Below are positions 1 through 64,000 of a stretch of 64,000 nt of DNA, one piece after another. Positions within the stretch are counted from its first letter, which is position 1; the number at the start of each line of letters is the position of its first letter. The translations under genes were made by a program, and so were the position numbers. The notes under the pieces are model-generated. The model saw only the letters and a list, made by a program, of their open reading frames with translations, had not been told where the DNA came from and searched no databases. The stretch comes from Diprion similis (Eukaryota > Arthropoda > Insecta > Hymenoptera > Diprionidae), in NCBI RefSeq assembly GCF_021155765.1, contig NC_060105.1, positions 12,681,001 to 12,745,000 of the forward strand, read 5' to 3'.

Positions 1-2940
1 TGCTACGACGTGTTACTTCAAAAATTTAACAAATGTGATAAAAATGAATAATCAAATGAGCGTGATTTTACACATAATGTAGAACGCTTATTTTTTTACA
101 GAATCTTTTGACCTGAACAAACTTTTTGAGGTATTCCACTATGGAGAATAGCAATTTATTTTTTTCTGAAAAACCCCAATATATGAAAGAAGCAGTTTCG
201 TCAGGGATGGGCAATATAAGTTATTTACTTCAACGTTTTGACAAATTAAACAAAAAAGAGAAAAAAAAACTCTAGGAAGATGTGTAACTATCCCTTATGT
301 GTGATCGAAACAGAAGCAGAAACATCTATACTCTTTTTGTTACATTTTAAATTCAAAAAACAAGTTAAAAAAATCTCTTATTGCAGAATCTTCTCAACAC
401 CCTAAAAACCGAATTTCCGGACATAAGTCTAACATTGAAATTTTTGATTCTAATATATGTGCTTAAAGCTTTTCAATGGACACATTTTTGATATCTATAT
501 ACACATACATATAAATACTAATATGTGAACTAAATCGACTCGATTGATTTAGCGACTTGTTTTTCTCTGTGTACGTTAGAAGCATCTTAATTTCGACGGA
601 CTCACCAAGAACAGTTTATCCCACCAGTTACTTTACAAACATCTTACATGCCAGTGTTTCCTATAACTTTGGTTGGTACCGTGTCCAAAATAGGATTTGA
701 TCAATGACTATAAATCGTGATTGCGACGTATACATTCATAATAACATAGGTAGTTTCATAACATTATAAGTACAGACACCAGAACCCGGTATGTGGCCCT
801 ATATATATAGCCAACCAGCACACATCTGGCAAGACAATAAACTTACTTGGGACTTTCCATTGAACAATAAATACCTTTTTCGACAATGAAACATGGCACA
901 AAAGCTCCCCAATGCGGGTTTTTCCCGTTTTAAAACACTCAGCTGGTCGACAGATGTGGACGTTAACCAGCTTGGACAACGTGGCCGCGAAACGGTCACC
1001 TATTGTTTGAGTTAATAAAATTTACCTGACCCTTTTCCCACTTTCTACGCCATTCCTCTTCACTTTACAACCAATCCTAAAATTCGTAAGATTCCCACCA
1101 ATCAGAAATCTCAATACCATGCATTTTGCTCACTTCCGTCTCCCACCCTTAAACCAAAGCTCCCACTCCTACCAACATCCACAACCGAAATACTGTGAAA
1201 AACTAACTTCAGTCTAAAACGATTTTCTCGGTGGATACACACTAGTATTAGCGTTTTGAAACTTGAAACTAAATATCTTTAGCTCCGGGAATATCCAACG
1301 TTTTTCAAACTTATTTTCTCCTTAACAACTGTCTGAAGAACTTAACTCGAAAACAATGTGTAAACGAACTCTGTAACCTCACAAGCAAGCTGATTAATTC
1401 TAGAATATTGTATATATATGTGTGTGTAAATAGTATTCTGTGAGTCAATCAATATCTTACCTGCAAAGTACCTAGAATTCTTTAATTAGAATTGTAGGAG
1501 TTCACGTTGTGTAAAACAAAATTTTAATAATTGTGCGTACAGTGAAAAACTTTCTTATTTAGAGAATCATGGACATATATTGACGAAGTGTTATTTTCGT
1601 GAAGTTAAAAATATCAGTTTTTACATCACTTTCAGAATTCAGAAAGCAAAATTTTTATACATTTTATAAACTTCCATTCACTTTCATGATTTTTGTATTC
1701 ACCACACTTCGTTGGACAAGTATTCTTTGCAAAAAATTATAAATTTGACTTCCAGCTAGTCACTTCTACAGTAAAGGTAAGTTTAATGCAATGAAATATT
1801 CCTTGTTAATTCGAAGATGCATAAAAATTTACTTTCCAACTTCAAATTTATCATGTAACGAGTCTTTAGTGTGGTAAAATAATACTAAAACCACAATCAT
1901 TTTTAACGTGATATGCGTAGGGTTATCATGATCCGTGGAACGGAATGTGCTTTACGATCGTGTTGGTTGTTAAATTATAAATCTAACCATCAATATGAAC
2001 GAATATACGCCACTGCAAGGTGGAGTGCATATATACACCTCATTACCAAAGCGTATATTGATAGTAAGTAAGATTTACTTGAGAAAATAAGAATCTAAAA
2101 ACGCTGTGATTCATCTGTTTAGATTGAAGGAAGAAATTGAATTAGAGTTTGAAGGTAATCAATTGCAGAACTTAAAAGTTTTTCACTTTACATTAATTTG
2201 CAACTTGTCATGATTACTGTTTTTACAAATGTCGAGATACAACCGTCAGACTTGGTAGCGTGATGGCTTTTTGAACCATTTTTGATCAGAAAAATGTGCT
2301 CAAAAGCACCGACCCGAATACATTAGTTTAAATGAAACTGAAGTAGTCTTTCCAAACGACTATGAAAAAATTCTGCAATTACAGAAACCTTGAATATAAA
2401 ACATGGTAAACACTTCCGGTTTACATCCATGCTGACATTGAATGCTGTTGCAGCCTGCTAGCGATTGTAAAATGGTTTTTTGTTTATTGTACTTCTATTG
2501 CTCTGTATACAGTTTATTATTTTGTTTTAAAAATTGAGAAGATTAAGAAACAATTTATCAAACCATATACCATCCAGTATTGCATGTTACTTGCATCGTA
2601 CTATGGTTCTACGATGGTCCATGAAGAAGCTGAAGAAAATTATGATCATTATAGTTACAAATCTATTACCAACGTGTTGAACAGTCGAACCTTTGATTGC
2701 TGACCAAATATGATACCTTAAAGTCTGCCAAGACCTGTCATATGTATCCATGGTCAGCCTTTCACTCTTGAGAATATAAAAGATCGCGCATTGAGGTTGC
2801 AGCATAAATCATAAAAACTCTGACACTGTTTCAGTGATTTTTCATAATGTAACAAGTTACGCTTCTGAATTTCACGTTGAAGCATTGGCTAAATATTTTG
2901 AAAGTGCGCTTAAGCTGTTACATACAAAAAAAAGGACTAT
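1..2940. other. AT-rich region without recognisable genes
   Basis: Only short reading frames without recognisable domains are seen on either strand. There are no convincing splice-linked exons, tRNA-like folds or long repeats. It may be intergenic or intronic. Confidence 0.5.
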
Positions 2941-2945
2941 GTATT

Positions 2946-3230
2946 AGGGTGGGCCAAAGAAATGACTTTTTTTTCGTTAGTTACCGTGAATATATCGTGC
3001 AAGATGACGAAAAAAAAAATCTGCAAAAGTTTGAGCTCTTCATATTAATATTTTTATTTATTTCTTTTCATTTTGGAATATTATTACTCAACACTGGATT
3101 CGCGCATCGTAAAGAGCAATACATATTTTTGTAGGAAATTGAACGATCTATAAAAAAGGTCTCTTGCTGTTTTTTAGTAAATCTACTGGTTCAAAGGTTA
3201 TTTAAGGTTAAAAATTAGTTATATCAAATT
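2946..3230. repeat. Dispersed repeat fragment starting TAGGGTGG
   Basis: The block opens with TTAGGGTGGGCCAAAGAAAT, close to the ends of the foldback element at 51823-52434. Its right part (about 3105-3230) resembles 26450-26560; both carry a stretch like GGAAATTGAACGATCTA followed by a T-rich run and TAAATCTA. No inverted partner of the left end is visible, so this looks like a truncated non-autonomous DNA transposon. Confidence 0.4.
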
Positions 3231-5256
3231 TCATGTTTTTTTTTCATTCCCACTGTTAAATAATGGTTGAAAAATGAAAAAAATATATCATTTTTTAAGT
3301 TTCATGTTATCTTTTTTACTGAAACATCCAAATTTTCCTCCGAAGTTCTGGGATGTGCGTAACTTTTAAATACGTTATTTGTTTTGTACAGATTATAGTG
3401 TAGGGTTCTAAGGTTAATTACGCAACAAGATCAACTCCACTGCGATCTAATTTCCACTTTCGTTTTCTTAATTCTGCTTTCAGCAGGGAGACCGTCATTT
3501 AATCCACTTACGTTTTCTCGTCATTTCCGTTTTGCTTCGTTTACACTCGTCGTCCAACATCACTTATGGGATTGAGCGCACAAAATACCATAATTGTTAC
3601 TTAATACATATTACATGTTACATGCTCGACGAATATAGCGTAAATATCAATCTGGATAGGTACCTCCAGTGAGTCTTAGTAAATTACGTGTAGAACCCTG
3701 ATTACTTGTACCAATTATTCCAAAGTTGCAAATCACGATCGACACAAGGACCAATTATTTCTCGTGACGTAGAGAGCAATGCATATAATTACTTCGGAGG
3801 ATGAAAATATCTTAAACCTTGTGCACCAACTGACCTTGCAATCATTATTGACTGACATATTCGATAATCTCACTCTCAATGGTATGCCTGAAATAATTGA
3901 CATCATGCGTGTAATGCAAATGATGACTGGCAGTGGCGATCAAGGATTATACGAAGATGATTGCCCCACCTTGAAAATGGCTAGTCGCACAGAAGCGTAG
4001 ATTCCGTTTCTCATTCCAGACTTGTATCGATAAGTACGACCTGCAGAAACGGAAATCTGAATTGAAAAAAATTAAGATTAAGAATTCGAAATTGTTTGAC
4101 AGGAAGGTCAAAGATCACAAGCTGATTACGATACTGTTAAAATGTAGAGGTTGCGGATTAGGTGGAAGGTTTCATTTGGTGCACCACACTGTTTATTCAA
4201 TATATAGGATTATTATACTTTATTTATATATATATATATACTTAGTGACAACGTAATGACTTCCGATGTTTGCTCTCCAATGCTTCGTACGAGAGTGTCG
4301 CGATTTTGCGGTGACCTCTTCGCATCGCTGTATCGCTCACAAGAAACATGGTAATTAGTAAACATAACATAACACTCATATAATCCGACAGGTACGGCTT
4401 TAGACTTAATTTAGCAAATACAAATGGTTTTTTGAGTGGTTATTACTAGGTAATGTGAGAACTCATGAAATACAAAAAGCAAAGCACAGGTGTAACATCA
4501 ATAGCTAACACAGTAAACTGCAAATCACTACAGTCAAATCGTATTTAATCAAACTTAAGCACACGACAAAAATTTACTCTCTGATATCGAGTGAACGCTT
4601 TTGTACTTTGAAAAGTACCAAATTTGACCTAAAAAACCAAGGTTTTCGAGTGAGATTTTGTTTAATCGCGATACGTGTCTTTTATACGGTGTATTCAAAA
4701 ATTACGCGGGGTGAGGGGTGGAGAAATACACTCGTAGTGACACGTCACGTTTTTTATGCGTATTTATGCGTTGAGGGGTGGGGGAAGGGTCCAAAATCAT
4801 CGAAAACAGCGTAATATGGAATATTTGAATGGCCACTATATAGTACGATTGCATTGTCAACTTATGAGGAATGGTAATGAATTTTCAGCCAACATTGAAA
4901 ATACAATTTGCTCACGATATGAAAAGTATAGAGCTAAAACACTGCTCAAAATTGTACTAAAAAAATTGCGGGCTAATAACACTGGTCTGCAAAAGAAAAA
5001 ACTTTTTTCTCCTCCTTCTTATTATCATGTATATAATTATCATAAATTTGATGCTCTTGAAACAAAATATAGTAAGAAAAAATATGTATCACATATACTT
5101 TTAATGTAATGATATTTTTTACGGGCGAAGGATGAGGGGGAGGGAGGGGGGGGGGCGAGGGGTAGCAGTTTGGACGGTCAGAAACATACCTGTTTTCAGG
5201 AGTTTTTCCTTTTTTTTTAAAGACAATGAAAACACTTGGAGTAATTTTAGGTTAAT
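3231..5256. other. No recognisable gene; G-rich run
   Basis: AT-rich DNA with small unremarkable reading frames. A purine/G-rich run at about 5132-5162 (nine to ten G in a row) is the only compositional oddity. Confidence 0.4.
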
Positions 5257-5432
5257 GGCTTCATTATTGATAGTTTCAAAAATATTTTAGAATTTTTTTC
5301 ACCGAAATTAATTTAATAAAATGGTGGCATGGCGCATATTGTTTGCTAATCGTATGCGTCATGCCGCCTTTTTGTTATTAATTTCAATGCAAATTTTTAA
5401 AAATGTTCCTAAAACTATAAATAATAAAGTCC
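5257..5432. mobile_element. Foldback MITE, about 176 bp
   Basis: The left arm (5257-5337) and the reverse complement of the right arm (5352-5432) match over about 80 bp. Both arms contain the words GGCTTCATTATT/GGACTTTATTATT, GAAATTAAT and GGCATGGCGCATA/GGCATGACGCATA. The loop is only about 14 bp. There is no coding capacity, as expected of a miniature inverted-repeat element. Confidence 0.65.
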
Positions 5433-6439
5433 TTAAACTCGAATTGCTTCGAGTGATTTCATTTCCTTAAGAAAAATTAATAACAAATTCTACATTTTGA
5501 ATGATTAAAAAAATTGTATCACGTAATACATAGGTAACAGCAAAAAAATGGAGAGCTGATCCAGATTCAGCACTTTAATATCTTCATATGTGTAATATTT
5601 TTTCGAAGGAAGATTTCGTTACAGGCTAGTATATTCAAAACAATTTATTTCTCATCGATTGAAGAAAACTTATGTCAAAGTTACAACCCTATACTTCTGA
5701 CATTCATCCACGGTATGCATATGTTACGTTACAATTCACATTTTTCCAAATTCCGTATCATCTGAATACTTGATTCCGTATTTACCGTTCAATAAATTCA
5801 TGAAAGCACTTGGCGTCTGCCACCCGGGAGTTTTTCTAGTTGCCTAAGCGATAATTCGTTGAACCAGCATTCCCAAATTGATTAACACTGAACATCCGTC
5901 TTATTCTAAGTACTATATTACTTATATTACTGACAATATTTCTGCCCTCAGAGTAATCAAGTCACCCTTAAATCGATGACGGTCCCAATATTACATTTAT
6001 CATAAATCATCAAGTTAGCAAGAATTGAACTAAGAAATGCTGACGTGGTATCTATAGACAAATCAACGAGGATCTTTTTCTGTTAATTGTAAGATATAAA
6101 AAATAAGATTAAAATTACTCTTGACTATTATTTTTTAAACCAATGGTTTTTGAGTTAGAGCCGTTTGAAGTTCACCAATCACGACGCGACCGCGCTATTC
6201 GCTCATGTATACAAGAAATGTTTAACCCATCAAGTATGAATATTAAGGAACGAGAAAATTCAGGTACCACTCAGGTACATGGGTGAACAATAATCCGTAA
6301 AAAAAAAAATTTCAAATTTTTCGGTTACTCATGTTTTTGGTAACCAAGTAATTTATACGATTTGTGAATCAACATAAGAACACCTATGATTTTCCAACTA
6401 GAAACCTGAGACTTTATTTTATTTCTGTAATCCATTCTT
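5433..6439. other. No recognisable gene
   Basis: AT-rich DNA; no domain, RNA gene or clear repeat seen. Confidence 0.4.
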
Positions 6440-7290
6440 CAAAGGGTTTACCCCTGTTTGAAAAATTTTTTAATTTCAATTTTTTATTTTTTATGAAGAA
6501 TTTAAGGAATGAAAATGTTGAAAAATCAGACAGAGATGTCAAAAAAAAGTTGTTTTTAAAATGCTTCGATTGTTTCAATTTACAATCACTGCAAAGTACA
6601 TAAATATAATTTTTTTCAATATTTTACTCTGACTATTTAAAAAAATTGTTACTAACCGATGCATTGTTTATGACAATATCCAAAAGACTGCCTTTTTTGG
6701 GTTATTCATCATACCGGTGCTAATAACTTGTAAACTGTGAGCAATACGGCAAAGACACTTCAAATTTTTTTTATACAACATTGAATAATAAACTAATTGA
6801 GCTTTCAATCAAAGCTCAAACTCGATTAAATAAAAGCACTTCATAAGGATATTTGTTTATTGAACCAACAATTAAAAAATGAAAAACAAACATTTTCTTT
6901 ACAAAATATGAAAAAGCACTGGAGAAAATGACTTGAATGAAAAAACAGTTCATGAATATGAATTTTTAGTATCGAAACAAAACTTTTAATCGAAAAAAGC
7001 GTTTTTAAACAGAGAGGACAATTTAAAAAAAAAATTATTGTTTCATTAAAAATCATTCATTTATATTTATGGTCAAATAGTACGGAGCAAATTTCTGAAA
7101 ATGTTATATACAATGCATTTGTTTATAACAATTTTTTGAATAGTCGGAGAAAAATATTGAAAAAATTATATCCATTTACTTTTTAGTGATTGTAAAGGAA
7201 AACCATCGAAACATTTTGAAAACAACTTTTTTTTTAAATGAAAAATTGAAATTAAAAAATTTTATAAACGGCGATCCCTTTGTTACGTAA
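6440..7290. repeat. Large imperfect inverted repeat, about 850 bp
   Basis: The left arm (about 6440-6690) matches the reverse complement of the right arm (about 7080-7290). Shared words include AAATTTTTTAATTTCAATTT, AAAAAAAGTTGTTTT, TTTACAATCACT, TATAATTTTTTTCAATATT and GACTATT. The 400-bp centre has no recognisable gene. It is probably a diverged foldback DNA transposon. Confidence 0.6.
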
Positions 7291-7365
7291 GAGGGTAGAC
7301 GTGTAAAGAGCGATGAAAGCTTATGACTATTAAAGACAATAATCAATTATGCACCCACGTAACAG

Positions 7366-7800
7366 CACTGAATAAAAATTGAAACTAGGTAAGAAAGACC
7401 TACCTTTCGGTACGCCGGTATTTGTAGGATCGTGTTGTTATAGTCCTATACAGGGCTGTGAGGTTTGTTTAAATAGGTTGAGGCTAATTTATAATATTAA
7501 TTGAATCCTGAAATTGGGGAAGGTCGTCGTTCAAAATAAATGGTTTATATGATTTAACATTTAAAATATATTCTTCAAACGATAGGAAAATGAAATTGGT
7601 GAAATGGTAACAATGAGTGAAGATTATAATAACAGTTTAATTTCGAGAAGTTGAACAATTTGGATTTATAAATGTTTGCGGATATAAAACAAAATAGTAA
7701 CTTATACCGAGAACATCTATATTGAACGCGTATTAATTCTATATGGTCTTTTGAATGCCTGTATCTCTCTTTTTAGATTCATAAGAACTGTAAATTAACG
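7366..7800 (-). repeat. LTR family A, left copy (3' LTR of the minus-strand element)
   Basis: Closely repeats the segment starting at 13968. Both contain GAAAGACCTACCTTTCGGTA, GGTATTTGTAGGATCGTGTT, CTATACAGG and ATTGGGGAAGGTCGTCGTTC, and both end near AGAACATCTATA-TGAACGCG and a CTCTCTTTTTAG-like tail. It lacks about 440 bp of GC-rich DNA found in the middle of the right copy. Edges are approximate; the plus-strand left edge is near TGAATAAAAATT. Since gag reads on the minus strand, this is the downstream LTR. Confidence 0.7.
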
Positions 7801-8016
7801 TGCCAATTGGATTGGCCCGCGAAAGTACCCGTTATTAGAAATATTGCTATTAATTGAGAAAATAGCCGTTGAGGTTGAGTCGGGAGAATCACTTTCGGGA
7901 TGTGCAGGAGCACACAGACGACAACCTTGTGTAGAAGATTTTATGTACGTGCTTCCGCCGGTCAATACATACAGGTTTTATCAAATCACACTATGAAAAC
8001 TCGTGATCAATTATAA

Positions 8017-9101
8017 TGTTGAAATGATTAAGATGCCGGGGCCGAGCTGAAGACTGGAGAATCACTCTCGAAATACCCAAAAGATATTTTCTACAACTAG
8101 GCTCCAGATCTAATATTGTTTCTTATATAAAAGTTTTTAGAAAACAATATGTTGCTTGAAGATGGCAAGATTATTTGGCGAATGTTTATTAGAAGCGAAT
8201 TGTTAATTATTATAGTTGAACACTTAAAATTCTTGGGAATCAGGGCGGAGCTCGATTTGATTTTTAAGGAAAGTCGAATATCATGAGAATGTCTATTCGC
8301 GAAATATTTAGAATGAGTACAGAACAGAAAAGAATTGAAGTTGGGTGATAGTAAGTCTTTGCAATTCACAGAACAAATTGAAAGTTTGAAGATGACGAAT
8401 CAGCTTGGTACTTTAGGGAGGTCACAATGAAGATTTTCCGAACGCTACTATCGACCAAAAGGGCTAATCCGGGTTGACGTCCACGCACCTCGCGACTTGA
8501 CAGACGAAAGACATGGTTTCTTGGGCCTGACGGTCCAAGAACCCTCGGTGCAATTAAGTTACAATGGTGATTAGCCAATGGGGTGCAAAGGCAACCTCCC
8601 GGTGCCAGAATCGGCATGGTCAGCGTTACTTTTATATAGCGTTACGTTCCGATGATTCTCAATCTCGTCGGTTACATACTATAAATATGAACAAACGATA
8701 TTTACATGTAATGCTCACACATTCATCCATGCATCGTAATAAGGAACCTATTTTAATTCAGTACATATTGTATGTATGGTTTAGCCTAATTAATAATGAT
8801 AATTTTGACTTAGAAAAAGGAGATACTTTTGGGCTGAGTGCCACTGCGATTCATGTCAGCACTTCATACTTCAGTTCTTGGTACTGCTAAATGACCCTAA
8901 GCTAAACTTAATATTGAGGCTGTGCGTGGCTTCCTCTAGGAGGGGTGGAAGTCCCCTGTTGAAGCAATATGTTATTTTAGCGCTATTTATTGCGCTGCAG
9001 CTTATTCTCAAGCGCTCAAGATGTTGAGTGCAATAAACTTTCTTTGGTCACTGTGTAAGATTGAAAAAAGGTTCACCGAGGCGGCACGTCGGGGCGTAAC
9101 A
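8017..9101 (-). repeat. LTR family B (3' LTR with adjoining polypurine tract)
   Basis: About 900 bp of this block recur at 39250-40202, with shared words such as GAATCAGGGC, AATGTCTATTCGCGAA, GACGTCCACGCACCTCGCGA and TCGGTGCAA. On the minus strand it begins TGTTACGCCCC and ends ATTTCAACA, i.e. matching TGTT...AACA termini. A purine tract lies directly upstream (9102-9114), so this reads as the 3' LTR of a minus-strand retroelement whose body lies to the right. Short apparent proteins inside it are shadows. Confidence 0.65.
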
Positions 9102-9114
9102 TCCCTCCCCACTC
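9102..9114 (-). other. Polypurine tract abutting LTR B
   Basis: On the minus strand GAGTGGGGAGGGA runs straight into TGTTACG, the expected layout of a plus-strand priming tract followed by the first bases of a 3' LTR. It anchors the element's 3' end downstream of the RRM/F-box gene. Confidence 0.65.
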
Positions 9115-9258
9115 AGAAAAAGTCAACGTCCTCGTTGATAATCTACATATTATAAGCATGGGTTATTATAACTATTATATATATCGAATAAGTTGTCCCT
9201 AAATGCAATCTTATGAGGGATGCCTTTAATCTAGGATGTACATCTCAAGGGATGGTTT

Positions 9259-9672
9259 GAGAATGACTCTCGGTAACCAGTAACTGGTTAGCCAATCCTT
9301 GAGCGCTACGAACTAATCTAAATTTTCATATTACATTTTTCATGGTGGTGGATTAATGATGGATATACTTTCTCTGAAATGAGACATTTCACTGACATGT
9401 TTTTCATGTTTAATTTAGGAATTGGTGGTTAAAGAGACTATTATTTTTTAATACTTCTTGATGTTTAATCAGGCAAGGCTTGAAAATTGCTCTCGATAAC
9501 CAGTAAACTGATTAGCCGAAACATTGGCAGGAGAATATCTCTCGATGATCAGTATAACTGGTCAACCAACCTTCCCCACTGCATTATATTTTGGATGAAT
9601 TAATTTAAACATGCACTTTATCCTAGCAGCTGACATGAGAATGTTTCTCGGTGATTAATCAACTAATCAGCC
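9259..9672. repeat. Four diverged hairpin-forming repeats
   Basis: Copies at about 9259-9293, 9482-9517, 9532-9567 and 9637-9672. The best preserved has the form GAGAATGACTCTC followed by GGTAACCAGT/ACTGGTTAGCC, two adjacent short stems. Related single stems occur at about 7885 and 8058. They lie in the 3' untranslated region between the RRM/F-box gene and the polypurine tract. Confidence 0.6.
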
Positions 9673-9725
9673 GTTGCTGGATATAGAAAAAAAAAAAGAA
9701 ATTTTAGTATTTGTGTCCGCAGAAC

Positions 9726-11506
9726 TTACACTCTCGAATTGTATACTACTTTCGAGGATCTTCTATAATATATTTTCAAAAATATGTTTCGCTTAACTTT
9801 CTTCTTCGTTGTTGCCTGTGTTTCGCCCACGTAGAGGTGAAGGGGTTGTTGGCGAAGACCTCTCCTGACTACTTCGGTTGCCACGGTAACTGTTTGGCTA
9901 GTCACCTCCCAGCATCCTTCGACGTCCACTAAGGTGACGTCCTGATTGCTGCGGATTAGACCGCAGATGTCCTCATCTGTTATGCCTGGGTTGTCACGGC
10001 ATTCCAAGGTCTTCAGATGCTCCATATGACGGAGGAAGTCCCCGCCAATGCTGGGATGCATGTTATTAATGACCAGCGTTTCTAGGGATTTGATCTTGCT
10101 CAATGATTCCAGAGAGAATTGACCTCTAATATTCGTACAGAAACTTAGATTCAGGTATTTCAATTGCTTGATGTTTTTCCCATCTCCGAGACCAGACAAC
10201 CAACCATCTAACCACAACTTATGAGTGAAAGGTGTTTTAATGCTGATAGTGATTTCGTGAAATTTGGTGTCACCGCGATCTCGTTTAGTTCCACGAAGTC
10301 ACCTGTGACTTCTCCCTCTAGTAGTCCTGGTTCTTCTTCTATTTCTTTATCTGGTCCATCTCCATGTATGGTCAGCGATGTTAAATTCGTTATTGTGCTT
10401 GGATTCATGGTCAGGGTCATTAATAAGTCGGCTCTACTCACCAGCTTACAATTGACGATTTCTACTTCCGTAAGCTTTGATAGTAATATCACTGTTCCTA
10501 TTCCTTTCAATCTGAGCTGATCGCAGTTCCGTACTCTTATTCTCTCTAATTTCGTTTGATAGATCAAACCCTCTCCCGTTGTTTCGTTATCATCTAGCGT
10601 AAAGTCTTTTAGCCGTGGGTTCCTTTCGAAAATTCTCTCGAGGTCCAGATCAATTGGTCCAATGCAAGGTCCCAGCTCCAGTTCCTCCAGGTTCGTAAGA
10701 TATAAACTGATGGCTTTCACAGCTCCTTCTCGTAAGGTGGTTGAGTTCAATTTCAGCGTCCTTAGATTTGGTGAATTTTTTATGAGCGCCGTAACAGCTG
10801 TTGACCTTAGGTCTTCGATTCCGTGGATGTTGGCGTGTAATAGGTACTCTCCACATCTTGTGGCGAACCAGAATAGGCCCTCCTCGTTTAAGGTTTGTCT
10901 CCAAGAAGAAGTCCACTCCCGGCTGTTAGGATCCAGGACTTTCGTTCCGATTAGGGAGGCTTTGGCTCCCTTGTTCCATAGCCGGCATACTTGCTCCATC
11001 CTTGACCGATCTACGTATGGTAAGTATCGTGCGATCATAGAGATGCACTCTATCTCCAAGTGTGGTGATTCTTTTGGGGTGAATCCAGGCAATGGGTCTT
11101 CTTCGAAACTCATTGGTTTTCTCCTCTTCATGGCTCTCGGCACTCTCAGTTCCTGCCATTTATCCGCGTAATCTACGTATAGCTTCCTCTTATGCAGTGT
11201 TACTCCTTGCAACCCTTGTAAAGCCTTGGTGGCGTCTCCGGACGTCTCGAAGGTTACGAACCCGTACTTCTGCATACCATCTGCTTTTGGTAAAACGATG
11301 GAGTTTGGGGAGTAGCTCCTCATCAGTTTCTCCAGGTGTTTCCTCCTTGCGTAGGGCGCAAGCCCGCCGATGAATAATCTCCTTGATGGTATCCTACCTC
11401 TTTTTGTTGCGTCGTATTGGGTCCCACTGGTACTCGCCATTTTCCTAGTAAAGTTCACAAAATTTTGACAGAACATATTTCTTATTAAAATAGGCCGAAT
11501 TTCCAA
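9726..11506 (-). CDS. RRM + F-box + leucine-rich-repeat protein, accessory gene of an env-bearing LTR element
   Basis: The first frame spans 11506-10208; the more likely start is the ATG at 11440 (MASTSG...), and the frame continues after a one-base shift near 10210 down to 9726. An N-terminal RRM shows RNP2-like RRLFIGGLA and RNP1-like YGFVTF. It is followed by an F-box-like segment (LEIECISMIARYLPY...VCRLWNKGAK) and then degenerate leucine-rich repeats (LRTLKLNS, LEELELG, LKYLNLSFC). Known roles: RRM binds RNA, F-box docks Skp1 of SCF ubiquitin ligases, LRRs select a target. The combination suggests an RNA-linked ubiquitination adaptor, which is inference. It starts 30 bp after the env stop on the same strand and is followed by hairpin repeats, a polypurine tract and LTR B. 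A decayed homologue next to env sequence lies at 33455-36495. The frameshift may be real decay or an assembly error. Confidence 0.75.
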
Positions 11507-11535
11507 GGTCTAGTTGTGCCAACTGTGAATTTTAG

Positions 11536-12162
11536 TTAGTTCAATTGCACCGCTTGTGTTGGCAGGCGGTGGGGGGTTTGTATTTCAGAATAAGTTATTT
11601 CTGTCAATTCAGAACTTTCTCCAACATTTCCCGCGATACTTCGTTTAGGTATTTCCAATTCTCCAGCATTTCGTTTGCCTTTGAATACTTTGCATGTTTT
11701 GAAAATTCTGTCCCTACACCAGATCACAATAAGTACAACTATCATGCCTATCTGTGCGAAATATGAACCATAGATTCTTATGGATTGTTCCTGTGACGCC
11801 CGATGATGCCTTCCTATACTCTCTATCTCTTGCTCTATTTCATACAGCGATTTACCCTCTTCAAATTTAGACCGTACCTTTGTCTCTGATTCGTGCAAAT
11901 ATTCAATAAACTGGATAGAGTTATTATTCAATGTTGGCGAAATCATAGTAATGTTCAAAGACAGGTTAGGTTGATACAAATACTGTTCTTTTGCATAATG
12001 TACTTCTATGCTGGGCAACGTTATGTAACTCGTTTTTGCTGTGCATCCTCCTCGTAGATATAGAATTCCTGTCCCTGATATGGTTATTAGCGTGTCCCGG
12101 CTCTTCCTACAGATGATTTGGATTATGTCTGGGCTCCCTAGGGAATATAGCCATGCTCTCAT
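11536..12162 (-). CDS. env: Env C-terminal half of an errantivirus-like element
   Basis: About 208 residues with a helical, charged stem (EYLHESETKVRSKFEEG, YEIEQEIESIG), a single hydrophobic span (YGSYFAQIGMIVVLIVIWC) and a basic cytoplasmic tail. This is the organisation of the membrane-anchored subunit of insect retroviral/baculovirus F-type Env proteins. The N-terminal subunit is absent here. The reading frame is open, but it starts only 80 bp after the gag-protease stop, so pol and most of env were deleted. The RRM/F-box gene follows within 30 bp. Confidence 0.6.
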   Translation of the reverse strand: MRAWLYSLGSPDIIQIICRKSRDTLITISGTGILYLRGGCTAKTSYITLPSIEVHYAKEQYLYQPNLSLNITMISPTLNNNSIQFIEYLHESETKVRSKFEEGKSLYEIEQEIESIGRHHRASQEQSIRIYGSYFAQIGMIVVLIVIWCRDRIFKTCKVFKGKRNAGELEIPKRSIAGNVGESSELTEITYSEIQTPHRLPTQAVQLN

Positions 12163-12242
12163 CGAATTTAACCTCTTCTAGAAGGGATTTACTTTACGTT
12201 TTATCCTTATGTCACAGTTTCGTGAATTCTTATTATCTGGTT

Positions 12243-13889
12243 TTAATAGCATCGAGATCTCGCTTTGATTTTGTAAAGCCGTTTTCGCGGTCTTATTTCC
12301 GAATCGGAATCGTCCTCGTGGCCAATAAATCGAATTGGTCTTATTGGTTCTGTTTCAGTAACCAACGTATCATGTGCAAATGGAATTTCTGCTTTTCGAT
12401 CACATAAGAAATCTTTTCCCAAAATCCCATCACAGTCTAACGGAAGGGTGGAGCGTACCACGTGAATTTTGCTTGGTTTATTTTGTATAGTCAAATTTAC
12501 AATCCCTAAAGTCTCGATTTGGTCTGTCGTTATTCCGGCAATTGTTGAAATTTCATTAGTACAGATTAATACGTCAGGATGTAAAACTTTAGCTTTTATT
12601 AGACTGATTTCTGCGCCTGCATCGATTAAAAATGCCCCTGAGTGTTCTTTTAATTCGGCAGATGTTACTCGAATCTCCTCATTGCTTCGCGGAGATGGTG
12701 ATCGCGCTCTGTCATTTGAATTATTGGTATCATATGAACGCGAAAAGGAGTTCGGTGAATTAGATCGGTAGAAATTCCGATTTTCAGAGCTTGGTCGATT
12801 CCCTGGTCTGATGGTTTCGGACCACCTCCCAGTTGACGATATCGATCTAGAAGTTGAAGTTAGTACCGGTTGCTGAGTAAACGAGGATGAACTAGGCATC
12901 GCTGGTGTGTACCCATGAGATGATAAACAAGGGCAACCCATCGGCGGGTACACGTGAGGTGGTGTATGGTAGCAGAACGGTCGTTCATACCGAGTATTTG
13001 ATTTATATTGAGGTGGGTAAAAACCATGTGTCGCGGGCTGGTAATACCCACGCGGTTCCGGCGATGACCTCCCGCTGGCGCTTGTCGTCGGGTACCTGCT
13101 ATTCGCAACGCTCGGCGACGGGCTCCTCACACGTGTTTCCCTACCCTCTAAAACTGGGTAATTCGAGTACCTACGGTGCCTGTTATACTCATCATATGGG
13201 ACGGGGGAAACCGGTCGAGTCAATTGTACTCTTTGTGTTTCTTCTGAAGGGATGATCCCTTGCTCTATCCGCATTTTTGTTTTACAAGCTAATTCGTGTG
13301 CTTTCTCCAGGGTTTTCACTCGTCCCTCTACGTACCTAAAGATTTTTAATGGTAATCCCCGCATATACGCGTCTAAACTACTTTCCTTCAAGGATTTTAT
13401 AATTCCTTCTAATTCTGATGACGGATATCTGTCTTCTAACGACAGCCGAGCTTCGTGAACAAGTATATTCAGGCGGTCGTAAAAGTCACTAACATTCTCA
13501 TCGCGTTTCATTCTCAATGACAAGATTTCTTGCTGGTAGTAAGCGAATGTTTTATTCGCGGCAAATCGGTTTTTCAAATGTTTGGTCAATTCGTCGATCG
13601 TATTGAATTTTTTTCCGTAAGTACTATCTCGCGCTCTTTCTTGTAACTTAGATAACACGGCCTTTACGTACGCGGTTTCAGAATTCGGCGGGACGTATAC
13701 CGACCCGTTGTGCACGTCTTGAAGAAAATCTTTCAACAGAATGTTCTTCCCGTCGAAAAAGAGAATATTAGCCGTGCTCTGCTGTAACGCGAAACACTCT
13801 GCCATAGACGTCATCATCACGCTACTTGCGTCCAAGCCTGATACATTGGATCGGTCCGCGCTCTGGTTTGGCATTTTTGTATCGTTCAA
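12243..13889 (-). CDS. gag-pro: Gag-protease ORF of an errantivirus/Gypsy-type element
   Basis: 548 codons. The N-terminal 230 residues resemble insect errantivirus Gag (ILFFDGKNILLKDFL, a helical middle, KAHELACKTKMRIEQG). A Pro/Ser/Arg-rich linker follows without a zinc knuckle. The C-terminal part holds an aspartic protease with FLIDAGAEISLI at the active site (Ala where Thr/Ser is usual) and GILGKDFL as the second conserved block. Gag and protease are in one frame. The ORF stops shortly after the protease, where reverse transcriptase would begin. LTR A starts about 80 bp upstream. No internal stop is present, so the deletion may be recent, or the ORF has been kept. Confidence 0.7.
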   Translation of the reverse strand: MNDTKMPNQSADRSNVSGLDASSVMMTSMAECFALQQSTANILFFDGKNILLKDFLQDVHNGSVYVPPNSETAYVKAVLSKLQERARDSTYGKKFNTIDELTKHLKNRFAANKTFAYYQQEILSLRMKRDENVSDFYDRLNILVHEARLSLEDRYPSSELEGIIKSLKESSLDAYMRGLPLKIFRYVEGRVKTLEKAHELACKTKMRIEQGIIPSEETQRVQLTRPVSPVPYDEYNRHRRYSNYPVLEGRETRVRSPSPSVANSRYPTTSASGRSSPEPRGYYQPATHGFYPPQYKSNTRYERPFCYHTPPHVYPPMGCPCLSSHGYTPAMPSSSSFTQQPVLTSTSRSISSTGRWSETIRPGNRPSSENRNFYRSNSPNSFSRSYDTNNSNDRARSPSPRSNEEIRVTSAELKEHSGAFLIDAGAEISLIKAKVLHPDVLICTNEISTIAGITTDQIETLGIVNLTIQNKPSKIHVVRSTLPLDCDGILGKDFLCDRKAEIPFAHDTLVTETEPIRPIRFIGHEDDSDSEIRPRKRLYKIKARSRCY

Positions 13890-13967
13890 GATAATTTATA
13901 CACACAAGAAATTTGCGCTATTTTTAGCAAAAATTCAACACACAGATGGATACACAATTGACCAATG

Positions 13968-14888
13968 GCACTGAATAAAAATTAAAACTAAGAAAGACCT
14001 ACCTTTCGGTACGCCGGTATTTGTAGGATCGTGTTCCTATAGTCCTATACAGGTCTGTGAGGTTTGTTTAAATAGGTTGAGGTTAATTTACAATAATGAT
14101 AATTGAATCCTGAAATTGGGGAAGGTCGTCGTTCAAAATAAATGGTTAATATGATTTAACTGGTGAGAGATAAAATGTATTCTTCAAACGATTTGTGAAA
14201 TGGTGAAACGATAACAAATGAATAATTCGAGGTAACAATTGAATTTGTAAATGATATATAATGAAGGATGTTATGACAATTCGAAAAGAGAAAACAATCT
14301 GAATTTATGATATTTGAAGTTGTGGGTATCTTTGGTGGTCACTTGTGAGGAGGATTGGTTGGATTGTTGAATAGGCTACTGGTTGTTGGTGATTGTTTAT
14401 TAATACAGGTTACGTATCGCAACTCGGGCGTCGTTCGCTCTCGAGCGTCGTCGGAAGACTACTCTCTAAGTTTGTCGCTTCCACGCTCGTTGCAGTAGGT
14501 GGAGAGTTCTTATTGGCTAACTTAAACTAAAACTCCCCTTGGCAAGGGGAAGGTCAATTGCGGAAAAAACCCAGACTAGGTTGACCGTTAGGTTCGCCTA
14601 GCCATGCGTTTGCAATTTGCATTTGGCGACCAGATGTTTTATGGCCGGGTCGAGGGAAAAATCCGAAGGGTTTTCCGAACCATAAAAAATCTGGCGCGCA
14701 AATGTGAGAGCTCGCTTCGTAGCTTACCTGGTCGCTACAAAGTCATATAAAAGATTACGTAGAATTTGTTATTATAAAATAAAATGGTAAATTAGGACCA
14801 AGAACATCTATAATGAACGCGCATCAAATCTAGATGGTCGTTTTAGTTATTTGAATTTCTCTCTTCACATAAATAATGGTCTTAAATT
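13968..14888 (-). repeat. LTR family A, right copy (5' LTR)
   Basis: Same family as 7366-7800, with a roughly 440-bp extra central block (about 14325-14780). That block is richer in GC and contains CTCGGGCGTCGTTCGCTCTC. It lies directly upstream of gag-protease on the minus strand and so should hold the promoter and the 5' end of the transcript. A primer-binding site could not be assigned with confidence. Confidence 0.65.
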
Positions 14889-14891
14889 ATA

Positions 14892-15248
14892 TTGTCAAAT
14901 ACAGAAATGCTCCGCCGAGCCGCTGAAACACACACACTTTTTGCTTTAGTAATAATTGTCCTAATTGTGCTACCACCCCAGCTTGGCGTACTATGACGTC
15001 TCTTTCACCAGTGTTGTATACCTGTATACTCAGATTCACGGTGGTCATCAGGAAATCTTACGGTAGAGCCATCCACTCTCGAGGCACCACCACATTTGAA
15101 TACGGGATTTGAACGTATTCCATGTCTGAAAAAAAAAGAAAAAAAACTGTCATCACACTTCATCGTATAATGTTGAAAAAAAAAAAAATTTCTGACACAA
15201 CTCACCGATTGAGATTATGATGTCGATTTGTTGTTGTTGGAAAAAAAT
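14892..15248 (-). pseudogene. Two-exon relic of unknown protein, copy 1
   Basis: A small exon (15248-15206) is framed by TTTTTTCAG and GTGAGT. A second exon starts at 15125 after a long T tract and CAG. Joined, they read in one phase until a TAA at 15063-15061, then stay open to about 14892. The translated pieces include QQQQIDIIISI, YVQIPYSNVVVPREWMALP and, after the stop, LSIQVYNTGERDVIVRQAG. The same protein pieces, also with a small upstream exon, occur at 32990-33215. The last block faintly recalls the final dUTPase motif, but the other motifs are missing, so I give no function. Confidence 0.4.
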
Positions 15249-15278
15249 CTGAAAAAATGCACACATGCATAAATTATT

Positions 15279-15528
15279 TCTCTTAGAGAGTTTGTATATA
15301 CTAGTCTGTTTAGGTAAGGATTATCCCGTAACATCATTTAATCAGTAAGATTATTGTAAGCTGAGGGTGGTTATTTCCCAGAGCCGTAAAAAGGTGATAA
15401 AGAGAGCCGTATGCATACAATGCATACGGAGACTCAAAAATAGAAAATACAAATGAATTTAATCGTAAACTGAAAGATAATCAAAGTAAAACTAATGAGT
15501 AGGAGCAGAGGGCATCGAGGATGTGACA
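15279..15528 (-). repeat. LTR family C, truncated 3' LTR
   Basis: Nearly identical to the right 240 bp of the solo LTR at 33687-35006: TTAGAGAGTTTGTATAT, GGATTATCCCGTAACAT, GTATGCATACAATGCATACG. On the minus strand it begins TGTCACATCC immediately after a polypurine tract. Its left part is lost at 15279, where the unknown spliced relic begins. Confidence 0.7.
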
Positions 15529-16552
15529 CCTCCCCCCTCCGTTTCAAGTGTTAAACGTGTGTTTAACATTTGACGCTCGCGTAAGTGGTCTTCTAGCACA
15601 CTGGTGGGTATGAGTTTTATTGCCTGTGACTGAGATACGACCGGTGGGTTTTCCATGTCTTGTTCCTTTGTAAAGGCTTCTTCATTGTTCCTATTGTCCG
15701 ATTGGGGTTTTCCCAAATGCGTCAGTAGAGTTTTCAATGAACTGAGTAGTGCCCCCAGCAGATGTATGCTCCAGCCATAAATTGTGTGCAAAGTATACCC
15801 ATGGATTCCAACATTGATCAGTGTTTTAATCAATTGAATAGTGAAGTAGACACCCAGGACTCCAGAACTAGCAGTTCCAAACAACATGAATCCATTCCAA
15901 AGTTTGCGTGATGTAGATTCGACGATTTTATTTGAAGAATTCTCATCCAATAAGCCTGATAATGATATTTTAGACCCGGAAGTAGAGTGTCCGGCTGCTC
16001 CTCTTGCAACTGCGTTCAGCACAGCTGGTTTTTCGATCGGGAACATTACTCGATCGCGGTAGCTTTCCAAATCCTCTTCCGTATAGATACCACTGACAGA
16101 AAGAGGTGGCGGTTTGGTATATTTCCAAGATAACTGGGTCATTGGTGTGAGCTTCTCCGGTGCGTCAACGATAACCTTTGGTAGAGGTGAGAATTTAATC
16201 CAGGTTCCATCAATGTTAAATGTGCTCGGTTGCAATTCACTGCATTCTCTTTCGTTTGATTTTCTGACAATAATGCGTGATTTCGGCGTCAAAAAGAGCG
16301 ATTGATTTTGAAATGTAATTGGTATTTCCTGATGACATGTATCTGTTTTTCTAACATTTACCGTAACGGGTACGCATTTAATTAGTTGTACGGCTTCTCC
16401 TGCTCGTATGGCCATGTAGCCCGGTCCCTTCATGACGTTGTATGCGAATTCATCTGGTGTATCGACGGCAAGCGTAAGGGTATTCCGCAATACCTGCTCT
16501 TCTAGGGCACATTTTTGTTTGATAACATCTTTATAAACTTGGGCTACGGATC
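15492..16552 (-). CDS. Chuvirus-like glycoprotein used as env by an LTR element (5'-truncated)
   Basis: The frame is open from about 16552 to the stop at 15492. Recognisable blocks are CHQEIPI, a FLTPKSRIIV strand, the conserved junction MFPIEKPAVLNAVARGAAG, and a long membrane region (GVLGVYFTIQLIKTLI ... GWSIHLLGALLSSL) followed by a charged tail. This matches the arrangement of glycoproteins of insect Chuviridae, which are known to have been captured by insect LTR (BEL/Pao) elements. The N-terminal ectodomain is missing; at 16553 the sequence changes to LINE ORF1. A more broken relative lies at 48387-49381. The stop lies inside LTR C. Assignment rests on motif memory, without a search. Confidence 0.65.
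15529..15540 (-). other. Polypurine tract of the chuvirus-env element
   Basis: On the minus strand GGAGGGGGGAGG is followed directly by TGTCACATCC, which is also the end of the solo LTR at 35006. The tract lies inside the glycoprotein reading frame, so the last dozen codons and the stop of the glycoprotein are within the LTR. Confidence 0.7.
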
Positions 16553-16554
16553 TT

Positions 16555-17570
16555 TATAAACAACTGCTACGGAGTTGCGGAAAGCCTCCGACCACGGAAA
16601 GGGCGGGGACTCTGAAAAGTAGAGTCAGCGCGGCGAAGACTGCAGATCTGTTATGGACCCACCGGGCGACACCATGAGCGACGCGAGGACGGTCGCAAGG
16701 CGCCGTACGTCTGGGAACTGATGTCAGGAGGGTCCAGGTGTGGAGGAGAAGCAGCAGGTTGTGAGGATTGTGAGGATGTACGCGGAGCAGCATCTGCAGC
16801 ACCACGGGCGTCTGCTAAGGCGGCCGAATTGGCGAGAACGACAGTAGAGACAGCTATCGGAAATCGTGCCTCGAAAGCGGCAAGGGCATCGGCCGATGTG
16901 ATGCGGTGAATCGGGGCACCGTCGGACTTACGGAGTAGAATGACGCCCTCTCTATGCCACACATATTTGAAGCCGCGAGGCTTCGCGACAGCTTTGGTTG
17001 AGAGGAGTAGCCGGTGAAGCTCCGCAGGAAGAGCCTCCTTCACGTTAATCGTGAAACCACGACCCGGCGGAACCACGGGTAGGTCAGTTGTACGTAAGGT
17101 CCCTTTGTTCTTTTTGGCAGCCAGTAGACGCAGCGTTAGGTCTCTAGACGACAGCCTCACTAGAAGTGACAGCGGGGTATCCTTGCGAGCCTTTGAACGA
17201 GAAATCAGAAAGCGGCAGACCGAAATGTCCGCACTGGCAATGGTAAGATCGAGCGCATCAGCCAGTCCGATGACGGCAGGGCGAATAACATCAGCTGAAG
17301 AACAAGGCATTCCCGAAATTATGACCTCCGTTTCGCAGAGGCGAGCGGAAGTGCGAAAATGCTCCGTTCTATTGGTTTCATGCAGACGACGCAGATCCCC
17401 GACCGCCTCTTGCAGCACGTGATTTTGGGCCTCAAGTTCCGCGATAGTAACAATACAAGGGGGGTTCTGCGCCACGAACCCTACTTTACCGGCCAAGCTC
17501 CCTCCTGGCACCCCAGACGCAAACCCTTGAAGGTTACCCCCCACCCTCGTAAGGTAAGATGTGCTCTGTC
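16555..17570 (-). CDS. Non-LTR retrotransposon (LINE) ORF1 protein, partial
   Basis: About 320 residues are open, from the edge of a short tandem repeat (17574) to 16651. A coiled-coil-like stretch (IAELEAQNHVLQEAVGDLRR) precedes a core with the pattern EVIISGMP...DISVCRF...VRLSSRDL, then KEALPAELHRLLLSTK and VWHREGVILLRKSDG. This resembles the nucleic-acid-binding ORF1 of CR1/I-type arthropod LINEs. The open frame extends upstream through the repeat, so the true start is unclear. ORF2 (endonuclease/reverse transcriptase) is absent. GC content is clearly above the flanks. Confidence 0.65.
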
Positions 17571-17573
17571 GAT

Positions 17574-17675
17574 CGATCGTCGGTAAAGAAATCCGCCGAA
17601 TTAGCACGATCATCGGTAAAAAATACCTCAAATTCGCTGGATCATCGGTAAAGAATGCCGCAAATTGCCGTAGGT
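17574..17675. repeat. Three short tandem repeats of about 33 bp
   Basis: Units begin ATCGTCGGTAAAGAA, ATCATCGGTAAAAAA and ATCATCGGTAAAGAA, each followed by a C/G-rich half ending near AATT. They sit exactly between the LINE fragment and the Polinton segment, so they may be the subterminal repeat of the Polinton or a LINE 5' end. Confidence 0.55.
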
Positions 17676-18245
17676 TTAGCCCCTCGAGCGTTCTTCGTCG
17701 GTAAGCAGTGCTCTGTCAGTTACCATAGGTCTTACCCTTACCAGGTAAATCGCGCTCTAAAGTACTATGCTCATCGAGCGGGATCAAGAATCTGCCTTAC
17801 CGAGCGCAACCGCGACCCTCAACCGTTCAACGCCGAACCCTCGCACGTTGAGCTTCTGGAAGGTTCCATGAGTCAGCTTCGAGAAGATTCTCCGACGATC
17901 GAGGGGTTTCGAGGCGGAAGTGCGACGGGGGAGGCTTATGCAATGACACCGACAAGTTACGACTTGACGTCGAGCGGCCCGAGGTCAAAGGATTGCGGTG
18001 CAACGTTGAATATGACGACCGTGATTAAATTCTCAGAATTCGGGCTGACAAACACTTTTTGGAATCGGTCGACAAGTTTCGACTTGACATCGAGCGGCCC
18101 GAGGTTAAAGGATTTCGGTGCGACGTTGAACGTGACGACCCTGAACGAATTCTCGGAATTTAGCGCTTGGTGGGAGAAATATGGTATAAAAGCCAGAATT
18201 TCATGTCAGAACGTTATTCTCACAACGATTCTCCAGCTCTCATGA
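17655..18245 (+). CDS. Hypothetical protein with an in-frame 40-residue repeat
   Basis: 196 codons open from an ATG. A 120-bp unit is present twice in tandem (17951-18070 and 18071 to about 18162), giving two copies of a segment that starts FDLTSSGPR / YDLTSSGPR and contains GATLN-TT and FSEF. The period is a multiple of three, so the frame survives. No known domain was recognised. It lies at the left end of the Polinton segment. It could be a spurious frame through GC-rich terminal DNA rather than a gene. Confidence 0.35.
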   Translation: MPQIAVGLAPRAFFVGKQCSVSYHRSYPYQVNRALKYYAHRAGSRICLTERNRDPQPFNAEPSHVELLEGSMSQLREDSPTIEGFRGGSATGEAYAMTPTSYDLTSSGPRSKDCGATLNMTTVIKFSEFGLTNTFWNRSTSFDLTSSGPRLKDFGATLNVTTLNEFSEFSAWWEKYGIKARISCQNVILTTILQLS

Positions 18246-18382
18246 AGAGAACCTCTGACAAAGTACAACTACGCCGGCGAATTGATCTGTTCTTAAAAAA
18301 TTTTGAAGACTTAAAAAAAATCGTTGATCAAAAATCTGAACTTAACAAAGTGACAAAGAAGTTGGAAAGTTTGAAATTGTGA
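18203..18382 (+). CDS. Small basic helical protein, Polinton-associated
   Basis: 59 residues from MSERYSHND, rich in Lys/Arg/Leu (RRRIDLFLKNFEDLKKIVDQ), predicted helical. It ends 18 bp before the ATG of the next gene. It overlaps the tail of the preceding hypothetical frame in another phase, so at most one of the two is real here; this one has the more natural composition. Function unknown. Confidence 0.4.
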   Translation: MSERYSHNDSPALMKRTSDKVQLRRRIDLFLKNFEDLKKIVDQKSELNKVTKKLESLKL

Positions 18383-18399
18383 AAAAATTAATACCAACA

Positions 18400-18720
18400 A
18401 TGGATTTCACAAAATTAAACCAAATTGGCAAACTGCAAGAATTCCTACCAACGAGGAAGCTATCCGATTTGGAAGTTTTTAAAAATTACCGAATCACAAG
18501 TATCAGGAGGGTACAGACTCGATTTGGTCAACGAGTGGTTGTCGATGTGGATGCGATGTCCAGCGTCTTTCTCCCGGCACGCATGGCAAAGGTACTCTGC
18601 GAGGACGACGGTCTGATGCAGAACTTGGTGCAGGCTGTCGAGGAGGATCGCTTGCTGCTGAAGTATCTGGGCGGTCAATATAACCCGCTGGAATTCACCG
18701 ATGCGTCTACTCTCGAATAA
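18400..18720 (+). CDS. Small Polinton-associated protein, possible OB-fold/ssDNA-binding type
   Basis: 106 residues from the ATG at 18400 (MDFTKLNQIGKLQEFLP). The core FKNYRITSIRRVQTRFGQRV, then VDVDAMSSVFLPARMAKVL, has the alternating strand pattern of small proteins often found with insect Polinton-like DNA viruses. I infer a single-stranded-DNA-binding-like fold but cannot confirm it. An earlier GTG is in frame, but the ATG is the natural start. A decayed homologue lies at 31856-32140, where this ATG has become ATA. Confidence 0.55.
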   Translation: MDFTKLNQIGKLQEFLPTRKLSDLEVFKNYRITSIRRVQTRFGQRVVVDVDAMSSVFLPARMAKVLCEDDGLMQNLVQAVEEDRLLLKYLGGQYNPLEFTDASTLE

Positions 18721-19066
18721 GTTTGCACTGAATTTAAGTTTTATCGAATCAATTAGAATAGCACTAATTAACTTTTGAAAAAAAATGTTGTATAAATTTT
18801 CAAAAACTGTGTTTTATTATTATCAAATAAAGAATATAGTTTTTTAAAAAAATACAAATTTTTTTTTAACGTATATGGATACGTCCAGTTTTTTTTCTTA
18901 CATGTGTCTGAAACACACAAACAAAAATAATGTAACTTTAGAAATCTAATGCATTACTCGCTTGAGCAATACGGCGCAAGACTTCTTTTTTCTTCCGAAT
19001 TTCCTGCATGTTGACACAACTAGCTCAGCAACGCTACTGTTTCGTTTCCCACGATGGCCGTGTACT

Positions 19067-19771
19067 TTATTCCTTTGTCATGTTTATAAAATTGTCGAAT
19101 CCCTTCCTATATCGACCATTGTCGAGCTCTCGATCCTTGTCGATCACGAGGAACCCATATTTGTCACCGTTCCAGCATGCCACACACAAGTCTTTAAACT
19201 CTGTGTACGTCATATCGGTGTTTACGTGATCGTTGTATACGTGTCTCAGGTTCATTTCGTCTTGTTTGAATAAGACCAGCAGGTTAGTGTTATCGCGTAC
19301 GAGATGCTTGGGGATCCGCGCGTACGTCTGACAAAGATAGAAACAGTCTACGTCATGATGTCTACCCATACAAAAGTATGCGCGTACGTTGTCCTGCTTC
19401 TCGCACGCTACGTCATCTAATATCATGATTGAGTTAGGTTGCGTCTCGTTCGGTGCGATGACGTGCTCATGCTCGTTAAAGGAGAAGTATTCAACACCGT
19501 CGACGCTTTCAAGCACTTGACTGAGAAACTTGTATTTCGGTTGATTGAGAGATTTTGAGTAAACGTACAGGTTTTCAAACATCAAACCGTTCGGATGCGT
19601 TACAAGTGAGAACAATGCGTTGGTTTTGCCACAGTTAGAAGGTCCACGAAATACCGCACGTACACTACTCGGTAACAGTTCACCGTGGCGTTTTTTCGGT
19701 TTTTCATTTTGCTGCGTATATTTGTCAAAGTTCACCACAAGTAGCTTGATCGATTGTGTCTTAAACTTCAT
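19067..19771 (-). CDS. Polinton/adintovirus packaging ATPase (FtsK/HerA, A32-like)
   Basis: 234 residues. The Walker A loop is GPSNCGKTNA and Walker B is SIMILDDVAC, followed by the sensor-like region FYLCQTYARIPKHLVRDNTN. These are the signatures of the genome-packaging ATPase of Polintons, adintoviruses and virophages. The length is typical and there are no internal stops, so it is the best preserved gene of the remnant. It is divergent from the neighbouring plus-strand structural genes, separated from the PLA2 gene by only 71 bp that must hold both promoters. Confidence 0.85.
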   Translation of the reverse strand: MKFKTQSIKLLVVNFDKYTQQNEKPKKRHGELLPSSVRAVFRGPSNCGKTNALFSLVTHPNGLMFENLYVYSKSLNQPKYKFLSQVLESVDGVEYFSFNEHEHVIAPNETQPNSIMILDDVACEKQDNVRAYFCMGRHHDVDCFYLCQTYARIPKHLVRDNTNLLVLFKQDEMNLRHVYNDHVNTDMTYTEFKDLCVACWNGDKYGFLVIDKDRELDNGRYRKGFDNFINMTKE

Positions 19772-19842
19772 CTCGAACGTGACTGCTCGATTTTCTATAA
19801 ATGCATCGTTTATAAGGATTTTCCTTCAGTCGAAGAGCGAAC

Positions 19843-20574
19843 ATGATTGTGCACACACGCGATCGTAAGCGATCCTCGAAAAAACAATCACGTGGAAGAG
19901 GATTGGTGAATAGCATCATCAACAAACTCCCGATCGAGTTGCATGTTCCCGGATACCAATATTCCAGTCCTGGTACAAAGTTGGCGAAAAGACTCGCGAG
20001 AGATGATCCCGGTATCAATCCTCTCGACGCAGCGTGTAAGGAACACGATATAGCATATTCGAAAAATCGTGAAAATCTCGAGGCTAGTAACGTCGCGGAT
20101 AAAATATTAGCCGAGAAAGCCTGGAAACAGGTTTTAGCAAAAGACGCAAATTTAGGCGAAAAAGCAACTGCTTGGGCTGTAGCGAACACGATGAAGGTAA
20201 AAACAAAGTTAGGCATGGGTTGTCGAAAACCCAAGAGCGTTCCCTTAAACAAAATCATACGCGTGGCAAAGCAATCCATGATACCGAGCCACAACGCGAA
20301 AACTAGCATCAAATCTGCACTGAAAGGTGCTCGAGAAGCTGTGAAAAAAGAAGGTGGTAAACATAACGTGCGATCACCGCGCATTCAACCGGTACCCTCA
20401 AAAGTTGGTGGATTTCTACCTTTTCTCATACCTATCTTTACCGGTCTAAGCGCTACGGGTGCATTAGCGGGAGGTACTGCGGGTATAGAAAAGCTGTCAA
20501 CGATGCGAGCGCGGCTAAACGAGAATAAGAGGAAAGTAAACGGCACAACAAAACAATGGAAGCGATCGCATTAG
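19843..20574 (+). CDS. PLA2-domain minor capsid/lytic protein of the Polinton
   Basis: 243 residues, intact. The basic N-terminus is followed by a parvovirus-type phospholipase A2 core: Ca-loop-like LHVPGYQYSSPG, then catalytic LDAACKEHDIAYSKN with the His-Asp pair. The C-terminal third has a glycine/alanine-rich hydrophobic segment (GGFLPFLIPIFTGLSATGAL) ending in a basic tail, like membrane-lytic minor capsid proteins. In adintoviruses such PLA2 proteins are thought to help the virion breach endosomes. The next small gene overlaps its end by 19 bp. Confidence 0.8.
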   Translation: MIVHTRDRKRSSKKQSRGRGLVNSIINKLPIELHVPGYQYSSPGTKLAKRLARDDPGINPLDAACKEHDIAYSKNRENLEASNVADKILAEKAWKQVLAKDANLGEKATAWAVANTMKVKTKLGMGCRKPKSVPLNKIIRVAKQSMIPSHNAKTSIKSALKGAREAVKKEGGKHNVRSPRIQPVPSKVGGFLPFLIPIFTGLSATGALAGGTAGIEKLSTMRARLNENKRKVNGTTKQWKRSH

Positions 20575-20636
20575 GTAAAGGTCTCCATCTTAAACCGTAC
20601 AAGAAAGGTTTTGGTCTTCATCTTTCAAAAAACTAA
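20556..20636 (+). CDS. pX/core-like basic peptide (26 residues)
   Basis: A tiny ORF from MEAIALGKGLHLKPYKKG to ...SKN. The GKGLxLKPYKKGxGLxL pattern is typical of short basic core peptides encoded next to the PLA2 gene in Polinton/adintovirus genomes. It starts inside the end of the PLA2 gene in another frame and ends just before the protease. Its function in DNA condensation is inferred from family resemblance. Confidence 0.6.
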   Translation: MEAIALGKGLHLKPYKKGFGLHLSKN

Positions 20637-20638
20637 AT

Positions 20639-21881
20639 GTGACGCTACCACGACGAGCGTTGACCAATTGGGATTTGTTGAATTATGCAAAACTTATGAA
20701 AATTCCGTATTTCCGAGGTGTCTTTATGCGAAACGAAATGCCCAAAAACGGGCCGCGTGAAAACGAGGCAGCCGTCGTCAATCTTGACGACAAAGAGGGT
20801 CCTGGGACACACTGGGTTACGTATAAGAAACGTGGCACCGATGTCATCTATTTCGACAGTTTCGGTCTGTTCACGCGTCCGCGGCACAATTATTGGAATC
20901 GCGTCTCGCACGACGTGAACTCCTACAATTCTAATTAAAGGATTGTAGGTACTTCTGGATAAGATATTGATTGACTCGGAGTATAATATTTATATTTAAA
21001 TATATTTAAGTACGAATCAATATGGTTAGAAGTTTACAGTTGTAGTTACAAAATTGGTTAGAAGTTAGTTTGGTGAATGAGTTTCGTTTGTTTTCGATAG
21101 TTTAATAACGAGAATATAAGTTAGATATTCCCGGAGCCAATGATCTTTAGTTCAGTTTCGGGGCGATGGTACTAGTGTGTACCACCGAGAGGATCGTTTT
21201 AGACTCAAGTTTTAGTTTCGAAATGTTTCTGAGGTAGATGATAATAGGAGTCGGAGTTTTGGTTTAAGGGTAGGAGACGGAAGTTAGAAAAATTCTTGGT
21301 CCTGATTTCTGATTGGTAGGAATATAACAAATTGTCGGATTGGTTCAGAAAATGAAAAGGAATGGCGTAGAAAGTGGGGAGAGGACCAGGTAAGAGTGTA
21401 AAAGTTAAACAATAGGCGACCGTGTCGCAGCCGCATTGTCCAGGCTGGTTCCCGTACACATCTGTTGACCAACTGAGTGTCGTAAAAAATGGGAAAAACC
21501 CATGTGGGTGAAATTCGTGCTATGATTTGACTCGCCAAAAAGGTATTTATTACTTGATTTGAAGGTCCCGAATAAGTATATTGTTTGCCAGATGTGGGAT
21601 GGTTACAGCTGCCGGACAGCGCGGCACGGACTGACCTGGCTGAGGCCATATACCGGGTTCGGCATGTCCGTACTTACAATCTAATGACTCTACATATTTT
21701 TTGCTATAAAATGTATACGTCGCAACACGGTCATCTTCAACCTCCGTTGGACCTCGTGCAATATCTCGGCGTTGGTAGTGTAAAATATAACGATGAAAGA
21801 TACCAAGATTACGGTACGTTCGATTGCGGACACTTGTGTCTGAAATTTCTGAGCGGTGAGCTATATAAACGTCGTACATAA
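20639..21881 (+). pseudogene. Adenain-type cysteine protease split by a solo LTR
   Basis: The N-terminal piece reads from about 20639 to 20867 with LTNWDLLNYAK, a catalytic-His block (GPGTHWVTYKK) and the Asp-containing YFDSFG. The C-terminal piece (21728-21881) resumes with HLQPPLDLVQYLG and the catalytic-Cys block FDCGHLCLKFL. Between them is an 860-bp solo LTR. The two pieces fit together in phase at the target duplication. The first frame has no good ATG; the start region reads ATGTGACG, as if one base had been inserted. In Polintons and adenoviruses this enzyme matures capsid proteins. The gene is inactive here. Confidence 0.8.
20868..21727. mobile_element. Solo LTR (860 bp) inside the Polinton protease
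   Basis: The insert begins TGTTCACGCG, ends CGTCGCAACA and is flanked on both sides by CGGTC (20863-20867 and 21728-21732). TG...CA ends with a perfect 5-bp duplication define a solo LTR of BEL/Pao or Gypsy type. No open frame of note. The orientation of transcription could not be fixed. Confidence 0.85.
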
Positions 21882-21911
21882 TTTAGTGAAGGCAGTCTAA
21901 CACTTGCAGCC

Positions 21912-22598
21912 ATGGATGATTCGTTTACGTTAACGATATCGGGAACGTCATCGATTTTCGAAGCGCAATATTTCCCCCCGATCGAACTTGCTTCAGACAA
22001 AAATTACACTCTTGGTCTCGTTGAATTGTTAACCTTCAATTCCATTCCCAACGTTGACGCTGGCCACAATAAATTGTACATAGGTGATAAGGTAGTCACC
22101 ATATCTACCGGCAGCTATGAAATTGAGGATATCGGAAAGTATGTTCAAGACGCTGTGAAGAATACAGACATTGAAATCAGCATCAAACCTAACAATAATA
22201 CGTTATGCAGTGAAATCAAATGTAACCACGTCGTGAATTTTTAGCCTAGTAATTCTATTGGTCAGTTTCTTGGATTCACACCGCGTGTATTTTCAGCTAA
22301 ACAAACTCACCAATCGGATATGCCTGTAGCTATTCTCAAGGTCAACGCGTTGCGAGTCGAATGCAGCATTACAACGGGTGCCTACGTCAATGAGCGCAAA
22401 GTTCATACTATTCACGAATTTTTCCCCATCGTTCCACCGGGATATAAGATCGTGGAAGTGCCGTCGCACGTCATTTATCTTCCGATCACCGTTAAGACCA
22501 TAGATCACATACAGCTTCGGTTAGTAGATCAAGACGGAGACTTGGTTAATTTTCGCGGAGAAGTTATAACTGTGAGACTGCACATCAAATCGCAATAA
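21912..22598 (+). pseudogene. Penton-like minor capsid protein with one internal stop
   Basis: From ATG 21912 the frame reads LTISGTSSIFEAQYFPPIEL and YTLGLVELLTFNSIPNVD, the conserved N-terminal block of the Polinton penton (PY) single jelly-roll protein. A TAG at 22242-22244 interrupts it; the same phase then continues through IGQFLGFTPRVFS and a final beta-rich block to 22598. The total length of about 228 codons is normal for the family. It sits between protease and major capsid gene, the usual structural cluster order. Confidence 0.75.
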
Positions 22599-22601
22599 AA
22601 T

Positions 22602-22772
22602 ATGGGTATTGTATATAACAGATTACCCAACAAGAGTTATATTAGTAAGGCGGCATGTCCCGATCAAGTCAGTCATCGATCGATTCCCAAACCGTTAACA
22701 ATTCAAAACGTGGAATTTCTGATAGCTCTGGGTCTAAAAGTGACACCTTTTGGAAGAGGAATTTCCAACTAA
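22602..22772 (+). CDS. Small conserved-looking ORF between penton and major capsid genes
   Basis: 56 residues (MGIVYNRLPNKSYISK ... LKVTPFGRGISN). It begins 3 bp after the penton stop and ends 40 bp before the capsid start. Its tight placement in the structural operon-like cluster suggests a real small Polinton gene, probably virion-associated. No domain recognised. Confidence 0.45.
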   Translation: MGIVYNRLPNKSYISKAACPDQVSHRSIPKPLTIQNVEFLIALGLKVTPFGRGISN

Positions 22773-22812
22773 TAAAACTACGGTTCTGCTGTTTCGTTGT
22801 CTGCTACGTACT

Positions 22813-23496
22813 ATGGAGGAGGAAATCTTGAGCATTCAAACACCCGTCGCCTTCGATGAGTCGATCGCTCACCAAGAAATACATGCACACAAGCCGTATG
22901 TGTCATCAACTTTTAACAACAGCGATGAGATTCGCATCACCGTTCAGCATCAGGATTTATGCATATTACCAAGCAAGAGTTCGCTGCATATCCCGGGAAA
23001 ATTGCTCAAATCAGATGGCAGTCCAGCAGCGATTACAACCCTGGTCAACAATGCCATCTGCCATCTGTTCGAAGACGTACGGTACGAGCTAAACGCTGTA
23101 GAGATTGACAAATGCAAAAACGTTGGTCTAACCAGTCTGCTAAAGGGTTTCGCTTCGCTCAACCCTGGTCAGAGTTGGCTTATGGAAAACGCTGGATGGC
23201 TCGATGTTCGAGAAACGAAAAAATTAACTGACGCCGATGGTAACTTCGATGTGGTTATTCCCTTGAGCATGATATTGGGCTTTGCCGAAGACTATCGCAA
23301 GATCATCGTCAACGCGAAGTATGAGCTGATTCTCACAAGATCAAAGAGCGATTCAAATGCCATTGTTCGAAATCAAGACGAAGACTTTCGAATTGTGACC
23401 GATCAAGTGGAATGGTTAGTACCGTACGTGAAGCTTTCGGATCAACGAGAAAGCGTCTCAAGGATTCAAGAATGCATGTCGCTGCGTGATGCGTAA
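22813..23496 (+). pseudogene. Polinton major capsid protein, 3'-truncated
   Basis: Starting at MEEEILSIQTPVAFDE, the sequence shows blocks typical of the double jelly-roll capsid protein of insect Polintons: AHQEIHAHKPYVSSTFN, LCILPSKSSLHI, FEDVRYELNAVEID and VEWLVPYVKLSD. It ends at 23496 after about 227 codons, where family members continue for a second jelly roll of comparable size. The rest is replaced by mononegavirus L-like sequence, so the gene was broken by that insertion or by a deletion. Confidence 0.75.
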
Positions 23497-23514
23497 ACGG
23501 TTTACGTAAAAGGT

Positions 23515-25429
23515 TTGGAGACGAAGATTTGGCTGCAGAAAGTTCTGGGTGAAAACGTTCAAGTTGTCGACCCAATGGATTTGGGTTGTCCGTCGTTGCA
23601 AAAATTGAACAAAATGTCAGATACTAAATTGAACTGTACACATCACTCTATATTACATCCAAACTGTGCTGCTCAAAACGTATTGTTACTGCGAAATTTT
23701 CCCTACTGTTTGCAATAGGGTACTGTTGGAAAAAGTGGCGCAGAACTGGCCTAGCTCCTCTATTCAGGAAGCAACACATTCAATCAATAATAAAGACGCG
23801 TCACATCTCTACTCATTCAGAAACTTTTTGAAAGCAGGGGTATGTCTAACTGCAAATCCTAAAAAGTTGAAGTCTTATCGAGATGTTGAGACATGGGAGG
23901 GTTGGAAACATATCACTGGAAGATATGGTGATTCTATAGGATTTGAGGGGGTTTATGGAGAAGGAGATGATATGATTGAATTTTTTGTATCTCAAAGAGT
24001 TATGATCATGAAATTCATAGGAAAATATTATCTAGCATCGAGAAATCACTTTCTTATGTTAAGTGATTTAATATCCCAAAGATACATACCTTTGGCAACT
24101 TGTAAAATAGGTGAAAAGTTGGAACGGCTAAATTATCCGCCAGTTGAAAAATTAGAATGAATTTTTTCATTACGGGATCAACTTCTCAAGAAGTATGGAA
24201 ATAGTGGTTATGCATCCCTTTCCTTATGGGAGGCAATTTGCACAGGAGAAATCCTTAGTAGAAAATCTGATAAAGCAATCAATGAACAAGATTTCAAAAG
24301 GAAAATGAAGAGAGCCTATATAGAATCACAGGGAGAAACCCAAATTGAATGGTTATCAAGTTTCTATGAGGAAAACATTGAAAACATATTCCCACAAATA
24401 GATGAAACTTATCTATTTGAGTTATTTGGTGTACACAGAATTTCGGATCATCCAACGATTGATGAATTAGCTAGGGCTAGAAAGAATAGGTCTATAACCT
24501 GCAAATATAGACTTACAAATCCTCATCTAATAGATGTCGTTACATGGAAATGGAGGGAATATTTTTCACTATTTTGTGAAGCAGTTCACTATTGTACCAG
24601 AGGAATAAGAGAGCTCCTAATACTACCTTGATCAAGGCCTTAAGAGAAGGGGTCTCAGTATCAACATTTTTGAAAGGTTATAATTTGTTAGATCGGAGAC
24701 ATATTAAATTCGACAAAACATTCGAGATCCCAGAAGATTTCGGATTATTCGAAATGATATCCGATGAAGCCTTATTCTTAAATATTGATGAATCGAAAGC
24801 TGAATGTAAGAAATCAGGAGGTATAGGTGCATTCCATACGAGAAATGTAATCCTATCATGGTTGAACTCATACTATAATAACCCTGCAGAATTCCTTCAG
24901 AAAATAGATCAACAAGGATTTGCCGGAAATTACAATGAATTTTAATTCTGTCACTCTACAAACAAGGATATATGCCAATACATTAAAACAAGCAACAGAT
25001 AAAGTTAGAGGAAATTAACACACCGTAATAGTCAATATGGACTTCACAAAGTGGAATTCCTACATGAGAGAGGAGGAGACAAAAAGAATATTTCAAGGTT
25101 TTGACCATTTATTTGAGCTTGATCAAGTTTATACTAGAACACATGAAATGTTTTCACACAGTATAATGTACCTAGCAGATGGTACTGTAACACCCTTTCA
25201 CCGGAATGGAAATCTTATAGAATCAGATAGATGTTGGACCGGACATTTAGGAGGTATAGACGGTCTTCGTCAAAAAGGTTGGACAATATTTACCGTTGTC
25301 ATTCTTAAGTACAATGCAGACCTAAATGGGGTCCTATGTCAGATTATGGGACAAGGTGATAATCAAGTCTTAATACTAAAATATGACAAAGATTTTTTTT
25401 TATACAATGAGATCATTCGTAATTCGTAA
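23515..25429 (+). pseudogene. Endogenous mononegavirus L polymerase fragment
   Basis: Four overlapping pieces read as one L protein from near its N-terminus to the palm. Landmarks: WEGWKHITGRYGDSIGF..., SLRDQLLKKYG after a TGA at 24158, then MDFTKWNSYMREE (motif A region), HLGGIDGLRQKGWTI (motif B) and GQGDNQVLILKY (motif C, the GDNQ signature of Mononegavirales). The frame is broken by TGA 24158, a shift near 24600, a shift back near 24944 and a TAA near 25018. It ends right after the catalytic GDNQ region, so it could not act as a polymerase. Family is not resolved. The left edge (23515-23665) is tentative. Confidence 0.85.
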
Positions 25430-26658
25430 ACTTCCCGCTTGAATACCTCAGCATCCATCTTAGTGTTTCGTATGCTAATACATATAGATATGGATCTCGA
25501 ATATCGAATATCAATCTCCATCCTCAAAACGGTCAGTTCCTCCCAGATCGTTGTGTGAACAACATCATGCTGGTAGGATAGTCACTAAACTGTAAGTAAT
25601 CAAAACACATCGTATTGTACAGAGACATAAACATATTTTTTCTGTAAACTTGGCCGATACGTAACGTCTGCCGTGTCCGGTTCCAAACAAAACCTAACTT
25701 GTCAAACACATGTCAACTAACTTTGTTCGTTTTAGTTTTTGTTTTAATGCGCTTTCTCGCGCTGTGATGTTTATAATATTGAAAGACATTTGGTTTATAT
25801 TCAGTCTAAGCATATTTGTCAATATTCAGATTAGTCGTAGACCCTTGGCCTATAAGTGGCGTAAAGGGAGGTGCGAGGCGAAAGACTCTGAGATGCAGAG
25901 CCTTTTGCCGAACGTAGCCACAGCCCTAGAAGATGCTGTCTTGAGTGGCAGGAGTTGCATTGGAACCGGGCTAGAAATCGGTACAGAAACGTAAAGATAT
26001 ATTGAGAGGATTCTAGAGGCAGGGTGGATTCGTTGTCGCACCGCCCTGTACGCGATAGTTAATTGCTAATGAAATAGAAACAGACTATATTAGAGATGGA
26101 GTCACTCGTTAGTGAATTGAGACTATTATTTGTGTTGTTATTATTAGTGATTAGATTAAGTGTAAACGCAGCTCCTGCAAGAGCAACTATGGACGCCCTT
26201 GGATCGCGCTTCCCAACATATATTATACATATGTTATGGTGATTGAAAACAAAAAATTCTTTCGCGCAACCAGGCTTAAAATTTTCGTTCAGGTATAAAA
26301 ATAAGCCTGTTGAAATTTGAGCTCTTAAGAATATATCAAGATGCTCCGCTTCGCAGTTTCCTATTTTCCATAAGAATAACACGGGAAAGATGGTTTTTGC
26401 TTTTTCTAATTTTGATAACTAGCTACTAACGAGTTGTGCAGGAAATTCACAGGTACATTTTTGCAGGTTATTGAACGCTCTACAAGAAAGCTTTCTTGTC
26501 ATTTTTTGATAAATCTATTCTTTCAAAAATTGTAGGGGGGAAATTTTTTACCCTTAATAACCTGGGATTGCTCAGCAAGTTATGGGTATACGTCGTGAGG
26601 TCGGACCTCGCTGTTTCAAGTAGTGATATCGGAACATCATTCCAAGAACTTCGTATTT
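25430..26658. other. No recognisable gene
   Basis: A frame at 25710-25994 has no recognisable domain. The stretch 26450-26560 resembles the dispersed repeat at 3105-3230. Otherwise nothing is seen. Confidence 0.35.
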
Positions 26659-27560
26659 CGTCTTCCATACCAAGCTGCGTTACTTTATATTTTTTCGCAA
26701 TTTTTGCTTGTTATGTGACGGATTGTGCTTTTTTAACATAATAATAATCATAAGCTATTTTTAGTTTGTACAGAGCTAGACTAATTGTAAGTAACGAGCA
26801 GCCTGAAGTTTCACGCGACGACTGGCCTCTTGGGCCAATTTGCCATTTGTCATTCAAGACATTGGTCAAATAGACTTCTTAAGTCCTTCAGGAGTTCGAC
26901 TGGCGATGCAGGACTCGTGGGAACGTGGTGGTCATGAGAAAACAATTCTTAGTAGTCCCCTCATCACCCCGCACAAGTTCTCTGCAAAAAAAATTTAATA
27001 GTTTAGAAAAAAAAAAAAAAAACAGTATCGAAAATGTCGTCAAGGCAACATCATGTAAGCAAGATATCAAAAATAGAAGTCCGCTAGAGCGGCAACATTA
27101 GAATAATGATACAAGTTTGTTACGAATACAACAAATATTTAAACTTATAAGCGTATTACGAAACAATATAAAACAAGTTCACCTCTATAAAGATACAAAA
27201 ATATTAGGATTATTACGGGTTTCACAAGAAATGAAAACTACAAGTATCATATAAGTTTTACTTAAAGCTAAGAATTTGATTATAAATACACATTATTAAC
27301 TGAAAAAACATCTAGAATATAAAACTCAGTGAAGTTACCAATAGTCGTTAACTTGTCCAAAAGTATCACGAGTGAGTTTTTACCGATTCGACGAGTCAAT
27401 AGGAGCTACATGATCAAATCATTATATCAAAATTATATATAGCTTAGAATTTGAGTAAAAGTTCATACAGTTATCGTCGATTCCACGGGTCAACAAGAAC
27501 TTCATGATTGAACGATTACCACTCAGTCTCAGGATCTGCGTCAATATTTACGACCTTAAC
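26659..27560 (+). repeat. BEL/Pao element 5' LTR (right edge uncertain)
   Basis: 26659-26911 repeats the right LTR at 29560-29747: AAGCTATTTTTAGTTTGTAC, AGCTAGACTAA, CAGGAGTTCGACTGGCGATG. The LTR probably extends to about 27.5 kb because gag starts at 27667, but the second copy is truncated and cannot define this edge. Confidence 0.55.
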
Positions 27561-27666
27561 TTCAAGATTCACAGCAGACGCACGCCTAACGCATCACCAA
27601 GGCAAGCTACTTAATGGGTTCGCCAAATTTTGTTAATCTAGTCCCATTCCTTAATTCACCTGCAAC

Positions 27667-29350
27667 ATGGTTGATGCCTTACAAACACGAATCAACAGCC
27701 TCAAAAATCCCAGAAGGTACTTAAAGGAACAACTCACTCATATCAAGACCATAATACATGGATTGGCACACCAACCAGATTACGATAGAATTAAGGATGA
27801 ATTTAAGCACGCTGCCGGTACGTTTGTAGAACTCGACACGATACAGAAGAAAATCGAAGACGCGGATCCGGAGCAGATGCATTGGACATCACGAGCAGCA
27901 ACTACATGAATGCATGGGATTTTTTTATCGAAAAACACGGCAATACTTAGAAGACCAGAAGAAGAAAAGGATGCACCTGAAGCATTAGAAGATTTGCTGG
28001 ACGGTGTACAACTGTTCGAAATTTGGGATGCTCTTCTTACATATATAATATGGTCAAAAGTATGTAAGAACACTAATCACCGGTAAGAGGTACGTTAGAA
28101 GATGATAGATTGACTTCCTGTACAACCCTGATCGACTTTCTGGCAAAACGAGTGGATTGCGCCGGCAGAATAAATGGACAAGGTGCCACCATTATCGGAT
28201 CCAAGGAGGATCCTAGGATTCGGAGGAATATGTATCATGCCACGGATATTATCCAATTTTGGGAAATTGAGGAATTGAAAATCGTTGGATGAAGTCAATT
28301 GCGAAGCGCACTTCAATCGACACTCAAGGCAAAATGAGGATGGACGATACGTCGTCAGCCTCCCATTTAACCATAAAAAAGATCAGTTAGGGACATCGCG
28401 TAGGACCGCTCTTCAGATGCTTGCAAGAGGAAATCCAAAGCCAATCTTCGCCTCATCAGATGACAAACTAACTTCAGCTAGCAAGTTTCAGTTAACGTAC
28501 CCAGGACCTTACACGGATCGTCGGAAATGAAATAAATCACCAACTACTCGTGACGAAGAGCAGGCGCTAAAAACATTGAGGATTCGATGGAATTCTTCCG
28601 AAGACGCCATTATCTACAGAGTAAAGTCTAGTTGCAGCAAGCAACGTGACTTAGCGGATTACATTCTCCGAGATTGAAAGAACTTTGATCTCCTTAGCCT
28701 CTTTCTTTACGGATTGTTAAAAACGAAAGAGTTAAACGTAAAAGTACATAATCGTTTGGCTGAAAAAGGGATCAACTGGCATTTCAATCCACCCTAATCA
28801 CCTCTCTTTATTGGGACATGAGAAGCAGCGGTGAAATCCTTCATCAAACACGATCTGTAACGTGTTGTAGGAAAGGAAATATCCACGTTTGAGTAATTTA
28901 ATACGTTAATGGCCGAGATTGAGGCAACATCGAATTCCTGACCTCTTACTCGTCTTTCCACTGACCCTAACGATTCAATTATCCTTACCCCTGGTCACTT
29001 ACTGGTTGGTGAATCTTTGACTAATTTCCTACAGCAGGAATACGCAGACATTCCATGTCCAATCGGCTTACAACTTCACAGCACATCCAAGAAGTAAAAC
29101 AACATTCTTGGACGAAATAGTACAAAGAATACATAAACGAACTAAATTTTCGACAATAATGGTTCAGTGAGGTTCATTATATCAAAGAAGGGACGACCGT
29201 CGTCATCAAAGATGATAACCTGCCACCTCAACAATGGCTGATAGGTCGAGTTATACAAACACATTCGGACATTGATGGTATTACACGACCGTTATAGTGA
29301 AAACCTCTAAAAGTTTTATGGTGAGAAATATGAACATTCGCCCCTTTCCC
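27667..29350 (+). pseudogene. Gutted BEL/Pao retrotransposon gag-pol
   Basis: The Gag N-terminus (MVDALQTRINSLKNPRRYL, helical) runs to 27909, then broken Pol pieces follow: GRYVVSLPFNHKKDQLG (28340-28400, protease-RT linker of BEL/Pao), a stretch reading as LGIRW...NSSEDAIIYRV (about 28580), and integrase/C-terminal blocks about 28765-29300 (GINWHFNPP, NSRPLT-like, LTPGHLLVGESL, WLIGRV). The order is that of BEL/Pao; most of gag, protease and RT is deleted and several stops interrupt the rest. Not functional. Confidence 0.75.
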
Positions 29351-29559
29351 AGATGGAACCAAACATCCCGAGTGATCAGTGAAATGGTTAACTACGATTT
29401 ACCAAGTGTAGTCTAAGGATAATATAGAGACACATAACAATTATATTAGTTTAAATTATTTGAATAAGTATAAAAATGCAGATAATATTGAGAACTATAA
29501 CGCGCAATAATTAACCTAGGATCAAATGTGGTTGGCAGTGTCTCTCTAACCAGGGGAAG

Positions 29560-29747
29560 TGTCTTGGGTACAAAGCCACGTTTCTTTATTACGTCTTTTT
29601 ATGCCGATTTTTGTTTACCATTTGACTAATTGTTTACTCTTCTAACATGACATTAACTTTAAGCTATTTTTGAGTTTGTACAAAGCTAGACTAAGTTATG
29701 AGCAGATCGACTCTTGAGGTCGTTCAAGAGTTCGACTGGCGATGCAG
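29560..29747 (+). repeat. BEL/Pao element 3' LTR, truncated
   Basis: Follows the purine tract AGGGGAAG (29552-29559) and starts TGTCTTGGGTAC. It matches the left LTR up to GACTGGCGATGCAG and then diverges. Confidence 0.6.
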
Positions 29748-31855
29748 TAAACGCTGGAATATAGTGTTCGATTAATCGAATATGATTAACATTTTTTATT
29801 CGAATTATCGCATATGACTCGATTGAATCTGTAAAAATTAGTCGATTAACCGTTTTGAAACCAAAATTTCGTGGATTTCAGTATGTAGTCTTAATAGCGT
29901 AAAAATTTTTTGATAATCCATAGTTTCATTCAAAATCTTCTTCAACTTCAGGTTAAAATATTCATTCATCTTTCACTTATTATATCACATAAGTAAGACA
30001 ACAATAATATTGATAATAATAATAAGTAAGACAATTATAATAATTCAAACTTTAATCACACAAATTGATGTAATATTGCGTCTTTCATGGGAGTAAAAAA
30101 CAAAAACCAATTGTGAGCAAGAATAATCCAAAATCGATTGCTACTTTAACTACTTTTTAATTCACTTTGTATTGTGTATTGAAGTGATTATACTTGCTCA
30201 TGTCACATGTGTACCCATGTAGGTAATAATGTGGTCTCGAAGATCTGCATTTATCATTAAATAATAATAATAAGTATTTTTAAACTGTATTTTTCTTCGA
30301 ACACAATTAATTTTGAATTGTAATGACTGTTTGATGTCAGCTTGTTAAATATTACTAACTAATTATGCAATTTGAAATTATTTCTTTCTGCTACTCGCAG
30401 TTTAGATTCATATGTTGTAAAATTGAGGACTTAATAGGACTGAGTAGATTGATCAATCAGCTTCGAACAGATATCGGATTGTCAATTTTAGATTGGATAC
30501 TTGCATTTCCTTAGCTTTTTTTTATTCTATCAATTGCCGTTGATTGCAGTATGAATATCGATGCATGCGAGTGAACGTACGTGTTGGCGTGCAGACACCT
30601 GGAGCGCCTGCACTTCAGCACTTCCGTTCACTCGAGCGCTAGGATATTAAAAAAATGCATATAATTAAAAGTGAATTCGGACAAAGTGAGTGAATATTAA
30701 AATATTTTGTAGCAAACAAGTAAGAAAAAGACGTTGGACAGGTGAATTGTACGAATTAGAGCTTTTATTGCTTATGCCACGTAAAGTATTCAAGCATTCT
30801 GTTTTTATACAGCATCGTCTTTTTCTTTCGTCTGACTGAATAAAACATGTAAAATTAATATTTCCAAGTCCTGATTCCATGTTAATAATGCAATAGCTTA
30901 ATCTTCGCAATCACTTTGTCACTATAGCATTCATAATTAATTGTCAAAAAAAATATGCCCGCCAAGTACGTAATTCTTGGAATGATGTTTCAATATCACT
31001 GCACGAAACAGTGAGAGCCAACTTCACGTCGTACACCTACTTGCTGAGAAATCCTAAGACATGACAGAAACAGGCTTGTTGTTCTTGTATTTTTATTGTG
31101 ATGTAGTTTTGGTAACTTAGTGGATTTTTTTACATTTCAGATGTTTTTTCCTAAAATGCATTACTTTTTGTAAGTGTGCGTTAATGATACTGCTGTACCT
31201 TAGTAACCAATGAACCAATTCTCAATAAGCTACAACTTTGATACCTGTTGAGATGCTAATATCGTTTCTATGACTTGTAAATGCCACGACGAGAACGCGA
31301 CATAGCAATATTGCTCATCAAATTGGCGTACCTATACGCGCATACAACTATCTCAATTGTTTAAAAAATAATTAATACAATCCGAGGTGACGCGTTCTAA
31401 TAAATGAATTAGAAGGAGTAGAGAACAACTGTGACTGACGTTAGATTATTATGATCACGTTGCTAGTCGATCAGAAATTTAGACCAATCGCTACCAAAAT
31501 TGGACAAAATCTAATTACAGATGTGAGAAAGTAATTAAGTTAATGTAACGTCAGCTTTTGTCTTCACTGCGCCAAGTTTTTTTTTTTTTTTTTTAATTAA
31601 TACCGTTTTTATACAATTGAATAGACGCTGTGATTCTTTTTTTTTTTGCAAGTAAAAACATTTTGAGAATCACAATAACAAGTTGTTACGTACCAGCCAT
31701 TAATTACAGCATTACTCTCTCTGTACCTTAACTTACCGACCGCGCTCTCCAACAAGGTTAATTAAGGAAGCGATTAGAACTTTGTATCAAGAATATCAAA
31801 AAAGTGAAACATCTACTGCGAATAAAATTTAAACTGAATCAACTCACAAGAGAAT
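29748..31855. other. No recognisable gene; small inverted repeat
   Basis: AT-rich DNA with several ATTAATCGA words. A short inverted repeat GCGAGTGAACG / CGTTCACTCG lies at about 30569-30640. A poly-T run at about 31577-31594. Confidence 0.4.
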
Positions 31856-32140
31856 TTGATTAAATACGTATTAATAGTGCGAATTATAGATTTCTCAAAA
31901 TTGAACGAAGTTGCACGACTGGAGACTTTTCTCCCATTGAAAAAGCTTGCGGACCTTAAAGTCTACTTTGACTACCAAGTCAGTGGAATTTATCGAGTTA
32001 AGACGAAATTTACCGATAAAAGTGTCATGGATTCGGAGGATTCATTTAGGGTTCTTATGCCGAATCGAGTAACAAAAGATGTCCAAGAAGATGAAGTTCT
32101 GTTCCAGAAGATGATGATAGTTTCAGAAACATACAATTAA
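31856..32140 (+). pseudogene. Second, decayed copy of the small Polinton-associated protein
   Basis: About 90 codons homologous to the protein at 18400-18720: DFSKLNEVARLETFLPLKK, then YQVSGIYRVKTKF and VLMPNRVTKDV. The position of the initiator ATG reads ATA. The downstream flank (to about 32590) also shares words with 18720-18960, such as CTGAAACACAC and AATAATGTAACTT, so a longer Polinton segment was duplicated or a second element decayed here. Confidence 0.6.
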
Positions 32141-32632
32141 TTCCAATTCGTTTAGTGTGACTTAAATATCACATACCAATTTTATACCTTATTATAGTAA
32201 TACGTGTAATATGAGAATTTAACTTCGAATTGAGTTTTAAATCTAAAAAGTACTATTCTGAGCATCAACGAACAAAGATGAAGGTTGTCAAGCTACCCTT
32301 GCACCTCGTCACTATACCTAATGTCATTAATTCGGGCCTTTATATCTGCGTGAGTATAAATTCGTTGGACATTCATTAAATCCGGTTTAATAAAATGATG
32401 TAAATTTTCAAGAATAAAAAAAAATGTTCATTGCAAAACGTTATACATCATGTTTACAAAAAGACTGTTCGTAACTACGTTGAAACTACAGTTATAAAAA
32501 TACGGTTCTTGTTAAACGCTGTTATATTGATCTGAAACACACACACAACAAATAATGTAACTTAAGAAAATATAAATATACCTAGAATCGCGTAAGTTTT
32601 GTAGTTTTCATTTTAAAATTAAAAAAAAATCG

Positions 32633-32747
32633 ATTAATCGAATTTGTTATAAAACTCATAAAACTCGTGTAAAATAAAGAAACCTATTAATCGAACTTGT
32701 CATAAACATCATAAAACTCTTGTAAAATAAAGAAACCAGACACCTCA
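32633..32747. repeat. Two direct repeats of about 56 bp
   Basis: ATTAATCGAATTTGTTATAA ... CGTGTAAAATAAAGAAACC is followed at once by ATTAATCGAACTTGTCATAA ... CTTGTAAAATAAAGAAACC. Not coding. Confidence 0.6.
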
Positions 32748-32989
32748 TTAAATTTTTTACAAAAGTTATGAAACCATTGTCCAAATACTTGAAAAAAATT
32801 TTTTGCAAAAAATGTTATTATCAAACCAATGAATCCTGTAAAATTAATATAACTTCATCTCATACTTTCTGGGATAACCAGGAACCATTTCCCTCTCTTA
32901 CCAAGCGAGGTGACACACCCACTTAGTAAATGAGAATGTCGTTCCGGCTCCCATTCCTGTGAGCTGTGATGGCGAATTGAACCGCTTTA

Positions 32990-33215
32990 ACTACAAAATT
33001 TCGAGGTAGGATAGTGGGCCCATTCTTGAGGCACCCGCACGTTTGATAGAATTTGAACACATGGTTGAAGTCTCGATTATTTATCACAGAAGTGATAATT
33101 TAAAAAAATTGATATATTCTGGTACAAACTACCGACAGAAATCAAGACGTACTTGAAATTTCTTTAAAATAACCTGAAAAAAACACACGTTAAATTATTT
33201 CTATTCATGCAAGTA
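32990..33215 (-). pseudogene. Two-exon relic of unknown protein, copy 2
   Basis: Related to 14892-15248. The nucleotide words GAGGCACC-C, GTTTGATAGAATTTGAACAC and a T-rich acceptor are shared. The pieces VPQEWAHYP and FVVKAVQFAITAHRNGSRND align with VPREWMALP and FLMTTVNLSIQVYNTGERD of copy 1, but in two different frames, so this copy is broken. A short upstream exon (T-tract CAG before, GTAGTT after) is also kept. Confidence 0.4.
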
Positions 33216-33686
33216 AAATCCCAAGAAAACTTAATAACTGCAATGATTTTAATCACCCATCTAAACGCTTTAAAGTTCGACTTTACATGATTTCATCAAG
33301 TTATCGAAGGCGAGCCAAGCGTCGGGCACCTTAGTCTAACGCCTTCACGAGCGCAGCGCTGTGGCGCCATATTCACGCCTGAGGTCAGCCGATTGCGAGC
33401 GCCCGCACTGCGCATGCGCGGCGGCGAGTCGGGCGAGCGAGAAGCAAGCAGCGCTCAGTCTCTGTACAGTCTGCGACCAAGCTCGAAGAAGGTAAGAGCC
33501 ACCACGTTATCACAGCACTCCAGTTGCTTCAAGTTGTGAAGGAAGCTTCCTCCCACAGAGGGGTGCATATTGTTGAGTGCCAGGAATTTTAATCGCGACA
33601 AGTTCTCCAACGGCTCCAGTGCAAACTGCCCTCGTATGTTGGTACACATACTTAGGTCCAGGCGTGTCAGGTGTTGTAACTTACTC

Positions 33687-35006
33687 TGTTATGGGCTGGG
33701 TTGGTTGATGACCAAACCACTCCCAAAAATATAACGCTTGGCTCGGACTAGTTCTCCCGGATGGTGAATTATTTGAATTTTGATGTCGTTTTCCCTCTTG
33801 GTTGAACCGACTTTGATAATAAAATGGTCACTTACCTTTTGCTGGTGACCGTTGAATCGGGCTATGTGGGCGGCTCTGCGTGTTCGGCCGGTGGTGAGAT
33901 TGGATAAAGTTACTGATCGTTTAACTTATATTAGGCGTTAAAGGTAATTCATTGTTCAACTCGCGATGTAAGTTTAACACACGAATATTTGTTTATTCAA
34001 TTAGGGTTTAACACACGAGTATTTGTTTATTCAAATTAAGTTAAAGAAAATTCTTATAATGATTTTAATTATAAAAGATGGAAGGTTTAAATGTAAAGTC
34101 ACGGAATTCCCTTTTAGCGCTTTAGTTTGTTAAATTAAATAAAAATAAAAGACCTTTTGAATTTCTAACAGATTCTCTGGTCTGATTGATCTGCCTAAAA
34201 CTGAGAGAACGATTTCTGTTGAAGACTGGCTGACAACTATGTAACGACTGCTTGACGAAAAAAAATGTAACGACTGCTTGACGAAAAAAAATGTAACGAC
34301 TGCTTGACGAAAAGAATGTAACGACTGCTTGACGAAACGGTAACAACTGCTTGACGACTATCCCACGACTGATTTACGAAACGGTAACAACTGCTTGTTC
34401 AGAAAAACTGAGAATTGAGAATTGAGAGAAACTACTTCCTGATTGGTTCCCAGCATCTTTGAGAGAGCTGCCCAATAAGGAAGTATTGATAAGATTTTGA
34501 GTTTCCTATTCGCCATTAACTACCCCCGCCCTTTGGGTACGGTGTAACATGTAAAACTATCTTAACTAATTCCGCCTCTTCCATGAGTGCGGGTGGGAAT
34601 TGCCGTGCTTGTTTTGGTACATGATAAAAAATATTCTACTGTATGTTCGGGATGACCCTGTCCAAACAGACACTTCAAAGATGGCTGTATGGATTTTAAT
34701 CCGTTGCACGTGCATGCCAGATTCTGCATACCTGGAAATATCGAGAAGCGATTTCCGGTCATCTGGTTACTCTTAGAGAGTTTGTATATTCTAGTCTGTT
34801 TAGGTAAGGATTATCCCGTAACATTATTTAATGAGTAAGATTATTATAAGCTGAGGGTGGTTATTGCCCAGAGCCGTAAAAAATGATAAAGAAAGCCGTA
34901 TGCATACAATGCATACGGAGACTCAAAAATATAAGATACAAGTGAATTTAATCGAAAACTGAAATAAAACTAATGAGTAGGGGCAGAGGGCATCGAGGAT
35001 GTGACA
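33687..35006 (-). mobile_element. Solo LTR, family C (1320 bp)
   Basis: Bounded by ACTC on both sides (33683-33686 and 35007-35010). On the minus strand it begins TGTCACATCC and ends CCCATAACA. Its right 240 bp equal the LTR following the chuvirus-like glycoprotein at 15279-15528, so it belongs to that element. The LTR inserted into the LRR region of the second RRM/F-box gene. It contains a 26-bp tandem repeat. Confidence 0.8.
34241..34400. repeat. Tandem repeat, unit about 26 bp
   Basis: At least four clear units of GTAACGACTGCTTGACGAAA with A-rich spacers, followed by degenerate units (GGTAACAACTGCTTG). Lies inside solo LTR C, in the likely U3 region. Confidence 0.8.
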
Positions 35007-35364
35007 ACTCCCCATTTCAGAGATCATCGTGGCATTTACCCAACCATAACCCACTGGTGACAGGCGTTGCAACGCTGTTAAGGAGTCCATCAGGTTCGGT
35101 TGTACCGGTAACTCGTTCAGATCCATGAAGTCTCCTACTATATTTTCTTCCATTCCGTCTTCCTCTCCGGTTTCGCTGTCAGGACCGTCTCCATAGATGG
35201 TCAGCTCCTTTACGTTGGTGTTTGCGATTAGTGCGTTTAATAAGGCCGCGTTAGTTACTTGCAGTGCTTAATTTCCAATCTCTTGAGTCTTTTCTGATTT
35301 TGGATCGTCTTTGCTAGTTCTTCTGTCTGTATTGCGTCGCAGTTTTGAATATACGAATATACGA

Positions 35365-35742
35365 AAAAGTACATTTCGTTCATACCATTTTTTGGTGTCT
35401 GCTATTTCGCTAGGTCTAGTTTGTATGACCTGCGTCTCTCCACCCATCATTCCAACATTCTTGAAAATGATTTTGTCGTTTCTGAAAGTTTCCATTTTGC
35501 CAATCATGTCCGATATTGATATCAGATATTTCATGTGGAATCTTGTACCTGCAACATATTCGTTGAACGTGGTACTCGTGATTCCGAAGCCGGCTAGTCT
35601 TTGGCCAATTTCTGGTCTGCGTGGACCTATTGGATAGAATTTGCCTGCGAGGGCTGTGGTAAACTCAGAATTTGGTGGTTTGCCTATGTGAAAGTTTGGT
35701 GTTGGTTCAATGTCTTGTGAGGGCAAAGCCATTACCATGTTC
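35365..35742 (-). pseudogene. Foreign protein-coding fragment inserted in the LRR gene, possibly viral nucleoprotein-like
   Basis: About 120 codons in one open frame: PNFHIGKPPNSEFTTALAGK, FYPIGPRRPEIGQRLAGFGI, YVAGTRFHMKYLISISDMIG. The LRR homology stops on one side (near 35742) and restarts on the other (near 35360), so this is an insertion. I do not recognise the family with certainty. The compact, helix-rich, Arg/Lys-spaced sequence and its loss of flanking frame recall endogenous RNA-virus nucleoprotein fragments, which is a guess. Confidence 0.45.
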
Positions 35743-36504
35743 CATGTCTTCTAGCGATGTTCTGTATACCAAGCCCCTTCCAGTTGTTTCATTAGTATGC
35801 AGCGCCAATCGCTTTAGCCTAGTGTTACTGACTAATATTTTCTCAATATCTGCATCTATTGGTCCGATCACCTGCCCCAATTCCAGTATCTCTAATTTGG
35901 TTAAGTACTTGCTGATGGATCTCGTAGCGCCTTCTCTAATTGTTAATGATGTTGATCTTATGCTTTTTAAATTTCGGCAGTTCTTCGCCAGGATCGTCAC
36001 GGCTGTGGACCTCAGGTTCTGTATTCCGCGTAGGTCTGCTTCCTCGATGTAATCCCCACATCTCTTCACTAGCCAGAATAATCCTTGGTCGTTGAAGGTT
36101 CGATTCCATCCGACGGTCCATTCCCAGCTGTTGGGATTGAGAATTTTGGTAGGCCTATGCGACGCTTTGCTTCCAGCTTTCCATTGTCTTGATACTAATT
36201 CCGGCCGGGCTCGATCTTTATACGGCAGGTGTCTTGCGATCGACGATATTATTTCTACAGGTAGTAGTGGCGCTTCCTTTGGCTTGAATCCCGGTAACGG
36301 GTCCTCTTCGAAGCATAGGTCTTGGTGCTTTTTTTTCGTCGCAAAAGTCGCAAGTTCGGGTGTTTGGAACGTCACGTATGCATATTTCTGCATCCTTGAT
36401 GTAGCCTCCGGTAGGATGATCGATTCTGGTCCGTAGATCTTGAATAGCTTAGTCACATGTCGTTTCTTTGCATACGGTGCCAGTCCGCCAGTCCATCACG
36501 CTTT

Positions 36505-36846
36505 GAAATTGTTCGCGGTAGATCTTCTTGGTCTTCTACGGATGACTCTTCTGCTAATGACGTTAACTCCTTCAGCAATTCCGCGATTTTGGAGTAGCTT
36601 CGTCCTATTCCATTTTCTCTCATTACGCGGTAGCATTCCGTTTTAGTATCGGTGTTGTTGATACTTGGCTGTGTCCACGAATAAAACTAGTCTCCATTCT
36701 GCCCTTTTTAGTTTCAAATTCTGTATTTTTTCGTGATATATCCCGGGATTATTATGGAATTGCGTTACGTTGTAGTTTTGTGTAAGTCCCTCCTTTACTA
36801 GCCATGATCCCAAAAACAGTAGTAGTAGTTGTAGTAGTTCCCACAT
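36505..36846 (-). pseudogene. env: Env N-terminal region of an errantivirus-like element
   Basis: ATG at 36846 gives a signal-peptide-like start (MWELLQLLLLFLGSWLVKEG), then HNNPGIYHEKIQNLKLKRAE and WRLVLFVDTAKY, the N-terminal block of insect errantivirus Env. A stop at 36643 breaks it, but Env-like coding continues in another frame (ENGIGRSYSKIAELLKELTS) to a basic SKRDGL site near 36505. There the RRM gene begins, so the membrane-anchored subunit was deleted. Confidence 0.6.
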
Positions 36847-37084
36847 TATCCTCTTATCCCCTTATTTCGTATTCCTCGAAAATGAATGCTGATTATTTCC
36901 AGTTGTTAGGTTGCATTCGTCCATGGTCAATCAGTAAGTAAATTCGAGTTTATCTACGTGTTTCACGAATCCGTTTTCCCGCCTTAAAACATTCGGTCTT
37001 CATATTCATGTCGTTACCACCCACTTCTAAATTACATGTTGAGTTCAAACTCGGAAGTTCCATTATCATGTTGGCCAAATAGTT

Positions 37085-37252
37085 CGTATCAATAAACAGT
37101 AATAGTCGCTATTCTACCGTTTTGAGTCTCAAATTGTGGAGTTTTTCGAAATAAATTCCCGGGTTGTTATTAAAATCCGTTACGTCGTAGTCTTGCGGAT
37201 TTCCTTCCTTCCATAGCCATATTCCTATGAATAATAGTATCGTTTTCCACAT
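37085..37252 (-). pseudogene. env: Second, duplicated Env N-terminus
   Basis: Reads MWKTILLFIGIWLWKEGNP, NNNPGIYFEKLHNLRLKTVE, a TAG at 37114-37116, then RLLLFIDTN. Clearly a paralogue of the one at 36846. Flanking words (AAAATGAAT-CT-ATTATTT, AATTCGAGTTT) are also repeated, so the pol-env junction is duplicated in tandem with divergence. Confidence 0.55.
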
Positions 37253-37351
37253 CGTTATTTTATATTCTTGCTTTCGTCTTCTTCAAAAATGAATACTCAT
37301 TATTTTTTGGCTTGTCACGTGTTGTCGCGTTAGTTTGTCCGCGTCTTATCA

Positions 37352-37497
37352 CTAAGAGTAAGTCAATTCGAGTTTGTCAACATGCTTAATGTTCTTTGCC
37401 AAGACTTTGACTTTTTTATATGGACCCTGGTATCGCTGGCTAAATTTCCCTATTCTAGCTTCTATTTGAACGCGTACCATGTCCCTCATCGTACGTC
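37352..37497 (-). pseudogene. Integrase C-terminus of an errantivirus-like element
   Basis: RTMRDMVRVQIEARIGKFSQ, then YQGPYKKVKVLAKN and LELTYS before a stop. The basic RYQGPY motif and its position just upstream of env match the integrase C-terminal domain of Gypsy/errantivirus elements. It is cut off at about 37500. Confidence 0.6.
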
Positions 37498-37640
37498 GAT
37501 TGAAGAAGGAAATCGCGATATGCGAAGAACGCCTGGACCCATTGAATGATGCTGTCTAGTCTCGTCACCAGATTTATAAGTTCATCGATATCTGCGGCAG
37601 ACAATCGATTTTCAATTGAATCTTGGATCCGGAGTCTGCT

Positions 37641-38123
37641 TCAATAGTGCATCCACTGCCTTATTCCACAGAGCGCGCATCTGTAACAAATCATGGGATC
37701 AGTCCATTCTCCCAAAGTTCTCTGGACATTCTCTATTCGATTGAGGCAAGTAATATGGGCCCAGCGTCTGCAAGTATTACATATAATGGAAACTGGTTGC
37801 CTTCGACTAAAGCAGCATTGACAATTGTCCTTCATATTATTTGACGATTCCAACAACGATGTGGCTACTTCAATTCTATATTGATCCGGCTGAAATTGTA
37901 AGTCGTAATCTAGGGTTTTTAAAAAACATCTTAAATAGTACGTGACGTACACCCCACAATTGAAGGCATCTTTCTCAAGAGGTCGGTTACTTGTGCACCT
38001 AACCTCATTCCATTCAATTCGCGTGAGTGCGTTCGGTTTGGTTACATGACAATTGATCCCGCGACAAAATATCCTGCGATAAAATATACCACTAAGGAAA
38101 AAATAACTACAAACATTGTACAT
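37641..38123 (-). pseudogene. Ulp1-type (C48) cysteine protease C-terminus plus zinc-binding tail
   Basis: The block KDAFNCGVYVTYYLRCFLKT carries the catalytic Cys of Ulp1-like SUMO proteases (normally Asp/Asn-x-x-x-CG-x-y). It is followed by SLLESSNNM and a Cys/His cluster (CQCCFSRRQPVSIICNTC, WAHITC, CYRCALC) resembling a PHD/RING-like zinc finger. The catalytic His/Asp part upstream is not recognised. It lies just downstream, on the same strand, of a Mutator-like transposase fragment, suggesting a transposon-borne protease. Confidence 0.55.
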
Positions 38124-38305
38124 ATATATAAGAAAAATAGATAATTATTGCCAACTCAATATAATAATATGAAGACAATGATCAATATTCAATATATCTC
38201 ACTATCTCACAAAATACAATAAACACGAGCTCACGCTACCGAATAAACAACAAACAAAGAACGAGAAAAATAAATATTTAGCTATTCAGCTCACGCTACC
38301 CACTT

Positions 38306-38715
38306 TTACAACGATACATTGTGTGCTATACCACGCAAAAACTCCAGCATATTATCGTTCTTGTATTGCAGTACTATATTCTTGATTCTTTCATTGAAAT
38401 CTCGGTATTTCCGACGCTTTGGGCGTACCACAGTCGCCCCGGCAACACTTTGCTCGATTAGTAATTCGGTCGTACTCTGCTCCAATTTCAAAGCTGTTAG
38501 GAATTTTCCCATCGAAGCGTGGTTAACTCGCAATCACTCGTTAAATCCGCGATGCCAGCCTTCAACAGCATTATTGGTGCGCGGTTCATCTGCCAACACT
38601 GCGGAATAACAATTCCACATGCTTATCGGAAACAACGGAGATCGACGACGTTTCCGTCTGGATATACGTCCAATCCACGTATCCTCAAAGTAATCGGTAA
38701 CTGCCATCATTGTAT
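38306..38715 (-). pseudogene. Mutator-like (MULE) transposase C-terminus
   Basis: Reads FEDTWIGRISRRKRRRSPLF, then WNCYSAVLADEPRTNNAVEG and WHRGFNE, a stop, and LRVNHASMGKFLTALKLEQ ... to 38306. RTNNAVEGWHR is a hallmark of the C-terminal part of insect MULE-family transposases. The stop codon and absence of the upstream catalytic domain mark it as a relic. Confidence 0.65.
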
Positions 38716-39249
38716 CCCTAAATAATACTTTAAGTTCGGTAGTTTTGATAAGAAGGGGTTAAATACGATTATGTGAATGCAACGAGGGATGAGGTGTTCG
38801 GTAGGTATGGCGTCTTCTCGTTGAGTGAATCAAAGAGTATAGGATAGAGCGGAAGGTACTCGTATCGCCCTATTACAGCGCCCCTAGCGGCTCAGAAGAA
38901 AAATATAATGTGTATGTGTAGCGTCAGTGAACATGCGATGTATGTAGTATTGTCGGTGTGATGACGGGGTCGCCATATTCTTTTAGTAAACATTAGGTAA
39001 CAAACGAACTTTTCTCCAAAGATGCCAATTTCTTGTCAGGGTCTTAGTAATCTGGACCTGAGCCTCACCTCGAGTCGTACGAATAGATGGATTACGTATG
39101 GATGAAGGAGCTCGAGATCAGCCACCAAAGCAGACTTGGGGGTTGATGATCGTAGGTTCGGATTACAGTCACTCAAGCAGTACGTTAAATTTGGATCAAT
39201 TAAGTTGGCGAAAGAAGCTACTGGTTAACACCGTTTAAAAGTTATGTAG

Positions 39250-40202
39250 TGTTGAAATATAATTAAACAAGGAGTCGAATGTTTATATCTTATTATTATT
39301 AATCACTTAAAATTACCTGACCCGGTAGAATCAGGGCAGAACTTGATTTGATTTTTATTTAAGGAAATGAATATCATGAAAATGTCTATTCGCGAAGATA
39401 AGAGAGTCAGTACAGAACAGGAAAGAATTTGAAATAAGGTGACAGTAAGTCTTTGTAATTCACAATACAAATTGAAAGCTTGAGGTTAACGAATTAGCAC
39501 GGTACTTTAGGCCGGTCACAATGAAGATTTTCCGAACACTACTATCGACCAGAAGGGCTAATACGGGTTGACGTCCACGCACCTCGCGACTTGACAGACG
39601 AAAGACATGGCGTCTTGCGCCTGACGGTCCAAGAGCCCTCGGTGCAACAAAGTTACAGCGGTAATTAGCCAATGAGATGCTAGGGCGACCTCCCGGTGCC
39701 AGAATCGGCATGGTCAGCGTCACTTCGGGCCTGACTCGAGTGCTCCGACGATGTTCCGACGATTCTCAATCTCGTCGGTTACATACTATAATTACGAGCA
39801 AAAGATATTGAGGTGTAATTCTCACACATTCATCCATACATCTTAATAAACAACCTATTTCAATTTGGTACATATTGTATGCATGGTTTAGCCTAATTGT
39901 TGATGATAATTTTGACTTAAAAAGAAGAGATACTTTTGGGTTGAGCCCCGCTGGGGTTTATCTCACCACTTCACGCTTTGCGTTCTCGGTAATGTTAGAT
40001 ATGGCACTAAGTTAAACCTAATACGCGGGCCTGTACGTGACTTTCTCTAGGAGGGGTGGAACTCGTCGGTTGAAGCAATATGATATTTTGCGTTATTTAT
40101 TACGCCGTAACTTATTCTTAACCGTTCAAGATGTTGAGTGAAATAAAACGTCTTTGGGTTACTCTCTGAGAACTATTGAAAAAGGTTCGCCGGGACGTAA
40201 CA
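39250..40202 (-). mobile_element. LTR family B, solo or upstream copy
   Basis: Homologous over about 900 bp to 8017-9101. It has TGTTGAAAT...GACGTAACA ends (plus strand) and flanks GTAG and CTAG, a nearly matching 4-bp duplication. No polypurine tract adjoins it. It lies upstream, in the minus-strand sense, of the integrase/env/RRM-F-box remnants and could be their 5' LTR or an independent solo LTR. Confidence 0.6.
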
Positions 40203-40750
40203 CTAGGAAGATCTCGAAAGAAAGTGTTTGAAATGAAAAAAAAAAATCTTGTTTAGGCCGATTGATTCACATATTTACCTTCCTTTCTGATGTTCGGTTA
40301 CCTCTGTAGAAATGGGTATTGAAGAAACTAAACCTCTTATAAAATAGAAAAGAAATTCATTTTCACTTAAACTTTCCGGAGTATTTCTTAAATATGGGGC
40401 TGAATAAAAAAAAAAATTTATTAATATGTTATTCATACAAAAAATGTTGGAATTATACGAATATTGATTGAATAATGTATACTATGATGGTATCATTAAC
40501 TACTAATTATACAGATCATTGCCGGCAAAAAGTGACTTTTGTATACAAAATTACAGTTGATCCGAGTTTAGAGGTTCTGTTAACTGGGGACGAGATCACA
40601 GCGCCGCGTGGTGATTCGTGACAACATTTTTCGCCCGTAAGCGACCTACCCCCACCACACAAATTTTTATAGAATTTCCAGACCTGTATGTACGACCGTG
40701 CTTTTTGGAGTGAATTATTCTCTATCTTCTCTTCGCCCTCACACCTGATT

Positions 40751-41314
40751 CTAGGTGGCTGTGACGTAGCTAGTCAATTGTACGCATTGCGTTACACAAG
40801 TCAAATATGATTTAGAGCACGCACTATTTAAATTAGGTTGTATCGTCACAAGCGATTGCTCATGATTTACGAATGAAACGTTCGGGCTACATAACGATTT
40901 TGGAGTACTTATTTGAATATCTTCAGTCTTTATATTTTTTGTAATTTTACTGAACAAACGACCTTCTAAATGGCTATACTGCGCCTTTCTTTTGCGCCTC
41001 CCCACATTTAATTCTTGCACCAACGGGTTGTTCAGATCATCTTCACTTCGCCCCGAACGATTTAGCGCACCGCGTCGCAGACTTTTCGAAAGCTTTAGAG
41101 GAAAAGTAAAGGCCGCCTCTGCACGTAACCATTTTTTGTGATCGCTCATTTTTCTCAAAAACCTTCCAATTTTCAAGTTGACCTGACCGTTCAAAACTTC
41201 ACTTTTGACTATGTTGAAATGGCACTCGACATTTGTGTTACGGTACAGAGGGGCGGTCCTTGTACCCACCCGAGATGTTAATTCGGGTGCTATTTTTTGG
41301 TCCGTTCTCGTCAC
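40751..41314 (-). CDS. Hypothetical basic protein, 187 codons
   Basis: A long frame for this AT-rich setting. It is Lys/Arg-rich (GRFLRKMSDHKKWLRAEAAF, NVGRRKRKAQYSHLEGRLF). No domain was recognised. A transposon ORF or a diverged host exon are both possible; no splice sites or neighbours help decide. Confidence 0.3.
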   Translation of the reverse strand: MTRTDQKIAPELTSRVGTRTAPLYRNTNVECHFNIVKSEVLNGQVNLKIGRFLRKMSDHKKWLRAEAAFTFPLKLSKSLRRGALNRSGRSEDDLNNPLVQELNVGRRKRKAQYSHLEGRLFSKITKNIKTEDIQISTPKSLCSPNVSFVNHEQSLVTIQPNLNSACSKSYLTCVTQCVQLTSYVTAT

Positions 41315-42461
41315 TGTCCTTGTTCAGGGAATGGAAGAGGGAAGAATAATAATTAGAGAAGGATTATCTTTGATAAGGAATAAACTTTTATTGAGATTTG
41401 GAAATGGGGTGAAATATGCGGCGAAGTCGTTGGGGAGTAGTTGAGGTGAGTTTTTGGGGAACAGGAGTTGGAGCTAGATGTTGAAGGTTAGAGAGTTGGG
41501 ATCCGAGTGCATCTTCGGCGTGAGAAAAGGAGCGAGGATCCAGGATAGAGGGGAATAGAAAAAGCAAGGTAAGGGCGATAACGAGTGGCGTAAGGCAAGA
41601 TGGAAATAGGAGGACAAGATATGGAGAGTAGCATTACGATGGAAATGGCAGGTAGAGGCGAGAGGTTGTCGAGGAAGGTGGATGAGACGTGTGGCGGGAC
41701 GCTGGACGTAACATTTGTGTAAAATTATTAACTTTTTTCTATTATTTATTTGTCAATAATTTCATTTTTTTCTTTTATTTTAAATAACGGAGAAAAGGTT
41801 TAAATGCTAAATAACTGACGAACCATACGCAATACCTTGGTGGTCCCAAGTTGCTGAATTTATTAGAACAAACCATTATTGTTGGCAAGTTTAGCAATGA
41901 AATTCTATGTCTATGTCGCTATAAACAATTACACATGTGAGGCTCTTTTTTTTTCTTTCGGGTTCAAAATTGGCCCTATTATACGTGGCGAGTGGTAATC
42001 AATTTACAAATAACACACACATTCATCCATACATCCATTCATTCAATTATAAAATTACGATACACTCAGATGAAATATCTCTTGCTGCTTGGGAAGTTTT
42101 ACATTTGTTTAAATAAAATTTACCAGAAGAAAGATGCTGTTGAACTTACGTATTGGAAAGAAAACTTATCTTTGGTTACATTTACCTGAATCGAAGATAT
42201 TTGAGACGATGAGATACCCAACCACGTTATTTTGATGAGTCCAATAGATGTCGCCGATGATCTACGTTGTGGAAAACTCCCTTATTTGTTGATGTTTTCA
42301 AAAATCTCCTCGATGGCGGTTCCTCAGGTCAAGTTTATTTAGTGAAATTGAGATTGCAGTTGTTAATAACACATCGGGTTTTCGGATGGCCAAGATTATA
42401 ATCGATTATGATTCATATCTGCCATGTGCTGATTGTCTGTTAGATTTATGGAGTTTTCTCT
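41315..42461. other. No recognisable gene
   Basis: Purine-rich stretch to 41713, ending GACGTAACA like an LTR end, but no matching start or target duplication found. The remainder is AT-rich and featureless. Confidence 0.35.
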
Positions 42462-43757
42462 CTAAATTTTATAACGATTTGTTTCATCTAGCGGAAACTC
42501 TGCGTGATTCTCATCTTCAATGAGTTCACTCGAATCGTTAATACGTTTTCTCAAGTGATGTAATCCATCAAGTCTAACAAGACAGTCGCAGGCTTGATCT
42601 GTACTCGTGGTAAGAAGTACGGTTACGAAATTATCAAAAACTTCATAGAAAGCTACCATCGTACGGCAGTGAATCATTAGACCAACACATTCGAGGACTA
42701 ATTTCTTAACATGCAGGTGAAATTCGGAAATCTTTTGTGAATATTGGTGGAGACGCACTTTTGAAAGTGTGCACAACAACTATATAAACAACGATAAGAT
42801 TGAAATTGGGATTTATTTCATTTGTTAAGCAGTCGAATACGTCTCTCAAGTAATCGGTTACGGACATTATGTTCCACTAATTCATAACGGAATTGATCAA
42901 TGCCCAACTCCAATCCACAACCATGACACGGAACATTGGCCAGGTTACATTTTTCGTGTTCACGTAGTGACGATTTTTTTTTTAAAAGTACTTACAGATG
43001 CAATGTCGTGTTCTGAACTTACCATTTCAGCTATAGGAATAACAGTATTATGTTTGTTTATTACCATGGCGTGATACATTATTCGTTTATATCTAGCATC
43101 CTTTGGCTTACGAACAACGCAGCCCGTGGAATCCAAATTAACGACATTGTCCTCAGCTTCGATAATATTCAATTGCCCGTCTGTCTAATGTAAGGTTCAT
43201 TGGATTCTCCGTCCAAGACATGTTGCTGAAACAAATCTGACAAATCGTTCGAGCGCAAAATAGTATCATTCTTACGTTGTGAGACGTCTGAGCTCCTGCA
43301 TATGTCCATCCTCAGCAATTTCACGATCGATTTTCTCAGCTGTCCGAAGGTGTATCATTCTAGGAGGCACGTGCCTTAGTTGACTCTTAACTTCAGTTTT
43401 AGACTCACCCCTAAGCGTGCAATGTATCTTTGGCCCTTCGTGAACTATCTCACCACACTCAGTGGCCGAAATATAGATCCACGAAAAAGGCGTCCTTAAA
43501 TCTGTTATATCGAATCTGAAACTTTGAGCATCACTTGCATATCTACATTTGGCGTAAGTTACTAAAAATTCCAGATTGGGACGTGAGGATAAAAACTTTT
43601 GAGATTCAAATATTAGCGCGCTATAGGCTCGACGACGGTTTAAGCAGGGTGTCGATGGGTGGGTAGAAGTATAGAGATTTAGCTTTGAGCAGACACTCTG
43701 CGAGAAGACGCCTACACGATCAGTCATAACGATAACAGATATTCCTCGTAGAGTCAT
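42462..43757 (-). pseudogene. Mutator-like (MULE) transposase, central part, broken
   Basis: Three pieces: 43757-43272 (N-terminal, ends LRHVPPRMIHLRTAEKIDRE), 43172-42960 with NVVNLDSTGCVVRKPKD and VIPIAEMVSSEHDI (catalytic DDE-region pattern of insect MULEs), then VVDWSWALINSVMN near 42925 before a shift, and 42779-42462 with a helical C-terminal part. Frameshifts and stops separate them. With 38306-38715 this gives N/central and C-terminal relics of the same transposase type 4 kb apart. Confidence 0.6.
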
Positions 43758-46700
43758 TTTTCAATTTCCTTTCAAAGTCTTTATAATTTAACTAAATATA
43801 ACGTATCGTCAATGTGACAATAGTCCAATCTCGGTCTCAATCATAATACAACGAATTATCATACATCGAACTCTGTGGGAGGACATGTGTGAGATCAACA
43901 AGGATTATCTTAATTAGAAGACCTCATTTTTCTCGACAAACTTGACATAAGCACACGATCGTAAGTGTATCGTGCAACGGACCGTTATTCTTCATCACAA
44001 ACTCAGTTAAGTTTAGTACCTTTACGATTAATACATAAATTTATTCTTATCTTAAAAAAATTCTGTTTAACTTAACTTCACTCTCTCATATAATTCAGAG
44101 TCATTTGTAGAACAGAATTTAAATTTATTAGAATTAAAAAGCAAAGAACAAAAAATGTTATTTAATACAACTATAGTTCGCTAATCGGTGCATTTTAAAT
44201 GAATGAATGTGTAATAATCTCGCTAATATAAATGTTTGCATTCAATTAGCCATTAATTTCAATTTATGTATTTATAAGCTGTCAAACTGTATTACCTGAT
44301 TTACATAAAATTTTGAACTAAAATAATTTCGTTAAATTTTACCACATCATTATAATTCTAAATGTCAAAAATCAACGATTTGCGGTACGCGATAGTAAAG
44401 ACATCCAGCCTGGCTCGAAAGAGCAACGCGATTCTTCGGTGCTTGTGTCCCGTTTTCCATCGGGAGATGCTCTTCCGCATGACACCTGCGGAATTGCTTC
44501 AGCAATTGCGGCAGCTCCTGGCGGTCTGCATTGGCTAATTTCGAATGCCTCAGTGCGGCCATGTGGGTTTCTCAATTATTCGCGAGTTGATGGCAGAGTT
44601 CGAGGAGCGCGCAGGTAAGTTCAGGTGTTTGTGCTATAAATGGTGCAGGTTTTAATCAATGTAGAATTTGGATAACCAATTATTCGGTATGGGGTGAAAA
44701 ATAACGAAAAATACAATTTGGAAAAAATTCACATCAAGTTTTTACACATACATGTGCGATCTAACCAGTTCGGAATTTTTGTTATCACTTATTCGGCGCT
44801 AGGTAAAAAATAAAACAATTAAAAAAAAAAAAACTGCCTTGCGGAAAAAATCACATCTAGTTTTTCATCCGCTAGAATCAAGATCGATCTTGGTGGATGA
44901 CTTGGAAAATGAGGCAGCTCATGAGAAAAGCAAGCGACAAATGAGATGGTAGCGCTGCAACGCTGAGTGGACGAGGCGATGGTTTTGGAGGAAGCTGTGG
45001 AGCCGATTTCTCGTGTTCGCGATGAAAAGCCCAGATGATTTGTCTGTTCGATATGTCACAGCATGGAGTAAACGTGTGTAAATATATGGTTCGTGAATGG
45101 TATATCAAGTTTTCCGTCCGATAGATTTCTTATCAATGCTGAACGGTACTCTGGAAATGGAAGCACCTCTTTACAAGGCTTGTGCGAAGAACGGGAAGTA
45201 ACTGCATCCGCGGTGGATAAGCAAGTGGATGGGCCCGTGGAGAGGGTGAATTCTGCCGAACGTGGTGGTAAGTCCAGATGATTTGTTTGTTCGATACGTT
45301 TTGCGTAGACGGTCTTTTAAGAAGTTAAAAAAAAACTACTTTAACGCGTATAGTGATAGAAGTTATTGAGCCCGTTGCAGAAGTCGATTTATCACAGGCC
45401 TTAACCTTAATGTTGTCACGTCCAAGTTCGATAGATGTGTTGTAAATTCAAGGTACAGGAAATTTTTTAAAACGAGAAGTAACTGGTATTCTGGTATGAT
45501 CTCACGCACAATTTCTTTTCAGGGTGGATAATTAGAGCCGGTCGTTGTTCGCGAGTAACAAGAAGTATAAGAAGAAAAAGGGGAGAATTATGCAATATTG
45601 CCGATGGATGAAGCTGTGATATTCTCGTGGCAGCTGTGGCCCAAAAGTGGAGTATTCATACAGCTGAGCTTCACGCCTCCTCCGGAGGATGAGGATGGTT
45701 TTTAATCTGGAAACCAAACACTGCCGTACTCGACAGTCTGCGTTTCTAGTAAAATCCAAGAGATTTGAGTATACCTATTGGACTGACGGTCCGTTACTAC
45801 AGGATTTAGTCTGAATTTTGTTTTTGTATGTAAAACATTGAATCCCATTGTCAGGCGAAATACTGGGACGTTTCGTGTACCGAGGGCCCCAGTATCTCGA
45901 GCCTGCAGATCGGTGGGGGTAGAGCCCGGATGAATCGCGATTAAAGTTCCGACGTGACATTCGACAGAGATGGAGACAGGCAGAGGTATGTCTCACAGTC
46001 GTTAAAGCATATGGGCAAAGGTGATCTGCTCCCTCAGGCTTGGATTCCTCGACAAGGTATCAGAACGGATGATATTTAATTCCTGGGATGACGTTTCAAG
46101 GGGCTGAGAATACAAGTCACAACAATGAAATAACGTTGATTTTCGAAGAACTACCAGAAGCGAGAATCATTTATTAGCCAACACCCATCGCTTTTTTAAA
46201 TCATTTCCGAAATGAGAGCACTGCTGCGAACACTCGCGGTTCACCAGGTGTTGGATTTCCAACAACTGCCGAAGGACATTATGGAATATAGCTGATCCAG
46301 TAAAAGAAGACAACGCTGTGGATCTGAAATTTTTGCAAAAGAAATTGAATTTTTTGCGAAACCAAATCGTTACTATTGGACAATTATTCAAGGTTTTTTA
46401 GACTACCTGTTTTTTAGGCTGATCAGCTCTCTGTAATCTTGCGTGCCGTTAAAGTGGGTGATCAGAATCAATGCAGTTACAGAACAGTTCTTACTTTTAT
46501 TGTACAACTGACAAATTTACTTTGAGTAGATAAGTAATTTAGAGTCTGTTTCTTCACTGTGGAAAGAAGCCATCCATTAAAACGCAACATGATGGAATAA
46601 CGTCATATCTGATGATTTCATTGGAATGGATGACACGTGTGGACATCGGCATGATTTGAGAGTTCACACATATAAATGTTCATGAATTTAGAAAAATTAA

Positions 46701-46914
46701 AAACAACAACAACAACCAGCAAGGTTAGGTATGTATGTCCTAATCAGAGTTGGTGTGTTAGCAGAACTCCTGCATAATGCAGAGAATGACAAATGGTGTT
46801 TCATCAAAGTGTAAGGCTAATTTTATTATTAGTGAAACTCTGATATGTGTTTGCTCAACTAGTAGTTGTTTATTCATAATTGATCAAGGATCTCAGGCCC
46901 ATGTGACCAGTTCC

Positions 46915-46962
<48 letters not shown>

Positions 46963-48386
46963 TATTTATTAGTTGCAAAATTTAGAAATTAGTTTATCGT
47001 TTAGAAATCTAATTATCTTTTATAAAGAAAAATACTCAAACGAACTTAATATCTTTAATTAAATAAAATATATATATATATATATATATTAGGATGGGCT
47101 GTAAATTTTTTTTTTTCTTGCAGTGAAAATATCGTTATATATATATGAGTATATCCCGAAACACAAAAAAAGTTTGTACACCTCTCACGAAGGAGTTCAG
47201 ATAATTCACAACGTCGATGAGTTCATTTGACTCCCCCTCATTCAATCGATCATCGATGACAATAGGCACATGTATTCGATCCAACTTTGGTAGTTTTGGA
47301 TCGAAATTCTGAATATAGATGCATCTGCCTCCTGAAGTGAACGATGGACGTCAGGTACCATAGTCTGAGAAAGAAATTCATAGATGAATAGAGTCGTCCA
47401 GTAGATTTGAGGTAGAATTTGAAAGAGCGATTCGTTTAAACATAATTCAATGCATCAAAACGAAACAGCATTAATTTTGAAGTTCTTAACCTGTCTTAAT
47501 TATTTGTTGTCGTTTTATAGCAATTGCTGAAGACCTTAGACTGGGTGAAGACCAGCGATTCCGCAAAAAAACGTTTCGAGAGACAGGAGGTCCACGGAGA
47601 TATCGAATATTTCTACCGGTTTCTTGACGATACGTGGCATTAAGGGGATGATGCTATTGATTTCTGCGGGATTCGCTGGCTCATGGAGGGGTGGTGAGGC
47701 CAACGGAGTCCTTTCGACGATTGGGATCACCCGGCCTGGCGGGAAGCCGCGGGTCTCATTATTATTTTGGTTTATGTGTGAAACAATGAAGTGTTTGTTA
47801 GTTTGTCTAAAAAAATTCTACTCGAGTTTCTGGATCCTCATATGTTTAACATAAATTGTTCATGAGTTTCGTAATTTATGTGAATTTTGTGTTTTGTTAC
47901 AGTGATTTTTGAAATCCTGCGGTTGGAGGAAGGTTAAAGAATTTGGCGAGCACCGCCGCGAAAGAATGGAGTTGCGGGGCGATAACGATTATTTTCAACA
48001 ACACCTTAATGGAGATCATGATTGGGAGGATTCAAGCCGTGTATTGTGTCCCTTGTTTTCTCTTTTTTTGTTAAAATACATGTATTTTGAATTTTGATTA
48101 CTAATTTTGTTGTATCGTGTTAAATTTATTTTCTTTCCTGATAGTCTGTAAGTTAGTTGTAAATTATTTGCAGGTCTTAATTTTAATAATATCCTCTGTC
48201 AAATGAGCTGCTGGATTTTCCTGAAGTTTGTTCTTTTACTCTGTCGTCGTCTGTGTTCTACGATTTGTCGGAAAGCTTTTTGATAGTTTCTTGATTTTTT
48301 GAAATGTCTCTGTTGTCTGTAATTTCGCTCATTGTCTGCATTTCTATGTCTGAATCTAATTGTTGTGTTCGTCTAGTCTCATTCAG
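43758..48386. other. Mostly featureless; microsatellite and degenerate repeat
   Basis: No gene recognised. A (TA)n tract lies at about 46915-46961. A diverged direct repeat about 243 bp apart (around 45026-45055 and 45269-45298) contains CCAGATGATTTGTTTGTTCG. On the plus strand near 46325-46395 a short helical frame (DNAVDLKFLQKKLNFLRNQI) may be a transposon-associated domain, unproven. Confidence 0.35.
46915..46961. repeat. (TA)n microsatellite
   Basis: Nearly uninterrupted TA dinucleotides with one GTA interruption. Confidence 0.95.
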
Positions 48387-49381
48387 TTACTTGCTTAAAT
48401 GTAATAATAAATTCGTAACTGAATCCCAAATTGCGCCTATGAGCCATATGCTCCATTCATATGTAGAATGCAAAGCATAGCCATGAACTATAGTGTCGAT
48501 TAAAAATTTAATTGTTTTGAATGTAATCCAAGCTCCTAATACTGTTGCACTGAATGTTCCGACTGTGGTAAAAAATTGTAAACTTTTCCCCATGCTTCTT
48601 CTAGAGATTTCTTAATAGCATCTTTGTCTATAAATGAATTGACAGATAATCCGTGATTAATTGACGTTTGTCCAGTTACTTATCTGGCTACTGTATTCAA
48701 AACAGCTGGTTTTTCTATAGGAAACATTATATTTTCGCAAAGTTTTTCTAAATCTTCGTTTGAGTAAATTCCACCTGACGCAAGATTTTCTAGCATTACA
48801 TATTTCCATGATTTTTTAGTGTTTGTTGAGATTTCATCTGAAGCTATTGCAGGTACTAGATTTGGTGAAATACTATACCAGGCGTTGTTGATGTTAAACA
48901 TTGGCGCTAAAAATATATTACATTCGATTTGATTTCCTGATTTAACTAGAATGTGCGTTCTTGGTAACATAAAGAGGCTTTCATTTCCTCTGGAAACTGG
49001 TAATTCTTGATAACATTCATCCATTTCTCGTATTTTGACATCTACTGGCACGCATTTAGCTATTCTTACTACTTCTCTTGCCATATAGGCAATGTATCCT
49101 GATTTTTTCATGAGATGGAATGCAAATTCTGCGGGTGCTAATGGAGCTGTCGTAAGAGTGGTACGTAAAACTTTGTTTTCTAATTCGCATTGCTGTAATA
49201 TGGCGTCATTGTATAAGGCGATGATTTGACTTCTCACATGTCTTTCGAGATAAATTAATTTAGAATTTACGTATGTGAAGATGTCCATATTTCTGACTGA
49301 TATTCCGTTAGTTGATGTAAAAAATTCTCCATTCATTCTATCTACGATAAATAACTTAGGATGTTCTGTTTTAATTAACAA
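48387..49381 (-). pseudogene. Second chuvirus-like glycoprotein, broken
   Basis: From 49381 it reads a longer ectodomain than the first copy (SKLIYLERHVRSQIIALYND, CYQELPVSRGNESLF, GGIYSNEDLEKL, MFPIEKPAVLNTVAR) and hits a stop at 48680. A frameshift later the membrane part resumes (FFTTVGTFSATVLGAWITFK, then HSTYEWSIWLIGAIWDS) and ends at 48387. It is a diverged paralogue of 15492-16552. No LTR of family C was recognised beside it. Confidence 0.65.
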
Positions 49382-51822
49382 TAGTAGAATTCAATTATTT
49401 AACGTTTCTTTTCCGTTTGGGTTGTATACTCTACGGTGATGGTGTTCGTGGTGGTGGTGGTGGTGAAAGAAATTCAGAAGTTGTTCAGCTGATTTGTAAT
49501 TCTCATATAATTCGATGTGGAGGTTAAACACTTAGAAAACTGACTTCATAATTTGAATGGATCGAATGTAAAAGTTGAAAATTCTGAAAGCTCAGATACG
49601 ACGGATATCGTAACGGCGACGTTAAGTTTTTCCTGAATCCACTCCTGGTATGTAACAGTAACACAAATCTCACTAAAAGTTTTAAGATTTAATCTTTTTT
49701 ACCTGTTGCTATGCGGTACATGACTTTTTTATTAGACCGAGAGATAATTAATATAATACAAGTTTAATATTCACTCAAGAAAATACCAATAATCGGATTC
49801 CTTTATTAATTAGTTAACCTTGTGAAAATGTTTTTTAAGAAATCGTTAATTTTTTCGGCCGCCACAGTGGTCTTCCCCCTTAAAATAAACTTATCCGCAT
49901 TACTTTTCAAAATTAAAAAAAAAAAAAAAAAAACATTTGTATCATATAAACGTCATTTGATTATCAAGAGCAAATGTAACTTCTACCTGTTACACTGCTT
50001 TTTGTCAAAAAATCGGGTCGACGTGATTTGATACAATTTTTATACATTAAGGCTGTTAATACTAATTCGTCTCACATTACAGTCTTTGAAAAAATACAAA
50101 CAAAAAATTTTTCACGGCAAACCTTAATTTACAGTTTGGAGAAAGTGTAAAATTTAAAAACAAAATCGAGATTTACAGTATTTTTTTCATATTTATAAAA
50201 TTTATTTGGTGAATTTATTTGCCCCCCCCCCTCCCCCCTCCCCCCTTCATCCAGCTACCCGTTCAAAATCTATCCTAGATCCACACCTGAAAATTAATAT
50301 CGCACGCTTGTGATGTGAGATTATCATAGTCTAATTACTATCTTATCCAAGTAACCGCCATATCTGATACTAGGCATATGTATAGGTTCCCCTACTCCTA
50401 GTACCTCCGTTATAAAATCTTTCAGTGAGACAAGCAGGTTTGAGGTTTGTCGTTAACGACTGGCCAACGAGTACAGACTATTTTTGCTCGAGACGTTCTC
50501 GCTTCTCAACTACTGTAGACAGATCGTAAGTAATTCATTGTACGTCATATAAAGATGAATAGATATCGGATAAATATCGGAATAACTGTAGTGATTGATA
50601 TATATTCCTGGTTTGTCTATGAATTCATGTGTTGCATACTGTAAAACAAATGGCAGATCTGATTAAACATTTATTGAACAAGAAAGTTATACCCGCAGGG
50701 ATTTCAGAATATGGAATATATTTTAATGAAATATTTTCTTTAATTTTGTTATATAAATAAATGTTAAACCACCGAAATGATAGGGTCAAAAATTTAACCA
50801 ATTCTAAGATACGAAAAGCTGCGTCAATTAGCAATAAGACCAAAATAATCAGAATCTGATAATCCACTGGCAAGATAGGATCATTTTTATTTGTTTTTTG
50901 ATTTTGTAATCTGAAGTAACTCGGTCGACACTCGAACGTCTATAAATGGAGATAATTTAATAAATTATTCATTTATTACGTTAATTATAATTGTTTAATA
51001 AATCATTTATACTCTACCTGAATATGGTATTTAATTTCAGTGTAATTATAACAAGAAACAAAGTTCTTTTTCAATTTTTTCTTGCAAACATTCTTCAAAA
51101 TTTTTGTAATAAAAATCATAAAATCGTTCATGACAAGTAATATTCAAAAAACTGCACAATCATCTTGGGTTCCGAAATCATTTCAAATCAGATTTGGTCG
51201 CCTAATTACAGTGGCTAACATCAATAAGATACGGCAACTACAAAGTCAAACGATTAGAGTAGTATTATGACATACTTTTGATGCGTCATACCTGATGCTA
51301 CGTACAGAAATGTGTTATTACTCAATATCCCGAAGAATCACATCCGTAAAAGTTTTTTCAATTGGCCTTCACTGACCACTCTCGCCCAGAGCTATAATTT
51401 GTATGAAAAGGTTTTCATAACATTAGATAAACGCTATCACATTTACTCGGTATCACAATGTTGTTGTAAGTGTGCACTAGAGATAGATGCTGATACGTAC
51501 TTTATCCACACAAAATGTAATCCATCACTGCCATAAGCATATATTAAATAACACCTGCAGAAAGTATACATTAATTTTCACCTATAGAATACGTTTCCAA
51601 TATTTATCGAAGGATGGGACGTCTGTAATTTAATATTCGTCTAATGTTTTAGAAAACATTTGTATTCCATACAAAAATATGAGCCTGATTGAAGAGTTGA
51701 TGATGTGTGCCTAAGCAAGTTATTTGAAATAGGAAAGTCACGGGTAAAGCGCCAGAGTAATGGTAACTCGGCAATTAGTAGTATTAGTCCCTCTAGTATT
51801 TCGCAGTTATTCCACAGAGCAC
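49382..51822. other. No recognisable gene; polypyrimidine tract
   Basis: AT-rich DNA. A C-rich run at about 50221-50248 and poly-A runs near 49916-49932. No domains seen. Confidence 0.4.
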
Positions 51823-52434
51823 TAGGGTGGCGCAAAAAGCCGACTGTTTTTTATTTTTTTTTTGAGTCTCGTGTGACAAAATGTTAGTTTTTGATGTTTT
51901 AAGAGCCCACTTCAAAGGACAGTTCAAAAAGAAATTTTTGAGAGGTCACTCCACATTTTTTAAAACGTCAGAAATCGTCAAAAATCAATTTGTTTAAAAA
52001 AAAAAAAAATTTCGTTACGGTATAATTTTATAGACAAAAAAAAAAAAAGTTTCCGTAAGTTTCAGTTCAAGATTTGAATTTTGAAAGGTCGCTCATAATT
52101 TTTTTTCAATTTTTTGTTGCATTTCTTTAGATCTTTTCGAGCGACCTTTTACTATTCATATTAAAATTTCATAAATTTTTTTTCTTTTATTTAGTAAGAA
52201 AGAATCGATAACAATACACCACGACATGAATTAAAAATCAAACAAAATACTGAAGATATAATTTTTTAATTTGATTTTTTGACGATTTTTTACATTTTTT
52301 TAAATTTGGAGCGACCTCTTAAAATTTTTTTTTCGAGCTGTCCTTTGGAGTGGGCTCTTAAAACATTAAAAACTAACATTTTGTCACACGAGACTCAAAA
52401 AAAAAAAAAAGTCGGTATTTTTGTACCACCCTAA
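51823..52434. mobile_element. Foldback MITE, 612 bp, with 8-bp target duplication
   Basis: Ends TAGGGTGGCGCAAAAAGCCGA... and ...TTTTTGTACCACCCTAA form long inverted repeats, including TTTTAAGAGCCCACTTCAAAG / CTTTGGAGTGGGCTCTTAAAA and AAATGTTAGTTTTT / AAAAACTAACATTT. The whole element is nearly palindromic. Flanks are CAGAGCAC at 51815-51822 and 52435-52442. An 8-bp duplication points to hAT or a related superfamily. No coding capacity. Confidence 0.85.
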
Positions 52435-52998
52435 CAGAGCACCCAAGTACAGTTTACGAATTTACAGCTACTAGAATAAGTATACGAAGAGCATAATAAG
52501 ACATGAACCGTGCTCCCGAGCAAATTAATACACTTCGCACAAGTCAACTCAACACGTTTTACAGACTCATGATGCTACCTACTAATGAAATTTGCCTTGG
52601 GTTACATTAAAAGAGGAAAAACTAAATCACACAATCCTTTTTTTTTTCTAAATCCTTACATTTTAAATAGAAAAACATTAGAATTGGAAATCGAACACTT
52701 ATATGAACTAACTTCGACCTCCTCCGTTGAGTAACGCGTGTTTGATAGGATGAAATTTCATTCTTTGGTTTCTCAAAAACTGTTGCACACGGAATGAAAT
52801 GACTAGTGAATACGTGTCTCATGAAATTCGGATTACATTGACTAGTCTCAAATACAACTAAGCTAAATAACGATAGTTATAGAATCATAATAACAACAAT
52901 AACATAACAACCATGCCACCGACAATAATAATAGTGATAATCATAACTAATTTGTGTTTTTTTTTTTTTATGCATATTTTACAATCCAAGAGACAAAG

Positions 52999-53370
52999 AT
53001 GGCACCTCCAATTTTATACTCCACTGATGCCAGTCCACCGTGCCGTGGAGTTTTGTTGGCAGCAGCAGTTGCAGGGATCAAAATCAATGTTCAAGAGGTA
53101 CATCTTGCGGATGGTGAGCATCGCAAGGAAAAGTTTCTCAAGGTAATGCAACACTGGTGACAATATATGATTGAAAAGGTTTGGAGGATATCATTATTAA
53201 TCATTTTAAACATTTTTTCGATCAGATGAATCCACAGCATACCCTACCAACTTTGGATGATAACGGTTTTCACATTTGGGACAGGTGAATAAATTTCTAT
53301 AACACTTTATTTTCTCACTTTACTTTTATATGTATGTACTGCACTATTCTCGCAAAAAAAATTTATTCAC

Positions 53371-53413
<43 letters not shown>

Positions 53414-56400
53414 CTGTGATTGGTGGATTGTAATTTCCTTCATGAACCTCAGAGGTTTGCTGAACTATATAGAAGAGAGTGAAGATAAATGATCACTCTA
53501 AGAAAAAATCTAGAAGTAGACCAGTTAAAAGGTAATTTTCTGTTTGCTAATCTTTCTTTCAAAAACACAGCCTATAGCTTTTATTTGGAAAAAGTGACTA
53601 AAAAAAAAAAACTTTAAATGCACCCGAAACAAAAATTTATCGGAAACGATTAAATATTATATATTGTCCCAAGATTTCTTAATTACTAGAACCTTTTATT
53701 CTATACGTACAAAAAATAAAATAAAAAAATAATAACATTTAAATTAGCCCTATGAATTACTCGTATCTATGAAAGTGTCTATTCATCCCTTATTTCAATT
53801 ACAAAATAGAAGTCCATTTAGTCCTGTTCTCCGGTAGTCACAGGTTCACCTACAAACTACTAAAATTGTCATGTTAAAATAAATAGAGGAGGAGCCAGGA
53901 ACCTCAATTAGAAAGGTCGACTGAACAGAAGTAGATGACTTTTACAGAAAATCTATAAGCCCACTCATATTTTATTAGCACAGTTTTGATACTACCACCA
54001 GTCATTACGGTTGTGCTTCGAATTTATATGACTTATATCGGCAGTTGATAGGTCCACAGTTATAAAAGCACGGTAATGTGACGTTTTGGAATCTTCATTT
54101 CTTGTCTCCCGCTTTTCTGGTTGTTATATTCTCAAAAATTTGCTTTGTATAGTCCTTGGCATATGACCTTTTTAATTACATGTATCTATTACATAACTGT
54201 TTTTACAGTAAGCGAGGTATTTGGTGCGTGGTTCATTCTTACGGTTTTATGGGTCCTTTCTTACTACATTTGAAATATTCAATAGTCAAATTAGCCGAAG
54301 AATTTCCGTACAAGTATGGCTTCCCTAAATTTTTACTATGTTTGAAGATGAGAGCGTTTTGGCATACAAATTGATCTGACTCGTCGTTCTCGTTTTTATG
54401 TCTTCCTCCAGTCGAAGTAGTTCAAACGGTATGTTCAGACTTGTCAGTACCACTGACATTGTCCTAGGTAATGCAAATATAATGGGGCTTTGACGATAAC
54501 ATACCAAAAATTCTGGTTATAATCCAGTCATCTTATAGTCCTTCACCCTCGGCAGCTAGATAATTGATCACTAGATCGAGCATATTTCTGAATCGTCACA
54601 CAAAAAGTATAGCAGAGGCTTGGTATTGATTAACATTATTTGCACTGTCAATTATTTGATTCACCAATCTTTTAATCATTATACCATTAAAACGTGAAAT
54701 TTGTGTAAAGACTGTTGGTCACGCAAAAGAACAGAAGTGAACACAATCTTGAGCAAAGATCTAGGTGACCATAATGTGGTATTTTTTCATCACAGTTCTA
54801 TATTATTATAATAATTTGATCAATGATTATATTTAATCTCATTTTTTTACTACAAAATTCTAATTTCTTATCAACAAACAAAACAGATAACCTAAAATCA
54901 ATTTTGTAGCCAGTCTTGTGAGTCAAAGTCAAAGAGAGTTGTACATATTGTGTATTCATTATGAATGTGTGTAAATCATTTTAAATAATAACATGAACGA
55001 TTAAGTAAGCGATGCCAGTATCAAGATCCAATAAGGATTGAGATTAACTTAAAAATTGTATATTATTTTATAACTCGCAAACACGATAAATAATTGTAAT
55101 TGAATACTTAGTACACCAGAATTAGAAAACAAAATTATTGTTTTATTATTTGGCAGCTCTTGAATAATATCTATGTTCTTAAATTTTATTCCTTCATTTA
55201 TCGTGCTATGTTTTATTCAAAAGAATATTAGTTACAATTATTGTTTAGATATTATACGATTGAAGCTATACAATTTCTTTGATACACTCCAATTGACTCA
55301 TCATAAAAAATGCAAAAGCGAAAGGAAAAAAGTTTGGGAGTACGTAGAAAATATATTGCATTATCATTTTATTATACCCTTAATTTTATATAAATATTTC
55401 AATATCAAAGCTAAGTAACATTTTTATTTTTCAAGCCTTGTTTTCTTCAGTTCAAAAACTCGTCTAAACAACTGAACACACAATTTCGTTCATGAGATCT
55501 ATCAATTACTAATTACTTGATTTTTCATTTTTCATCTCACTGATGTTCTCATCATTTTATTTCTCAAAAGAAAAAAAAAAAAAAAGCCGAAAGTTGAAAG
55601 ATGGATTGTTGCCTTATTGAGCCCTGAGAGGACCTGAACCTGAAATGGAAGACGCATACCTGAAAGTGAAAAATTTTGAATCTAAGCCCGCTATAAGAAA
55701 GTGGGTTCCATTTAAAAAACATTGATCCGGGTTTTACTGCGTCAGTAAATGAGTTCAGATCCAATATCTGATCCATCAGATTCCTCATCGAAAATCCTAA
55801 ATACTTTGTCCCCAACAACATATTATGAAACATTTCCAATTTGAGATATCGTGGGTGCTCCATCCTTTTTGATACAATCACCGATGTTATACTAACGTAG
55901 ATACACGATCAAAGTGTGTGAGTTGCATAAGTGCTTGTAACGTTCAACTCACGCACATGAACTACATAAGTTGCCAGGTAACGTCAAGATAAATTTTAAT
56001 ACTCAGAAATTTTCGTACTGCATTAAGTCAACTTTGATTACGACTATCAGCATTCATATCAGGTTACACCCCCCTCCACATTCCTCTCGATTTCATCCCT
56101 GAAAATAACTGGATTATATTATTTCTAGTCATTATGATTTAGAAATGTTTATTTTACATTTGAGTTAACTATAATTTTCATTTGACAGCCACGCAATCGT
56201 CACGTATCTGATCGAAAAATATGCAAAGGATGATTCTTTGTACCCGAAGGATCTTCAGAAACGTGCAGTGGTCGATCAACGCCTTCATTTCGACAACTCG
56301 ATTCTCTTTCCTGCTGTAAGGGAAATTGCTGTAAGTATTGAAACAAATATTCGTTCAAAGTACGGAGTGAATGAAAAAGATGAATCACTTCTTTACTAAA

Positions 56401-58080
56401 CAATTCTCAAAAAGTAGTGAAATAACGGCTTGCCGAATAACGGATAGCCATTTTGAATTCGCGTTATCGACACGTGTTCGAAATTCGTTTGCGGATTATT
56501 TTTCCTGCTGACCGTAGCCTGAGTTTCCCGTATTTGAATTGAGTAGAATTTTGTTTGTTGAGAATGTTGAGTAAAGTCACGGTTCCGAATTGCGTCTTTT
56601 CCATTCTTTACGCTATTTGTTTTGTTGAATAAATCAGTTTCTGATGAGGACGACAAACTGTTCGTCGAAACGTTAACAATAGCTATTTAGGTGGCATGCC
56701 CGTAAACCGCCTGTTTTTTTGGCAAGGATAAAGATTTCAGGACGAGCTGAAAGCGAGCCGGAAGCGAGCCGAAAGCGAATACTGAAATTATCCGAGCCCA
56801 AAAACGGTTTACGGGCATGACACATACAATATTTTTTACGGTATGGGCATTGAAAAGCAAAACGAAGAGTGAGGTTTTGTCGCGAACTGTTCGACGAAGC
56901 TACTTTATTCGGCAGTTTGGGATGCGCACTTCGAACTGCGCATCAAAACTGCGGAATAAAGACTTTATTCCGCAACTTTATTCGCTGCCGTATGAAGCGT
57001 CACTTTACGGAACGAAAACTACCACAAAAAGTGGACTTTTCAATGCCTGTGCCGTAAAAATAAGATTGCTCCTCTATTTTTTTTCGATCCAACTGGATCA
57101 CTTCACCCCACAACTGTACATCATGTCGAGTGATCAATTCCAACCTATAAAAACATTTTTTATCTTTACCCTCTCATCATTGGTATAAAACACCCATTTT
57201 TTGCAATAATTATTTCTTATTTCTAGGCTCCGATTTTGTACAAAGGTGCTACTGAAATACCCCAAGATCGGATTGACTTCGTCAAGCAAAATTTCGAATT
57301 CTTAGAAATATTTCTGAGAGACTCTGACTGGATGGCTGGTAATACAATAACTTTGGCTGATACCAGCATCATCGCATCAGTGACGTCCTTGACGGTAATC
57401 AGAACACTTTTTGAGAGTATGATTATTTTCTATGAACAATCGGCGTACCACACTGTCTTTTACAAATTAATTTATAACAGTAATATCTGGCGAAATCGTA
57501 AGCGGTTTCGTAGCGATCTCATTCCAAAAATTTAGGTTTCCCAATGAAAATTTTCCATGCTTTAATTTCAAAACTCATATAAAAAATAATGTAAATTTCA
57601 CTCAACATGCAAATGATGACTCAGGTCAGAAAGTTATTTGCAACTTTTTTTACGAATTTAGTACTCCAATATCTATCACTTGTTCTTAATTTGGTTCATA
57701 GATAAATTCTCAGGGAAATGTTTTGTATGTCGAACAAAAGATTTCGTAGTAAACGGAAAAAGTAACATAACGAGTTTTCTCACGTGACAGAGCAGATAAA
57801 AACCGATTAAAAACATTCAACGATCTCACGGATAAATAAATAATACTCATATATTCTATTTTTTTTGTAACGGAAATAACAAGTGAAATTGGCGGATACG
57901 GAAAATGAACGCTTCTTTTTAATTTAATTATTTCAGATTTTCGTACCCTTGGACCCGTATCCTAAATTGGCTGCTTGGGTGAAACGATGCGAGGACAAAA
58001 TTCCTGACTACGCAAAGTTAAATGTCACAGGAGTTAAAATTTTTCACAGTATGTTTGGAAAATTCTTTTCAAAAGCCTAG
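52999..58080 (+). CDS. Delta/epsilon-class glutathione S-transferase, five coding exons
   Basis: Exons 52999-53142, 53226-53284, 56189-56330, 57227-57394 and 57937-58080 all have GT...AG borders and consistent phases and give 218 residues. The N-terminal thioredoxin-like domain has the catalytic-Ser region STDASPPCRGVLL, then NPQHTLPTLDDNGFHIWDSH (glutathione-binding NPQHTIPTL and ES-type motif) and AIVTYLIEKYAKDDSLYP. The C-terminal helical domain includes DWMAGNTITLADTSIIASVT (N-capping box) and YPKLAAWVKRCE. Length and motifs are those of insect cytosolic delta/epsilon GSTs, which conjugate glutathione to xenobiotics and lipid peroxidation products. No stops; likely functional. The third intron holds small inverted-repeat insertions. 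Confidence 0.93.
53377..53411. repeat. (CA)n microsatellite in a GST intron
   Basis: About seventeen uninterrupted CA dinucleotides. Confidence 0.95.
56691..56823. mobile_element. Small inverted-repeat element in a GST intron
   Basis: GTGGCATGCCCGTAAACCG at the left and CGGTTTACGGGCATGACAC at the right are inverted repeats about 20 bp long around 90 bp containing repeated GCGAGCCGGAAGCGAGCC. Probably a tiny MITE. Confidence 0.6.
56904..56960. repeat. Hairpin of about 24-bp stem and 8-nt loop
   Basis: TTTATTCGGCAGTTTGGGA... pairs with ...AAAACTGCGGAATAAA around the core GATGCGCA / TGCGCATC. Another AAGACTTTATTCCGC copy follows at once. Lies in the same GST intron. Confidence 0.65.
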
Positions 58081-59549
58081 ATGCACACGATGATTACCAT
58101 TGTAAAAATCTAAGTGACATGTAAAAGAGCTACTGTCAAATTAATCACGATGATACAATGAAACTGCAACTTTTCGTTACACACATACCTATGTATCCAT
58201 TTTGCAACACGATATTTGACCTCTGTATTATACCTCTAAAGGCACATCCGGTGCAAAACTCTAGCTCCTTCGTGAATAAATTTCTTGATTCTATTAAAAA
58301 CCGTGACAACAACTGCCTACGATATAATTATGAGAATAAAATCCAAATTATACAATTATTTAGAAATCGAATTTTAGTTCGTGCATTAGAATTTTTCATC
58401 ATCACCCCAATACATGCATCTGATGTATCCAACATAAACTCCTGCATGCTTCCTTTTTTTTTCTAATTTCTTTTATTACAGTAATCTACTATGACAGCGC
58501 TTAGAAATCAATAGATTATGACAATTTATCTACAAATGCTTAAGGTAAGTAAGTACAGTGAAATCTCGTTACAAGTTTTACAAGGTATGACAGGAAAATA
58601 AAACTCTTCCTTGACGTCAAAACTCGAATTGACTCCTCGAGAACTCGATGAACCCCGAACCCTAATAATCGACACTAACCCTGTAGGTAGAAAATTAGTG
58701 AAACATAATCGTCATCTGTATTGTCAACCTATAGATTATACCAAATATCACGCTCTACGAAGAAAGATTCACATTGTATTTAACCGCGAAATAAGCACTC
58801 CTGCCTGCACACGTTGTCGCAGATCGGCAACAAAGCGAAGACGCTAGATCGGCGCAAACTGGCTGCGCATAATTTGCACACTTACTTGGGAGTAGTCCTC
58901 GAGGAGTCTCTGCCATGTTAAGTCGATCTCGTCGAAATTTAATATTATATACTTGTTCAGTGAAACTGTTCTTCGACCGTCTGTCGTCGATTAACAGGGA
59001 TAACTTCATCCAGTATTCGACAAATAGTAAGTAAATAAATTTATATAACGCGAGTATGTTTCACGCGGTTTTTCTTAGGTGTTTTCGGTACACAAAGTAC
59101 CCGTTTCTACGCCGGTCGAGTGAGTCTGCGAATCGCGCATGCGCGGAGAACTGAAACGACCGCTTTTGACTCCTAGGAGTCAAAGTTGGTCATTTCTGTA
59201 CGGCTCTCAGGCGCTGACGCGACAAACACAGCGAACTGATCTCACTTTTCGCGACCCTAACCTCAATTTGGTGCTGCGCGAAAAACCGTGTAACATACTC
59301 CTGTTATATAAAGTATCGTGTATAACATGGAGACAACAGTCTTTGCCTCCTTGTTATACAATGTACTATTATATACCTCCGCCTATACGCTTTTCTATTG
59401 TCTTGCAATTACTTTCGATCCTCCACGTATCCTCCCTGTGTTGTCTCTTCTATCTTAATAATCGAGCTAGTCGAGTTCCTTATTTAATTAGTTATTCATT
59501 AATGTCCAAATTATAAAAAGGAAATTTAGGTATTAGTTCCTCAAACTAA
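58081..59549. other. Intergenic; probable LTR at the right end
   Basis: No gene recognised. From about 59.1 kb the composition changes and includes a TATA-like TTATATAAAG near 59304. The segment ends AAACTAAT immediately before a retroviral-type primer-binding site, so its right part is probably an LTR; the left LTR edge could not be fixed. Confidence 0.45.
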
Positions 59550-59550
59550 T

Positions 59551-59562
59551 TGGCGCCCAACG
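59551..59562 (+). other. Primer-binding site matching tRNA-Lys
   Basis: TGGCGCCCAACG is the tRNA-Lys-type primer-binding site used by gypsy-like elements and many retroviruses. No gag follows, so only an LTR plus leader remains. Confidence 0.6.
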
Positions 59563-62115
59563 AAATTATAGAGTCAATTAACTGATTAGCTTGGAGCCCT
59601 GTCAGCCGACGGATCACGGCCGCGGCAGGTGGTGTGTATTTTGTTCAATATTCGTCACATTGTCTTTGTCAGAAAATACACCGTCTCAAAGGTGTATGGC
59701 AATTATGATATACGAGTGAGAATAACTCGTACATAATACATGCACGAATACATCAATGCGAAATCGCATTTAATCTCGATTTATGATTTAAATATCATTG
59801 AAATGGACGGTGTAATATCATCGCACAAATAAGAGATAACAAAATCAATTACATAACTTCATGAAATGTATATTCGTCAATGGTCCATCAGGGGTTAGCG
59901 TTTGCTTTTCATATTGGTATTATTCACATCTGATAGATTATGAAAAATCAAAGTTGAGTATAACAATTCAGAAGTATGAACCGGTACAGATTAGGTAAGT
60001 TTATAAAGCTGTCTATGCTCGATCGTTTCTTTTCTTTCAAGAAGCACAACAGTTCATCAAACATTCATATTCCATTACGGCGCACGTTATTGCCATCATT
60101 AACCTCTGGTGCGATGATTTCAAGAACCGACAAAGCAAGAGATTATTTACACGAAACCTAACCCCAATATCGTCGTCATTCTGTCCTGCGCATGTCTTGT
60201 CAGTGACTTGTCATCGTTATAGGTATACGAAATCGTCATACTGGGGTCCATCACATACTCGTGTCCAGAGCTCTGATTCTTCAAGCTCATATTCATCGTC
60301 TGCGCAGCACAAGCATTGTGACTTCTTACTTCCTGGTAACTCCCTCACAACTAGCATGGCGCTTTCTGGAAGCATATTAGCTTTTTAACATATGACCTCA
60401 AGTATTAATTCATGTAAAATGGACCGCGGAATGGTGTTACTGTAGTATTCGTCGACCGTCTGTTTTGTGAATTTATAAAATATACTTTTTATCAGTTTTT
60501 TTTTTTTTTTTTTTTTTTTTCTTTTCTATTCAAGCATTTGAAACCCACGTAAGGGCTTATATCTGCATACGTTGGTTCAATTTACAATAGTATCACAGTG
60601 GTTGGTATAATGTAAAGGTATAAATAGATATGTTTCAAAGTTTGAAATTACAGTTTCTCAGAAATTTACACGTAGCTTTGCAGGCAGGGATATTGGCTTC
60701 TGCAATTGATTCAATGCACAGAGGTAGTTGTAATTTCAAGCGTAACAGTTCTTTAAGAAATCCGATTAGTAGATTATTATAAACTTCACATTGCCATAAA
60801 ACATGGTTTATAGTTTGTGACTCCTGGCCACAGTCGCATTAAGTTTGCGATTGAATCGATTGACTTTTAGCCAAGGAAGTGTGTGCTTGTTAGTCGGCTG
60901 TTACAAGATGGCAGCACAGTGTCTAGTCGATGCATTTTCTCGTTGGAATGTCTTGCCGAGTGACACATTGCGATATACAACGCGGGGTTAAAGTTCACCT
61001 GTAAACTTGAATTTGGAATTGAATATTGAGAAGGAGCAGCAGTCTGAATGGTGTTCGGTGATTTCGCTGGTGTATCGATATTTCATATCGATATTGATCG
61101 CACTCTTCGATATCGATGTAGAAAATATCGATAAATATGTTACTTATGGAAGAAGAATTGTAAATCTGCTTTAGTTTTAGTTGTTTATTTAGACTTACTT
61201 TAGTGTTGGAAATATTCATTGTACGTAACAGTTTACCGTACAGAAAATTAAATTTGATCATCTAAGCAGAATCCATAATACCTCGATAATTACATTCATC
61301 TTACAATGATACGGTTAAGCTAGAAAAAAGCATTTAATATTAGTATTTCAGGTTTCTCTAAATCGAATTATTCTCAGTTTATTTTTTGGCAGTTGAGATC
61401 TTGATATACTCTTATCGATATTGCAGTACGAGGATCGATTATGTGAGTTGTAAGATATCGACGTAAAATATCGATATTTTTATCTCCAGTTGTCGATATG
61501 AATAAATATCGCAAAAAACTTGTTCGAAGCTAACGCAACAGGATCAAAATGTGTAGTTTTTTTTCATTTCTATCCACCGTTGTGCATTGGGATAGAATGT
61601 TTCAAACGCTTTCAAACGTTCATCCGGTGTTCGAGATTCTGTATGGAGAATAAATAACATTCTCAAATATGACTCTTCCGTACATTCATGTTGACATTCT
61701 GTGTGAAGTTCTTAGCTTATTTTAAAAACATGGAATTGTTATTCGGTAAAGAGAATACATTGTAAAATATATTTGCAAAGTTTTCCGTGTACAATATTTT
61801 ATGCAGTGTGAAACTCCTTCCTGGTCTACAATCCAATCGGGATTTACCCAACATACATATTTTTGTCGATATCGTAACTTGTAGGCGTGAGAAGGATTGA
61901 GTTTTCGAAATTCGTCAAATTTTTTAATTTACAATTTTCATAAGTTTTACCACGTATGAGCACTGAAAATGGCTGATTTGATCAGAGTGATTTTTAAGCC
62001 TTCGGATACGTGACTTTCATTTGAAGACGTTTCATTAAGAATAACAATTCAGAGGTTTTCCATGCAGATAGGCGAACACGAATCAACATTAAATACGTTG
62101 ATCGGATTTATTTCA
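59563..62115. other. Intergenic, no recognisable gene
   Basis: Short frames only. A long poly-T run at about 60497-60530. ATCGATAT-rich cluster reported separately. Confidence 0.4.
61066..61510. promoter_or_regulatory. Cluster of TATCGATA/ATATCGAT palindromes
   Basis: At least eight ATCGAT or ATATCGA words lie in 450 bp (for example GTATCGATATTTCATATCGA at 61071). TATCGATA is the DRE bound by DREF in insects, a core-promoter motif. The clustering is seen; a regulatory role is inference, and a degenerate repeat is an alternative. Confidence 0.3.
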
Positions 62116-63874
62116 TTACGAATCTTCTCGGAGGGCGCCCGATTCTTCCGCACCTGCCGGAGTCTCTCTTTCGCGATTCCAGATATCTCCGTAAATCCTG
62201 GTGTACGGATTGCCCAAATCTAGGTAAAACTGAAATGTGTTTCCATGCCACCATCGTGGCGTTATATCATGCAACGTGGAAACAAAATCATTCGGTTATA
62301 CATTGTATACATAGTCAGGTGTTTCACATTTCGAAAATTGTTGACTTTCCTACGGGCGCGTGAAAAAAATTCTTGCTTCTGGTCTGAATAGAAACGTCAA
62401 AACGACTGATCACTGCAGCACCGGTTTTGAAGTGTGTAAGAACTATTTTTTTAAACTAGTGTTAAATAGATATTAGCAAACCTTTGACACGTATTATCTT
62501 TTTCATATTGTACCAAGGAACACGTTACGGCCGAAAATGATTATCTAAAGCGCATAACAAAGGAATAGCGATATAGAACGCCAAGAATTACACGATACAT
62601 TTCTCTCTAAGACTCAAGAAAGACAAGTTGTGTTGAAAATTTGCGGATATCAATTTTTTACGTTTATAGAAAAATATTTTTTCACACGCTAAAACTGGTG
62701 CCACAGTGCTCAGTCTTTTTGAGGCTTATTTTCAGACCTGAAGGGAACATTTTTTGCATACGCCCGAAGGGATATTGAAAATTTTTTGAATGTGAATCAC
62801 ACTGTTGAATACACAAATAAGTGTTGTATTTTACAATTTATCATGTATAATTGATGCAGATAATTTAGCAGGTAACGATGAATATACTTGCAAATTTTAC
62901 AAGCGATTGAGCTTACCGTTTTTACATGCTCTTCAATTAACGCGGAAATGTCGATCTTCAGCCTCTCGAACGACGGTCGTTCCGCTGGCTCCACTTTCCA
63001 GCAGCGAAGCATCATTTGGTAACTTAAGTACAAGTAAAAAACCTTGGTTTAAAACATCCCTATGAGTTTCGTATAGTATAGATATTTCGTGTGCGCTGAT
63101 GATTCGGATGAAATCGGCTCTTGCCACTCACATGCTTCTGGACGCGTATTGCGGTTTCTCCATACGATAACCTTCGGCCAGTTTTTGGCACATTTCCTCG
63201 GGTCTTATCAGGGGGTAAGGAGTTCTCGCTAAGGAGAACAGTTCCCACAAAACCACCCCGAAAGACCAGACGTCCGATTTGGTAGAAAATACTCGATCTC
63301 TCAGCGACTCGATGGCCATCCACTTGACAGGAAGAGGACCGTTTTCCGTGCTCGTCTGATTCTCTTCTTCCCTGAGAGACTTGGACAAACCAAAGTCACA
63401 GATCTTCACCACGTTGTCATCGGTTAGAAGTATATTTCTCGTTGCCAAGTCACCGTGTATTATCTGAAACACGAATAATTGCAGACTCCATTCTACGCAC
63501 CAATGTCAGTACAGACTTGGGTGATTTTTCATGTTGGTCGAAGGCTAGCGAATAAAACCACGTGTGAAGTATGTCAGCATTTGGGACTGCTGTTACAAAA
63601 AGATGACGGTCGTGAATTTTTTCATACTTTTTTCTCGCTGATATACTGCATGCCACACGAGACCTGCCAAGCCCAACACACCAAGTCGGACGTGCATGTC
63701 GGTCTTGAGTTGAAATCTGTCTGATCACCTGGATACTTCAATGGCGCGGTGAGTCGCAATAGACTACCACTAGTGGAACAGTCTTCTACTCTCGCATTTG
63801 TAGTCGTGGAAGTAATGTCACTCGGGCAGTTGACTATTGTTGAATTACCGTCGCAATCTCTATCCGTGTTTATA
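62116..63874 (-). CDS. Pvr: PDGF/VEGF-receptor-like receptor tyrosine kinase (Pvr type), 3' part
   Basis: Four exons on the minus strand, all with canonical borders and matching phases: 63874-63628, 63463-63132, 63022-62917, 62229-62116. They encode the kinase insert end, LVCWAWQVSCGMQYISEKK, the catalytic loop HGDLATRNILL, the DFG motif VKICDFGLSK, PVKWMAIESLRDRVFSTKSD, WSFGVVLWELFSLARTPYP, YRMEKPQYAS, MMLRCWKVEPAERPSF, and a C-terminal tail starting FYLDLGNPYTRIYGDIW. HGD instead of HRD and the YRMEKP-YA block match insect Pvr. The N-terminal kinase lobe, membrane span and Ig domains lie beyond the right edge. Pvr guides hemocyte migration and survival in flies. No tyrosine is present between DFG and PVKW. 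Confidence 0.85.
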
Positions 63875-64000
63875 CTGCATAAATAACACAATAAAATTAA
63901 GCTACAGTTTGGATTGTGAAATAATGCACTCGTTTCTCACGAATCCTCTGGACAGAAGCGTAACCGTTTTGACGATGACGGTTAGTTTTCGGAGATTCAT

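What the first reader, a model, noticed from the sequence alone, without database searches (positions are those of the whole stretch)
9726..11506. An RRM-F-box-LRR gene appears to be an accessory ORF of an env-bearing LTR retroelement
The gene starts 30 bp after an env stop and is followed by hairpin repeats, a polypurine tract (9102-9114) and an LTR (8017-9101), all on the same strand. A homologue at 33455-36495 also directly follows env sequence. RRM plus F-box in one element-borne protein suggests RNA-guided recruitment of a ubiquitin ligase. By analogy with the plant-virus P0 F-box silencing suppressor, it might degrade a silencing factor. Domains and order are seen; element membership is a strong inference; function is speculative.
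Basis: partly seen in the sequence, partly recalled or inferred. Interest (0 to 1): 0.9.

Follow-up and report, generated by a model that had tools for sequence, protein, structure and literature searches.

The report
Insect retrovirus carrying an RNA-binding F-box gene
In a pine sawfly genome, old retrovirus-like elements carry, after their envelope gene, an extra gene that joins an RNA-binding domain to a part that docks onto the cell's protein-disposal machinery; the copies seen are broken, but their sequence suggests that the gene once mattered to the element.

Summary
The window lies in Diprion similis. Six loci found in its assembly carry the RRM-F-box-LRR gene. All six have errantivirus-type (Baculo_F) env sequence directly upstream on the same strand (partial in several), and four also have integrase upstream of env. 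In three, the gene is followed by a 3' UTR, a polypurine tract and an LTR. Two copies (C2, C10a) show gag, pol, env and the gene in order, each with truncated parts. Env and F-box diverge in parallel (about 89, 76, 49 and 38% identity), and both show purifying selection (finite dN/dS 0.08-0.33). Fifteen other env matches in the genome lack the gene. The one young LTR relative read has neither env nor the gene. The closest host relative found is an intron-split FBXL gene, so capture of host mRNA is plausible. All six copies are broken: a fossil gene here. Best reading of function: an SCF substrate adaptor with an RNA-binding module, made by the element and tied to its env-bearing stage. The silencing-suppressor idea remains untested. 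The paper searches I ran listed no report of such a gene. Novelty: new variant of a known kind.

The parts
10208..11440 (-). RRM-F-box-LRR gene, copy 1 (W1), first open part from the likely ATG; the mechanical ORF runs to 11506
9726..10217 (-). C-terminal LRR part of the same gene, in an overlapping frame (gene broken here)
11536..12261 (-). errantivirus-type (Baculo_F) env, C-terminal part only, copy 1
12243..13889 (-). gag-pro frame (Retrotrans_gag, RVP); joins env near 12260 with all of pol missing, a shared GCGAGA at the join and no GT/AG
13968..14969 (-). remnant of the 5' LTR (matching stretches 13968-14217 and 14740-14969, interrupted)
9254..9672 (-). 3' UTR with four Y-shaped hairpin units
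9102..9113 (-). polypurine tract AGTGGGGAGGGA, same in C2 and C10a copies
7281..9101 (-). 3' LTR, TGTTACG...CGTAACA
36492..37483 (-). copy 2 (W2): integrase end (37483-37358) and truncated env pieces (37243-36983, 36804-36492)
33506..36495 (-). copy 2 (W2) of the RRM-F-box-LRR gene, fragmented and interrupted by other insertions
39035..40202 (-). LTR copy of the same family, upstream of copy 2; not shown to belong to it

Best explanation
An env-bearing Ty3/gypsy element (errantivirus type, insect endogenous retrovirus) of Diprion similis gained, between env and the polypurine tract, an accessory gene for an RRM-F-box-LRR protein. Supported by the calls: the gene lies inside the element, has been inherited with env through at least three diverged sub-lineages, and was under purifying selection. 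Inferred: the F-box docks the protein on Skp1 of the host SCF ubiquitin ligase, the LRR solenoid picks a substrate, and the RRM tethers the complex to RNA, so that a host (or element) RNA-bound protein is ubiquitinated during the env-bearing, infectious part of the element's life. Its source was probably a spliced host FBXL mRNA joined to an RRM. All six copies found in this assembly are now broken.
For: Env sequence directly upstream in 6 of 6 gene loci, integrase upstream of env in 4 of 6 (at C10a across an insertion of about 18 kb), polypurine tract plus LTR downstream in 3 of 6. In the env search 5 of 27 matches, at four places, exceed 36% identity, and those four places are gene loci; the other 22 matches are at 36% or less. 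Parallel divergence of env and F-box from W1: 88-89/90% (C2), 79-84/74-79% (C10a), 49/49% (C10b). Finite dN/dS 0.084-0.315 for F-box (13 of 20 rows) and 0.123-0.332 for env (4 of 8 rows). RRM, F-box and LRR by Pfam. FBXL2 among PDB sequence hits (1.5e-5). The first 13 Foldseek hits are LRR F-box proteins or complexes with them. The RNP1 aromatic positions are kept in most copies (alignment; motif rule recalled).
Against: No intact copy among six loci, and no complete element. No expression data. The fold model is weak outside the LRR part (mean pLDDT 51.7), and its Foldseek TM-scores are low (TMq of the first 13 hits 0.26-0.36). No Skp1 or RNA binding was tested. The hairpins also occur (one unit found) in a relative without the gene, so they are not a dedicated partner of the RRM. 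Other sawfly genomes could not be searched, and the protein searches found no full-length relative outside D. similis. W2 and C10b might stem from one insertion by duplication, which would lower the number of independent loci.
Confidence: 0.6

Rival explanations
1. Silencing suppressor: the protein degrades a piRNA/siRNA factor, as the plant-virus protein P0 does for AGO1 (recalled).
For: F-box plus RRM on an endogenous-retrovirus-type element. Insects target env-bearing gypsy elements by ovarian somatic piRNAs (PMC13172572, abstract start and passages seen), so the selective pressure exists.
Against: No target evidence. An env-less relative that looks recently active lacks the gene, and 15 other env matches lack it, so suppression by this route is not generally required.
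Confidence: 0.2
2. Infection-stage helper acting like lentiviral Vpu (recalled): it removes a receptor or restriction factor and is tied to env, perhaps through the same subgenomic mRNA.
For: The gene starts 95 nt after the env stop and is absent together with env in the one young relative read.
Against: One relative read; absence of both could be one deletion of the whole 3' module. The RRM is unexplained by this. No transcript data.
Confidence: 0.2
3. RNA-handling protein (export, translation, packaging) for the element's own RNA, with the F-box only for self-turnover.
For: RRM and 4-5 conserved structured 3' UTR units right after the gene.
Against: One such unit also occurs in the relative that lacks the gene; the LRR parts too are under constraint, which suggests substrate binding.
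Confidence: 0.15
4. A host FBXL gene or its retrocopies that landed by chance beside env fragments in a transposon graveyard.
For: The window and the C10 region are dense with nested elements; the public record names the C10b copy as an F-box/LRR-repeat protein.
Against: Env then gene in 6 of 6 loci in four genome regions, parallel divergence with env, position between env stop and polypurine tract in three copies.
Confidence: 0.04

Closest known systems
Errantivirus-type Ty3/gypsy elements (Metaviridae) with Baculo_F env
   Same: gag-pro-RT-RNase H-integrase-env order, F-type env, LTR, polypurine tract
   Different: extra RRM-F-box-LRR gene after env; OARD1/TARG1-like macro domain between RNase H and integrase
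Host FBXL proteins (FBXL2, FBXL17; own-genome gene at C8:7659k)
   Same: F-box followed by LRR solenoid; sequence and fold matches
   Different: the C8 gene is split over at least three open stretches and only 24-32% identical; no RRM match was reported at it
Viral F-box proteins: polerovirus P0 (recalled), poxvirus ANK/F-box (review seen in a listing)
   Same: virus-coded F-box expected to use host SCF
   Different: none has RRM plus LRR as far as I recall; not retroelements; no sequence relation tested
Captured extra genes in LTR elements (chromodomain; Anakin chuvirus env; PMC12440569 passage)
   Same: gain of a foreign gene or domain by an LTR element
   Different: different gene and place

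Membership tests
Errantivirus-type Ty3/gypsy endogenous retrovirus | RT-RNase H and integrase of Ty3/gypsy order (RT before IN) | tested here: met
   RVT_1 8e-39 and RT_RNaseH 1.4e-35 at C2; rve 2.5e-13 at C10a; C2 integrase partial (141 of 318 residues)
Errantivirus-type Ty3/gypsy endogenous retrovirus | F-type (Baculo_F) env downstream of pol | tested here: met
   Baculo_F 1.6e-35 for the C10a env; related env sequence at 6 of 6 gene loci
Errantivirus-type Ty3/gypsy endogenous retrovirus | paired LTRs with TG...CA ends and polypurine tract | tested here: met
   C2 5' and 3' LTR pieces 94.7% over 226 columns, the 5' one truncated
Errantivirus-type Ty3/gypsy endogenous retrovirus | placement in the errantivirus clade by pol phylogeny | not tested
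   no tree built
SCF substrate adaptor (FBXL class) | F-box followed by leucine-rich repeats | tested here: met
   F-box region of the model has low confidence
SCF substrate adaptor (FBXL class) | binds Skp1 and directs ubiquitination | not testable with these tools
   needs pull-down
RRM protein | RRM domain with RNP1/RNP2 aromatic residues | tested here: met
   RRM_1 3.9e-10 W1, 1.5e-5 C10b; motifs seen in alignment, motif rule recalled
P0-like silencing suppressor | degrades an Argonaute-family protein | not testable with these tools
   analogy only

The most novel reading that the evidence does not exclude
An animal retrovirus-like element encodes its own RNA-tethered SCF ubiquitin-ligase adaptor, which destroys a host RNA-bound defence factor during the infectious, env-expressing stage: the first F-box accessory gene of a retroelement.
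Probability: 0.35. Interest if true: 0.9.

Novelty: new variant of a known kind. Interest (0 to 1): 0.72.

Why it matters
Accessory genes that hijack ubiquitin ligases are a hallmark of vertebrate lentiviruses (Vif, Vpu, Vpx; recalled). An insect endogenous retrovirus that carried a whole F-box adaptor would suggest that this strategy arose independently in invertebrate retroelements. Its substrate could point to an unknown insect restriction factor. It also warns that a predicted 'F-box/LRR-repeat protein' of a sawfly (P0001) is most likely an element gene, not a host gene.

Tried and rejected
Spliced-cDNA origin of the pol-less window copy: rejected, because the join shares GCGAGA and has no GT/AG; a deletion or template switch fits better. 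W1 gag is 71-76% and env-F-box 93% identical in DNA to C2, so the copy may also be a mosaic. A dedicated RRM target in the 3' UTR hairpins: weakened, because one unit occurs in the relative without the gene. The whole 3' UTR does not fold clearly better than shuffles (z -1.06, 20 shuffles). Host-gene reading: rejected as above. Relatives in other species: none full-length by protein search and none in IMG/VR; the fungal hits P0002 and P0003 cover only 16-18% of the query and carry RRM domains. Solo LTRs at C5, C13 and C7 (L049-L051) showed no internal sequence of the element. Paper searches listing no relevant report: (15 of 572 papers listed); one search was on chuvirus env.

Limits. The 15 env matches L033-L047 were held only 1.5 kb beyond the match (about 1 kb past env where its end is seen); L038 and L039 are two arms of one inverted place; six (L035, L036, L038, L040-L042) have the match on the minus strand, so their env frame is not in my plus-strand ORF list, but the F-box tblastn covered both strands. 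Of six LTR pairs of the young relative, one 3' part was read (L048). Only 40 of 145 LTR candidates were scored, and genome searches score only the best candidates. W2-W1 and C10b-C10a lie in the same order 25-33 kb apart; no shared unique flank was seen and W1 is nearer to C2 than to C10a, but one shared origin of W2 and C10b is not excluded. In one search, rows under 60 codons or 35% identity were not printed, one row (paralogous repeats, C10a_f with W1_c) is dropped, 10 rows had saturated synonymous change (6 F-box, 4 env), and 6 of the 13 finite F-box rows have dS above 1.8 and are rough. In one search one row had an out-of-frame start; it was trimmed for A2. The mechanical hairpin scan gave 8 hits in the window, 3 of them true units, against 3.0 per shuffled window; the other units were found by pattern and by alignment.

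Full report
Where the window lies. The window is G000:C1:12681001-12745000 of a 269-Mb assembly in 60 contigs. The only close public protein, P0001, is named 'F-box/LRR-repeat protein fbxl-1-like [Diprion similis]' and sits on a contig of 22,560,868 bases, the length of contig C10. P0001 matches the C10b locus at 100%. I take the genome to be Diprion similis, a diprionid sawfly (taxonomy).

The gene. The open frame 11506-10208 (-) has RRM_1 (3.9e-10) and F-box (2.8e-4), and the overlapping frame 10217-9726 has LRR_4 (8.6e-6). A start at ATG 11440 encoding MASTSGTQ is shared with C2, C10a (MASTSGAQ) and C10b. By sequence, the PDB hits are mostly RRM proteins, plus FBXL2 (residues 214-333, 1.5e-5) and a few other LRR proteins (the best 60 of 72 shown). 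A ColabFold model from a 7-row alignment is confident only in the LRR part (block pLDDT 72-88 from residue 241 to 360; mean 51.7, pTM 0.48). Foldseek's first 13 PDB hits are LRR F-box proteins or their complexes, including D3/MAX2, KDM2A, FBXL2 and FBXL17, at E 5e-6 to 3e-4 and low TM-scores.

Copies. Own-genome search gave 14 matches. Grouped, they are six gene loci, a fragment beside LTR pieces at C2:2187k, and a weak match (26%) at C8:7659k. The six loci are W1 and W2 in the window, C2:1228k, C10a:1683k, C10b:1649k and C7:8746k. None of the six is intact: W1 is split into two frames, C2 is interrupted by an insert, C10a has frame breaks and an insert, C10b stops early, W2 is in pieces, and C7 carries stops.

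Element membership. Env sequence lies directly upstream on the same strand in 6 of 6 loci. It is partial in W1 (C-terminus only), C2 (N-terminus missing), W2 and C7 (38% over 149 residues, 8e-24, at C7), and split by a copia-type insert at C10b. Integrase lies upstream of env in 4 of 6: C2 (first 141 of 318 residues), C10a (across about 18 kb of inserted sequence), C10b and W2 (last 54 residues). In W1, C2 and C10a (3 of 6) the gene is followed by a 3' UTR, AGTGGGGAGGGA and TGTTACG, the LTR start. C10b runs straight into an LTR without that tract. At C2, gag (N-terminus missing), RVP, RVT_1 (8e-39), RNase H, a macro domain, part of integrase, most of env and the gene follow in order; at C10a, gag, the end of RT, macro domain, integrase, env and the gene. 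In the env search 5 of 27 matches, at four places, exceed 36% identity; the four places are gene loci. Env and F-box identities to W1 run in parallel: 88-89 and 90% (C2), 79-84 and 74-79% (C10a), 49 and 49% (C10b). This is what joint inheritance predicts. The C1 and C10 regions each hold one copy of two sub-lineages in the same order, so W2 and C10b could share one insertion; C2, C7, W1 and C10a look separate.

Selection. On open pieces, 20 F-box pairs were printed: 13 give finite dN/dS of 0.084-0.315, 6 are saturated, and 1 is dropped as paralogous repeats. Seven of the 13 have dS below 1 (dN/dS 0.084-0.315). Of 8 env pairs, 4 are finite (0.123-0.332) and 4 saturated. The pairs are not independent. 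The F-box gene was thus constrained about as strongly as env.

Controls. Of 15 further env matches read in the same genome (L033-L047; env about 24-34% identical to the W1 C-terminus), none shows the gene in the stretch held. Where env is on the plus strand and open to 696-701 codons, 6 of 7 have a TGTTACG 0.35-0.8 kb after it. Among LTR relatives (84% identical LTR starts), six pairs lie 9.8-10.8 kb apart with near-equal scores, which suggests recent copies. The one whose 3' part I read has an 807-codon frame through integrase, then no env or F-box match before its polypurine tract and LTR. So the gene was found in one env-bearing group only, and in this one relative it is absent together with env.

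Age. The C2 5' and 3' LTR pieces are 94.7% identical over 226 columns (10 mismatches and a gap). With an insect rate of about 3e-9 per site per generation (recalled), that is several million to ten million generations, so this is a fossil.

Origin. Translations of the C8 host gene match the element gene colinearly at both ends (W1 11023-10481, 4.6e-12; 10160-9771, 7.9e-9). The C8 gene is spread over at least three open stretches, and its first piece matches FBXL2 (6.7e-10). The element gene shows no intron. Capture of a spliced FBXL-type mRNA, with an RRM from elsewhere, is the simplest account, but at 24-32% identity other host FBXL genes may be nearer.

3' UTR. Each unit is a three-helix Y. 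In 15 units from W1, C2, C10a and L048, 95.7% of 210 pair cells are standard pairs (shuffled mean 93.5%, reached by 1 of 500); three pairs change on both sides; the covariation score of 0.233 was reached by 0 of 500 shuffles, and sliding the partner breaks it. The number of double-changed pairs alone is not unusual (204 of 500). The units were picked by a pattern, by eye and by alignment, which favours pairing. Because L048 has one too, I treat them as element RNA signals, not as proof of an RRM target.

How it works. Supported: domains, place, constraint, co-inheritance. Inferred: Skp1 docking, LRR substrate choice, RNA tether. I put 0.6 on an SCF adaptor acting for the element. Within that, a restriction factor or receptor met in the infectious stage and a silencing factor are about equally likely. 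Insects do target env-bearing gypsy elements by somatic piRNAs (PMC13172572, abstract start and passages), so the pressure is real; the target is unknown.

Literature. Searches of the held library listed no report of an F-box gene in an errantivirus or other LTR element; I judged by titles and abstract starts, and one search listed 15 of 572. In the three papers searched for terms, 'F-box' occurs 0 times (PMC13172572, PMC12992720, PMC12440569). Most subscription papers and preprints, and repeat databases, were not covered.

Noticed in passing
L011:6185-6658 (C2 copy), also L016:9560-10000: The element's pol region carries, between RNase H and integrase, a macro domain matching human OARD1/TARG1 (PDB 4j5r, 9e-19; the name TARG1 is recalled); a more distant one sits in another gypsy element at L025 (32%). 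An ADP-ribose hydrolase-like domain in pol may itself be worth a look.
   Followed up: partly
window 15492-16490 and 48680-49381 (-): Two chuvirus-type fusion glycoprotein remnants (PF24664, 5.7e-100 and 2.6e-87), perhaps env of Anakin-type LTR elements (name from PMC12440569 passage).
   Followed up: no
window 19067-24160: DNA-virus-like genes: Pox_A32-type ATPase (1.1e-5), double jelly-roll capsid-like domain (8.2e-39), and a phospholipase A2-like frame at 19843-20574 (recalled motif); perhaps a Polinton/adintovirus remnant.
   Followed up: partly
window 16651-17631 (-): Baculo_FP_2nd match (3.5e-12), likely a LINE ORF1-type protein (recalled).
   Followed up: no
window 37641-38123 (-): PHD finger match below cut-off (0.0012) with a Ulp1-like stretch before it (recalled).
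   Followed up: no
whole window and C10:1630-1700k: Dense nested retroelement pieces with the same families in both regions; such layouts resemble flamenco-type piRNA clusters (recalled). No small-RNA data here.
   Followed up: no
L027:4038-10000 (C8:7664-7670k): Long tandem array with a period near 312 bp beside the host FBXL gene.
   Followed up: no
C11, C14, C12, C4, C8, C3 LTR pairs: Six LTR pairs 9.8-10.8 kb apart of an apparently young relative; the 3' part of one was read and has no env.
   Followed up: partly
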